Source: Candidatus Cloacimonadota bacterium (GTDB taxonomy: Bacteria; Cloacimonadota; Cloacimonadia; JGIOTU-2). From it: 43,177 nt of DNA. Shown here in pieces: positions 1 to 43,177 of the stretch. How positions within the stretch are numbered: position 1 is the stretch's first letter; each line of letters starts with the position of its first letter. The DNA lies in NCBI GenBank assembly GCA_030613025.1, contig JAUWMT010000019.1, forward strand, positions 1 through 43,177, written 5' to 3'. Position numbers and translations under genes: made by a program. Under the pieces are notes generated by a model. That model was not told the DNA's origin. It was given only the letters and a program-made list of their open reading frames with translations, and did not search any database.

Positions 1-150
1 TTTGGAAACCGATGAATCGGTTACAATTAGCTATCTTCCCATTAACTACCAACTTAAGTTGGTGGTTAATGAAACCAAAAAAGCATTAACCGTTTCAACG
101 GTTTCTCGATTTCTTAAATTGAACTTTTTAGAGTGGACTCATATATTATT
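1..150 (+). repeat. MITE-like palindromic repeat, copy A1 (cut by the window edge)
   Basis: This is the right-hand part of a repeat seen again at 40150-40345 (same orientation) and 7200-7485 (inverted). It holds three consecutive palindromes: 7-22 (7-bp arms, GA loop), 41-70 (15-bp arms with one mismatch) and one near 89-104 (arms AACCGTT/AACGGTT). The end carries TTTTTAGAGT at 125-134, the inverse of ACTCTAAAAA at the left end of the 40150 copy. It sits just upstream of a secreted-protein gene. Confidence 0.8.
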
Positions 151-193
151 ATTAATAAGCTTTTCTTAATTTATAATGAGGTTTAAAAAACTT

Positions 194-228
194 GACTCCG
201 AGTCTCTTTGTTCAATGAAAAGAACAAA
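194..228 (+). promoter_or_regulatory. Leader hairpins upstream of the first secreted-protein gene
   Basis: A 5-1-5 palindrome (GACTC-C-GAGTC, 194-204) is followed by a hairpin with perfect 7-bp arms TTTGTTC/GAACAAA (about 208-228). A TATAAT-like hexamer lies at 172-177 with no convincing -35. These would fall in the 5' untranslated leader of the gene starting at 280. Their role is unknown. Confidence 0.3.
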
Positions 229-279
229 TACCTAAAAAATTCAACGTCTTATAAATATAACGAATTGAAAGTAGAAAAG

Positions 280-3200
280 ATGAAAAAAGTAATAACAGTT
301 CTCGCTCTTCTCGTACTTGTAACCGGTATTGTGTTTGCAGAAGCTCCAAAGGTCAAAGTACAACATATTAATGAGCAACCTGTTCTTTCCGGAACTGATT
401 CACCAATGGTTCCAGCTCCGGCTAAAAGCAGGGATTTGACTGATGTTTTCTTTGAAAAATTTGAATCAGGTGCCCCTGGTTGGACTACCTGGGATGCAAC
501 AGCAACTTCTCCGATGTGGCATATTGATACCTATAATGCTTATGGAGGTTCAGGTATGTCCTGGTGGATGGGTGATCCTGATGTGGGAACAACTGGCGGT
601 TATCTTGATCACTGGTATCAGGTTCTGGATACACCACCAATTATGTTACCTCACGATGGTAGATTTGTGCTATCATTCGAACAATTCCGTGCAATTGAAG
701 ATCCAGCAGGTGCAACAGCTCCCTGGGATGGTTGGGATGGTCTCAATGTAAGAATTCGCCTTGCTACCGAGGATTATGCCGATGCAGTTGTGCTTACAGA
801 TTGTACTCCTGCCTATAACTGTTCCAGTATGTACAGTTTCGGTTTTGAGCATGGTGAATGCCCTTCAGGTATTCCAGGTATTCCCGGATGGGGCGGTTCA
901 ACTGGCGGATGGATTTCAACCTCTATTAATATTCCAGATAGCTACTCTAGCGAAAATGTAATTATCAGTTTTGCCTTTGCTTCTGATCCCGCTTATTGCA
1001 CTCTTGATAATCCTGCATTGATCGGTGTTTTTGTTGATAATATTGCACTTGCTTCATTCTATAATACCGGTGACGATGCAACTGGTTTTACTGCTTTCTC
1101 AAATGTTCCTGAGGGTGGACAGCTCTGGCACATCTATGAAGATTCCTCAGCCCCTTCACCAACTCATGCAGCCGGTTGCTTTGATCCCAATACAGGAACC
1201 TATAATCCCAATATGAATAATTATTTCATCACACCGGAAATTGATCTTCCTGCAGACGTGAATGTAACCTGGGATATGTATGTACAAACAGAACTCGATA
1301 CCAGCACATTCCCTGATTGTGATTATCTCTACGTAGAAGTTCGTCATGATGACGGCACAGGATGGAGTAACTGGTGGTCTGTAAGTAATCCTACTGGTGA
1401 TCCAAATGGTACAAACTATGTTTACACAGGTAGCATTGCAGATTGGACTCCCTTCTCTGAGGGATGGCCAGGATATTCTAATATGTCTGCACTTGGTGGA
1501 ACAACCGTTCAATTCCGAGTTGGACTGCATACCAATGCTGATAATCCGACAACCTTTGGTTTCCATGTTGATAACTTCCAGGTCTTGGCAACTTTGGATG
1601 TCTTACAACCAACAAACCTGATCGCAGATTACAACGAACAAACTGGCTTTGTTGACCTCGATTGGGATGCTCCTGCAGGAATGGGTGGTGCAATGCAATG
1701 GGATGATGGATTCTTTGAAACTGCAATTTCTTTCTCCTCAGGTTCAGGTTATATGGGTGCTTCTTTCCCTGTCGGCGGAGAATGCCTGATATTGGAATTC
1801 ACTGTATTCAGCTCAGATCTAGCCGGTCCTACTACACTTGGCGTGTATGAAAAAGAAGGCGCTTCTTATTCTTCCACACCCACCTATACAATGCCTATAA
1901 CCACAACCGTTGGCGCAGCTGCCACTTATGACGTTTCCTGTGATAACTGGATCGTACAGAACAGCTTCATACTTGCTTTTGAATGCAGCTCAACAATTGA
2001 TTGTGCATTAGATGAATCAACTGTCCCAAGTGAACATAGTTATGTTTTAACTGGCGATGCATGGGCTACATGGGCGGACGTAGCAGCAGCAAATCAACTT
2101 CCTGATGGAGAATGGGGAATTCGATGTACTACAACCTATGCAACAGTCACTCCACCAAACAGCTATAATGTATATCGTGGATTAGAGAGAGGAAACTATA
2201 ATGATGATCCTATTGGAAATACCGCAGATACTTTATTCTCAGATGAAACCGTCGAAGCAGGAAACACATATTATTACGCAGTCACCGCAGTATATGATGC
2301 AGGAGAAAGCAACTATTCCAACGAAGCATCAGCTTTTGTTGAGATAGCTTCTGCTGTTGAATATATTTATGATGACGGTACCGCAGAAATGGGTTACCAC
2401 GCAGGTGCAGCAGGAAACTGTCTTGCAGTTCGAATAACTCCTGATCAATACCCTGTTAAACTTATCAGGATTAAGTACTATCTCACCGAAGTTAATCAGC
2501 AGATGATCGTATATGCATGGGATGATGACGGCGTAGATGGTCAACCCGGAACTCAACTCATTAGCCCGGTCTATATGATCCCAACAGTTGATCTCGTTGC
2601 CAATGATTGGAACGTTATCACACTTCCCGATGATCCGAGATACAATATTATCATTGAAGACGGCGATTTCTATGTTGGCTGGTTCGAAGCGTCATACAGC
2701 AGCTTGATCGGTGTTGATACGAACGGACCTGTCTATAACAGAAGCTGGCAGTACACAGGCGGTACTTGGTACGATTACAATATGGGTATTCCTCAGAATT
2801 TCATGATAAGAGCTATTATTGATACCCTACCCCAGATTCAGGCAAGATTTACTGCAGATGAAGTTTCTGGTACACTTCCTCAAATAATCCATTTTACAGA
2901 CCAATCTACAAACGTCTGTGCAAAAATTGTTGAATGGAATTGGAATTTCGGAGATGGACAAACATCCTCAGAACAAAATCCAACTCATATTTATCAAAAT
3001 TCCGGTAAATATTCAGTATCTTTAAGCATTGTGGATGAAAATGATTCTACTTCCACAATTAATAAGGAGGATTATATAACTATTTATCCACAAATTTGGC
3101 CGGGAGATACAGATAATAATGGTATTGTGGATACACTTGATATTCTTCCCATTGGCATATATTTCCGCTCAACTGGAAATGCAAGAGAAAATATTTCTTA

Positions 3201-3771
3201 TAATTGGATGGCTAACGAATTTCCTGCTTTATGGGAGGATGAGACAGCAGCTCCAGCAGATTGTAATGGCGATGGAATTGTTGATATCAGTGATATCCTT
3301 GCTATAGGATTGAATATGGGGAAAAGCCATACTGCTTCTTTAAATATTCAAAATCCACAGGTAGATATTGACTCTTATAAAAGAAATTTTCTTGAAATAT
3401 ATAATTCTCTCGGTGATAGTGAATCTGATCTTATTATAAAAAATTTTATTGCAAGAAGAATCAAACTTAATACAATAGAACCAGAAGTAGAAAATGTTCT
3501 CAATGGAACTTATCCAAATCCATTTTCTGCAACAACCACTATCAAATTCTCGTTGAAAGACAATGTTCAGTCGGGCTATATAAGTATTTATAATGTTAAA
3601 GGGCAATTAATAATAAAATTAGATATTTGCGGTAGAAATTCCGGTGAAAATATGATTAACTGGAATGGCCGAGATCTGAATAATAATCGAGTTGGTAACG
3701 GTATTTACTTATATGTATTAACATTGGATGACACGATTATATCAACAAAACGAATGATACTAATGAAATAA
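280..3771 (+). CDS. Large secreted multidomain protein with dockerin-like module and C-terminal sorting domain
   Basis: The 1163-residue product starts with a signal peptide (MKK, a hydrophobic run, VFA-EA cleavage site). ATG 280 is chosen because an upstream TTG would bury that signal. Domains by eye: two MAM/cleaved-adhesin-like jelly rolls (about 50-440, each ending in a GVFVDNI or GFHVDNF strand), a fibronectin III domain interrupted by an inserted beta domain (about 440-690), a module nearly identical to one in the protein at 4402 (about 688-849), a PKD domain (EWNWNFGDGQTS, about 852-936), a dockerin-like pair of calcium loops (DTDNNGIVD and DCNGDGIVD, about 940-1014) and a FlgD-like C-terminal sorting domain (YPNPF...GNGIYLY...KRMILMK). 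It is probably exported to the cell surface by a type IX-like system. No catalytic domain was recognised, so adhesion or scaffolding is an inference. The lipoprotein at 3780 follows after 8 bases and has a cohesin-like fold. Confidence 0.85.
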   Translation: MKKVITVLALLVLVTGIVFAEAPKVKVQHINEQPVLSGTDSPMVPAPAKSRDLTDVFFEKFESGAPGWTTWDATATSPMWHIDTYNAYGGSGMSWWMGDPDVGTTGGYLDHWYQVLDTPPIMLPHDGRFVLSFEQFRAIEDPAGATAPWDGWDGLNVRIRLATEDYADAVVLTDCTPAYNCSSMYSFGFEHGECPSGIPGIPGWGGSTGGWISTSINIPDSYSSENVIISFAFASDPAYCTLDNPALIGVFVDNIALASFYNTGDDATGFTAFSNVPEGGQLWHIYEDSSAPSPTHAAGCFDPNTGTYNPNMNNYFITPEIDLPADVNVTWDMYVQTELDTSTFPDCDYLYVEVRHDDGTGWSNWWSVSNPTGDPNGTNYVYTGSIADWTPFSEGWPGYSNMSALGGTTVQFRVGLHTNADNPTTFGFHVDNFQVLATLDVLQPTNLIADYNEQTGFVDLDWDAPAGMGGAMQWDDGFFETAISFSSGSGYMGASFPVGGECLILEFTVFSSDLAGPTTLGVYEKEGASYSSTPTYTMPITTTVGAAATYDVSCDNWIVQNSFILAFECSSTIDCALDESTVPSEHSYVLTGDAWATWADVAAANQLPDGEWGIRCTTTYATVTPPNSYNVYRGLERGNYNDDPIGNTADTLFSDETVEAGNTYYYAVTAVYDAGESNYSNEASAFVEIASAVEYIYDDGTAEMGYHAGAAGNCLAVRITPDQYPVKLIRIKYYLTEVNQQMIVYAWDDDGVDGQPGTQLISPVYMIPTVDLVANDWNVITLPDDPRYNIIIEDGDFYVGWFEASYSSLIGVDTNGPVYNRSWQYTGGTWYDYNMGIPQNFMIRAIIDTLPQIQARFTADEVSGTLPQIIHFTDQSTNVCAKIVEWNWNFGDGQTSSEQNPTHIYQNSGKYSVSLSIVDENDSTSTINKEDYITIYPQIWPGDTDNNGIVDTLDILPIGIYFRSTGNARENISYNWMANEFPALWEDETAAPADCNGDGIVDISDILAIGLNMGKSHTASLNIQNPQVDIDSYKRNFLEIYNSLGDSESDLIIKNFIARRIKLNTIEPEVENVLNGTYPNPFSATTTIKFSLKDNVQSGYISIYNVKGQLIIKLDICGRNSGENMINWNGRDLNNNRVGNGIYLYVLTLDDTIISTKRMILMK
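2341..2826 (+). repeat. Intragenic duplicated 486-bp segment, copy 1
   Basis: This segment encodes 162 residues starting EIASAVEY and ending MIRAIIDT. It matches 6337-6822 colinearly (offset 3996) with no gap, and only scattered substitutions by eye. Sequence on both sides is unrelated between the two genes. Confidence 0.9.
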
Positions 3772-3779
3772 AGGTAATG

Positions 3780-4304
3780 ATGAAAAAGAAACAATTATTA
3801 TTAATCATATCAATGATAACATGCGTTGTTTTATTCTCTTGTTCGAAATTAGAAAGTCCATCTGAGAATTTATCTGTTACGATTACTCCAGCAGAAAACA
3901 CAATCAGTATTGGTGAAAGTGTTCAACTTTTTATTAATATTATTGATGTATCCGATCTATTCGGAATCACTGCGGAAATCGTATTTGATTCCGATATAAT
4001 CGAAGTCCCTGAAGAATATTTCATTATTGGTAGTTTTTGGGATGATTTACAACCGATCACATACACAAAACAGGAAGCAGAACGCTTGAATATTGGAATT
4101 GTTTTGGATAATAATTTAAATAATCAACCAGTTAATGGAAGTGGTGTTTTGTTTTCCGTATCTTTCAAAGGTATTGCAGAAGGCGAAGCGAGTATTTTTA
4201 TTGAAAATTTAAAATTGGTAAATAAAGAAGGTAATCCCGTTGAAGGTTTCGATATTGTGATAATAAAAAATGCAACAATAGTAGTCAGCTCACCAGCGGT
4301 ATGA
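3780..4304 (+). CDS. Lipoprotein with a cohesin-like domain
   Basis: The 174-residue product has a lipoprotein signal with lipobox VLFSC, so the mature protein should be lipid-anchored at Cys20 or so. The body (about 30-165) reads like a cohesin: a starting strand VTITPAENTISIGESVQLFINI, a turn, LFGITAEIVFDSDIIEV, and a late strand GSGVLFSVSFKGIAEGEASIFIENLKLVN. Cohesins bind dockerins, and the gene directly upstream (8 bases away) encodes a dockerin-like module. ATG 3780 is preferred over ATG 3777 because AAGG at 3771-3774 is then 5 bases away. Inference: it is a membrane-bound receptor for the upstream protein or for other dockerin proteins. A generic Ig-like fold is the alternative. Confidence 0.7.
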   Translation: MKKKQLLLIISMITCVVLFSCSKLESPSENLSVTITPAENTISIGESVQLFINIIDVSDLFGITAEIVFDSDIIEVPEEYFIIGSFWDDLQPITYTKQEAERLNIGIVLDNNLNNQPVNGSGVLFSVSFKGIAEGEASIFIENLKLVNKEGNPVEGFDIVIIKNATIVVSSPAV

Positions 4305-4401
4305 TAAATAAAATTGTATATTACTTGACATTACAACATGTAAATAAATCAAAGAAGATAAGTTTCATTATTTATTAATATGAAAAAAGAAAGGAGTTAA
4401 A

Positions 4402-7107
4402 ATGAAAAGAAATCTTACGATTAGTTTGCTAATACTCTTTGTTTTTCTATCAACCTCTGTTGTTATTGCACGCCCTGAAGCTCCAACTCAATATGTACCA
4501 ATTACTGATTCTAATGAATTAGGGAAATCGAGTAGAGATTATGGATGGATCGAACAAGCTTCGGGTTTTACAGAACCTTCTCGCGGTATTCATTATATGC
4601 ATACTTTAGATGAGAATATCATCTGGGCAACAGCATATGATGGAAGTGGAGGAGGTGCGATTATTCAAGAATTTACCAAAACTACAAATGGCGGTGAATT
4701 ATGGACACCTGGTGAAGTTAATAATGCCTCGGGATTAGAACTTTCTATGATTTTTGCATTGGACGCTAATAAAGCATGGGTTCCAATGTATAAGTCTTCC
4801 GGAACTAACCTCCAGGGTATTTATTATACCCCTAATGGTGGTGCTAACTGGACTCGTCAGGGTGATGCAAGCATGTATACAGACGCTGCAAGCTTTCCGA
4901 ATGTCGCTCATTTCTGGGATGAGAATATTGGTTTTGCTCAAGGAGACCCTGTAGATGGATATTATGAACTGTACACAACTACTAACGGTGGTACAACATG
5001 GACTAGGGTTCCTTCCAGAGATATTCCGGATCCATTAACAGGTGAGTTTGGCATTGTCGGTTACTACGATGTAGTTGGAGATACAATCTGGTGGGGAACA
5101 AATAAGGGTCGTGTCTTTAAATCCACTAACAAAGGTTATAACTGGACTGTTTGCAATCCTGTAGGTTCTCTTACTTATGTGAATATCTGGTTCAAAGACT
5201 CAATGAATGGTCTGTTACAGGATAAGGGTTCAGGAACTACAGGAACTCTATATGAAACTTCTGATGGTGGCGAGACTTGGACATTAGTTAGTCCAACAGG
5301 AACTGTTTATTATAACGATATGGCTTATGTTCCGGGAACTACTAATATGTATGTCAGCACAGGTGCTGCTTCCGGAGCTTCAGGAGCTTCATATAGTACC
5401 GACGGTGGACATACCTGGGAGATATATGCTGGAACAGACGGAACACAATTCCTGGCAACAGACTGGGCTAATGATGAATGCGGATATGCCGGTGGCTTTA
5501 ATGGTGATCAGTTTACAGGTGGAATGTTTAAATACACTTATGTCCCTGCTCCTGTTCTTCCCCCTGAAAATCTTACTGCTGTAGCATTACCAGATCTAAC
5601 TGTTGGACTTAACTGGAGTCCTCCTCCAAGTGGTTTGGAAGGATGGATAAGATGGGATAATGGAACTAATGCCGGTTCACTCGGATTAAATGCTCCAGGT
5701 GAATGGGATGCTGCCAGTAGGTTCTCTTCGGCTCATATGCAACCCTATGTTGGTGGGCAGATCACAAAAGTTCAATTCTTCCCAACCTCACCAACAACAA
5801 CCTATACGATCTATATTTGGTCTGGTCCAGGGGCGTCAACTGTTGAAACTACTGAGGCAGTAACTGATCCTACTATTGATGATTGGAATGAAATTATACT
5901 TACGACTCAAATTACAATAGCCGAGGGAACTGAATATTGGATAGGTTATCATATGAATCAAACAGAAGTTGGACAACCAAATGGTTATCCTGCCGGTTAT
6001 GATTCAGGTCCAGCTCTGAATGGTCTGTGGGCTAATCTGGGCGGATGGACTGATATTTCGACTCAAGGTTTCAATTATAACTGGAATATTGCCGGTTTGG
6101 TTGAGAATCCTGATGGTAAAACTTTTATCTTAGGGCAAAAGGATGATCTTAGTGAATATAATATTTATCATTCCTTGACCTCAGGTGAACCGTATGATTT
6201 TGTGGGTTCTGTCCCGGCTACTGATACAACCTACATCCACCAAGATCCTACTTCTGGAACTACAAACTATTATGTTGTAACTGCAGTGTACGGTCTTGAT
6301 GAAAGTGGCTATTCAAATGAAGCTTCAACATATGTAGAGATAGCTTCTGCTGTTGAATATGCTTATGATGACGGCACAGCAGAAATGGGTTACCGCGCAG
6401 GTTCAGCAGGAAGCTGTCTTGCAGTGCGTATCACACCTGATCAATATCCTGTAAAACTTATCAGAATCAAATACTATCTCACTGAAGTTAATCAACAGAT
6501 GATCGTATATGCATGGGATGATGACGGCGTAGATGGTCAGCCCGGCACTCAGCTCATCTCCCCGATCTATATGATCCCAACAGCCGATCTCGTTGCTAAT
6601 GACTGGAATGTTATCACACTTCCCGATGATTCCAGATACAATATTGTCATCGAGGATGGAGATTTCTATGTTGGCTGGTTCGAAGCTTCAAACAGCAGCT
6701 TGATCGGTGTTGATACGAACGGACCTGTCTATAACAGAAGCTGGCAATATACCACTGGTACTTGGTACGATTACAATATGGGTATTCCTCAGAATATGAT
6801 GATACGCGCTGTTGTCGATACGAATGTTATCTTTGGTGTTGATGATGAACCTGTTGTCGGAACCTATCTGCTTCAGAACTATCCAAATCCTGTAAAGGGT
6901 TCAACCAGGATCCAATATGGAATTCAAAACCATAATGGACCTGTTGAGATCGATATTTACAACATACTCGGTCAAAAAGTTGATTCCATACAGGGTGAGC
7001 AAGGTGTCGCAACATGGAATCCAGAAGAACTTCCAAGCGGAATTTACTTCTATAAACTTGAAACTGTAAACTTCACTCAGACACGAAAAATGTTACTTAT
7101 CAAATAA
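4402..7107 (+). CDS. Secreted beta-propeller protein (YCF48/BNR-like) with Fn3 and C-terminal sorting domain
   Basis: The 901-residue product has a signal peptide (about 1-24) and an AGGAG ribosome site 8 bases before the start. Residues about 38-385 hold repeated propeller motifs of the BNR/YCF48 kind (TTNGGELW, TTNGGTTW, STNKGYNW, TSDGGETW, STDGGHTW). Next comes a fibronectin III domain from about 387 to 645 with a large inserted beta domain, then the module shared with the protein at 280 (646-807), then a FlgD-like sorting domain (YPNPVKGST...SGIYFYKL...RKMLLIK). It is probably exported and held on the cell surface. BNR/YCF48 propellers are often non-enzymatic, and no sialidase active site is evident. 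A strong terminator follows at 7131. Confidence 0.85.
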   Translation: MKRNLTISLLILFVFLSTSVVIARPEAPTQYVPITDSNELGKSSRDYGWIEQASGFTEPSRGIHYMHTLDENIIWATAYDGSGGGAIIQEFTKTTNGGELWTPGEVNNASGLELSMIFALDANKAWVPMYKSSGTNLQGIYYTPNGGANWTRQGDASMYTDAASFPNVAHFWDENIGFAQGDPVDGYYELYTTTNGGTTWTRVPSRDIPDPLTGEFGIVGYYDVVGDTIWWGTNKGRVFKSTNKGYNWTVCNPVGSLTYVNIWFKDSMNGLLQDKGSGTTGTLYETSDGGETWTLVSPTGTVYYNDMAYVPGTTNMYVSTGAASGASGASYSTDGGHTWEIYAGTDGTQFLATDWANDECGYAGGFNGDQFTGGMFKYTYVPAPVLPPENLTAVALPDLTVGLNWSPPPSGLEGWIRWDNGTNAGSLGLNAPGEWDAASRFSSAHMQPYVGGQITKVQFFPTSPTTTYTIYIWSGPGASTVETTEAVTDPTIDDWNEIILTTQITIAEGTEYWIGYHMNQTEVGQPNGYPAGYDSGPALNGLWANLGGWTDISTQGFNYNWNIAGLVENPDGKTFILGQKDDLSEYNIYHSLTSGEPYDFVGSVPATDTTYIHQDPTSGTTNYYVVTAVYGLDESGYSNEASTYVEIASAVEYAYDDGTAEMGYRAGSAGSCLAVRITPDQYPVKLIRIKYYLTEVNQQMIVYAWDDDGVDGQPGTQLISPIYMIPTADLVANDWNVITLPDDSRYNIVIEDGDFYVGWFEASNSSLIGVDTNGPVYNRSWQYTTGTWYDYNMGIPQNMMIRAVVDTNVIFGVDDEPVVGTYLLQNYPNPVKGSTRIQYGIQNHNGPVEIDIYNILGQKVDSIQGEQGVATWNPEELPSGIYFYKLETVNFTQTRKMLLIK
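6337..6822 (+). repeat. Intragenic duplicated 486-bp segment, copy 2
   Basis: Second copy of the segment at 2341-2826, encoding 162 residues. Both third-position and some second-position differences are present, but long stretches are unchanged at DNA level, such as the part encoding DGVDGQPGTQL. This points to recent duplication or gene conversion. Confidence 0.9.
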
Positions 7108-7130
7108 TAACCTTGTAATAGATATAACGA

Positions 7131-7165
7131 AGTCCCAATCGTTCATTCGGTTGGGACTTTTTTTT
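7131..7165 (+). terminator. Rho-independent terminator after the propeller gene
   Basis: Perfect 11-bp stem apart from one G-T type pair (AGTCCCAATCG / CGGTTGGGACT) with a 6-base loop, followed by a run of eight T. It closes the surface-protein transcript. Confidence 0.9.
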
Positions 7166-7199
7166 GTTAAATATTTGGAATAGGATGTTTCAGTTTTTT

Positions 7200-7485
7200 A
7201 TATTTGAGTCCACACGAATAAGCCAGATTTAATAAACGAGAAACCGTTCCCAGTGAAATAAAAAAGAAAAGCATTTCACGGGATAAATAAAACGGTTAAT
7301 GTTTTTTTGTTTCATTAACCACCACCTTCTACTCTCGTTACTAAGCCCCTGCTTGGTAACGGAAGACGATAAGACATTGCGTTCCCAAAGTGGGCTTTGG
7401 GAACGAGAATAAGAGATTCATCGGTTTCCAAATATTTGAAAATTTGTCTAACATATTTCTAATTATAACCTTTTTAGAGTAAAAT
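7200..7485 (-). repeat. MITE-like palindromic repeat, copy A2 with substituted hairpins
   Basis: Read on the minus strand, the outer skeleton matches copies A1 and A3: the left end ACTCTAAAAA (7471-7480), then GGAAACCGATGAATC, GGTGGTTAATGAAAC, CGGTTTCTCG and GTGGACTCAAATAT. Two of the three internal palindromes are replaced by other hairpins: 7381-7404 (GTTCCCAAAG/CTTTGGGAAC, perfect), 7337-7360 (GTTACTAAGC/GCTTGGTAAC) and a nested one at about 7242-7298. The rest of 7166-7620 holds no gene, only a weak hairpin at 7516-7536. Confidence 0.75.
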
Positions 7486-7620
7486 CATATTTATTTAAAA
7501 AACGATGCCATTCCTCCCGATAAGTAGGGAATCGGGGATATATGAATCTTATAAGTTAATATTGAAATATAACTTGAACTTAACCTGATTTATCCAGAAC
7601 AGCACAAAGGGTGAGGATTA

Positions 7621-9171
7621 TTATTCTTCTATCTTATCTTCGATAAATATTCGATGCAGGTTCGCAATTAGTTTTGAGGGAGTGATTGCTGCTTCTTCAT
7701 ACTCATCAAGAAGTATATCAGCAACCTCACCATGAATATAGGCGCCGACTCGAGCTGCATCATAAGGAAAAAAGCCCTGTCCGAGCAAAGATACAATAAT
7801 ACCGGTGAGCACATCGCCGCTTCCTCCGGTTGCCATACCGGGATTGCCTGTTAGGTTAAAGGTAATATTTCCTTCCGGATCAGCGATTATTGAAGTGCTT
7901 CCCTTAAGCAAAATGGTTACTTTGTAATTTTTTGTGAACTCTTTCACATATTTGAGTGTATCGTTATTGATCTCCTCAATAGAATACCCACTCAGACGCG
8001 AAAATTCCATTATATGAGGAGTGAAAATATAGGGCTTTTCTGCAAGCTGTTTTAAGGCATATTTATCATTCTCAAATGCATTGATCGCATCTGCATCTAT
8101 AATTGTCGGCTTATTATTTCGTGCAAGGAATTCACGTACAAATTCAGCGGTTTCTTCATTTCGGGAAATGCCCGATCCAATTGCTACTGCATCACAGTAT
8201 TCAACAAAATCAAGTACTTCATCGAGGGCATCTAAGGAAAATGTGTGGTGCTTTGTTTCTGTCACTCCTCTTGTCATAACTTCGAGCAGACTGACCTCAA
8301 AAATAGTATCTAAGCTCTTTGGATGCAGAAGTGTTATCAAACCCGAACCCATTTCCAGCGCAGCTTCAGAAGCCATAACTCCTGCACCGGTCAAGCCGGG
8401 GGAGCCGGCAAGAATAGCGATTTTGCCATAGATGCCCTTGTGAGTATTCTTCTTTCTTATGGGAAAATAGTGCAGTACATCAGACAGAATTTCTGCACGT
8501 GGAGGATTTTCTTCATAAGCGAGTTCAGGTATGCCGATATCAACGATATACATTTCTCCGCACAGGTCGCGTCCAGGATAAAGCAAATGCCCGTATTTCA
8601 TATTCGCCATTGTGATAGTTACATCTGCATGAATTGCCACATTCGCGACAGTTCCCTTCTCAGCATCAAGACCTGAAGGTATATCAATCGCTACAATGAT
8701 CTCATCAAGTTCGTTAATGATTTCTATGAGATTTTTTCTGTATCCCTTTACCTCTCCCTTGAGTCCGACACCGAAAAGTGCATCGATGATCACATCAAAA
8801 TCATAGAACTGATCGACTATCTTATCGAGATACTTTTTGCATGAAATGTATTGGATTTCACAGTGCATTTTCTGGAGAATTGAATGGTTCTTGTCTGCAA
8901 GTGGAGAAAATTTATCACTATCACCAACGACATAACAGCACACGTCAAATCCGTGATTATGAAGCCATCGTGCAATAACCATGCCGTCTCCGCCGTTATT
9001 GCCTGTACCGCAGATAACAGCCACAGAGTCCGTATCTTCCAGTACTTCCATTTCTATGATCTCTGCGCTTTTCTTTCCTGCATTTTCCATTAGAATAATT
9101 GGATCTACGCCGAATTGCTCTTGCGCAGTTTTATCAAAATATCTCATTTCTTTAGGACTTAAAATATACAT
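7621..9171 (-). CDS. nnr: Bifunctional NAD(P)H-hydrate epimerase / ADP-dependent dehydratase
   Basis: The 516-residue cytoplasmic repair enzyme fuses two domains. The N-terminal YjeF_N/NnrE epimerase (about 1-215; CGTGNNGGDGMVIARWL, FGVGLKGEV, AIDIPSGLDA) interconverts R- and S-NAD(P)HX. The C-terminal NnrD dehydratase (about 230-510; GSPGLTGAG, GNPGMATGGSGDVLTG with the usual catalytic Asp in GSGD) restores NAD(P)H using ADP. Length and motif order are normal for the fusion. It follows the kinase gene by 7 bases and so is likely the last gene of an operon that also holds mazG, another metabolite-housecleaning enzyme. Confidence 0.95.
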   Translation of the reverse strand: MYILSPKEMRYFDKTAQEQFGVDPIILMENAGKKSAEIIEMEVLEDTDSVAVICGTGNNGGDGMVIARWLHNHGFDVCCYVVGDSDKFSPLADKNHSILQKMHCEIQYISCKKYLDKIVDQFYDFDVIIDALFGVGLKGEVKGYRKNLIEIINELDEIIVAIDIPSGLDAEKGTVANVAIHADVTITMANMKYGHLLYPGRDLCGEMYIVDIGIPELAYEENPPRAEILSDVLHYFPIRKKNTHKGIYGKIAILAGSPGLTGAGVMASEAALEMGSGLITLLHPKSLDTIFEVSLLEVMTRGVTETKHHTFSLDALDEVLDFVEYCDAVAIGSGISRNEETAEFVREFLARNNKPTIIDADAINAFENDKYALKQLAEKPYIFTPHIMEFSRLSGYSIEEINNDTLKYVKEFTKNYKVTILLKGSTSIIADPEGNITFNLTGNPGMATGGSGDVLTGIIVSLLGQGFFPYDAARVGAYIHGEVADILLDEYEEAAITPSKLIANLHRIFIEDKIEE

Positions 9172-9178
9172 TTTAACC

Positions 9179-10387
9179 TCATTTATTCTTTTTTGAGAGC
9201 ATTATTTCTATAGTTGTGCCCTCATCCGGTTCGCTTTTTGAAATATAAATTTTGCCGTGATGGAACTCTTCAATTATTCTCTTTGTCAAGGCAAGTCCTA
9301 AACCCCAGCCGCGTTTTTTTGTAGTATAGCCGGTATCAAAGATCAGCTTCTGGGCTTTTTTTGGAATGCCGCAACCTTCATCTTTGACCTGAATATAAAA
9401 TTTATCTCCCTTATCATAAGTGATGATAAAAATATTTCCGGATTTATCTTTCATTGCATCGATAGCATTCTTGATCAGATTTTCCAGCGCCCACTTGATG
9501 AGGTCAGGATCAAAGCAGATGACCTTATCTTCAGCATGATGAATGTAGTTCAGATTTACCTGTTTGCTTGATCGGGGAATACGTTCACGGAAATAATCAA
9601 GAGTTTCATGAATTGTTACTTCTATGTTTGCTTCTGTTATCTGAATATCCGAACCAACTTTTCCAAATCGGGAAGCGATCTTTTCGAGATGATGAATATC
9701 CATTTTCATGTTCTGTACAATATCTTCCATCTGCTGAATATCTTTGCATTCTGTAGCTTTTGACTTCAGCACTTCCAGCCATCCAAGCATAGATGTGATC
9801 GGCGTCCCGAACTGGTGAGCGGTCTCTTTTGCGAGGGCTACCCAAATAGATTCCTTTTCCTGCTTTTTCATAATGAACAGACCGGAAATTCCAACTGCAA
9901 TAAAGAGGATCATTATGAAAAATTCAAAGTAGGGAAGGAACTTCAGTCTTTTAATTGTAGGGGATGAACTGTACAAAATTTTTGAGATCACCTCTCCAGT
10001 TTGAGGTTCTCTGAGAAGTATATAAGTCTCGTTCTTCTCCATATCAAAGGCAATTTTTTTCAGTTTCTCCAAGCTTATTTCCTGATCTGATAACTTAGAT
10101 TCAATATTCTTCCAGTATTTCGGGTTGTTCTGAACATCCGTAACGATGATTGGGAAATTTATCTTTTGAATAACCTCTGTAAGAATGATTTCCAGCAATT
10201 CGCTTTCAATATTGTCTTTTGTGGAAACTTCGGCAAATTGGGCATAGATTTTTGGAAATACCTCGAGCTCTTTGCGTACCTGCCGAAGAAGATTATTCGA
10301 ATAGATAACAAAGGAAAGTATGATAATGATGCTTCCGATAATGAAGTAGGACTTAATAAAGGTCAGATTTTTATTGCTATTCTTCAT
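9179..10387 (-). CDS. Membrane sensor histidine kinase (orphan)
   Basis: The 402-residue kinase starts at ATG 10387, overlapping the end of mazG by 11 bases. A longer frame starting at 10468 runs inside mazG and is less likely. Two membrane segments (about 12-30 and 152-173) enclose an extracytoplasmic sensor of about 120 residues. The dimerisation/phosphoacceptor helix has ALAKETAHQFGTPITSMLG with His191. The ATPase domain shows LENLIKNAIDAM (N box), DEGCGIP and GWGLGLALTKRI. The H-box AHQFGTP, rather than HELRTP, is a form I associate with FCB-group kinases. No response regulator is adjacent, so its partner is elsewhere. The sensed signal is unknown. Confidence 0.9.
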   Translation of the reverse strand: MKNSNKNLTFIKSYFIIGSIIIILSFVIYSNNLLRQVRKELEVFPKIYAQFAEVSTKDNIESELLEIILTEVIQKINFPIIVTDVQNNPKYWKNIESKLSDQEISLEKLKKIAFDMEKNETYILLREPQTGEVISKILYSSSPTIKRLKFLPYFEFFIMILFIAVGISGLFIMKKQEKESIWVALAKETAHQFGTPITSMLGWLEVLKSKATECKDIQQMEDIVQNMKMDIHHLEKIASRFGKVGSDIQITEANIEVTIHETLDYFRERIPRSSKQVNLNYIHHAEDKVICFDPDLIKWALENLIKNAIDAMKDKSGNIFIITYDKGDKFYIQVKDEGCGIPKKAQKLIFDTGYTTKKRGWGLGLALTKRIIEEFHHGKIYISKSEPDEGTTIEIMLSKKNK

Positions 10388-11144
10388 CTTTGTCCTTGGC
10401 TTTCTGCCAGTAATATTCCATCTCATCGAGGTCGGCAGAGAAAATCTTGTCCTTGAGCTCGTCCTCAATGAAGTTGAAACGTTTTATAAATTTTTTTATT
10501 GTTCTGTCAAGAGCAAATTCAGGATCGATCTCCAGCCGCCGTGCCAGATTGACCAGTGCGAAAAGAATATCACCAAGCTCATCTTTCATTTTTTCATGAT
10601 CTTTTGATATATACTCTTCTTCAAATTCCTGAATTTCTTCCTTGAGCTTATCAAAAATCTGGTCTATTTTATCCCAGTCAAAGCCCACTGTAGCAGCTTT
10701 TGCCTGAATTCTTCTTGCTTTGATGAGCGCTGGAAGGGATTTGGGCAAACCTTCCAGAATGGATTTTCTGCTATTTTTTTCTTTTCTCTTTATCTTTTCC
10801 CAATTATGCTCAACTTCTTTATGATCCTGTACAGAAATATTACCAAAAATATGTGGGTGCCGCCTTTCCATTTTTTCATTTATGGAAGCAAGTATATCCT
10901 GAAGAGTGAAACGATCCTCCTCTTCAGCGATCTTTGCCTGAAACACGATATGCAGCAGCAGATCACCGAGCTCTTCTTTCATGTGCATGTCATCCTTATG
11001 GTCGATTGCTTCAGAAAGTTCATATACTTCTTCTATCATATGAGGACGCAGACTCTCAGGGGTTTGCAGTTTGTCCCATGGGCAGCCCTTTTCAGTATCC
11101 CGCAATATTTTCATTATCTCTACAAGTTTATCGAATTCTTTCAT
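10377..11144 (-). CDS. mazG: Nucleoside triphosphate pyrophosphohydrolase MazG
   Basis: The 255-residue protein hydrolyses (d)NTPs to NMP and pyrophosphate and clears aberrant nucleotides. It has the duplicated MazG fold: LRDTEKGCPWDKLQTPESL and EEVYELSEAI...KEELGDLLLHIVFQAKIAEE in the N half, and KLKEEIQEFEEE...KMKDELGDILFALVNLARR in the C half, giving the EExxE...ExxD metal sites twice. ATG 11144 is chosen because the product then aligns with the normal MazG N-terminus. A frame extended to 11171 adds nine atypical residues. The end overlaps the kinase start by 11 bases, which implies translational coupling. Confidence 0.93.
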   Translation of the reverse strand: MKEFDKLVEIMKILRDTEKGCPWDKLQTPESLRPHMIEEVYELSEAIDHKDDMHMKEELGDLLLHIVFQAKIAEEEDRFTLQDILASINEKMERRHPHIFGNISVQDHKEVEHNWEKIKRKEKNSRKSILEGLPKSLPALIKARRIQAKAATVGFDWDKIDQIFDKLKEEIQEFEEEYISKDHEKMKDELGDILFALVNLARRLEIDPEFALDRTIKKFIKRFNFIEDELKDKIFSADLDEMEYYWQKAKDKDEE

Positions 11145-11189
11145 CAAATACCCCAGATTCCTAAATACCATTTAATAAGAGTATCGATG

Positions 11190-11268
11190 AGCCACGAAAA
11201 CACACGAAAAAAATATGAAAAATAACAAAAATAATTTTTGTGTCCCTTTTGTGTGATTTTGTGGCTAA
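11190..11268. repeat. Imperfect long inverted repeat between prepilin peptidase and mazG
   Basis: About 20-base arms: GCCACGAAAACACACGAAAA on the left and the near-complement TTTTGTGTGATTTTGTGGC on the right, separated by an A/T-rich middle. The arm belongs to the 'CACGAAA' word family also seen near 12486, 12849, 38681, 38861 and 40097. Confidence 0.7.
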
Positions 11269-11273
11269 TATAT

Positions 11274-11996
11274 TCATCTGTTGCCTGTCATTATGCTCAC
11301 GAACATAGCGATAACAATAAATGATCCAAAGGGAATAAGAACGGTGTGTCTCACTTTTGAAAATGCATAAAGGATCATTCCGATAAGTGAACTGAGAAAT
11401 ATCGTTAAAAATGTTAGCTTGAAACCCAAAGAAAGCCCGATCAGAAAGATGAGTTTGATGTCACCACCGCCCAGTCCTTCTCGTTTTGTAATAAAGCGAA
11501 AAATAAAGGCAATGAGTATAAAGAAGCCGGCACCAAAAGCACCTCCTCGCAGCGCTGCCCAAAAGCCGAGATCGTTGAAAAACGAGAAGATTAATGCAAC
11601 TAATATTATGGACAATGTGATCATATCGGGTATGATCCTGTGATAAAGATCGAGGAAAAATATCAGTATGCCTGCAATGATCAAAAGGGAATATTGAAAA
11701 AAGGAAAGGGAAAAATGAAACTTTACAAAGAGCAATATGAGCAACAATGGAGTGATAATCGGTATAACAAAAACGAAGGAAGGCACTTTTGCACCGCATT
11801 TGGAGCATTTACCTTGGGAAAGAAAATATCCAATGATAGGGAACTTGTAAAGTGGTTTTATTGGTGATGAGCATTTCTCACAACTAAGGGGATGAAAGAT
11901 GGATCGTCTTCTATGAAATTGCGAGATGATTTTAGTGCAAACCCATCCTATCAAGATTCCTGCAATTGTAATTATACTTATCCAGAGGATCCACAT
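11274..11996 (-). CDS. Type IV prepilin peptidase (A24 family)
   Basis: The 240-residue polytopic membrane protein cleaves and often N-methylates prepilin-like proteins. It has an N-terminal membrane helix, two zinc-type CxxC pairs (C39/C42 and C64/C67 in CEKCSSPI and CSKCGAKV) and about seven further helices. The two catalytic Asp candidates are in FFLDLYHRIIPD (D116 or D124) and GGGDIKLIFLIGLSLG (D179), the usual A24 signatures. It starts 9 bases after the upstream small exported protein. No pilin or secretion ATPase is nearby, so its substrates are encoded elsewhere. Confidence 0.92.
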   Translation of the reverse strand: MWILWISIITIAGILIGWVCTKIISQFHRRRSIFHPLSCEKCSSPIKPLYKFPIIGYFLSQGKCSKCGAKVPSFVFVIPIITPLLLILLFVKFHFSLSFFQYSLLIIAGILIFFLDLYHRIIPDMITLSIILVALIFSFFNDLGFWAALRGGAFGAGFFILIAFIFRFITKREGLGGGDIKLIFLIGLSLGFKLTFLTIFLSSLIGMILYAFSKVRHTVLIPFGSFIVIAMFVSIMTGNR

Positions 11997-12005
11997 TCAA
12001 ACCCT

Positions 12006-12431
12006 TCATCGAAAGGAATGATAAGAGGTTGGGAAACTATTGAATTCGATATGAAGTCTAAGATTTTCCGTAGGAGCATAATCGAGACTGAAGTTGGGTA
12101 ATATTTTTGTGTTTTCATTTGAGATCAAGGGACTGCTGGAGCCGAATTTTCCATAATTAACAAAGTTTAGATCCAGTACGAGATTGAGTTTGTCAGAAAG
12201 TGGGAGTTTGAAACTGCTGCAGAAATTGCTGAGATAATAGGCACTCTTAGTTCCGCTGTTATAGGTTGTTGAAAAACTAATGGACTGGCTCATCTTCAGA
12301 TTATTGAGCGGCAGGGAAGATGGAAATGCAAAAATCGAAGAAGGTGTATTTTGAGGTGGGGTGATGTCCTGGGCAAAAATGATGCCCGAACTCATAAGTA
12401 AAATAGCTGCAAATAAAGAAATATATTTCAT
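12006..12431 (-). CDS. Small exported protein of unknown function, probably outer-membrane or periplasmic
   Basis: The 141-residue product has a signal peptide (MKYISLFAAILLMSSGIIFAQD, cleavage after FAQ or FA) and a good AGGAG site. The mature part has alternating polar/hydrophobic strands (SQSISFSTTYNSG, LNLVLDLNFVNYG, LLPNFSLDYAP-like, LRLHIEF), as in small beta-rich envelope proteins. I do not recognise a named family. It is first in the run with prepilin peptidase. A conserved repeat block (12447-12500) sits in its leader. Confidence 0.7.
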   Translation of the reverse strand: MKYISLFAAILLMSSGIIFAQDITPPQNTPSSIFAFPSSLPLNNLKMSQSISFSTTYNSGTKSAYYLSNFCSSFKLPLSDKLNLVLDLNFVNYGKFGSSSPLISNENTKILPNFSLDYAPTENLRLHIEFNSFPTSYHSFR

Positions 12432-12446
12432 GTTAACTCCTAAAAA

Positions 12447-12874
12447 TATTTAACCATCCGACTACGCTGCGCTTCGCCGTGACAGACGAAAGGCACGAAA
12501 ATGGATTTAATAATTTCATTCTGTACTTCATTAATTATACTGTTAATTAACTCAAATTTATCAAATATTAATACAAAAATCATAATCTTCAATGTATTCT
12601 CAAGTAGTTCATAGTTACCTAAGCCCATGCCATTTTTTTTTGTTTCCTGAAAACCACACTCTCTATCTCGTTCTCCAAGCACACACCTCTTATCTCGTTT
12701 TCCAAGCACACACCTCTTATCTCGTTCCCAAAGCCCCCTTTGGGAATGCCAAAAAGAGTTCCAATAACAACGCATTCCCAATCAGGGGATTGGGAATGAG
12801 AATCCATGAAATTTCGATCAAAAGTTAAAATTTTTATTTCGTTATTTTCGTGTTTTTTGTGGTTCATTATTGAT
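12447..12874. repeat. Mosaic intergenic repeat block (no gene)
   Basis: This stretch holds no convincing gene. From left: a word ACCATCCGACTACGCTGCGC plus TTCGCCGTGA (12453-12482), repeated at 38648; a CACGAAA word; a tandem run of about 27-bp units built on CTTATCTCGTTTTCCAAGCA (about 12660-12735); a hairpin GTTCCCAAAG-CCCC-CTTTGGGAAT (12725-12748); a second hairpin ATTCCCAATC-AGGG-GATTGGGAAT (about 12773-12797); and TTTTCGTGTTTTTTGTGGTT near 12847. One of the hairpins may end the asnS transcript, but no T-run supports this. Confidence 0.7.
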
Positions 12875-14176
12875 TTAAGGATAAATTCTATAAAGCATTC
12901 TTGGGAATGGAATTGTTTCACGAATGTGGCGCACGCCGGATATCCAACCGATAAGGCGTTCCAGACCCACACCAAAACCGCTATGTGGGACGGAGCCATA
13001 CCTTCTCAAATCAAGATACCACTGGTACTCATCCATGGCAATGTTTTCGTTTTCCATTCTCTCTTTAAGTATGTGGTAGTCATCTTCTCTCTGCGAACCG
13101 CCGATGATCTCTCCGAATCCTTCAGGTGCTATAAGGTCTGAGCCCAAAGAGATATTCGGCTCTTTTGAATCTACTTTCATGTAGAATGGCTTGATATGCT
13201 TTGGCCATTTTTCGACAAAGATCGGCACATCAGAATCTTCAGCAAGCGCTTCTTCTTCCGGGGCGCCCATGTCATCACCATAATGAATATCGACACCTTT
13301 TTGTTGAAGGATTTCGATCATTTCTTTATATGTAATGATCTTAAAAGCTGCATCTGCTTTGCGGAGAGCTTCGATGTCGCGTTCAAGTGTTTGCAGGTCA
13401 AGGAAATTGTCTTTCAGTACCGATTTGATGACGAATCTTATCAAATTTTCCTGGATTTTCATGTTCTCTTTGTGCTCAACATAAGCAGCTTCTGCATCCA
13501 TCATCCAGAATTCGGTAAGATGTTTGCGAGTTTTTGACTTCTCTGCGCGGAATACCGGACCGAAATCATAGACTCGTCCCAGACTCATGATCCCAGCTTC
13601 AAGATAAAGTTGCCCGGATTGAGAAAGATATGCCTTTCCCTGATCGAAGTATGGAACTTCAAAAAGCGTAGTCGTACCCTCGCAGGCATTGGGCGTCAGA
13701 ATTGGTGAATCAAATCTGAAAAAGCCGTTCTTATTCAAAAATTCACAGATCGCAAAATATACGGTATGCCGGATCTTCATAAGTGCATTCTGCTTTCTGG
13801 AACGCAGCCAGAGGTGCCTGTTCGAAAGCAGAAAATCCACCCCGTGTTCTTTTTTGCCGATAGGGTAGTCTTCAGAAATGTGGATTATTTCTATGCCGGT
13901 CATTTGGAGTTCATATTGATTTTTAATATTGGGATGCTTCTTTGGGATACCGGTTATTATCACCGAAGATTCAAGAGTAAGAGCTTTCACCTTTTCGAAT
14001 TTCTCTTCGCCCAGATCCGGCTTGTATGCAACTGACTGCACTTCACCTGTTCCGTCCCGGAAGATCACAAAACGCAGTTTGCTGCTGGCTTTTCTATAAT
14101 TTCTGACCCAACCCCGAAGAGTGACTTCTTTTCCGATATATTTCGAAAGATCTTTTACAAATATTTTCTTTGCCAT
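12875..14176 (-). CDS. asnS: Asparaginyl-tRNA synthetase
   Basis: The 433-residue class IIb enzyme charges tRNA-Asn with Asn using ATP. An OB-fold anticodon-binding domain is at the N-terminus (VTLRGWVRNYR...FVIFRDGTGEVQSV, about 1-110). The catalytic domain has motif 2 (VFRAEKSKTRKHLTEFWMMD) and motif 3 (GFGVGLERLIGWI). The FWM...E form of motif 2 fits AsnRS better than AspRS. Length is normal. It begins 2 bases after the oxidoreductase gene, so the two are co-transcribed. Confidence 0.93.
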   Translation of the reverse strand: MAKKIFVKDLSKYIGKEVTLRGWVRNYRKASSKLRFVIFRDGTGEVQSVAYKPDLGEEKFEKVKALTLESSVIITGIPKKHPNIKNQYELQMTGIEIIHISEDYPIGKKEHGVDFLLSNRHLWLRSRKQNALMKIRHTVYFAICEFLNKNGFFRFDSPILTPNACEGTTTLFEVPYFDQGKAYLSQSGQLYLEAGIMSLGRVYDFGPVFRAEKSKTRKHLTEFWMMDAEAAYVEHKENMKIQENLIRFVIKSVLKDNFLDLQTLERDIEALRKADAAFKIITYKEMIEILQQKGVDIHYGDDMGAPEEEALAEDSDVPIFVEKWPKHIKPFYMKVDSKEPNISLGSDLIAPEGFGEIIGGSQREDDYHILKERMENENIAMDEYQWYLDLRRYGSVPHSGFGVGLERLIGWISGVRHIRETIPFPRMLYRIYP

Positions 14177-14178
14177 AA

Positions 14179-15165
14179 CTACATTAAATCCAAACTTTTT
14201 CTATTTTGGTCAATATTTTCTATGATCTTGTAAGCGACACGTAGTGCTTCGTAGCCATCTTGAGCATTTACAATGGGGCGTGTATTGGTCTCTATCGAAT
14301 TTACGAAGCTTTCGATCTCTGCTTTAAGCGGTTCTTTTTCTATAATGGGAAGCTCTTCTGTTCTAAAAAGCTCAAAAATATTCGCATCGCGTTTTCCAGA
14401 CATAACATCCTTCATGATCTCATCGACCTGAGGATTCTTTTGCACGACCCTTACTTTCTTATCCTGATAATCGAGTGAGATGTACATATCTTTTTGAAAG
14501 AAGCGAATTTTTCTTTCACGCTTCAAAGAAATTCTGCTCGATGTGATATTTGCCAGAGCGCCATTCTCAAATTTGATCTTTGCATTTGCAATATCAATGT
14601 CATTGGTTAGAATGGGTACACCAACTGCGTTGATTTCTTTTACCCTGCTTTGCACGAGTGAGAGTATTATATCAATATCGTGGATCATGATGTCATACAC
14701 GACCGGTACATCACTGCCGCGGGGAGTAAAGGGTGCCAGTCGATTTGCTTCTATAAAAATGGGACGAATCAGAATTGATGACAATGCCATAATTGCCGGA
14801 TTGAAACGTTCAATGTGTCCGACCTGGAATTTTACTCCTTTTTTTTCAACAAGAGCAACGATTTTTTTCGCATCATTAAGTGTACTGCAGATTGGCTTTT
14901 CTACGAGCACATGCTTTCCATGGTCCACACAATATTTGGAATGATCATAATGTGATTTGGTGGGTGATGCGATGCTTAGAAGGTCGGAATTCAGAAGCAG
15001 TTCATCAAGGTTGTCATACACCTTGCAGCCATTTTTCTCTGCAATTTCATGTGCCCGGTCTTTATCTGTATCAAAAACACCAACCGATTCGATGTCCTGC
15101 AATTCACTATAAATTCTTGCATGATGCTGCCCTAAATGACCCACACCGATAACGCCAGCTCTCAT
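14179..15165 (-). CDS. Gfo/Idh/MocA family NAD(P)-dependent oxidoreductase
   Basis: The 328-residue product has an N-terminal Rossmann fold (VIGVGHLGQHHARIY, about 3-17) and the family EKP motif (HVLVEKPICSTL, about 90-100). The C-terminal alpha/beta domain carries the substrate site (MIHDIDIILSL: His and Asp as often seen in the family). Members oxidise or reduce sugars and sugar nucleotides. The substrate cannot be told here; a UDP-sugar role in envelope biosynthesis is possible but unsupported by neighbours. Its start overlaps the upstream membrane-protein stop by 4 bases (ATGA). Confidence 0.88.
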   Translation of the reverse strand: MRAGVIGVGHLGQHHARIYSELQDIESVGVFDTDKDRAHEIAEKNGCKVYDNLDELLLNSDLLSIASPTKSHYDHSKYCVDHGKHVLVEKPICSTLNDAKKIVALVEKKGVKFQVGHIERFNPAIMALSSILIRPIFIEANRLAPFTPRGSDVPVVYDIMIHDIDIILSLVQSRVKEINAVGVPILTNDIDIANAKIKFENGALANITSSRISLKRERKIRFFQKDMYISLDYQDKKVRVVQKNPQVDEIMKDVMSGKRDANIFELFRTEELPIIEKEPLKAEIESFVNSIETNTRPIVNAQDGYEALRVAYKIIENIDQNRKSLDLM

Positions 15166-15470
15166 TTGACATCCTTTGTATTTGTATTCTTGGTATCCCT
15201 CTTTTTGCTGTAGGAAATTCCAAGATTATAGACTGCATATAATATAAGAAGATATGCCACGATCCTCATCAATATTGATATACCCATAATGATGCTGCTG
15301 AAGCTTATCTCATTAAGTATGAAGATTATCGCGAAAAGTGCAAAAGCAATTCCAATGCATAATGGGGAGTTGTTCTGCGTTTCCTTATATGCCCACAAAC
15401 CCAGCAGAAAAATAATGGAGAAAAGAAAAAAATAAAAAACGGGAAGGATCGTGAAAAATATATCTGCCAT
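15162..15470 (-). CDS. Small integral membrane protein of unknown function
   Basis: The 102-residue product has three to four hydrophobic helices (about 5-28, 35-55, 58-84) and a basic, Asn/Thr-rich C-terminal tail. A GGAGAAAT ribosome site precedes ATG 15470. It is translationally coupled (4-base overlap) to the oxidoreductase. I do not recognise the family. Its position suggests it heads the asnS operon. Confidence 0.65.
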   Translation of the reverse strand: MADIFFTILPVFYFFLFSIIFLLGLWAYKETQNNSPLCIGIAFALFAIIFILNEISFSSIIMGISILMRIVAYLLILYAVYNLGISYSKKRDTKNTNTKDVK

Positions 15471-15789
15471 TATTTCTCCAAATTAATTTATGAACTTATT
15501 GAAAGATATGCAGAGAGGTCAATTTGCTGTCAATTATTTTGCTAATGGGGTTGCATATTATCTGAGAGTGGAAATACACACCCGTTTCATTTCTCTCTTT
15601 CGCAATCCTAGATTCACACACTCTTCGGTCACTACGAATCAAGTCTTGCTATTTTTCAAATTAATATTCAGAGACCTACATTGCTGGTTTCTCAAACACC
15701 ATACCCTTGATGAAATCCTTTACACAAAATTAATCTTTGAAACAGATACGATATTCCAAAGAATATATTGGTTTTATAATCATAAAAAA
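15471..15789. other. Gene-free stretch between the asnS operon and the accessory block
   Basis: No convincing ORF, tRNA or repeat was seen in these 319 bases. It should hold the promoter for the leftward gene at 15470. It also marks the change from ordinary housekeeping sequence to the more AT-rich accessory block. Confidence 0.5.
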
Positions 15790-16479
15790 TTAGAGTAGTG
15801 GTAAAAATTTTATTATTCCCGATAAAGTATTTTTTAATATATCCCAAATAATTTTTGCTTTTTCTGGACTTAATGCTAACTCTATAGCTATTGTAATTAA
15901 TACTCCGATGCAAGTATGGAACCAATCTAAACGTCCCTGCCTATACAGTGCTCCTTTAAGATAATCTATTTTTTTATCAATTACTTCTAAATTATCTTTA
16001 GTTTTTATATCTTCACTGATATTATCAGTTAAATAATTTCTAATCCTATCCAATCCTATTTCTATTGTGTTTACTTGATATGCAGTAAAAGGTTCATTTT
16101 TTATATTAGGATCAATTCTTGTATCCTTGGGTAACTGGTATTTTTGAACTTCTCTCCATAAATCTGGTGCATCTATTTCTCTTTTAAGGTTTTCTAACCA
16201 CTTTTCAAAACTATATAATTGAATATCCCAAGCCCCATTATAATCAATAGTTTCCCATCTTTCATAGCCAGGTGCATATACAGCAGTCTGTGATTCTATG
16301 TTATAATCAAATATAAAATAAAATTCTGTATTATTATACAGTAATTTTGAAACTTCTAAATTTTTTGTTATTTTACTTAGTTCAATTTTCCATGTAAAAT
16401 TGAATGGATCAAATTCCCATTTTTTAATTAACTCTAATGCTTCATTTTTTTGTGTTTTAAGTAATAAATTTTGTTTCAT
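15790..16479 (-). CDS. Unknown protein downstream of the type III-like methyltransferase
   Basis: The 229-residue product begins 10 bases after the mod stop and has a GGGGAG ribosome site, so it is in the same transcript. The N-terminal two thirds look globular and aromatic-rich (KKWEFDPFNFTWKIEL, FYFIFDYNI, YAPGYERWETIDYNGAW). The last about 45 residues are hydrophobic (WFHTCIGVLITIAIELAL and IIKFLPLL) and may be one or two membrane helices. I do not recognise a family. Its place in a restriction-modification locus makes an accessory defence role possible, which is inference only. Confidence 0.7.
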   Translation of the reverse strand: MKQNLLLKTQKNEALELIKKWEFDPFNFTWKIELSKITKNLEVSKLLYNNTEFYFIFDYNIESQTAVYAPGYERWETIDYNGAWDIQLYSFEKWLENLKREIDAPDLWREVQKYQLPKDTRIDPNIKNEPFTAYQVNTIEIGLDRIRNYLTDNISEDIKTKDNLEVIDKKIDYLKGALYRQGRLDWFHTCIGVLITIAIELALSPEKAKIIWDILKNTLSGIIKFLPLL

Positions 16480-16489
16480 TTTACTCCCC

Positions 16490-18766
16490 TTATATTTTTA
16501 TTTCCACCACCTGCAGCGTATCATTCCCCAATATATCAACTACCCTGACTGCAATCTTATAATTTCCCTTTTCCGGATATGTGTGTTCTGCAGATTTGAA
16601 TTCAAGATTGTTATTTTTCTTTGAACGGAATGTCTGCCATTCGTTTTCAAAAATATAATTTCCAGTCCAAACCTTCTCGTCATTTCCATTTATTTTAACC
16701 ATTTCTTTTTTACTTTCATAATCAAAATCCACCGCCCAGTAATCGATCCAGTCATACCAATTATTGGTTAAAATCTCCTGTGATATAATGTCATCTTTAT
16801 CTTTAGAAATTTTTATGATCTGTCCGTTCTCTATTACAACCTTGTCACTTCCCTTGCGCATGCTCTGTTCTATTTCAACAAGGTCGTCCTGTGTGTATTT
16901 CGTAACAAAATCTTTCAACTCAACCTTTACTGTTCTACCCTTCAAGTGTGGCTTAACTTCCAAATATGCGACATCATAGAATTTCACCTGCCCCTTTTGC
17001 ACTGCTCTTTTATCAAAAACTTCTCGCGGTATGTTCTTCATAATAAGATTCACACCATATTCGGATAATTCCTGCTCAATATAAGGTATCAATCCCATCT
17101 CAAATTCAAAACCCAACACATCAACTTTTGTGATAGTCTTTTCTACGCATTCTTCCAATATATCTTGAATAACTGATTTCGTTACAGGAAAATCCAGAGG
17201 TCCTACATACACAAGCCGATCTGCTTTTTGTCCGTGCAGTGTGAGAAAACCAGATATTCTCTTTGCTTTATAACCTTCCAGAATTAATGAAATATACTGC
17301 TCCTGCTTCATCTTCATTTGCTTTTCTTGATCTTCTTCGGACAGATTAGTATTTACATCGAGGAAATATCTTCTCTCATATTTTCCAAGATTAAGGATCT
17401 CAAAAGACCTGAAATTTTTTCCTTCTTCCTTTAATTCCCTTTGTACCTTGATCATTCTTTTACGAGTAGTGTGTATTGCAAACCTGCCCAAATCTGCAAC
17501 TATCCATTTTCTCCCCAATTTCTCCGCCACTGCTGCTGTTGTGCCGGAACCGCAGAAAAAATCGGCTACAATATCACCTTCGTTGCTGCTGGTTTTGATG
17601 ATACGTTCTAACAGGGCTTTGGGTTTTTGGGTTGGATAATCAAGTCTTTCAGAAGAACCAGAAGCAATTGCTTCTACGTCGTTCCATAAGTTACCTATTT
17701 TACGACCTTCATATTCATCTGCATAGGTTTTATACCTTGGTTTACCTTTATCAGTCCAATAAATTAAGTATGGATTTTCTTTTAATCTAATATTAAAAGT
17801 TTCTTGTGTCCATCTCCATCCTAAATTTGTTGTAACTTCTTTTCCTTCAATTATTCGTTTTTCTCCTTTACTATAAACATTCGAGCTTTGTTCTAACTTT
17901 TGATGATTATATCTTCTTCCAGTTTCTTTTTCAATGTAAGGAAATTTTAAATCTAATTCTGTTTTACTTAATTTTTGATATGCTTGATTATAAATGTAGT
18001 TTGATTTTTTATAGAACCATAAAATTGTATCTGTCATTACATCATAACCCTTTGTAGCTAAATGGTGACCTCCTGTTCGTTGCCAAATTATCTCTGCTCC
18101 AAGATTTGAAACTCCAAATATATCCTCCATGATAATTCTCATTGCACTATTCACCCTCCAATCACAATGTACATAAATAGAGCCATCAGCAGCAAGTAAA
18201 TCGTGTATTAACTTCAATCTTTCATACATCATAGAAAGATAACTGGAAATTCCTCTGCCCCATGTATCGCGGTAGGCAATTTCTTCAAGAACAGTTTGTT
18301 TTTTGCTTACTTCATCATTCCCAATTTTTACATCAAACCCAAAATCTGCACCAACAGCAAAAGGTGGATCAATATATATAAGTTTAATTCCACCTTGTTC
18401 TTCAATTTCTTTTCGTAACGGACCATTTGCCAGCGAAGAGAGAATGAGTTTATTGTCTCCCCAGATCAGTTTGTTCGTCCAACCCTTAATTTGCCTTCCG
18501 CGGTTATCAGTATCAAAGAGTATTTCCTGGGATACTTTTACTATTTTTTCTTTTCTTGGTTCGTCTATATGCTCTATAGAGTGAAAGGGTAATACTGCGT
18601 TTGTTACTTCCTCATTTCTTCCGTTCCAGAAAAGGAAAACATCTTCATCATCATCATCTTTTGAGAGCTTGTAGAGGTATTCTTTGGGGATGGTTTTTCC
18701 TTCTTTTATGCTGTTTATAACAATATCTTTTTCTTTTTCTGTAAGCAGGTTTTTATCCTGGGTCAT
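16490..18766 (-). CDS. mod: Type III-like site-specific DNA methyltransferase (Mod)
   Basis: The 758-residue enzyme is a beta-class amino-methyltransferase: catalytic motif IV DPPF (133-136, IYIDPPFAVG) comes before SAM motif I DFFCGSGTTAAVAEKLGR (about residue 400), with TQKPKALLERI just before it. It should methylate adenine in a short asymmetric site. A long C-terminal part (about 480-758) includes a region ending HTYPEKGNYKIAVRVVDILG, which resembles a PKD/Ig fold, an unusual end for a methyltransferase. TAGGAG precedes the ATG. It pairs with the Res gene at 19512, but a RAYT is inserted between them. Confidence 0.88.
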   Translation of the reverse strand: MTQDKNLLTEKEKDIVINSIKEGKTIPKEYLYKLSKDDDDEDVFLFWNGRNEEVTNAVLPFHSIEHIDEPRKEKIVKVSQEILFDTDNRGRQIKGWTNKLIWGDNKLILSSLANGPLRKEIEEQGGIKLIYIDPPFAVGADFGFDVKIGNDEVSKKQTVLEEIAYRDTWGRGISSYLSMMYERLKLIHDLLAADGSIYVHCDWRVNSAMRIIMEDIFGVSNLGAEIIWQRTGGHHLATKGYDVMTDTILWFYKKSNYIYNQAYQKLSKTELDLKFPYIEKETGRRYNHQKLEQSSNVYSKGEKRIIEGKEVTTNLGWRWTQETFNIRLKENPYLIYWTDKGKPRYKTYADEYEGRKIGNLWNDVEAIASGSSERLDYPTQKPKALLERIIKTSSNEGDIVADFFCGSGTTAAVAEKLGRKWIVADLGRFAIHTTRKRMIKVQRELKEEGKNFRSFEILNLGKYERRYFLDVNTNLSEEDQEKQMKMKQEQYISLILEGYKAKRISGFLTLHGQKADRLVYVGPLDFPVTKSVIQDILEECVEKTITKVDVLGFEFEMGLIPYIEQELSEYGVNLIMKNIPREVFDKRAVQKGQVKFYDVAYLEVKPHLKGRTVKVELKDFVTKYTQDDLVEIEQSMRKGSDKVVIENGQIIKISKDKDDIISQEILTNNWYDWIDYWAVDFDYESKKEMVKINGNDEKVWTGNYIFENEWQTFRSKKNNNLEFKSAEHTYPEKGNYKIAVRVVDILGNDTLQVVEIKI

Positions 18767-18785
18767 GTAAACTCCTATTTCTTCT

Positions 18786-18869
18786 CAACCTCTGAATGTG
18801 CGAAGCACTTCCGAGTGTTGTCTACTTTTCACAAACATTCGGATGTCCTTCGGACAATCGGAAGTTTGT
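18786..18869. repeat. REP-like hairpin pair on the mod side of the RAYT
   Basis: Two hairpins in a row: 18786-18820 (core GTGC-GAA-GCAC) and 18831-18869 (ACAAAC...GGATGTCC / GGACAATC...GTTTGT). Both share outer sequence, in the same orientation, with the pair at 19421-19523, while the hairpin tips differ. It ends 2 bases before the RAYT stop codon. Confidence 0.8.
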
Positions 18870-18871
18870 TT

Positions 18872-19408
18872 CTATTTAAACAAATATTTCTTAACCATTT
18901 CATCATTATCTTTCATGTTTTGATATTCATTGAAAGAGTTCAAATAATTATCAATTGTATCGAAAAATTCTTTATAAAAAGGCATATAAATAATTGTATC
19001 TTCATGCAAGAACGACAAAGATGAAAATTGCTTATTGAATTCATTCTTGGGATTATTATGGATATAATGTGTTACAATTCCTAAATAATTAATTTTATCT
19101 ATATTTTTTGCTTTTACTTTACTTTCAAACAAAGTACCTTTTCGTCCATATTTTTTATTAAAATATTTTACATAAATATTAAATATATACCTTATCCAAC
19201 TAGTTACAGTCTTTTCAGATATTTGTCTGACGAGAAAATGATAGTGATTGGGCATGAATGAAAATGCGCATAATTGTAAATAATCAGCGAGTTTAGATTC
19301 TATTATGATTTCAAGAAGTTTTTGATAATCGCGATTATCTCGAAAAATCAATTCTTTATTACAACCTCGATTAAAGAGGTGGTAATAACAATCTTTTTCA
19401 TAAACCAT
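18872..19408 (-). CDS. REP-associated tyrosine transposase (RAYT, Y1/IS200-like)
   Basis: The 178-residue HUH-type enzyme has the family's marks: YYHLFNRGCNKELIFRDNRDY at the start, the metal-binding HUH motif in FMPNHYHFLV (about 71-80), and a catalytic-Tyr region (YVKYFNKKYGRKGTLFE) followed by THYIHNNP. RAYTs move or maintain the REP hairpins that flank them; here hairpin pairs lie on both sides. It interrupts the res-mod pair. The frame is intact, so it may be active. Confidence 0.92.
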   Translation of the reverse strand: MVYEKDCYYHLFNRGCNKELIFRDNRDYQKLLEIIIESKLADYLQLCAFSFMPNHYHFLVRQISEKTVTSWIRYIFNIYVKYFNKKYGRKGTLFESKVKAKNIDKINYLGIVTHYIHNNPKNEFNKQFSSLSFLHEDTIIYMPFYKEFFDTIDNYLNSFNEYQNMKDNDEMVKKYLFK

Positions 19409-19420
19409 AATTATGCCTTT

Positions 19421-19523
19421 CTCAACCTCTGAATGTTCGCTATCTGCGGACTTCCGAGTGTTGAGGATTTATTTTATACAAACATTCGGATGTTCGCTCG
19501 CCAGCGAACAATCAGAAGTTTGT
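19421..19523. repeat. REP-like hairpin pair on the res side of the RAYT
   Basis: Hairpins at 19421-19465 (arms CTCAAC/GTTGAG) and 19478-19523 (ACAAACATTC...GTTCGCT / AGCGAAC...GTTTGT) repeat the pair at 18786-18869 in direct orientation. The res stop codon (19512-19514) lies inside the second hairpin. Confidence 0.8.
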
Positions 19524-22226
19524 TTTTGAATCATTTTTAGTTTCATAATCCCGTAAACCAAATAATTCAGCTACATCCTCAAAATTTTTAATGTCTTTTT
19601 TATATTTATCCCAATCTACCTGTTTAATGTACAGCGGGATATAGGTTATTTTCGTTTTCTTAGAATTATTAACGTCGCCGCACCATATTTTCAGTCTATT
19701 GATCTTTCGTATATCATCCAGGTCTTCCCTTCCTTTAGTCTCTATTATGTAAATTGTTTTCATGTCTTTTTTTACAATAAAATCAGGATAATAATTCCTA
19801 ATATTCCCATCTTCTGCCTGGTACTCGATTTGGTAACGAACACTCAAAATGTTCTTTGCAAACGAGATGATATCATCGCAATTATCAAGAAAACGTGCGA
19901 ACTCGAGCTCAAAGTCATTATCTCCAATAATAATATTGAATATTGACTTCTGCGGATAGAAATGGTTTTTATAATCATATACAGTTGGCTTCACTTCTCG
20001 CAATTTAATATGTCTTCTAATTTCTGCAGTTCCTGCATCTGAGATTGTAAGTCTTGAAATAGCTTCTTTGAATGTATTGAAAATTATTGTTTTTGGTGAA
20101 GCTTCCGAGAGGTTTCGTAGTATATTTCTATCTTCAAGGACAACTTCCTTTTCGAATAATCTGTATTTAATGAAATCTCTTACTTTGGGATATAATACTT
20201 CAAATCCGCTGAACAAACGACTTTCTTTCAAAATCGAATTCGTGAAAAAAGCTACAACATTTCTATAATCGATCTCTGATCCTTTAAAATCGATCTTGTG
20301 AGAGAATTCACCTTCAATATCTGTAAATATTATTTCTCTTATCTGATCTTTTCGGAATTGCTTTATCCTTACTCTATTATTCTTAAATTTATTAATATCA
20401 ATAAGTTCCAATTTTTTATATTCTCTATAAATTCTTGGCGTCAGTACAGGTACCAAAATATCCAATTTATCAAGATCCTTTTTTGTATTTTCTTTATCCG
20501 GTTCTATTATCAATGTTCTTTTTGGTTTGTAATTTAATCCCATTGGTCTGTAAAAAAGTTCAACACCATCCTTCTTAATTGATTTTACAAAATCCATAAA
20601 TGAGTCAGTACCAATTACAGCAAGTTCTTCTTCCGGGAGTTCCGGGAACATGCGCCTTAATCCTCGCCCAATAGTTTGTTCGGGTAGGATATTGCTGTTG
20701 TCTGAATATGGACGTAATCCAACAACCGTTGTGACATTTTTCACATCCCATCCTTCTCTAAGCATAAGTACCGATACGATTGCTTTGTAAGGACTTTTAT
20801 CTAAATCTACTTCATCTGCTGCTTTTCTTAATTTTTCTAACTCGGCAGTAGGTTTCTTTTCATTTATTTCACCTTTTTTATTTGTGTGAATAACAAGAAC
20901 AGATTTCTTGTTCTGGAATTCAGGATAATGATTGTGTAAATATTCAGCGATTTCATCGCTTTCTCTTGTTGTGGTTGTCATTATGAACAATAAGGGTGTT
21001 TTCACTTTTTTGAAATTATCATATTGTTTTTTCCATTCCACATACCCAAGGTCAATATAATCTTTATATCTTTCTACAAATTCATCTGTTTCCTTCTCTC
21101 TCAGTTTTGCTCGGGAAGCTTCATCCGGGAGCACAAGTTTTTTCACTACATTTTGCTTAATTGCTTCAACAAGCGGATAATCACAAATTGTTTGAACAAA
21201 AATACCCCCACCTCTATGTTTTGGTGTTGCTGTAAAATCAACCTGTAAGGCAATGGGATTTTTCTGTTTCAGTTTTAGTGTATTATTTATGTCTTCAATA
21301 TTTTTAAACCACGCAAGACTTTTATCATGTATGTGATGAGCTTCATCGTTTATTATAAGTAGGTCTTTTATCTTATCACTTCTTAATATTTTTCCAAGAT
21401 CGGTTCCTTTATCTTTATCTGCATTAGGGCTTGGCTTTCTGCCGGCAAAGTAATCAAGCACATTATCATCTTCATAAGTTGGCTCTTTATATGACGAAAG
21501 AAATATTCTATGAACATTTGTAACAAATAGATTTCCTGCCGGTGAGATTGCTTTTACTTCATCTTGTACATGCACTGTTAACTGAAAATCGGTATTCCAG
21601 TTTTTTTCGTGCCAGCCATCTTCTGGTATTACCGGATCATCTTTAAAAATATTCTTATTCTTAAAATCTTTTAATAATCTGTTTAATACAATTATGTTTG
21701 GTGCAATTAGCAAAATATTTTTGGATAGATTAGAATTTTCTTCGTACAACTTATTAAAATATGACCATGCGATCACTAAACTTGCTACTTTAGTTTTACC
21801 TGAACCTGTAGCCATTTTTACAACATACCTTGTCCAATCCTCATCAAACATACCTCCTGAAACTTCTCCGGAGGAATCAAATCTCATTAGTTCAAATTTA
21901 TCATGTGCTTCAACGATTTCATAAAGATATATTATTGACTCAATAGCTTCTCTTTGTGCAAAATAATATTGGAATTCTATTTCTTCATCATCTTCCATTT
22001 TTTTATGTTCAGTCTGGAACCAATATTCCAATAATTGTTTTGAAGTTTCAGTCGCACCTTCGTAATTATTTAATCTCCATTCGTACACCTTGTGCCTGAT
22101 TTTATGCACAAAAGGTGGCAGCAAATTAATGAAACCTGCCTGTTGCAGTTCCTGACGTGTAGGCACCCATCTAGTATCAGGATGCATTATTGAGAATGGA
22201 TCAAAATTTTTTTCTTGTTTTGGCAT
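19512..22226 (-). CDS. res: Type III-like restriction endonuclease, helicase-nuclease subunit (Res)
   Basis: The 904-residue SF2 translocase/nuclease has Walker A (MATGSGKTKVASLV, about 138-151), DEAH box (LIINDEAHHIHD, about 290), motif VI (EQTIGRGLRRMFPE, about 518) and a C-terminal PD-(D/E)xK nuclease (YYPDFIVKKDMKTIYIIETKG, about 810-830). It should cut unmethylated DNA together with Mod. Its last few residues and stop come from the REP hairpin at 19478-19523, so the original C-terminus may have been altered by the insertion. Res is upstream of mod here, the reverse of the usual mod-res order. Confidence 0.9.
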   Translation of the reverse strand: MPKQEKNFDPFSIMHPDTRWVPTRQELQQAGFINLLPPFVHKIRHKVYEWRLNNYEGATETSKQLLEYWFQTEHKKMEDDEEIEFQYYFAQREAIESIIYLYEIVEAHDKFELMRFDSSGEVSGGMFDEDWTRYVVKMATGSGKTKVASLVIAWSYFNKLYEENSNLSKNILLIAPNIIVLNRLLKDFKNKNIFKDDPVIPEDGWHEKNWNTDFQLTVHVQDEVKAISPAGNLFVTNVHRIFLSSYKEPTYEDDNVLDYFAGRKPSPNADKDKGTDLGKILRSDKIKDLLIINDEAHHIHDKSLAWFKNIEDINNTLKLKQKNPIALQVDFTATPKHRGGGIFVQTICDYPLVEAIKQNVVKKLVLPDEASRAKLREKETDEFVERYKDYIDLGYVEWKKQYDNFKKVKTPLLFIMTTTTRESDEIAEYLHNHYPEFQNKKSVLVIHTNKKGEINEKKPTAELEKLRKAADEVDLDKSPYKAIVSVLMLREGWDVKNVTTVVGLRPYSDNSNILPEQTIGRGLRRMFPELPEEELAVIGTDSFMDFVKSIKKDGVELFYRPMGLNYKPKRTLIIEPDKENTKKDLDKLDILVPVLTPRIYREYKKLELIDINKFKNNRVRIKQFRKDQIREIIFTDIEGEFSHKIDFKGSEIDYRNVVAFFTNSILKESRLFSGFEVLYPKVRDFIKYRLFEKEVVLEDRNILRNLSEASPKTIIFNTFKEAISRLTISDAGTAEIRRHIKLREVKPTVYDYKNHFYPQKSIFNIIIGDNDFELEFARFLDNCDDIISFAKNILSVRYQIEYQAEDGNIRNYYPDFIVKKDMKTIYIIETKGREDLDDIRKINRLKIWCGDVNNSKKTKITYIPLYIKQVDWDKYKKDIKNFEDVAELFGLRDYETKNDSKTNF

Positions 22227-22372
22227 ATTTATACCTTATTCAATAATTTATTACTTTTCTTTCAATATCTTTTCCTTCTTCAGCCACATAATTACAAGAT
22301 CATTTTTTTGGGTTACTCTTTAATTTTATTTTCTGCATTCACTGTCAATTTATAATTTATGCTCATTACAAC

Positions 22373-23443
22373 TTAACCACTTTCTTCGTTAAATAGATAT
22401 ATCGTTCCTCGTCCTTTTCCAATTTTCTCAATTAAATTTTCAGCAACTAAATATTGAAGATCCTTTTTTATTGTATTAATTGAACAGTTCTCCAATTTTT
22501 GGGCTATATCACTCACTTTTACCGGTTGATCTTCTTTAATTATTTGTAGAATACCACTTTGCCGTGCATTTAAGTAACTTTTCTTTTCACTATATTTTTG
22601 GTATTTCGTTTCTAATTTAGTTATTAAAATCTCAATAGATGTCAGAAAGAAAAGAGTCCACTCATATATTTTTTCATGTTCCGTATATCTATTTTTTTGT
22701 CCGTTCATTATGGCTTGGTAGTATTCTTTTTTCTTTTCTTCAATAATATGTTCCAATGAAATATATTGAACAAATTCGTATCCGGATTTCATCAATAAGA
22801 GAGTTGTTAATAATCTAGATAATCTGCCATTTCCGTCCTGGAAAGGATGAATAGATAAAAATTCGTACACAAATGTAGCAATAATTAATAATGGGTGAAG
22901 ACTTTTATTGTCGAATTGTTTATTAGTCCATACGATCAATTCTGACATTTCTTTATCAACTAAAAGGGGTTCAGTAGTATTAAAAATTATTTTTTCAGTT
23001 CCATTCGGATACTTTGCAATTACTTTATTTGATATTTTTTTATATTCTCCGAGATGCCTTTGATCCTTTTTGCTTTCTTTTAATAAAATTCCATGCAATT
23101 GTTGAATATAGTTTTCTGTTAATGTAATTGAATCGTAATTTTCAAGAATTAAATCAAGGGTTTTATAATAACCAACTACTTCTTGCTCATCCCTGCTTAC
23201 AAATTTATTTATTTTTACATTTTTGAGCAGTTTTTCTATTTCCACATCGGTTAATTTAGCCCCTTCAATTCTTGTTGAGGAACCAATACTTTCTATCGTG
23301 GCAATTCGTTTTAATTCTTTAAGATACTTATTTTCTCTTTTTTCAAGAGCTTGCCATTTTCCTTTAAATAGATCAATTGTACTAATTCTATTTATTAGAT
23401 TCTGTGTTTCTGAGAAAGAAAATTTCATTTTATTTGAAAACAT
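22373..23443 (-). CDS. Fic/DOC family protein (AMP-transferase type) with inhibitory motif and winged helix
   Basis: The 356-residue protein has the intact Fic motif HPFQDGNGRLSR (about 199-210), which transfers AMP from ATP to target hydroxyls. The N-terminal inhibitory helix motif S-x-x-x-E-G (STRIEG, about 56-61) is present, so it is a class II, self-inhibited Fic. The C-terminus (about 290-356) is a winged helix-turn-helix (VKVSDIAQKLENCSINTIKKDL), suggesting DNA binding. ATG 23443 is chosen over the extended frame because AAAGGA lies 7 bases before it. It lies beside the restriction locus, and divergent from the two-component system. Confidence 0.9.
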   Translation of the reverse strand: MFSNKMKFSFSETQNLINRISTIDLFKGKWQALEKRENKYLKELKRIATIESIGSSTRIEGAKLTDVEIEKLLKNVKINKFVSRDEQEVVGYYKTLDLILENYDSITLTENYIQQLHGILLKESKKDQRHLGEYKKISNKVIAKYPNGTEKIIFNTTEPLLVDKEMSELIVWTNKQFDNKSLHPLLIIATFVYEFLSIHPFQDGNGRLSRLLTTLLLMKSGYEFVQYISLEHIIEEKKKEYYQAIMNGQKNRYTEHEKIYEWTLFFLTSIEILITKLETKYQKYSEKKSYLNARQSGILQIIKEDQPVKVSDIAQKLENCSINTIKKDLQYLVAENLIEKIGKGRGTIYLFNEESG

Positions 23444-23733
23444 ATTATATCCTTTATTTATCTGCAAAATATTCGTAACCAACAAAACATGTCAACAGAT
23501 ATATTTATTTTGTATCCGTAAAATATCTTTAAATTGTGATCATTTAAATTACGTTTTCACTGACCGTAAGGCGGATAACTTCAGACAAAATGCGGGACTA
23601 TTAGGAATTATATAGATATAAACTGAGATAAATAAAATTTTTTCAACAATCGATATTTACGAAAACCTCAATTTAATTGACAAACAAATCATCTTGCGAA
23701 ATTGCTCATTCAGTTCAAATCAAGGAAAATGAA
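23444..23733. promoter_or_regulatory. Divergent promoter region between fic and the sensor kinase
   Basis: These 290 bases should hold both promoters. A TTGACA occurs at 23677-23682 but no good -10 is placed after it. No sigma-54 consensus was found here. No repeat family of the window is present. Confidence 0.4.
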
Positions 23734-25257
23734 ATGATCGCTCGAATACAAAGTATATTAAAAAAAATGATCAAGCTTTCCAAACAAAAGACTGAGCATT
23801 TGGAATTCGTCCGCGCTGTTCATGAGCTTTTTGCTGAAGAATTGGATATTCGGGAATCAATCTTCATTCTGGCTATCGACAGCTACTTTTTAAAAAGTTC
23901 ATACAGTACTGAACCGGAAGAATATTGGGATATTCGCACTAATGAACTGCGGGATGAAGACCGGTTTTCCCGATTGGTAGATATCGTTCTTAAAGAAATA
24001 AATTTTGACCCGGATTCTGACATTAGGATCGAGATATATAATTGCGATGTTACAATTGGATACATCATTGCCCGAAATGTTGATGCCAGCAGTGATGTGA
24101 TTGAAATATTCGAAGAGATCAAAGACTTCTTCTTCCTGATCTGCATGTCGATCTATCGCCAGTTTCAATTGAATGAACGAGTGAAAGAATTGAGCTGTTT
24201 GCACAGTATCAGCAAAATTGCCGAGAATACCGATCTCAGTATTTCAGAATTTCTTACTGAGATTGTTAACCTGCTCCCACCCGCTTTGCAATTTTCCGCA
24301 CAAGCTAGTGCTCGCATCGTCTACAATGACCAATCATTCCAGACTGATAAATTCTCAGAAGGTGAGCGCTCACTAAATGCTCCTATAGTATTAGGCAAAA
24401 CTAAAACTGGTTTTGTAGAAGTGAGTTATCCGAAGGATTTGACATTGCCGAACAGCTATCCATTCTTGAAAGAAGAAGAGCATCTTATTAGCATCATTGC
24501 GCAGGAATTGAGCATTACACTGGAAAAGAAAAAGGCTGAAAAAGAAAGCCAGCACTTGGAGAAACAACTTCGCCATGCCGACAGATTGGCGACGTTGGGA
24601 CAGCTCTCTGCTGGCATAGCCCACGAGATCAATGAGCCTCTTGCCGGAATCCTGGGGTTGGCTCAATTGATGGAGAAAAATGAAAGCCTCGATGAGCAAG
24701 CTCTATCTGATTTGGAAAATATTGTATCAGCATCTCTACATGCGCGTGAAGTTGTAAAAAAACTTATGCTTTTTGCCCGCCAGATGCCATCTTCTCAAAC
24801 CAACCTAAATTTGAATGAAGCAGTTAATAATGCCGTCTTTTTTTTAGAATCACGCTGTCGCAAGAATTTAGTGAAGATCACACTCGCTCTGAAAAAAGGT
24901 ATTCCCTGTATTAAAGCAGATTCTTCCCAGATTCACCAAGTACTCATTAACCTGATCGTGAATGCTCTGCAAGCTATGCCCGATGGCGGTATCATTAGCA
25001 TTAAAACTTATTTCGATACTGAACTTGTTTTTCTGGAATGCAGGGATACTGGCATTGGCATGAGCAAAAGTGTACTTAGCCAGATATTCAATCCTTTTTT
25101 CACGACCAAAAAAGTGAATGAAGGAACCGGTCTTGGATTATCAGTGGTGCATGGGATTATATACTCACACGGTGGTGAAATAAAAGTGACCAGTCAGCCG
25201 GGCAAGGGGACAAAATTCTTGATAACATTTCCTCACGCATTAAAGGAAGGTTCATAA
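23734..25257 (+). CDS. NtrB-like sensor histidine kinase with GAF-like input domain
   Basis: The 507-residue kinase has no membrane segments and is probably cytoplasmic. Residues about 1-145 are an unrecognised input region. A GAF-like domain follows (about 147-266; NERVKELSCLHSI...LLPPALQF...PFLKEEEHLISIIAQEL), then a coiled coil, then the H-box SAGIAHEINEPLAGILG (His297). The ATPase domain has NLIVNALQAM, DTGIGM and GTGLGLSVVHGI. The H-box is of the NtrB/AtoS type. ATG 23734 has AAGGA 7 bases upstream; a TTG at 23677 is rejected. Its stop overlaps the regulator start by one base. The GAF-like domain is shared with the protein at 29976. Confidence 0.92.
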   Translation: MIARIQSILKKMIKLSKQKTEHLEFVRAVHELFAEELDIRESIFILAIDSYFLKSSYSTEPEEYWDIRTNELRDEDRFSRLVDIVLKEINFDPDSDIRIEIYNCDVTIGYIIARNVDASSDVIEIFEEIKDFFFLICMSIYRQFQLNERVKELSCLHSISKIAENTDLSISEFLTEIVNLLPPALQFSAQASARIVYNDQSFQTDKFSEGERSLNAPIVLGKTKTGFVEVSYPKDLTLPNSYPFLKEEEHLISIIAQELSITLEKKKAEKESQHLEKQLRHADRLATLGQLSAGIAHEINEPLAGILGLAQLMEKNESLDEQALSDLENIVSASLHAREVVKKLMLFARQMPSSQTNLNLNEAVNNAVFFLESRCRKNLVKITLALKKGIPCIKADSSQIHQVLINLIVNALQAMPDGGIISIKTYFDTELVFLECRDTGIGMSKSVLSQIFNPFFTTKKVNEGTGLGLSVVHGIIYSHGGEIKVTSQPGKGTKFLITFPHALKEGS

Positions 25258-26591
25258 TGAAAAATAAAAGAATTCTTGTTTTGGATGATTATGATCTCAC
25301 CCGGGATGTGATAAAGCGCAATCTAGCTGCGAATGGTTACCAGCTTTATACAGCCGGAAATTTTGAGCTGGCGAAAGAGATACTTAAGGAAATCGATCTC
25401 GATCTGGTGATTACCGATCTTAAAATGCCTGATATCAGTGGATTGGATGTAATAACTTATATTACTGAAAATTTCAAAGATGTGGAAATAATTGTTATCA
25501 CCGGTTATCCCACTATTACTTCTGCAGTGGATGCCGTCAAACTTGGTGCTGATGATTACTTAACAAAACCATTTACGGATGTGGAACTTTTAGCAGCAGT
25601 GAAGAAAACCCTGGAAAAACAGGAAAATAAGCGGGAATTTAACAGGGAAATTTCAGATGGATTCGGTGAAAAATTCGGGATTATAGGTAATTCTGAAAAA
25701 ATGCTGGAAGTGTTCAAAACTATTAAAAAAGCTTCCGAGATAAACAGCACAGTATTGATAACCGGCGAGAGCGGAACGGGAAAAGAATTAGTAGCCCGAG
25801 CGATTCATTATACTGGCTTCAGAGCAGCAGCACCTTTTGTTCCCATAAATTGTGGCGCTATACCCGAAACACTTTTAGAAAGCGAACTATTTGGTTATGT
25901 TAAAGGAGCTTTTACCGGTGCTCATACCACACGTAACGGTTTTTTCATAAGTGCAAACAAAGGCACGATTTTTCTGGATGAAATATCTGAAACTTCCATG
26001 ATGCTTCAGATCAAACTTCTACGCGTGATTCAGGAAAAAGAAGTTTACAGGGTCGGTTCAGCCGAAGTTCAGAAAGTGGATGTTCGAATTCTCGTGGCTT
26101 CCAATAAAGATCTGCATGGATTGGTAGAACTGGGTAAATTCAGGGAAGACCTTTTCTATCGTTTGAATGTTCTCACTGTCAATATCCCTCCTTTGCGGGA
26201 ACGAGGTACAGATATTTTCCAGCTTGCCAATTATTTTGCCAATAAATATGCAAGTGAATTCGATAAAAAAATTCTTTCCTTCAACGATGAAGTGCTGGAT
26301 ATTTTGGGAAAATATAACTGGCCCGGTAATGTGCGTGAATTGGAAAACCTGGTTCATCGTTTGGTGATAATGAATGAAGATGGAAATATCCGCAAAGCTG
26401 ATCTGCCTGTCTTTATGAAATCCCGGATCAACAGCGTGAGCGATGTGAAAAGAACCCTGCAAGAAGTCGAGATCGAGCACATCAAAAACGTGCTGGAATA
26501 TACAAACAATAATAAATCAAAAGCATCTGAAATTTTACGAATCGATCGTAAAACGTTAAATAATAAACTCAATCAAGATCGTAACGAGTAA
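25257..26591 (+). CDS. NtrC-family sigma-54-dependent response regulator
   Basis: The 444-residue activator has a receiver domain (acceptor Asp54 in VITDLKMPD, Thr82, Lys104), an AAA+ domain with Walker A GESGTGKE (170-177), the sigma-54 contact loop GAFTGA (217-222) and Walker B TIFLDEI, and a Fis-type helix-turn-helix at the C-terminus (SKASEILRIDRKTLNNKL). It is coupled to the kinase by a one-base overlap (TAATG) with an AAGG site. The intact GAFTGA implies true sigma-54 activation. The most obvious target is the sigma-54 promoter 231 bases downstream, before the dehydrogenase operon. Confidence 0.95.
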   Translation: MKNKRILVLDDYDLTRDVIKRNLAANGYQLYTAGNFELAKEILKEIDLDLVITDLKMPDISGLDVITYITENFKDVEIIVITGYPTITSAVDAVKLGADDYLTKPFTDVELLAAVKKTLEKQENKREFNREISDGFGEKFGIIGNSEKMLEVFKTIKKASEINSTVLITGESGTGKELVARAIHYTGFRAAAPFVPINCGAIPETLLESELFGYVKGAFTGAHTTRNGFFISANKGTIFLDEISETSMMLQIKLLRVIQEKEVYRVGSAEVQKVDVRILVASNKDLHGLVELGKFREDLFYRLNVLTVNIPPLRERGTDIFQLANYFANKYASEFDKKILSFNDEVLDILGKYNWPGNVRELENLVHRLVIMNEDGNIRKADLPVFMKSRINSVSDVKRTLQEVEIEHIKNVLEYTNNNKSKASEILRIDRKTLNNKLNQDRNE

Positions 26592-26675
26592 TATAAAATT
26601 TAGACATAGATGTAAACGCATTTCATACTCTGATTTTCGAAAGAATACTTGAAAACACTGTGGAATTTCAGATAT

Positions 26676-26700
26676 GTGGGGAAAATTTACCCACTTTTTT
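26676..26700 (+). terminator. Terminator after the response regulator
   Basis: GTGGG (76-80) and CCCAC (90-94) arms with a 9-base A/T loop, followed by six T. It should separate the two-component transcript from the operon driven by the sigma-54 promoter. Confidence 0.65.
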
Positions 26701-26736
26701 AATCTACAATAATTACAATTCTAAACACAAAGTTGC

Positions 26737-26799
26737 ATTTCTGAAATTTTATTTCTATCTATAAGTAGTATTCTCAAGCATTTACCATTTTTCAGAAAA
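26737..26799 (+). promoter_or_regulatory. Candidate activator sites upstream of the sigma-54 promoter
   Basis: Two palindromes of the form TTTC-N-GAAA: ATTTC-T-GAAAT (26737-26747) and TTTTC-A-GAAAA (26789-26799). They fall about 105 and 55 bases before the predicted start, and the first is at a typical enhancer distance. TTTCAG also occurs at 26667 and 26805. These are in very A/T-rich sequence, so chance is a real alternative. Confidence 0.3.
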
Positions 26800-26821
26800 T
26801 TATTTTTCAGATTTTCAATAT

Positions 26822-26838
26822 TTGGCACACAAATTGCA
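26822..26838 (+). promoter_or_regulatory. Sigma-54 promoter (-24/-12) of the glutamate dehydrogenase operon
   Basis: TTGGCAC-N5-TTGCA with GG at 26824-26825 and GC at 26836-26837, exactly the 10-base spacing required. Transcription would start near 26848, giving a leader of about 32 bases with AGGAG at 26871-26875. The gene just upstream encodes a sigma-54 activator. Confidence 0.85.
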
Positions 26839-26880
26839 AATAAACAAAACAAAAGCAGTAAATATGACAAAGGAGAAAAG

Positions 26881-28164
26881 ATGGATAAGTCTTTCAATGC
26901 ATTTAAAATGGCACAAGATCAGTTTGATGCTGTTGCTGACAAATTAAACCTGAATGAAGCATCAAGAGAACTCTTGAGAACTCCAATGCGGGAATATCAT
27001 TTTACTATTCCTGTCAAAATGGACGATGGAACCTCCAAAGTTTTTCGTGGATTTCGCATTCAGCATAATGATGCCATAGGACCATGCAAAGGTGGAATTC
27101 GATTCCATCCGCAGGAAACTGTTGATACAGTTCGTGCACTTTCCATGTGGATGACATGGAAAACAGCGGTTGTGGATATTCCGCTGGGTGGCAGTAAAGG
27201 TGGAGTGATCTGCGATCCGCATAATCTTTCAGCCAGAGAACAAGAACAGATCTGCCGCGGCTGGATTCGCCAACTTCACAGAAATGTAGGTCCGCTGCGC
27301 GATATTCCCGCTCCTGACGTGATGACCAATGGACAGCACATGCTGTGGATGCTTGACGAATATGAAACGATCACTGGCGAAAAATATCCGGGAATGATCA
27401 CAGGGAAACCTGTTGGAATGGGTGGTTCACTTGGTAGAACTGAAGCTACCGGTTATGGAGTTATTTTTACTGTTCGTGAAGCTCTGAAAGAAATGAACCT
27501 CACTATCGAGAACACAACAGCTTCATTCCAGGGATTCGGTAATGTTTCACAATATGCAATCAAGCTATATGACCAACTTGGCGGGAAATCACTCTGTGTT
27601 TCTTGTTGGGATCAGCAGGATCAAACATCCTACTCTTTCCATAAAAAAGCGGGTATCGATATCGATGAACTGTTAAGTATCACCGATCACTTTGGTGGAA
27701 TCGACAAAGCAAAAGCGAAAGAACTTGGTTATGACGTACTCACAGGTGATAAATGGATCGAAGTGGAATGCGACATCTTAGTTCCTGCAGCTTTGGAAAA
27801 TCAAATCACTGCTGCAAATGTTAATAAGATAAGTTCGAAAGTAAAACTAATTGCAGAAGGAGCCAATGGACCCACTACACCGGAAGCCGACGAAGTGCTA
27901 AAAGAGCGCGGCATTTTCATTATTCCGGATTTCCTGTGCAATGCCGGCGGAGTTACCTGCAGCTACTTTGAGCAGGTTCAATGCAATATGAATTATTTCT
28001 GGAGCAAAGACGAAGTTCTTGGAAAACTCGATTACAAAATGACTACTGCGTATCATAAGGTTTCCAAACTCGCAAGAGAAAAGAGACTATATATGCGTGA
28101 CGCAGCTTATATGATCTCTGTCGACAGAGTTATACGAGCCTCTGTTGCCAGGGGTTGGATATAG
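26881..28164 (+). CDS. gdhA: Glutamate dehydrogenase (Glu/Leu/Phe/Val dehydrogenase family)
   Basis: The 427-residue enzyme interconverts glutamate with 2-oxoglutarate and ammonia using NAD(P). The dimerisation/substrate domain shows FRGFRIQHNDAIGPCKGGIRFHP (Lys70) and WKTAVVDIPLGGSKGG with the active-site lysines, then RDIPAPDVMTNG. The nucleotide-binding domain has FQGFGNVSQYAIKL. End motif GGVTCSYFEQVQ is normal. The length fits hexameric bacterial enzymes. Substrate preference for Glu over other amino acids is likely but not certain. AGGAG precedes the ATG by 5 bases. It is the first gene after the sigma-54 promoter. Confidence 0.93.
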   Translation: MDKSFNAFKMAQDQFDAVADKLNLNEASRELLRTPMREYHFTIPVKMDDGTSKVFRGFRIQHNDAIGPCKGGIRFHPQETVDTVRALSMWMTWKTAVVDIPLGGSKGGVICDPHNLSAREQEQICRGWIRQLHRNVGPLRDIPAPDVMTNGQHMLWMLDEYETITGEKYPGMITGKPVGMGGSLGRTEATGYGVIFTVREALKEMNLTIENTTASFQGFGNVSQYAIKLYDQLGGKSLCVSCWDQQDQTSYSFHKKAGIDIDELLSITDHFGGIDKAKAKELGYDVLTGDKWIEVECDILVPAALENQITAANVNKISSKVKLIAEGANGPTTPEADEVLKERGIFIIPDFLCNAGGVTCSYFEQVQCNMNYFWSKDEVLGKLDYKMTTAYHKVSKLAREKRLYMRDAAYMISVDRVIRASVARGWI

Positions 28165-28184
28165 AGAAATATCCTCCTCAACCT

Positions 28185-28210
28185 AAAGGGCAGATTCACG
28201 TCTGCCCTTT
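28185..28210 (+). terminator. Strong hairpin between gdhA and the ATP-grasp gene, without T-run
   Basis: Perfect 10-bp stem AAAGGGCAGA/TCTGCCCTTT with a 6-base loop. No T-run follows (ATATAATAAC). It may be a weak terminator or an RNA-stability element that sets gdhA expression above that of the following genes. Confidence 0.6.
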
Positions 28211-28233
28211 ATATAATAACAAAAGGAACTGCT

Positions 28234-29979
28234 ATGAAAAGCGGACAAAAATTCGAGCGGGAAACCGGGTTCTTTCATGATGGTTTTACCTATATAGGAA
28301 CTGGTTTGCCAGGTGGTAAAGCATCGGGATTGGCTTTATCTCATAATATTTTGAAGAAACATTTTCCAGAAGGTGATATTGAAGGAATGCAGGTAAACAT
28401 ACCCCACACAACCGTTTTACTTAGTGGAGTGTTCGATACATTTATGAAAGAAAATAATCTGTATAAAATTTCTCTTTCAGATGCTTCTGATGATGAAATT
28501 GCCATCAGCTTCATAAATGCGTCCTTTGGCGGCTTATATTCCGGTGATCTGTTTTATCTGATTGAAAATGTTGATAAACCATTGGCAGTACGTTCCTCAA
28601 GCATTTGCGAAGATTCTTTGAACGAACCATTTGCCGGATTTTATGAAACCAAAATGGTGGCAAATAATCAGTTAAACAGTGCAGACAAATACAATGCGTT
28701 GATCAATGCCATCAAATATGTGTATGCTTCACTTTTCTTTCAACAGTCCAAGAAATATTTCCGAACCATTAATCGTGATATTTGCCAGGAAAAGATGGCT
28801 GTTATTATTCAAGAAGTTGTGGGTGATCGTTATGGAGAGAACTTTTTTCCGTATATTTCCGGTGTGCTGAAATCCTATAATTTCTATCCTTCCGAACAGA
28901 TCGAACCGGATGCTGGTTTTGCTGCTTTGGCTTTTGGTTTGGGTAAAACGATCGTTGACGGCTCAACTTGCTGGAGCTACTGTCCGCGTTATCCTCGCAC
29001 TCCTCAGCCCTTCAATAACATGAAAGATATGCTGAACAATACCCAGAAAGAATATTGGGCTGTGAATCTGGGGAAGATCAATAATTACAATCCTGTGGCT
29101 GAAACCGAATACCTGGCACATAATTCCATTTTCGATATCCGGGACAGAAGTCTGCTCAAACATATCTGTTCCACTTATGATCACATCAATGATCGTCTTA
29201 TAATGGGAGTGCAGAATTATGGGGCTCCGGTTCTGGATTTTGCTCCTACTTTACGGGCTGAAACTTTACCTTTGAATACTGTGATAAACCAGATAATAAA
29301 GGTATGTGAAGATGAAACAAACAGCAAAGTAGAAATAGAATTTGCTGTATCTTTGGGCACAACAAAAGATCCTCAACCACGATTTGGCTTCTTACAATTA
29401 CGACCTATTAACATATCAAATGAGATTATCGATTTGCCGGAAATCACTGATAGTTCAGACGAGGTTTTGCTTTCTTCAAAAAAAGTGATGGGTAACGGTA
29501 TATCTAACGACATCTGTGATATTGTTTACATTCGTCCAGAAAATTTCAATACTCAATACACCAATCAGATAGCTGCTGACATCGCCGAATTTAATGCCAT
29601 TTTCACTGCCAATAAACGTAAATATATGTTGATAGGATTTGGACGCTGGGGGACTTCCGATCCGTGGTGTGGAATTCCGGTGCAATGGCCACAGATTTCC
29701 AACGCCAAAATAATCGTTGAAACCGTTCTGCCCAGCATGAGAGCAGATTTCAGCCAGGGCGCACACTTCTTTCACAACATGACTGCTCACAATGTATTCT
29801 ATTTTTCTGTGGATAAGGAAGATGCAAAAAATCTTGACTGGAATTGGATTCAGCAGCAGAAAACAATAAACGAAACGAAATTCGTGAAGCACGTTAAATT
29901 GAAACAAAGTCTGAAAGTGTTGGTCGATGGCAGGCACAGCAATGGTGTGATCATGAAGAATGAAGATAATAAACAATGA
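28234..29979 (+). CDS. Stand-alone PEP-synthase-type ATP-grasp protein (PPDK_N-like), no phosphohistidine domain
   Basis: The 581-residue product matches the nucleotide-binding half of PEP synthase/PPDK: LPGGKASGLALS (Lys29), KPLAVRSSSICEDS (Arg120), MAVIIQEVVGDRYGENFFPY and EIEFAVSL...FLQLRPI (to about 391). The swivelling His domain (GGxTxHA motif) and the PEP/pyruvate barrel are missing. In their place is a module of about 150 residues (YMLIGFGRWGTSDPW...SQGAHFFHNM, about 460-525) also found in the protein at 29976. So it is not a complete PEP synthase. It may phosphorylate another partner or bind nucleotide for regulation; this is inference. AAGGAA precedes the ATG. It overlaps the next gene by 4 bases. 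Confidence 0.85.
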   Translation: MKSGQKFERETGFFHDGFTYIGTGLPGGKASGLALSHNILKKHFPEGDIEGMQVNIPHTTVLLSGVFDTFMKENNLYKISLSDASDDEIAISFINASFGGLYSGDLFYLIENVDKPLAVRSSSICEDSLNEPFAGFYETKMVANNQLNSADKYNALINAIKYVYASLFFQQSKKYFRTINRDICQEKMAVIIQEVVGDRYGENFFPYISGVLKSYNFYPSEQIEPDAGFAALAFGLGKTIVDGSTCWSYCPRYPRTPQPFNNMKDMLNNTQKEYWAVNLGKINNYNPVAETEYLAHNSIFDIRDRSLLKHICSTYDHINDRLIMGVQNYGAPVLDFAPTLRAETLPLNTVINQIIKVCEDETNSKVEIEFAVSLGTTKDPQPRFGFLQLRPINISNEIIDLPEITDSSDEVLLSSKKVMGNGISNDICDIVYIRPENFNTQYTNQIAADIAEFNAIFTANKRKYMLIGFGRWGTSDPWCGIPVQWPQISNAKIIVETVLPSMRADFSQGAHFFHNMTAHNVFYFSVDKEDAKNLDWNWIQQQKTINETKFVKHVKLKQSLKVLVDGRHSNGVIMKNEDNKQ

Positions 29980-32900
29980 ACACAATCGAAGAAAATTCAA
30001 AAAGATTAATTGAAAGCCTGAAAGAAAGACAAAAAGAGCTTGATTGTATTCATGGGCTGGAAAGTATTTTAACTGATTTCGATCAACCTCTGGAAAAAAT
30101 ATTTCAGAGGATTTTGGATATTCTGCCCAACGGCTGGCAATTTCCCAATATATGCTTTGCCGAAATCGAATACTATGATAAGATTTACAAAAATTCCAAA
30201 TCACCCGACACAGAATATGTACAAAAATCTCCCCTGCACAAAAACAATATTCATTTCGGGGAAATCAGGATCTATTATACCGACGTTCCGCCTGAGCTTC
30301 ATCATAACCCTTTTCTCAAGGAAGAATACTCTCTTTTAAACACTGTTGCAAGCATCCTGGCTTCCTATCTCGCAGTGCGTTCATACAGGGAAAACACACC
30401 CATCTCAGCACATCGGGGTGAATGGAAAGTTATCATCAATATGTTGCAAAAAACGGATATAAAGCTTTTTTTGCGCATAGCTAGGAAACTGTTGAATCTG
30501 CTTTATCAAAAAGGAATCAAAGAAGTAAAATCGATCTATGCATCCTTTGGTGCCACTACCCGGGATTCCCAAATAGATTTGAGTTCTGAGGTCAATGTTC
30601 CGCTCAAAAAAAGGGATTACAAGGAAACTATTAAATTAAGCGATCAGATATTCGAAATTGCTGATCAACATTTTTCCGATGAAGAATTAATGGATTACAT
30701 CCGCAAATGGATGCAGGAATATAAATTGAATTTCCTAATTATTTCTCTGGAAAGTAAGGATACAACACTGTCTGAACTGCAGGACGCAATTTTCCATTAT
30801 CACAGCCAAGAAATCGATAAAGAAAGCCTCTCTCCTTATGCTTATATGAATGTGAAAGTGCTACTCATTCAGAAGTTATTCACCAATCAACTGGAATTCA
30901 TCAATGTTGTTAAAAACTATATAGAAATTGATGATTTTTATGAAGTATTGCAGCATACTATTTTTCCCAGTAATTCACATGGTAAGCTGGGAGGGAAAAG
31001 CACCGGGCTTTTTTTTGCAAATAATATTATTAAAAGCGAAATAGACGAGGATTTCAGCAAAAACATCAAAATACCCCAGACATGGTATATTACTTCAGAT
31101 GCGATGCTTAACTTCCTGCATTATAATAATTTGGAAGAAATCATTGAACAGAAATACAAAGATATTGAGAGCGTGCGAGCGGAATATGGCAATATCATCC
31201 AGATGTTTAAAAATTCACATTTCCCACAGGATATATCCAAAGGATTATCTCAATTCTTGGATATATTAGGTGACAAGCCGATCATTGTGCGCAGTTCTTC
31301 TCTTTTGGAAGACAGCTACGGTGCTGTTTTTTCCGGAAAATATAAAAGCTTGTTCCTGGCTAACCAGGGAAATAAAGAGGAGTGCTTGAATGCTTTGCAG
31401 GATGCTATTGCTGAAGTGTACGCTTCCATTGTCGGACCTGATCCGATCGAATACCGTAAGGAACGCGGTCTTCTGGATTTTAAAGAAGAAATGGCGATCA
31501 TGATCCAGGAAGTGGTCGGAACAAAATGCGGCAAATACTTTTTCCCAGCTTTTGCGGGAGTTGCTTTTTCCAATAACGAATTCCGGTGGTCGTCAAGCGT
31601 AAAGAGAGATGACGGACTGGTACGAATGGTGCCAGGTATGGGAACGCGTGCCGTGGATAGGTTGAGCAATGATTATCCTGTCCTGGTATCTCCCGGAAAA
31701 CCAGGTACCAGGGTAAATGCCACTACCGAAGAAATTTTGAAATACAGCCCCAAGAATATCGATCTGATCAACCTGGAAACAAATTCTTTCGAAACGATGC
31801 CAATCAGAGAAGTTATAAAGGAATGCAAAGAGCAATTTCCACTTTACCAACAATTGTTTTCGGTTTACGAAGATAAATATATCGTCGAAAAATCCGGATT
31901 CAATATCGATTTTGAAAACGATGACCTGATCGTCACATTCAATGGTTTGATCAACAATTCTTCTTTTTTGAAAAGGATAAAAAAGATTTTAGAGATACTG
32001 AAATCAAAATTGGATACTCCAGTCGATATCGAATTCGCTGTGAAAGATGATGACTTTTACCTTTTGCAGTGCCGTCCGCAGAGTTTTTCCAGTGTCGATG
32101 AGCCACAACCAATTCCACAGGATATTCCCAGTAAAGACGTTTTGTTCACAGCACACAAATATATTTCCAATGGTTACATTCCGGAGATTTCTTATATGGT
32201 TTATGTAGATCCGGAAAAATACAGTGATTTGCAGACTATCGATGAACTGCACAAAGTAGGACTTTGCATCGGAAGGTTGAATATGTTACTTCCCAAAAAG
32301 AAATTTATCCTGCTTGGACCGGGTCGTTGGGGTAGTAAAGGTGATATTAAATTGGGTGTGAACGTAACATATTCGGACATTAATAAAACTGCTGTTCTCA
32401 TCGAGATAGCAAAGGAAAAGGGAAATTATGTTCCCGATCTTTCGTTTGGGACACATTTTTTCCAGGATTTAGTGGAAGCACAGATCCGTTATATTCCACT
32501 CTATCCGGATGAAAAAGATAACATATTCAATACAAGTTTCTTTCGATTTTCTAAAAATATCCTGCCAGACATCCTTCCTGATTTTGTCGATCTGATCGAT
32601 TGTGTAAAAGTGATAGATATTCCCGCTGAAACTGATGGCAGAATACTGAAAATATTTATGAATGCCGATCTGGATGAAGCAATTGGATATGTTGGTGTAC
32701 CGGGTATAAGCAGAGACTACATCTTAAGTCAGCCCGAAAGTTATGACACAGGTGTCGAAAATTATTGGTATTGGCGCATGCAAGTATGCGAGTTTCTGGC
32801 ACAAAATATCGAAGCGGAAAATCTGGGCGTGGAAGCTCTTTATGTTTTTGGTAGTGTGAAAAATGCTAATGCGGGTCCAGCCAGCGATATCGACCTGCTG

Positions 32901-33125
32901 GTTCACTTTCGGGGAGATGAGATACAAAGAAAAGAACTTGTTGCCTGGTTGGATGGTTGGAGTATTTGCCTGGATTATTCCAACTACCTTAAGACCGGTT
33001 ATAAGACCGGAGGACTGTTGGATGTGCATATCATCACGGATGAAGATATCGAGAATAAAACCAGTTACGCCATTAAGATCAACGCTGTTACCGATGCAGC
33101 CAGAAAACTGGATATGAGGAAATGA
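29976..33125 (+). CDS. GAF-like / PPDK_N ATP-grasp / nucleotidyltransferase fusion protein
   Basis: The 1049-residue protein appears cytoplasmic. Domains: GAF-like (about 16-135; KERQKELDCIHGL...ILPNGWQF...PFLKEEYSLLNTVASIL), which resembles the input domain of the kinase at 23734; an unrecognised region (150-330); PPDK_N ATP-grasp (336-705; KLGGKSTGLFFAN, KPIIVRSSSLLEDSYGAVFSGKY, DIEFAVKDDDFYLLQCRP); the shared module (775-840; FILLGPGRWGSKGD...SFGTHFFQDL); and a C-terminal Pol-beta-type nucleotidyltransferase (950-1025; YVFGSVKNANAGPASDIDLLV with Asp971/Asp973, third Asp in GLLDVHII). No His-swivel or PEP barrel is present. Inference: a nucleotide-dependent regulator, perhaps modifying a protein as GlnD/GlnE do. 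Both ends overlap neighbours by 4 bases. Confidence 0.85.
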   Translation: MNTIEENSKRLIESLKERQKELDCIHGLESILTDFDQPLEKIFQRILDILPNGWQFPNICFAEIEYYDKIYKNSKSPDTEYVQKSPLHKNNIHFGEIRIYYTDVPPELHHNPFLKEEYSLLNTVASILASYLAVRSYRENTPISAHRGEWKVIINMLQKTDIKLFLRIARKLLNLLYQKGIKEVKSIYASFGATTRDSQIDLSSEVNVPLKKRDYKETIKLSDQIFEIADQHFSDEELMDYIRKWMQEYKLNFLIISLESKDTTLSELQDAIFHYHSQEIDKESLSPYAYMNVKVLLIQKLFTNQLEFINVVKNYIEIDDFYEVLQHTIFPSNSHGKLGGKSTGLFFANNIIKSEIDEDFSKNIKIPQTWYITSDAMLNFLHYNNLEEIIEQKYKDIESVRAEYGNIIQMFKNSHFPQDISKGLSQFLDILGDKPIIVRSSSLLEDSYGAVFSGKYKSLFLANQGNKEECLNALQDAIAEVYASIVGPDPIEYRKERGLLDFKEEMAIMIQEVVGTKCGKYFFPAFAGVAFSNNEFRWSSSVKRDDGLVRMVPGMGTRAVDRLSNDYPVLVSPGKPGTRVNATTEEILKYSPKNIDLINLETNSFETMPIREVIKECKEQFPLYQQLFSVYEDKYIVEKSGFNIDFENDDLIVTFNGLINNSSFLKRIKKILEILKSKLDTPVDIEFAVKDDDFYLLQCRPQSFSSVDEPQPIPQDIPSKDVLFTAHKYISNGYIPEISYMVYVDPEKYSDLQTIDELHKVGLCIGRLNMLLPKKKFILLGPGRWGSKGDIKLGVNVTYSDINKTAVLIEIAKEKGNYVPDLSFGTHFFQDLVEAQIRYIPLYPDEKDNIFNTSFFRFSKNILPDILPDFVDLIDCVKVIDIPAETDGRILKIFMNADLDEAIGYVGVPGISRDYILSQPESYDTGVENYWYWRMQVCEFLAQNIEAENLGVEALYVFGSVKNANAGPASDIDLLVHFRGDEIQRKELVAWLDGWSICLDYSNYLKTGYKTGGLLDVHIITDEDIENKTSYAIKINAVTDAARKLDMRK

Positions 33126-33985
33126 TTCCGGCTCTCTTCACCAGCGATTTGCATGGCTCAAAAAAGAAGTATGAATTTCTCTTTGATAAAATTCTAACCA
33201 TCAAACCTGCTGTTGTTTTCCTTGGGGGAGACATGATGGGCTTTGCCGTAAAATTACAAAGCGTTGCAATTCCTACCGGTGAAGACTTTTTGTACGATTA
33301 CCTGGCAATGAATCTACAATTAATCAGAGATGAATTGAAAAATGAATATCCGGTAATTTTTGTGATACTGGGAAATGATGACCCCAAAAGACATGAAGCT
33401 GCTTTGCTGGATATTTCAACCACTAATCTTCTCACATATGTTAATGAACAAAAAGCCAACTTCCAAGCTTATAACGTAATCGGCTATTCCTATGTACCTC
33501 CAACTCCTTTTTTAAATAAGGATTGGGAAAAATATGATGTTTCTCGCTTTGTGGATGTGGGTTGTGTTTCTCCAGAAGCAGGTTATCGCAGTATTCCTGT
33601 TTCAGTTGACGAACTTCGTTTTTTTACAATTAAGCGTGATTTGGAAAAACTTTTTGCTGATGTAGATCTCTCCAGAACGATTTGTCTTTTTCATTCTCCT
33701 CCCTACAAAACCAAGCTTGATCGAGCTGCCCTGGATGGTGTGCTGGTCGATCATGCGCTACTGGATGTGCATGTGGGCAGTATAGCCATCAAAGAATTCA
33801 TCCTTACAAGATCCCCGTATCTCACTTTGCATGGTCATATTCATGAATCATCCCGTATTACAGGCAATTGGAAGGAAAAAATCGGAGATACGATCTGCTT
33901 TCAGGGAGCAACGGAGCGAGATGAGAACGGTATCATCCTTTTTGATTTGGATGATCCGAATACAGCAGAGATGCTCAAAGAATGA
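33122..33985 (+). CDS. Calcineurin-like metallophosphoesterase
   Basis: The 287-residue product has the metal motifs in order: SDLHG (Asp9, His11), GGDMMG (Asp37), GNDD (85-87, where most members have GNHD or GNHE), FHSPP (His191) and HGHIHE (238-241). It could be a phosphodiesterase or phosphatase; the substrate is unknown. It is the last gene of the gdhA operon and overlaps the fusion gene by 4 bases (ATGA). Given the neighbouring nucleotidyltransferase, removal of a nucleotide modification is possible but is inference. It converges on rsmE with a 28-base gap and no clear terminator. Confidence 0.88.
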   Translation: MIPALFTSDLHGSKKKYEFLFDKILTIKPAVVFLGGDMMGFAVKLQSVAIPTGEDFLYDYLAMNLQLIRDELKNEYPVIFVILGNDDPKRHEAALLDISTTNLLTYVNEQKANFQAYNVIGYSYVPPTPFLNKDWEKYDVSRFVDVGCVSPEAGYRSIPVSVDELRFFTIKRDLEKLFADVDLSRTICLFHSPPYKTKLDRAALDGVLVDHALLDVHVGSIAIKEFILTRSPYLTLHGHIHESSRITGNWKEKIGDTICFQGATERDENGIILFDLDDPNTAEMLKE

Positions 33986-34013
33986 GCACATTTATCCGAA
34001 TGATGATTGCTGG

Positions 34014-34745
34014 TTAATAAAATTTAGGATTTTTCCCCAACTGATAAAAAATCGTATTTGCAGCAATTGTGATCGCGGCAGTTTCTGCTCTCAGAATATG
34101 ATTTCCCAGCGAAACGATCTGTGCTGAGTGTTCTCTTGCAAAATCTACTTCTTGCTTTACAAAGCCACCTTCGGGTCCAATTATTAGACAAATATCTTTA
34201 TCAGCATGTTCAAGTACCTCATGAAGTCCGTGCCGGTCTTCTTCTTCCCAAGCAAGAACAGGATAGTAATTTTGGGATAAATTTTTAAGTAATTCCCCGA
34301 AAGCAAGCGGCTTATGAATTTGAGGTAAATGAGTTGAATCACATTGTTTGAGCGCAGCGATTGCGACTTTTTCAAGTCTTCCAAACTGGTGAGTAGAAAG
34401 AGATGTTTTTACATTCCTTTCTGCAAAAAATGGGAAAAATTCATAAATACCGAGCTCGGTACATTTTTCGATAATCAGTTCATTATGCTGTTTCAATAGG
34501 GAAAATGCCAGTGCAATATGTGGATGGGATTTCTCTTTTTTGTCGATCCTTTCAATTTGCAGGATTATTTCTCGGGGTGAAAGTTCTTTTATAATGCATT
34601 CTGCCAGTAGCCCGTTTCCGTTTGTTATGAGAAGAGTATCCCCAACTCTTTTTCTTAGTGTATTTTTTATATGTTTGAATTCTGTATCTGATATTGTGAT
34701 TTCTTTTGTTGTTGCAGTTAGATCCGGTATGTAGAAAATTGGCAT
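34014..34745 (-). CDS. rsmE: 16S rRNA (uracil1498-N3)-methyltransferase
   Basis: The 243-residue SPOUT-class enzyme methylates U1498 of 16S rRNA using SAM. It has an N-terminal PUA-like part (HIKNTLRKRVGDTLLITNGNG) and the C-terminal knot with the family motif LIIGPEGGFVKQEVDFA and LGNHILRAETAAI. It begins 15 bases after dnaJ, so it is the last gene of the heat-shock operon, an arrangement known from other bacteria. Confidence 0.95.
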   Translation of the reverse strand: MPIFYIPDLTATTKEITISDTEFKHIKNTLRKRVGDTLLITNGNGLLAECIIKELSPREIILQIERIDKKEKSHPHIALAFSLLKQHNELIIEKCTELGIYEFFPFFAERNVKTSLSTHQFGRLEKVAIAALKQCDSTHLPQIHKPLAFGELLKNLSQNYYPVLAWEEEDRHGLHEVLEHADKDICLIIGPEGGFVKQEVDFAREHSAQIVSLGNHILRAETAAITIAANTIFYQLGKNPKFY

Positions 34746-34760
34746 TTACATCAAATTGAA

Positions 34761-35924
34761 TTAGACAAAATAGTCTTTGATCTTATCAAAAAATGATCTG
34801 CCGGGTTTGAGATTTCTCTTTTCGTCAAAAGGAGCGATCTTGGTGTACAATTCCTTCTCTTCGCTGGAAAGTTTATTGGGGATGACCACAATAATTTTCA
34901 CATAAAGATCACCTTTTCTGTTGCTGTTCAGATGGGGTAAACCCTGACTGCGCAATCTGAAAACCTTTCCGGATTGTGTGCCGGAAGGTATCTTCATCTT
35001 GGCATGACCTTTCAGTGTGGGCACTTCTGCGGTGTTACCAAGTACTGCGTCAGTTATGGTGATAGGGAAAGTGCAGATAAGGTCCTGTCCATCTCTGTCA
35101 AAGAGGTCGTTTCTCTTTTCCCTGATATAAACTAGTATATCACCTGGAGGACCGCCCTGTTTGCCTGCGTGACCCTGTCCGCGGAGATTAAGATATTGTC
35201 CGTCAGAAACCCCTGCAGGGATCTCGACTTTTATAGTTTTAACTGAGGAAATTCTGCCTTCTCCATTACATTTAGAGCATTTATTCTGGATGCTCTGACC
35301 TGTTCCGTTACACACAGGACAGGTTGTGATGGTTGACATCGCTCCGAATGGGGATTGACGCACCTGTTTGACTCTTCCTGAACCACCGCATTGGCGGCAG
35401 GTTGCAACTTTTCCATCTGCCGATCCGGTTCCGTTACATGCATCACATTTTTGCTTTATATTTACTTTCAGCCGTTTGGTAACTCCCTTAGCAATTTCTT
35501 CCAAACTAAGAGAAAGCGATATCTTCAAATCTCCACCACGATTTACCATGCGTTGGCGTGGTTGTCCCCCAAAACCAAATCCTCCTCCACCTCCTCCAAA
35601 GAAGGTTTCAAAAATACTGCCAATATCTCCAAAGATGTCTGAAAAATCATTTGCATGAGTGAAATTATCCCAGGTAAATCCACCGCTTCCAAAAGCACCT
35701 TCAAGTCCTGCATGTCCGAATTGGTCATACTTTTTACGCTTATCGTTATCGCTCAAAACTTCGTATGCCTCAGATGCTTCTTTGAATTTTTCATCAGCTG
35801 CTTTATCATCTTTGTTCTTGTCAGGATGATATTTCAATGCCAGTTTTCTGTAAGAGCTTTTTATCTCGCTTTGGGAAGCGCTTTTATCCACACCGAGTAT
35901 TTCGTAGTAATCTCTCTTTGCCAT
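34761..35924 (-). CDS. dnaJ: Chaperone DnaJ (type I Hsp40)
   Basis: The 387-residue co-chaperone stimulates the DnaK ATPase. It has a J domain with HPD ([16 protein letters not shown], about 32-47), a Gly/Phe-rich linker ([14 protein letters not shown]), four zinc CxxCxGxG repeats ([32 protein letters not shown], about 160-220) and a C-terminal substrate-binding region ([22 protein letters not shown]). It is complete. The ribosome site is weak. Confidence 0.97.
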
Positions 35925-35953
35925 TTTCTATTTCTAACCTTCTTTATTGATAC

Positions 35954-35985
35954 GCACGGGAACTGCGAATGTGCAATTCCCGCGC
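35954..35985 (-). promoter_or_regulatory. Hairpin in the dnaK-dnaJ gap
   Basis: 13-bp arms (GCACGGGAACTGC / GCAATTCCCGCGC) with two G-T type pairs and a 6-base loop, in the 78-base gap before dnaJ. No T-run. It may protect dnaK mRNA or lower dnaJ read-through. Confidence 0.55.
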
Positions 35986-36002
35986 ATGAATTATTAAATG
36001 TT

Positions 36003-37958
36003 TTATTTATCTTCTTCGTCATCAACAACTTCGAAATCAGCATCCACTGCATCGTCATCAGATGGTTCTTGCTGGGACTCAGTCTGTTGCTGCTGACCTT
36101 GCTCCTGATCACCTGCCTGCTCTTGTTGCTCTTGTTTCTGTTGCTTCATGGTTTCCTGATACACGATCTCACCGAGTTTCTGAGCTTTCTGTTCGAAATC
36201 GGTTTTTGCCTGCTTCAGCACTTCAACATCTTGAGAATCAAGTTTTTCTTTGGCAGCTTTGATCGCTTCTTCAATCTCTGCTTTTTCATTATCTTTCAGC
36301 TTATCGCTGTATTCTTTGAGGGATTTCTCTGTGCTGAAGATCATAGTGTCAAGATGGTTGCGAAGTTCAACAAGCTCTTTGAATTTTTGATCTTCCTGTG
36401 CATGCTCTTCTGCTTCTTTGACCATTTTATCGATCTCATCCTCGGAAAGTGCACCGGACTTGTCGATCTTGATCTGTTGTTTTTTACCGGTTCCTTTATC
36501 CAATGCAGAAACATGGAGAATACCATTTGCATCGATGTCAAAAGAAACTTCGATCTGCGGAAGTCCACGTGGTGAAGGAGGTATGCCGACAAGGTCAAAC
36601 CTGCCAAGCGTTCTGTTCTGCGTAGCCATATCACGTTCGCCTTGCAGCACATTGATGGAAACTGCGGTCTGATTATCTGCAGCAGTTGAGAATATCTGGC
36701 TCTTCTTCACAGGTATTGTGGTATTTCTATCGATGAGTCTGGTCATCACGCCACCAAGCGTCTCGATTCCAAGAGATAGGGGAGTGACATCGAGAAGGAG
36801 AATGTCTTTCAAGTCTTCATCACCGGAGAGAATTCCACCTTGAATCGATGCGCCGATCGCAACAACTTCATCAGGATTCACGCTCTTATTTGGCTCTTTC
36901 TTGAAGAAATTCTTCACAGCTTCCTGAACGGCAGGAACTCGTGTCGAACCACCAACAAGTATAATTTCATCGATCTCGGACACATCGAGTTTGGCGTCTT
37001 TTACCGCGGCTTTACAAGGTGTGATACTTCTTTCTATGAGGTCGTCGATCATTCTGTTGAATTCAGAACGAGACAGGTTCAAAGAAAGGTGTTTCGGTCC
37101 ACTGCTGTCTGCTGTAATGTAGGGAATATTGATATTTGTAGACTGGGTTCCGCTCAATTCGACCTTGGCTTTTTCTGCAGCTTCACGAATTCTCTGCATC
37201 GCCATAGGATCCTTTGAGATATCAATGCCATCGCTTTTTTTGAATTCACTCACGACCCAATCGATGATCTTTTTATCAAAATCATCGCCACCAAGATGGG
37301 TATCTCCATTTGTGGAGAGCACTTCAACTACGCCTTCGCCAATTTCCAGGATAGAGATATCAAAGGTACCACCGCCGAAGTCATACACAGCGATCTTTTC
37401 ATCTTTTTTCTTTTCGAGTCCATATGCGAGCGCTGCTGCAGTTGGTTCATTGATAATACGGGCAACTTCCAAACCTGCGATCTTGCCTGCGTCTTTTGTT
37501 GCCTGTCTTTGGGCATCATTGAAGTATGCGGGTACTGTGATAACAGCTTTATCAACTTTGGTGCCGAGGTATTCTTCGGCAGTTTCCTTCATCTTTTTAA
37601 GGATGAATGCAGAAATTTCCTGAGGTGTGAAATCCTTTTTCTGATTGGGGATCTCGATTATCACTTCACCCTTGCTGTCAGCTTTAATTTTGAAGCTTAC
37701 TTCGGATTCTTCTGTCTTTACTTCATTAACTTTTCGACCCATAAAACGTTTTACCGAGTAAACCGTGTTCATGGGATTTGTAACTAATTGATGTTTTGCT
37801 AATTGACCAACCAATACTTCGCCGTCTTTGGTGAAACCAACCACAGATGGGGTGGTTCTTCCACCTTCTGAGTTTGGTATGACAGTGGGTTTTCCACCTT
37901 CCATGACTGCAACACAACTGTTGGTCGTTCCTAAGTCTATTCCTATTATTTTACTCAT
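36003..37958 (-). CDS. dnaK: Chaperone DnaK (Hsp70)
   Basis: The 651-residue chaperone has the ATPase domain ([18 protein letters not shown]; phosphate motifs [15 protein letters not shown] and [14 protein letters not shown]), a substrate-binding domain ([19 protein letters not shown]) and a C-terminal lid with a Gln-rich tail ([10 protein letters not shown]) ending in the usual acidic EEDK. Length is typical. AAGGAG precedes the ATG. Confidence 0.98.
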
Positions 37959-37990
37959 TGTGATACTCCTTGAGTTTTTATTTTTTAAAT

Positions 37991-38620
37991 TTATTTATTT
38001 TTATTTTTTTTCTTTTTCTTATTAGAATTTATCTCGATCTTCTCACCTTCATCTTCGGGCATTTCCTGATCTTCATCGATGGATTCTTCGGGAGCTTTTG
38101 CCACTGCAACACGAGCAGGACGGAGCACTTTATCATTAAGAATATAGCCACTCTGTATGCAATCGAAAATTATATTATCATCAAATCCTTCTTTGGGAGT
38201 GCAAACGAGAGCTTGATGATATTGAGGATCGAATTCTGTTCCCACAGCTTCTATTCGCCTCAGCCCGTATTTCTTTAGCAAATCTTTAAGCTGATCATGA
38301 ACCATAACAATACCTTTGCGGAAGTTTTCAGGAACCTGATCGGTATCTGCAGATTTAATTGCCAGCTCGAGATGTTCATACACATTTATGAGTTCCAGAA
38401 TGAGATCTTTATTTGCATTCTTGATCCAATCAATTCTGTCTTTTTCATTGCGTCTGCGGAAGTTTTCAAATTCTGCTGCCGCACGTAACCATCGGTCTTT
38501 GTAGGAAGCTGCTTCTTCTTGAAGTTTTTCAATTTCCTCTTCAAGCATTTCTATCTTCGTTTTTTCATATTCATTATTCATGTCGTTTTCTGTTTCAATA
38601 TCTTTTTTCTTTTTAGTCAT
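37991..38620 (-). CDS. grpE: Nucleotide exchange factor GrpE
   Basis: The 209-residue factor releases ADP from DnaK. It has a long N-terminal coiled coil ([38 protein letters not shown]) and the C-terminal beta domain ([30 protein letters not shown]). A very Lys-rich tail ([10 protein letters not shown]) ends it. TAGGAG precedes the ATG. It is 32 bases from dnaK. A mosaic repeat block separates it from hrcA. Confidence 0.96.
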
Positions 38621-38640
38621 CCATTTCTCCTAAATATAAA

Positions 38641-38890
38641 TATTTTTACCATCCGACTACGCTGCGCTTCGCCGTGATAGGCGAAATACACGAAAGAATA
38701 GAACGCTGATTACGCTGATTATGCTGATGAACACGGATTCAGAAAATAAAATAGCATTTTTCTTCAATATTTTCTCTGTGCTCTCTGTGTTCTCTGCTTG
38801 GCAGGGCGTAGTGAAACGAAGACTGCTGGTGAATTCATTTTATTATTTTTCCAAATTTTCGTGTTTTTCGTGTTTTTCGTGGTTCATATT
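38641..38890. repeat. Mosaic repeat block between hrcA and grpE
   Basis: No gene. The block starts with the ACCATCCGACTACGCTGCGC word (38648-38680; also at 12453), continues with CACGAAA words and loosely repeated stretches (GCTGATTACGCTGATTATGC; CTCTGTGCTCTCTGTGTTCT), and ends with TTTTCGTGTTTTTCGTGG (38858-38882). The two ends are partly inverted relative to each other. Confidence 0.7.
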
Positions 38891-38906
38891 TCTGATGTTC
38901 ATAATT

Positions 38907-39980
38907 TTACACCGCACGGTAGGGCATAACAGTTCCTTTTGTGGTCATTTCTGTGATCATGCGTGTGGCAAAGCATATCATAGGTATATTCTCGCGATAA
39001 TCCATACGTTTCGTGCCGAGTATGCCGATAAAACCTGGCAGGTCCATTACACGATATCTACCAAAAATCAGTACGAGATCAGTGAATTCGTTTCCTCTGA
39101 TCTCATCACCCATGAGAATGGTGTAATCTTCAGTTGCATATTGCTGAAAAATATTGAGAAAATCCTTTTTGTTATCAATGATCTTAAGTAGTTGCACGAT
39201 CTTTTCCTGAGAATTGAATTCCGGCTGATTTATAAAACCGACTTCTCCTTCAAAACGTATATTATATTGTTTCACTTGCTGAATTATTTTCCTTATTTCA
39301 GATAAGATATCAAACAGAAATGATTCCTTTTGAGCATCGAGAATTAGATCATTAAAAACAGTTTTCTCGATTTTGTGAATGGGCTTTCCCGAGATCCTTG
39401 TATTGATATAGCGGTTTAATGCGTTGATCTGAGCGTCCGAAAGGGAATAGGTATTATGGAGCGTAAAGGTCTTTTCAATTCCACCTTCGAGGTTCACTAC
39501 GATGAGGAGTTTGTTGTCTTCGATATTGAATATCTGGAGTGAACGCAGTATGCCAAGAGAATAATCGGGTTCGGCAATTATACTTAGTTGCCCTGATATT
39601 TTTGCAAGGAAGCGATGTATTGCACTGAGCATCCTGTCGAGACTCTGATAATTTTCGGATAGGAGCTGCTGCATCAATTTGATCTTTTGCTCGGGAATAT
39701 TTTTATCAAAATCAATTATATCATTTATATAAAATTTGTATCCTTTTTCTGTAGGCGTCCTACCCGCTGAAGTGTGGGGTTGCTCGATATATCCCTTTTC
39801 CGCAAGCACTGCCATCTCATTTCGTATCGTTGCAGGGCTTAGATCGAAATCATAGCCGCTTGCAAGCACCTTTGAGCCCACTGCCTGGGCGTTCTTGAGA
39901 TATTCAAGAATGATAGCCCGAAGCAGTTTTTTCTGCCGATCAGTTAAAGAATTTGCAATGTGATCTATATTATTTTGCAT
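38907..39980 (-). CDS. hrcA: Heat-inducible transcription repressor HrcA
   Basis: The 357-residue repressor has an N-terminal winged helix (DRQKKLLRAIILEYLKNAQAVGS, ATIRNEMAVLAEKGYIEQPHTSAGRTPTEKGY) and a long C-terminal GAF-like regulatory domain. It binds CIRCE and represses the heat-shock operon. A CIRCE element lies 16 bases before its start, so it is autoregulated. Length is normal for the family. Confidence 0.97.
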   Translation of the reverse strand: MQNNIDHIANSLTDRQKKLLRAIILEYLKNAQAVGSKVLASGYDFDLSPATIRNEMAVLAEKGYIEQPHTSAGRTPTEKGYKFYINDIIDFDKNIPEQKIKLMQQLLSENYQSLDRMLSAIHRFLAKISGQLSIIAEPDYSLGILRSLQIFNIEDNKLLIVVNLEGGIEKTFTLHNTYSLSDAQINALNRYINTRISGKPIHKIEKTVFNDLILDAQKESFLFDILSEIRKIIQQVKQYNIRFEGEVGFINQPEFNSQEKIVQLLKIIDNKKDFLNIFQQYATEDYTILMGDEIRGNEFTDLVLIFGRYRVMDLPGFIGILGTKRMDYRENIPMICFATRMITEMTTKGTVMPYRAV

Positions 39981-39996
39981 GATTATTTTACCAATT

Positions 39997-40023
39997 TTAG
40001 CACTTCGCTTTCAAGAGTGCTAA
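39997..40023 (-). promoter_or_regulatory. CIRCE operator
   Basis: TTAGCACTT-N9-GAGTGCTAA, one mismatch from the consensus inverted repeat. It lies between the predicted promoter and hrcA. HrcA binding here should repress hrcA-grpE-dnaK-dnaJ-rsmE at normal temperature. Confidence 0.95.
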
Positions 40024-40033
40024 TTTTAGTAAA

Positions 40034-40061
40034 AATTTAGGGCAGACACGCATTATGTCAA
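40034..40061 (-). promoter_or_regulatory. Candidate housekeeping promoter of hrcA
   Basis: On the minus strand, TTGACA (40056-40061), a 16-base spacer, then TAAATT (40034-40039). It is directly upstream of CIRCE. The -10 is only a partial match. Confidence 0.5.
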
Positions 40062-40149
40062 AAATTAATTGGCTTTCTCAAACATAAAAATAATTTAACC
40101 ACGAAATACACGAAACTCACGAAAACAGGATTTAAGAAAATATGAGCTT

Positions 40150-40345
40150 ACTCTAAAAAAGGTTATGATTAGAAATATGTTAGAAAATGATCAAATATTT
40201 GGAAACCGATGAATCGGTTAAAGTCTGCTATCTTCCTATTAACCACCAACTTAAGTTGGTGGTTAATGAAACAAAAAAATGCATTAACCGTTTCAACGGT
40301 TTCTTGTTTTCTTAAATTTAACTTTTTAGAATGGACTCAAAATAT
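40150..40345 (+). repeat. MITE-like palindromic repeat, copy A3 (most complete)
   Basis: The inverted ends are ACTCTAAAAA (40150-40159) and TTTTTAGAAT (40323-40332), extending to about 17 bases with mismatches (TGAGnnnACTCTAAAAA). Inside are three palindromes: 40204-40219 (AACCGAT-GA-ATCGGTT), 40238-40267 (perfect 30-bp palindrome, centre ACTTAAGT) and 40276-40291 (AACCGTT-TC-AACGGTT). It has no coding capacity. The rest of 40062-40462 holds a CACGAAA word (40097-40125), a hairpin-type repeat (about 40368-40402; TTGCGAAnGGTT/AACCTTCGCAA) and the purE promoter. Confidence 0.85.
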
Positions 40346-40420
40346 TCTATACAAAAAAAGCCTTGCGAATGGTTGACGCAGGAAACCTTCGCAACGGTTT
40401 GAAATAAATTTTAAATAAAT

Positions 40421-40450
40421 TTGACAAGAATATAATTATTATCTTAAAAT
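40421..40450 (+). promoter_or_regulatory. Candidate promoter of purE
   Basis: TTGACA (40421-40426), 18-base spacer, TAAAAT (40445-40450). Start would be near 40457, leaving almost no leader before ATG 40463, so purE mRNA may be nearly leaderless. Confidence 0.5.
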
Positions 40451-40462
40451 TCCGCAGTTAAT

Positions 40463-40927
40463 ATGGATAAAAAAATATTGGTTCGTATAATCGCAGGCAG
40501 CAAATCCGATATGGAATTTGTTGAACAAACACAGCAGGTTCTCGATGATTTTGATGTGCCCTATGATATGCACATTTCTTCTGCACACAGGAATCCGGAA
40601 AGAACAGAAAAACTCGCAAAAGAAGCTGAGGAGAACGGTGTGCAGGTTATTATTGCTCTTGCGGGTATGGCTGCTGCGCTTCCCGGTATTATTGCTGCAA
40701 TGGTTACTATTCCTGTTATTGGTGTTCCCCTTCCCGGTTCTGCATTGAATGGTATTGATTCGCTCTACTCGATAGTGCAGATGCCTTCAGGTATTCCGGT
40801 TGCAGGTGTGGGCATTGGTAATTCCGGTGCAAAAAATGCTGCTTACCTTGCAGTTTCGATTTTAAGTTTGAAAGATGAAAAATATAAGGAAAAAATAAAA
40901 AAATACAGATCTAGTTGGAACGACTGA
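40463..40927 (+). CDS. purE: N5-carboxyaminoimidazole ribonucleotide mutase
   Basis: The 154-residue enzyme converts N5-CAIR to CAIR in purine synthesis. It has AGSKSDMEFVEQ (about 11-22), ISSAHRNPERT with the catalytic His, and the AGMAAALPGIIAAMV loop, with length normal for class I PurE. No other purine gene is adjacent. No clear ribosome site precedes the ATG. Confidence 0.93.
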   Translation: MDKKILVRIIAGSKSDMEFVEQTQQVLDDFDVPYDMHISSAHRNPERTEKLAKEAEENGVQVIIALAGMAAALPGIIAAMVTIPVIGVPLPGSALNGIDSLYSIVQMPSGIPVAGVGIGNSGAKNAAYLAVSILSLKDEKYKEKIKKYRSSWND

Positions 40928-40956
40928 GTAAATTGTACAACTAAGAAAGGAGAATG

Positions 40957-42144
40957 ATGAAGAAGGTTATATTATTAATTTTCGTTATTTTTATTGTAAC
41001 AAATTTATTTGCTTCTAATTTAATCCAAAACTATAGTTTTGAAGATGGGTTTAATAATTGGACTGAAATTGGTACTGAGTCATATATAACTAATTCTACA
41101 GCCCAAGAGCATACAGGTACTCATTCATGTAGATTTGTTAATCCGACTGCAGATTTTAGTGGTAGAGGAATAAAAAGCGATAATGTTGCTGTTACTGCAG
41201 GAAATGTTTATGATTTATGGGGATGGTTTTATGTATCAAAAGATTCTGATCCATCAAGCATAACAGATACGGATATTAGATTACGGGTTTTCTGGCTGAA
41301 AAGTGATCAATCAACTCCTTGTGATCCTGCATCTAATCCAAATCAACTCGGTTGGAGTTTAAGTAGCTTCAATGCCTGGACTAAGAATGAATTCAATTCA
41401 ATCACCGCACCTTCCGAAGCAGCTTATGCATATGTCTTAGTTGAATGCAAAGAAACAGGTGGAGATGATAACGATGTTTTTATTGATGATATTCAATTTG
41501 GTCCAACAGGAACTCTCCCCGTCACCCTCTCAACATTCACCGCTCAATATCTCAACAGCAAACCAACCCTCTACTGGCAAACTCAATCCGAGGTAGATAA
41601 TATGGGTTGGTTTATTTACAGGAATACTGCGGAAGATTTCACAACTGCAGAAAAAATTACAGGTATGATTGAGGGACACGGAACAACCACAGAACCGCAA
41701 TCCTACATTTATGAAGATGCAGAAGAACTTCAGATCGAGCAAACCTATTATTACTGGCTTGAGAGTGTGGATTACAGCGGAACACTTCATCATTATGACA
41801 GAGTTGCACAGGTTACCATTCCTCATCCGAACGATCCCGGACAGAATGTTACTCCTCCTATTGCTTACGACATTACAGCAGACCCCAATCCTTTTTCTTA
41901 TACAACAAATATCAGCTTTGTAATGGATCAACCCAGTTTGGTCGATGTGGCAATTTATAATGTAAAGGGTCAGCTTGTGAAATCCTTTAATTCTGTAATG
42001 AGCTCTCAAGAAAATGAAACAGTGGCTTTTTCGTGGAATGGTAAAAACGATGCAGGCAAATCACTTTCTAATGGAGTTTATTTATACTTAGTAAAAGTCA
42101 ACGGAAAAGACTATGCCACTAAGCAGTTAATATTGATGAAATAA
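40957..42144 (+). CDS. Secreted protein with carbohydrate-binding-like domain and C-terminal sorting domain
   Basis: The 395-residue product has a signal peptide (KKVILLIFVIFIVTNLFA), a CBM4/9/16-like jelly roll (about 20-175; NLIQNYSFEDGFNNWTEIG...DVFIDDIQFG), an Ig/Fn3-like part (about 180-285; LPVTLSTFTAQYLNSKPTLYW) and a FlgD-like sorting domain (about 295-395; DPNPFSYTTNISF...SNGVYLYLVKV...KQLILMK). ATG 40957 is preferred to 40954 because AGGAG is then 4 bases upstream. No enzyme domain is seen. It follows purE by 29 bases and is probably co-transcribed, though functionally unrelated. Confidence 0.85.
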   Translation: MKKVILLIFVIFIVTNLFASNLIQNYSFEDGFNNWTEIGTESYITNSTAQEHTGTHSCRFVNPTADFSGRGIKSDNVAVTAGNVYDLWGWFYVSKDSDPSSITDTDIRLRVFWLKSDQSTPCDPASNPNQLGWSLSSFNAWTKNEFNSITAPSEAAYAYVLVECKETGGDDNDVFIDDIQFGPTGTLPVTLSTFTAQYLNSKPTLYWQTQSEVDNMGWFIYRNTAEDFTTAEKITGMIEGHGTTTEPQSYIYEDAEELQIEQTYYYWLESVDYSGTLHHYDRVAQVTIPHPNDPGQNVTPPIAYDITADPNPFSYTTNISFVMDQPSLVDVAIYNVKGQLVKSFNSVMSSQENETVAFSWNGKNDAGKSLSNGVYLYLVKVNGKDYATKQLILMK

Positions 42145-42150
42145 ACTAAT

Positions 42151-42216
42151 CTTTGCGAAAGTTACCAACCTTTCGCAAAGTTCATATATCGGGGCTGAAT
42201 CTTTTCAGCCCCTTTC
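42151..42216 (+). terminator. Double hairpin terminator after the secreted protein gene
   Basis: First hairpin CTTTGCGAAAG/CTTTCGCAAAG (42151-42180, perfect 11-bp arms). Second GGGGCTGAA/TTCAGCCCC (42191-42212) followed by TTTCTT. The second looks like the terminator; the first is related to the GCGAA repeat family. Confidence 0.75.
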
Positions 42217-43004
42217 TTGTCACGCCGTAATGTAATGAAGGCGGATCATAACCTCACCCTGACCCTCTCCTAAAAGGCGAGGGAAGTGAGTAGTTTTAGA
42301 TTTAAACCAATCATTTACAAATAATTGTCACTCTGATTCGCTAGCTGTCGGAGAAGTTTCCACTGATCCGGAAAATATAATGAATAAGAACATATTTTAA
42401 ATTCTTGATCTGTGTTCATTTGTGAAAATTCGTGTTAATTCGCCTGCCACGGCGTAATGAAATGGAGACGGATGGTTAAAATTTCTTAATCTGCGTACTA
42501 TAAAAAATTGGGTTTATCTATTCCCTCTTAATGGTTTCCCTTTATCAAAATCGGGAACGAAATCTCTTACCCCTCGTTACGAAGTTATACTTTGGAACGC
42601 ATTTGATAATCTTCAAGGAGAATTTCTAGTCGTAATAGATTATTTTATGACTGAACTATTGAATGATGATTGTAGAACACTGATTTTTGATTTTAGAAGT
42701 TCAACCGTTGCGAAGGTTGAGAAGAAACCGTTCGCAAGGTTTCGGAAACTAAAAAAATTAAAGAAATTTGCCTTTCTGAGTGGAACTGCGATGAAATCAG
42801 GCGGAACGAGAAATCTATTTTTCGAAAAGTATCGCTTTGAAAAAATTGGATTCTCTCTTTCAAGGAATCACAAGTATCTATATGGAATTAATATTAAAGG
42901 TTCTTTTCAGAATTGAGTGGGTAAATAAAAATAATATCCAGTATCCAACCACAGTGTAATAAAAGAAAAAGAAGATTACACGGGGCAGGCACGGAATATC
43001 CAAT
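42217..43004. repeat. Repeat-rich gene-free region
   Basis: No supported gene. It holds two CACGGCGTAATGAAATGG-type words (42220-42255 and 42446-42480; the second ends CGGATGGTTAAAAT, the complement of the block at 12447 and 38645), a CCTCACCCTGACCCTCTCC word with its hairpin partner GGCGAGGGAAGTGAG, a decayed GTTACGAAG/CTTTGGAAC hairpin (about 42577-42600), a GCGAAGG/CCTTGCGAA-type repeat (about 42709-42750) and two AATATCCA words (42933 and 42997). Confidence 0.6.
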
Positions 43005-43022
43005 GAAGAAGGAAAAAGATAG

Positions 43023-43177
43023 ATGAGTGAGTAAGAAAAGAGTGGAGGAAGTAATCAAAAGAAGTTCAATTTGCGGGAACGTCTTATTGATTTTGCGGTT
43101 AGAATTATTCGTGTTTCTGAACAACTACCAGACACAAAAGCAGGAAAACATGTCTCTTCTCAAATACTAAAAAGCGG
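43023..43177 (+). pseudogene. Four-helix-bundle protein, start only, with in-frame stop at codon 4
   Basis: From 43035 the frame reads EKSGGSNQKKFNLRERLIDF then AVRIIRVSEQLPDTKAGKHV and SSQILKS up to the window edge, matching the N-terminus of the four-helix-bundle family related to 23S rRNA intervening-sequence proteins. An ATG at 43023 with AAGGA upstream gives M-S-E and then TAA (43032-43034) in the same frame. So either a Gln codon (CAA) became TAA, or a downstream non-ATG start is used. The gene runs off the window. Confidence 0.55.

Follow-up and report, generated by a model that had tools for sequence, protein, structure and literature searches.

The gene cluster and its glutamate dehydrogenase

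The window, by which we mean the whole 43,177-nucleotide stretch analyzed, contains six consecutive genes, all on the + strand by an ORF check. They encode a histidine kinase (HK; 23734–25257, 507 aa counted from the ATG in a frame open from 23677), a response regulator (RR; 25257–26591), a glutamate dehydrogenase (GDH; gdhA, 26881–28164), two proteins denoted A (28234–29979; 581 aa) and B (29976–33125; 1049 aa), and a metallophosphoesterase (MPE; 33122–33985). The ORFs are as described in an initial annotation of this DNA, and the families were confirmed with Pfam and NCBIfam. The HK and RR genes overlap by 1 base. The 4-base overlaps previously ascribed to the last three genes are present, limited to the A/B and B/MPE junctions; gdhA and A are separated by a 69-base gap.

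The gdhA product is a family-II hexameric GDH (GDH1), with ELFV dimerisation and catalytic domains (Pfam, NCBIfam) and a full-length match to hexameric GDH (PDB 1gtm, E = 4e-126). Its NAD(P)-binding domain carries a 10-residue insert (in the SCWDQQDQTSYSF region, aa ≈241–292) that was present in 43 GDHs and missing from 10 others; the GDH subfamily marked by this insert is new here. The possibility that the insert is an exclusive marker for A and B was rejected when insert-bearing GDHs were seen at L250 and L252, in genomes with no A/B detected. Both belong to the class of the L109 genome, in which insert-bearing GDHs unlinked to A/B also occur (L257, L258 and L264). Thus, an insert-bearing GDH can work without the rest of the module.

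The two-component system and the gdhA control region

The HK is a soluble protein with no hydrophobic stretch (maximum KD19 of 1.44), comprised of an N-terminal region, a GAF-like sensor (aa ≈141–265), a HisKA domain (H ≈297) and a HATPase_c domain (the last two from Pfam). The sensor, encoded at 24169–24525, is homologous to the N-terminus of protein B (E = 1.7e-9, 30% identity), and a sensor domain common to the kinase and B is a new observation. Its assignment as GAF comes from a weak Foldseek match to NifA-GAF (E = 0.08). In the RR, Pfam and motif searches identified a receiver with its Asp (ITDLKMP), a sigma-54 AAA+ domain (GESGTGKE, GAFTGA) and a Fis-type HTH, the makeup of an NtrC-type enhancer-binding protein. 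The two proteins had been annotated as an NtrB/NtrC-like pair. The NtrC-type architecture stands, but the NtrB and NtrC cutoffs are missed by a wide margin: the RR reached 398 bits against NCBIfam TIGR01818 (NtrC, NR(I); cutoff 558.6), and 417 bits against the NCBIfam AtoC model (cutoff 714).

The near-perfect sigma-54 promoter noted initially in front of gdhA is a consensus −24/−12 site (TGGCACACAAATTGCA, TGGCAC-ACAAA-TTGCA; 26823–26838, + strand) with GG-N10-GC spacing. Only three perfect sites exist in the whole 2.83-Mb genome, where the reversed control pattern gave 0 and rpoN was found. Orthologues keep the site, roughly between −56 and −69, and a score of at least 10 was reached by 0.3% of shuffled upstream regions. 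Further upstream lies a probable RR enhancer, the dyad TGGGGAAAATTTACCCA (26677–26693, no strand assigned), which has an invariant core in an eight-genome alignment. It is preceded by a half-site, TGTGGAATTTCAGAT (26659–26673, + strand), at a spacing of 18 bp that is conserved across the eight genomes except for one case of 19. The dyad consensus, TGNGGAANNNTTCCNCA, had eight perfect matches in 2.56 Mb, seven of them upstream of GDH1, and relaxed matching returned three sites in the whole genome. The arrangement of dyad and half-site ahead of the sigma-54 site is new here. Predicted transcriptional control of gdhA by the HK, RR and sigma-54 is well supported, because both the upstream dyad and the promoter are conserved.

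The gap between gdhA and A contains a stem-loop (28184–28211, + strand) with a minimum free energy of −19.0, compared to −9.4 ± 2.5 for shuffled sequences (z = −3.9). The copy in the window lacks a T-run and was therefore missed by the terminator scan; it was recognized by comparison among relatives, since a strong hairpin occupies the equivalent position in most members of the class whose gap could be read. The stem-loop is a probable attenuator or processing hairpin. It was overlooked in the initial description of a single gdhA operon: given its conservation, that operon probably ends in a less strongly expressed segment, made up of A, B and MPE, and a conserved hairpin with this probable effect is also new here.

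Proteins A and B and the metallophosphoesterase

Protein A consists of a PPDK_N ATP-grasp domain (aa 27–397; Pfam) and an unnamed C domain with two invariant motifs in alignment A1, GRWGxxxD (aa ≈470–476) and SxGxHFF (aa 507–513). Protein B, in which Pfam found PPDK_N and NTP_transf_2 (alignment A2), is comprised of the GAF-like sensor (1–140), a helical middle region (141–330), PPDK_N (337–716), a C domain with the corresponding motifs (GPGRWGS at 781, GTHFF at 825) and a minimal nucleotidyltransferase (FGS at 958, D971/D973 and D1016). The catalytic residues of the ATP-grasp, nucleotidyltransferase and MPE domains are intact (alignments A1, A2 and A3), including the GGK lysine, the RSS arginine and the acidic pair before QxR that typify PPDK-type ATP-grasp enzymes and are invariant in A1 and A2. 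AlphaFold2 models had a pLDDT of 83.7 and a pTM of 0.83 for A, and a pLDDT of 77.2 for B. Foldseek matches for A were confined to the ATP-grasp part; those for B were strong for the ATP-grasp and weak for MNT and NifA-GAF.

The earlier description of A and B as truncated PEP-synthase-like proteins, one of them fused to a nucleotidyltransferase, proved correct. As in PEP synthase and pyruvate phosphate dikinase, the N-terminal nucleotide-binding ATP-grasp domain has conserved catalytic residues, but the phosphohistidine swivel domain (PF00391) and the PEP/pyruvate TIM barrel (PF02896) are absent and another C-terminal domain takes their place. PPDK_N was the only Pfam domain of this enzyme type in either protein, and NCBIfam equivalog scores for PEP synthase and PPDK were far below cutoff. 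By structure, the ATP-grasp part comes closest to rifampin phosphotransferase (RPH) and HpeI, which use PPDK_N on non-pyruvate acceptors; unlike them, A and B have neither a drug- or phenol-binding domain nor a His domain, and have GDH as a neighbor. The nucleotidyltransferase of B gave only NTP_transf_2/Polbeta matches (aa ≈933–986) and none to GlnD/GlnE models, and no PII gene was present within the cluster.

This domain shares the minimal fold, the GS...DxD motif and the third Asp of MNT (MntA) nucleotidyltransferases of type VII toxin-antitoxin systems. It is extremely unlikely that the genes are a toxin-antitoxin or defence-type cassette placed by chance beside gdhA: the weak matches to MntA (NCBIfam NF047752, 25.7 bits, cutoff 60) and to PADLOC PDC-S09/S10 span only ≈40–75 residues of generic folds, the domain is fused to a sensor and an ATP-grasp core, and there is no HEPN partner in the cluster. 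B is, moreover, a 1049-residue multidomain protein kept with gdhA across phyla, a conserved linkage that largely excludes such a reading.

The MPE is calcineurin-like (Pfam, 35 bits; cutoff 21.5) with a complete set of metal ligands (D9-x-H11, GD37, GN85D, H191 and the GH237-x-H239 region), and the DxH, GD, GN(D/H), H and GHxH elements are all invariant in A3. Searching PDB sequences with a profile of the MPE returned no match. An MPE gene adjoins B in 18 of 33 visible loci (12 on the same strand, 6 on the opposite) and is not near B in the other 15; hence, it is not obligatory. At L046 and L047, a nucleotidyltransferase and an MPE form a stand-alone pair with a 4-base overlap.

Conserved linkage to GDH and a model for its control

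The order GdhA–A–B, often followed by MPE, recurs in the class of the window, in Calditrichota, Planctomycetota, Ignavibacteria, Zixibacteria, Eisenbacteria, Acidobacteriota, Spirochaetota and Bacteroidota, and in one archaeon. Although the loci were chosen by homology to A and not to GDH, every A gene with a visible neighbor has a GDH within 1 kb, with no exception among these loci, and GDH1 lies directly upstream on the same strand for 36 A genes. The co-location elsewhere on which the initial annotation had staked its proposal is thus strongly evident, with A beside GDH in many phyla. Within the class, A/B-type genes were found in 28/28 genomes carrying GDH1 at 72% identity or more, and in none of three genomes (G012, G014 and G017) with GDHs at 43–52%; the co-occurrence was replicated in a second class.

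The HK/RR pair adjoins the cluster almost exclusively in the class of the window, and is therefore not obligatory. We consider it very unlikely that a nitrogen-responsive two-component system simply co-expresses GDH with otherwise unrelated proteins. The same HK/RR type does adjoin GDHs without any PPDK (L203), and the hairpin parts gdhA from A, but the GdhA–A–B linkage holds in many phyla without the HK/RR.

A sister family, R (about 3 kb), combines receiver domains with the same ATP-grasp core, as PPDK_N plus C domain. Besides receiver-type matches, R gave only PPDK_N, with no phosphohistidine domain or PEP-binding barrel. It is annotated merely as "PEP/pyruvate-binding domain-containing protein" and often adjoins a second GDH type, GDH2 (59 pairs within 1.5 kb); at L039, L040, L084 and L091, the R–GDH2 pair is adjoined by the same HK/RR type. 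The second receiver of R is apparently functional (D256, S290, K309), while the first lacks the Asp and was rejected as phospho-acceptor. Plasmid and phage searches with B found no close homologue, the relatives being R genes (H1–H5), including H5 of P. distasonis, and PpsA-type synthases.

R was found in 76/76 Bacteroides species, which have R and GDH2 rather than A/B and GDH1. A literature search found no paper linking A, B or R to GDH, and the initial claim that no such system had been described was nearly right. The exception is a title, Baggio & Morrison 1996 (via PMC4539542), according to which trans-acting genes downstream of gdhA affect Bacteroides GDH activity. Going by that title, the B. 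thetaiotaomicron gene(s) resemble R in lying near gdhA and affecting GDH in trans; R itself is universal in Bacteroides and in the gdh neighborhood in most species. The identity of the two is unproven, since R lies within 1 kb of GDH in only 6/20 high-quality Bacteroides loci and 2.5–5 kb away in most others; it is further weakened by several species having other genes directly downstream of the MNAAKVLD-type gdhA. BT_1971, a candidate for R, was rejected as a catalase.

Could A, B and MPE instead be metabolic enzymes, forming an ATP-dependent pathway for the synthesis or consumption of a glutamate- or 2-oxoglutarate-derived compound, with GDH co-transcribed through a shared substrate or product? 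PPDK_N homologues do include small-molecule ligases and phosphotransferases (the prodigiosin ligase PigC and RPH in NCBIfam; RPH and HpeI by Foldseek), and the unnamed C domain could bind a substrate. We regard this as unlikely, however: B has a nucleotidyltransferase and the sensor common to the histidine kinase, R has receiver domains, the partners are two different GDH types, and no other enzyme of a pathway recurs consistently.

It is similarly improbable that A and B (and R) act non-covalently, whether as activators powered by ATP, as assembly factors or as subunits of a complex with GDH, setting its oligomeric state or using ATP to push the reaction in its thermodynamically unfavorable direction, with the nucleotidyltransferase regulating A/B. 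The strict linkage to a GDH subfamily whose additional structured insert lies close to the cofactor site would fit such a role. The 1996 work reportedly recovered GDH activity in E. coli by supplying a downstream segment in trans, an effect expected of an activator or assembly factor. On the other hand, the same insert occurs in GDHs that have no A/B, and homologous hexameric GDHs in the PDB were solved without such a partner.

We lean, by a modest degree, towards the cluster being a dedicated GDH control module, transcriptional through HK, RR and sigma-54 and post-translational through A, B and MPE. The initial proposal of combined transcriptional and enzymatic control of glutamate and ammonia flux is supported for transcription by the conserved dyad and promoter; for the enzymatic part, it is from sequence that we infer the chemistry, and the signal, RR binding, target and direction of effect given here are likewise putative. 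The soluble kinase would sense through its GAF-like domain and phosphorylate the RR, which would activate the sigma-54 promoter of gdhA by binding the dyad and its half-site, ≈145 bp upstream. Read-through past the hairpin would yield A, B and MPE in smaller amounts than GDH. A and B would act on GDH: A and the core of B are presumably ATP-grasp enzymes of the PEP-synthase type in which the pyruvate/phosphohistidine half has been lost, and would use another acceptor via the conserved GRWG...HFF domain. With its own copy of the sensor, B would respond to the kind of signal that the kinase reads, and its nucleotidyltransferase would probably nucleotidylate GDH, A or B itself, while MPE would take off the mark. 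GDH would then track one nitrogen/carbon signal in amount as well as in activity; in R, receiver domains take the place of the sensor. More tentatively, A, B and R may be a widespread, unrecognized class of enzyme-specific regulators, derived from PEP synthase, that covalently phosphorylate and/or nucleotidylate GDH, with MPE as the eraser.

The closest parallel is the enterobacterial NtrB/NtrC and GlnD/PII/GlnE system for glutamine synthetase, with an NtrC-type regulator and sigma-54 acting on the gene, nucleotidyltransferases acting on the enzyme, and one signal feeding both arms, a likeness that is partly inferred here. In contrast, the candidate target here is GDH, and the candidate modifiers combine a PPDK-type ATP-grasp core with an unnamed C domain and, in B, a minimal nucleotidyltransferase. 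A metallophosphoesterase is the candidate eraser, there is no PII or HD domain, and the HK and RR score under the NtrB and NtrC cutoffs.

In anaerobes, Bacteroides included, GDH is a main enzyme of ammonia assimilation or glutamate fermentation, and older biochemistry in Bacteroides indicated an unexplained control over its activity. The module looks like an undescribed route of GDH control. If A, B and R do modify GDH covalently, the system would parallel the adenylylation cascade of glutamine synthetase while using unrelated parts, and would extend from human gut Bacteroides to archaea. R, present in all the Bacteroides species tested and belonging to a family linked to GDH in many phyla, is a concrete candidate for the unexplained control, a question that can now be approached by removing the gene and assaying the enzyme.

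Gene order and linkage to glutamate dehydrogenase

The six-gene row on the + strand described in the initial annotation was recovered entire among the open reading frames of the window. It comprises a histidine kinase (HK, 23734-25257; Pfam HisKA/HATPase), a response regulator (RR, 25257-26591; receiver/sigma-54 AAA+/Fis HTH), gdhA (26881-28164; ELFV dehydrogenase), the ATP-grasp protein A (28234-29979; PPDK_N), the sensor/ATP-grasp/nucleotidyltransferase (NTase) protein B (29976-33125; PPDK_N + NTP_transf_2) and a metallophosphoesterase (MPE, 33122-33985; Metallophos). HK and RR share one base (TAATG), and the 4-base overlaps noted for the last three genes are present (ATGA at A/B and at B/MPE). 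HK and RR have the architecture of the proposed NtrB/NtrC pair, but score under the cut-offs for membership of those models (RR against NtrC, 398, cut-off 558.6; HK against NtrB, 98, cut-off 240). Judging from translations, the - strand encodes a DEAD-box/type III restriction-like helicase (904 aa) and a Fic-like protein (370 aa) upstream of the cluster (19512-23485), and an RsmE-like protein, dnaJ and dnaK downstream (34014-37958), followed by additional - strand ORFs.

A/B orthologues were collected by homology to A rather than to glutamate dehydrogenase (GDH), so the neighboring genes provide an independent test. The order GDH1-A-B, where GDH1 is the window-type GDH, is the rule within the class of the window. 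Co-location elsewhere, proposed as a check in the initial annotation, was found in many phyla when the 80 best relatives in named genomes were surveyed: A directly follows GDH1 in Calditrichota (L096, L098), Planctomycetota (L097), Ignavibacteria (L099, L101, L103), Zixibacteria (L100), Bacteroidales/Bacteroidetes (L102, L104), Eisenbacteria (L108), Thermoanaerobaculales (L109), a Spirochaetaceae MAG (L118) and a Methanomassiliicoccales archaeon, in which the A core lies inside a longer protein (L133). GDH1 lay within 1.5 kb of A on the same strand in 36 cases and on the opposite strand in one; every GDH-less A-type locus ends at a contig end. We estimate that chance would place a given gene ≤1 kb from a GDH in well under 1% of genomes. 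Kinship raises the linkage counts inside a phylum; it does not inflate recurrence across phyla.

The genes for A and B touch or overlap in 27 loci, at gaps of -35 to +31 bp. MPE adjoins B in 18 of the 33 loci with a visible neighbor; six of these 18 are on the opposite strand, which argues for a functional, not merely operonic, association. One Zixibacteria locus (L117) has, in a row, A, MPE, a receiver-type protein, a divergent PPDK_N protein, RR and HK.

The NAD domain of 43 linked GDH1s contains a 10-residue insert; 10 unlinked or otherwise linked GDHs lack it. Within the class, all 28 genomes with a GDH1 at ≥72% identity carry A/B-type genes, and none were found in G012, G014 and G017, which have only 43-52% GDHs. 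In the class of the L109 genome, A/B-GDH linkage was seen again, together with insert-bearing GDHs that are unlinked (L257, L258, L264) or in whose genomes A/B went undetected (L250, L252). The insert was thereby ruled out as a marker of the module; it marks a GDH subfamily. A third PPDK_N protein type (≈760-830 aa) lies convergent beside GDH in that class (L261, L262).

Promoter, upstream dyad and hairpin

The sigma-54 promoter proposed before gdhA is a perfect copy of the element, TGGCACACAAATTGCA (26823-26838, +), one of only three in the 2.83-Mb genome, in which the reversed control pattern does not occur and rpoN was found. Eight class members, when aligned, share an invariant dyad that lies ≈145 bp ahead of this site. 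Its consensus, TGNGGAANNNTTCCNCA, has eight perfect copies in 2.56 Mb of fetched sequence, seven upstream of GDH1 and one just downstream of an HK/RR pair (L039). The genome of the window holds three relaxed matches, among them the window copy, TGGGGAAAATTTACCCA (26677-26693). The dyad is preceded by a half-site, TGnGnAA, at a distance of 18 bp in the window and six others, and of 19 bp in the eighth. Dyad and half-site have the anatomy expected of an enhancer-binding-protein site, and form a putative RR site. The L039 copy (17297-17313) lies between the RR gene of a cluster pairing GDH2, a second GDH type, with the sister family R (below) and a 127-aa ORF that had no match in Pfam and is a possible further regulon member.

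In L203, window-type HK/RR also adjoins two other GDH paralogues, with no PPDK protein or other ATP-grasp gene near, making GDH the common denominator of this HK/RR type. On these sequence features, the transcriptional arm is well supported.

A stem-loop (12-bp stem, z -3.9) follows gdhA in the window. A strong hairpin of differing sequence occupies this position in most class members whose gap is readable, and several have T-runs after it. Partial termination at this hairpin would keep A, B and MPE below the level of GDH, in which case joined gdhA-A/B/MPE transcripts should exist at lower abundance. This prediction touches the observation that the initial annotation named as counting against it, ATP-grasp transcripts not joined to gdhA.

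The ATP-grasp, nucleotidyltransferase and phosphoesterase proteins

The ATP-grasp residues (GGK, RSS, an acidic pair and QxR) are conserved in A, B and R, none of which has the phosphohistidine or PEP domain. Their C domain, unnamed in Pfam, carries near-invariant GRWGxxxD and SxGxHFF motifs. AlphaFold2 models of A (pLDDT 83.7) and B (pLDDT 77.2) match rifampin phosphotransferase and PPDK in the ATP-grasp part only. The N-terminus of B is homologous to the HK sensor and weakly GAF-like (NifA GAF, E 0.08); no Pfam family matched this sensor in HK or B. It also occurs in large class proteins of 853-1180 aa (L214, L215, L217).

The NTase of B is weakly MNT-like and retains FGS...D971/D973...D1016, and all metal ligands are present in MPE. 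In two loci (L046:5785-7589, L047:3032-4869), a sensor+NTase protein (314-325 aa) with the sensor of B overlaps an MPE homologue by 4 bases, in an operon that has no A, GDH or ATP-grasp gene. NTase and MPE form a separate module, and their stand-alone occurrence suggests a writer and an eraser.

The R family and the standing of the cluster

R proteins (≈990 aa) join a receiver-like N-terminus to PPDK_N and the C domain of A and B. Their partner is GDH2, 33% identical to GDH1. The 59 R-GDH2 pairs within 1.5 kb include members of the class, Thermoleophilia (L123), Acidobacteria (L134, L142), Heimdallarchaeota (L141), Planctomycetota (L173) and Bacteroidales (L160, L165, L174). The first receiver is without the acceptor Asp; D256, S290 and K309 are conserved in the second, so R could accept a phosphoryl group from a kinase.

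R was found in 90 of 101 sampled genomes of a Prevotella-containing family and in all 76 species of a genus taken as Bacteroides, where, among 20 high-quality loci, it lies ≤1 kb from GDH in six and ≤5 kb in most others. In Parabacteroides distasonis, the gdhA neighbor is annotated “PEP/pyruvate-binding domain-containing protein”. Reversible inactivation of GDH has been described in B. fragilis, and in 1996 a ≈3-kb segment downstream of gdhA reportedly restored activity in E. coli. R is itself ≈3 kb long. Other genes separate gdhA and R in several Bacteroides species, so equating R with that segment is only a lead. The 1996 paper states in its title that GDH activity in Bacteroides thetaiotaomicron is affected by trans-acting gene(s) downstream of gdhA (Baggio & Morrison 1996, J Bacteriol 178:7212; cited in PMC4539542).

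Our literature searches found no paper linking A, B or R to GDH, broadly in agreement with the initial view that no such system had been described. So far as these searches show, the cluster is undescribed as a system; it is real and conserved. We infer the target of A and B from linkage, in which GDH is the only constant partner, and a post-translational arm is plausible.

Follow-up and report, generated by a model that had tools for sequence, protein, structure and literature searches.

What takes the place of the phosphohistidine and PEP domains in two ATP-grasp proteins encoded behind a glutamate dehydrogenase (GDH) gene of a Candidatus Cloacimonadota bacterium, and what might these proteins do there? 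The two, P1 and P2, lie in a window of 43,177 nucleotides (the whole stretch of DNA analysed, contig JAUWMT010000019.1), in the following series of genes and sites:

23677..25257, + strand: GAF-type sensor histidine kinase (context gene; Pfam HisKA, HATPase_c)
25257..26591, + strand: NtrC-family response regulator (context gene; REC, sigma-54 activator and HTH_8 by Pfam)
26823..26837, + strand: sigma-54 -24/-12 promoter TGGCACACAAATTGC ahead of GDH (pattern match)
26881..28164, + strand: GDH (Pfam ELFV_dehydrog, E 5.7e-72)
28234..29979, + strand: P1, 581 aa, PPDK_N ATP-grasp and module (ORF, Pfam)
29976..33125, + strand: P2, 1049 aa, GAF-like N-terminus, PPDK_N, module and nucleotidyltransferase (ORF, Pfam)
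33122..33985, + strand: MPE, calcineurin-like phosphoesterase overlapping the P2 end (Pfam Metallophos, E 2.5e-8)

The P1 and P2 reading frames share an ATGA overlap, and the GAF-like part of the sensor histidine kinase resembles the P2 N-terminus in a cross-similarity comparison. The sigma-54 site is the sole zero-mismatch match in the whole 43-kb window, and 8 of 13 relatives have such a site, exact or one base off, at the equivalent position upstream of GDH; sigma-54 sites ahead of GDH were also looked for in other phyla, where none was convincing. For the GDH itself, the nearest NCBIfam model is GdhA_Arch, with a score under the model cut-off. A phage or defence origin was considered and rejected, PHROGs and PADLOC yielding just weak nucleotidyltransferase and phosphoesterase matches.

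Within P1 and P2, we located the ATP-grasp domain, the region that follows it (here called the module) and the principal motifs:

28312..29424, + strand: P1 PPDK_N ATP-grasp domain, aa 27-397 (Pfam E 4.8e-28)
29443..29967, + strand: P1 module, aa 404-578 (alignment A3; AF2 of the module alone)
29635..29652, + strand: P1 GFGRWG motif, aa 468-473, R471 invariant (exact motif location)
29764..29766, + strand: P1 invariant His511 in DFSQGAHFF (exact motif location; helix start in AF2)
30984..32123, + strand: P2 PPDK_N ATP-grasp domain, aa 337-716 (Pfam E 1.1e-60)
32115..32660, + strand: P2 module, same domain as the P1 module (alignments A2/A3; A3 profile match E 1e-39)
32316..32333, + strand: P2 GPGRWG motif, aa 781-786 (exact motif location)
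32454..32456, + strand: P2 invariant His827 in DLSFGTHFF (exact motif location)
32676..33122, + strand: P2 C-terminal nucleotidyltransferase, NTP_transf_2 (Pfam E 1.4e-7; GS-x-SDID and LLDVH motifs)

The ATP-grasp part belongs to PF01326 in both proteins, at 98.8 bits (P1) and 206.2 bits (P2) against a Pfam gathering cut-off of 27, and its K29, R120, E369, Q388 and R390 are invariant in every alignment row that covers them, a Lys, Arg, Glu, Gln, Arg set shared with PEP synthase and PPDK (PpsA, PPDK). The conserved Lys and Arg are probably equivalent to Lys22 and Arg117 of RPH, which are required for RPH activity (PMC4844700). An AF2 model of P1 (pLDDT 88.0) finds its best structural match for this part in the RPH type (5hv1, E 4.6e-14; HpeI 9goj, E 2.2e-9), shared with RPH, HpeHI, CreHI and phenylphosphate synthase, and we expect that the domain would cleave ATP in the manner of PEP synthase or rifampin phosphotransferase.

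Beyond this domain, however, the likeness ends: Where PEP synthase and PPDK carry a swivel domain (PF00391) and a PEP/pyruvate-binding domain, P1 and P2 have an unrelated module. Pfam gives neither PF00391 nor any PEP/pyruvate-binding match in the two proteins, a motif search found no GGx[TS]xH in either, so that both absences noted earlier are borne out, and P1 terminates right after the module with no C-terminal PEP/pyruvate-binding TIM barrel (Pfam, ORF end). RPH and HpeHI-type dikinases use a GGxxxH-type swivel (His825 in RPH, His581 in HpeH; PMC4844700, PMC12167813), but P1 and P2 have none, either in the protein or from a neighbour. A swivel might instead come from a separate protein acting on P1 and P2 in trans, but a genome-wide PF00391 search returned only two matches, on other contigs and in open frames of 911 and 586 aa, which are apparently PPDK and PTS enzyme I.

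The earlier note had described, after PPDK_N in both proteins, a GxGRWG motif and then, 41-44 residues on, D-x-S-x-G-x-HFF. The pattern is exactly as described, with spacings of 41 residues in P1 and 44 in P2; moreover, the alignment of P1 with P2 spans the entire PPDK_N and module (30% identity, E 8.5e-39), and the motif is found again with unchanged spacing in dozens of relatives. Because the two modules are homologous and the motif recurs at the same spacing, it is not a chance resemblance. The motif positions given earlier thus hold, but the extent does not: The real module is larger, covering about 175 residues (approximately aa 404-578 of P1) C-terminal to PPDK_N in both proteins.

Modelled in isolation, the P1 module gives a confident AF2 structure (pLDDT 91.5, pTM 0.90), yet no search assigned it to a known family. 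At a threshold of E<=5, Pfam returned no match when searched with the module by itself, Foldseek found no significant relative of the model in PDB or BFVD, and the best hit of a PDB sequence search (E 0.023) was a longin match at chance level. Such longin-like matches of the second half of the module (VAMP7, E 0.02-0.06) were set aside as not significant and absent from the fold search, and Foldseek matches to arginase, the CPS small subunit and PA domains (TM 0.3 or less) were treated as noise.

Could the module nevertheless descend, very remotely, from the phosphohistidine swivel domain, with SQG[ST]HFF corresponding to GGxTSHA? It fills the functional slot of the swivel, and it has a small residue before the His, a His that starts a helix and a strand about 10 residues on. 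However, hhalign of the module profile against swivel domains from the same bacterial group gave a probability of 0.2%, and for this high-confidence model the top 50 PDB matches in Foldseek include no EI, PPDK or PEPS swivel domain and none below E 0.067. We consider such a descent very unlikely, and we reject identity with a swivel domain on the Pfam, hhalign and Foldseek results.

The proposal of a new domain would also have failed if the histidine were not conserved in homologues. His conservation in L063-L142 alone was discounted because HFF had been part of the search pattern for these loci, and we retested it on matches found without HFF: The module His is kept in 78 of 79 such relatives, the exception being a frame-broken copy, and the His511 column of alignment A2 is filled by His in 68 of 68 rows. 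R471, D476, E496, S507 and N515 are likewise (nearly) invariant. The proposal of an undescribed domain is thus supported, no known swivel domain having matched the region by Pfam, PDB sequence, Foldseek or hhalign and the His being conserved; as judged against the family and structure libraries searched (Pfam, PDB, BFVD), the module is a real, widespread and undescribed domain. To the extent that residues indicate catalytic integrity, it is always C-terminal to a catalytically intact PPDK_N ATP-grasp domain.

In the mechanism that we propose, the module takes the slot of the missing swivel domain, and its invariant helix-start His (H511/H827), together with R471, D476, E496, S507 and N515, would accept or handle the phosphoryl group; this group, or a conformational signal, would then alter GDH activity. 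A phosphoacceptor role for the His is hypothetical, and the invariance of His511 equally fits a structural or ligand role. Alternatively, the module may perform no chemistry. In that case the ATP-grasp part would sense adenylates, and the module would bind GDH as an allosteric or chaperone domain, its conserved residues serving to contact a ligand or the partner. The GDH linkage and regulatory architecture described below would suit this reading, but all catalytic-type ATP-grasp residues are invariant, and the invariant charged and polar cluster (R, D, E, S, H, N) is more like an active site; we regard it as unlikely.

The link to GDH emerges from the distribution of the family. The module occurs in three ATP-grasp clades, namely P1, P2 and a form of ~990 aa with two receiver domains; these clades and their tie to GDH are new here, and a literature search for PPDK-GDH neighbourhoods found no paper. 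GDH lies 13-344 bp upstream of P1 in 22 of the 24 P1 loci having flank and is linked in 48 of 80 loci overall; additional P1 loci that were found without the motif (L176, L181, L183) have it as well. Across 75 genomes of the phylum, GDH, P1 and P2 are all present or all absent (15/15/15, the P2 of one genome coming from a separate search). Two GDH subfamilies are involved: P1 goes with one predicted to be NAD-type, the receiver form with a hexameric one predicted to be NADP-type, coenzyme labels that we take from general knowledge and the NCBIfam models. Outside Bacteroides, about one in two receiver-form loci lacks a GDH within 6 kb.

Since their genes repeatedly adjoin GDH in many bacterial and archaeal phyla, the module-bearing proteins probably belong to a little-known GDH control system, although adjacency alone does not make GDH the target, as co-regulation would look similar. 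Several features of the sequences support a role in GDH control: the domain is conserved, the ATP-grasp residues are intact, receiver, GAF and nucleotidyltransferase parts are attached, and the genes are linked to GDH. The reading that we favour on these grounds, at about even odds, is that the proteins are signal-responsive, ATP-using modulators of GDH activity, with the module a genuine undescribed domain after an intact ATP-grasp. That the genes are so strongly linked in operons with a metabolic enzyme would also suit a small-molecule dikinase, which would phosphorylate or activate a reactant of GDH (2-oxoglutarate or glutamate) much as PEP synthase treats pyruvate, with the module as substrate-binding and acceptor domain and GDH as pathway partner; known PPDK_N enzymes act on rifampin, phenols and hydroxyphenylethanones (PMC4844700, PMC12167813). 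However, the attached domains look regulatory, the family accompanies GDHs of two subfamilies, and in Bacteroides the genes are often merely near gdhA and not co-directional, all of which makes a dikinase of this kind improbable.

P1 and P2 of the window are without a receiver domain (Pfam); one is present in a third paralog of the same genome (L002, on contig C95) and in the wider family. This paralog and the genome's second GDH (C19) are both at contig ends, between which no joining overlap was found. Published surveys record REC-PPDK response regulators, one in Bacteroides and Heimdallarchaeota (PMC5847659) and another among receivers that lack the aspartate (PMC4395418), and the ~990-aa relatives apparently have this architecture, with one aspartate-less and one intact receiver; the accessible portions of these surveys give neither a C-terminal module nor a GDH link. 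In the receiver form the second receiver is intact (D251 in 26 of 26, E181/D182, K304). P1 differs from REC-PPDK in being without receivers, and P2 in having GAF-like and nucleotidyltransferase parts instead.

Among Bacteroides, 78 of 81 species carry the receiver form. According to its title, a 1996 study reported that trans-acting gene(s) downstream of gdhA affect GdhA activity (Baggio and Morrison, 1996, cited in PMC4539542). GDH lies within about 5 kb of the receiver form in 14 of 20 Bacteroides, in some of them convergent with gdhA, and in several the receiver form is just downstream of gdhA and convergent (94 bp in L245 and L251); in some Bacteroides no GDH is near. The B. thetaiotaomicron factor shares this position downstream of gdhA, and the receiver form is just a candidate for it. 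To our knowledge, the factor has never been assigned to a protein; its trans effect reportedly came without loss of transcription, which would suit a partner protein without chemistry, and the receiver form, at ~3 kb, would fit the size reported for the restoring fragment. A bolder reading, which we offer tentatively and consider rather unlikely as a whole, is that a new, non-swivel catalytic domain takes the ATP-grasp phosphoryl group on its own His and drives reversible covalent GDH control. Such control would extend over many phyla and to almost every Bacteroides, and would thereby explain the 1996 factor. GDH joins carbon and nitrogen metabolism and Bacteroides are major gut bacteria, and the family provides a specific candidate for the GdhA factor that is near-universal in Bacteroides and GDH-tied in many other phyla.

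Further modification may be added or removed by the neighbouring nucleotidyltransferase and phosphoesterase. The P2 domain has the minimal-type nucleotidyltransferase motifs of PF01909, VFGSVKNANAGPASDIDLLV (GS-x(n)-D-x-D) and LLDVHIIT (third Asp), and is retained by most P2 relatives in other phyla, with the second Asp missing in L067 and L073. P2 invites an analogy, and only that, with the nitrogen-control nucleotidyltransferases GlnE/GlnD: Its operon encodes a nitrogen enzyme and follows an NtrC-type regulator, and P2 itself contains a nucleotidyltransferase, but the domain architecture differs. Relatives of MPE are close to P1/P2 in 9 of 80 loci.

P1 and P2 are real, overlapping open reading frames in which PPDK_N (Pfam; P1 aa 27-397, P2 aa 337-716) is followed by a domain of ~175 residues, termed here the module (residue numbers are those of P1 unless stated).

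28234-29979, plus strand: P1, real open reading frame, 581 aa, overlapping P2
29976-33125, plus strand: P2, real open reading frame, 1049 aa, overlapping P1
29443-29967, plus strand: P1 module (aa ~404-578), from alignment
~32115-32660, plus strand: P2 module, from alignment

The GRWG and HFF-type motifs lie where the earlier note placed them, with GFGRWG starting at aa 468 of P1, 41 residues ahead of His511, and GPGRWG at aa 781 of P2, 44 residues ahead of His827. Because the proteins align across both ATP-grasp part and module (30% identity), their common motif reflects shared descent, not chance. C-terminal to PPDK_N, Pfam matched only a nucleotidyltransferase at the P2 end, and the isolated modules matched no Pfam family at a threshold as loose as E<=5. 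With a profile built from 67 relatives, PDB chains likewise scored no better than chance (best E 0.023). AlphaFold2 modelled whole P1 with pLDDT 88.0 and the module alone with pLDDT 91.5 and pTM 0.90, as a compact alpha/beta domain in which the first turn of a helix holds the His. Foldseek matched the full P1 model to PPDK_N proteins only (rifampin phosphotransferase [RPH], PEPS, HpeI and PPDK), and the module alone to nothing under E 0.001 in PDB (best 0.067) or BFVD (best 0.026). The module could alternatively be a phosphohistidine (swivel) domain diverged beyond recognition; however, P1 and P2 both lack GGx[TS]xH, as the earlier note had observed of the standard swivel motif, and comparison of the module profile with swivel domains of the same bacterial group gave a probability of 0.2%. 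Because neither Pfam, PDB, BFVD nor the swivel profile yielded a significant match, we conclude that the proposed candidate is indeed an undescribed domain, within reach of these libraries.

Within the module, R471, G470, G473, G480, E496, S507, H511 and F513 are invariant in 68 relatives, and N454, D476, Q508 and N515 nearly so. Because HFF was part of the pattern used to collect relatives, His conservation was retested on proteins reached through whole P1/P2 or the ATP-grasp part only: the GxGRxG...SxGxHF arrangement was retained in 78 of 79 unique module proteins, upholding the predicted invariance of the His. The sole exception, in which the module is split over separate matches, looks frame-broken, probably by a frameshift; its genome, of the same genus as the window's, has no P1-type glutamate dehydrogenase (GDH). 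Across 75 genomes of the phylum, long open frames carry the module only C-terminal to PPDK_N, and four shorter frames (114, 183, 326 and 493 aa) are probably fragments. ATP-grasp residues K29, R120, E369, Q388 and R390 are invariant in every row covering them; by position, we read K29 and R120 as RPH Lys22 and Arg117, whose mutation abolishes RPH activity (PMC4844700). In the alignments, an intact ATP-grasp is fused to a new domain in which invariant polar residues are clustered.

In the window, the gene order is GAF histidine kinase (the sensor kinase), NtrC-type regulator, sigma-54 site, GDH, P1, P2 and a calcineurin-like phosphoesterase (MPE), with 69 bp between GDH and P1 and overlapping stop and start codons at P1/P2 and P2/MPE.

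26823-26837, before GDH: sigma-54 -24/-12 promoter, TGGCACACAAATTGC, with no other exact match in the window

In 8 of 13 relatives this position holds the element too, exact or one base off; together with the kinase and regulator, it probably forms a nitrogen-control switch. Convergent with the operon, on the minus strand, are grpE-dnaK-dnaJ chaperone genes and then an RNA methyltransferase gene (34014-38620).

Linkage to GDH extends well beyond this genome. Outside the phylum, sufficient flanking sequence is available for 24 P1-type loci, two of which (L073 and L093) may be near-copies; GDH lies 13-344 bp upstream in 22 of them, from Calditrichota, Planctomycetota, Eisenbacteria, Ignavibacteriota, Chloroflexota, Acidobacteriota, Spirochaetota and other groups. 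Across the whole set, a GDH-family gene falls within ~6 kb at 48 of 80 loci, where we estimate ~1 in 80 by chance (two such genes per 2.8-Mb genome), and GDH is also present at three P1-type loci whose retrieval did not depend on the HFF pattern (L176, L181, L183). P1-type GDH, P1 and P2 occur in the identical 15 of 75 genomes of the phylum (counting one P2 cut by a contig end), which are related and therefore not 15 independent events. NCBIfam assigns the linked enzymes to two glutamate dehydrogenase subfamilies, one accompanying P1 and the other, the hexameric NADP type, mostly accompanying relatives of ~990 aa with two N-terminal receivers (the receiver form).

In a maximum-likelihood tree, P1-type and P2-type clades each have 100% support, and the larger remaining group, within which P1 nests, bears the receivers. 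The first receiver lacks its Asp and the second is intact (E181/D182, K304 and D251 in 26/26). The window genome's third paralog is of this form; it (C95 1-600) and the genome's second GDH (C19 1-1700) each run to the edge of a contig, oriented such that they could be neighbours, and no sequence overlap joining the contigs was found. On a Methanomassiliicoccales archaeal contig, GDH, receiver-form, P2-type and MPE genes stand together, which looks intermediate between the two arrangements. Two P2-type nucleotidyltransferases (L067, L073) read SDIN, with Asn replacing the second Asp of DxD, and are therefore possibly inactive. REC-PPDK response regulators are known in Bacteroides and Heimdallarchaeota (PMC5847659), and PPDK effectors are recorded among aspartate-less receivers (PMC4395418); the portions of these accounts consulted mention neither module nor GDH.

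Gene and domain order also show the regulatory attachments and the GDH linkage. Probably, ATP would be cleaved by the ATP-grasp part, the module His standing in for the missing swivel His, and the outcome would alter GDH activity under control of the receivers or, in P2, of its GAF-like and nucleotidyltransferase parts; MPE might reverse the effect. The proteins might instead be small-molecule dikinases acting on a GDH substrate, or non-catalytic sensors that bind GDH. The ATP-grasp part, as catalytic engine, and the REC-PPDK architecture were already known; what is new, found in none of the libraries and literature searched, is the module as a conserved domain in its own right, of putative chemistry, and the family's tie to GDH.

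The proposed control of GDH offers a lead on an older observation. Going by its title, a 1996 study by Baggio and Morrison describes trans-acting gene(s) downstream of gdhA that affect GdhA activity in B. thetaiotaomicron. In E. coli, a 3-kb fragment from downstream is reported to have brought activity back in trans. The receiver-form gene, itself 3 kb long, may be that factor. It occurs as a single copy, 80-100% identical, in 78 of 81 Bacteroides species (including a few fragment or split matches), with GDH within ~5 kb in 14 of 20 examined; in some, gdhA lies convergent, 94 bp downstream. At five Bacteroides loci (L236, L245, L247, L248, L251), the gene sits between two GDH genes, one 5' and gdhA 3'.
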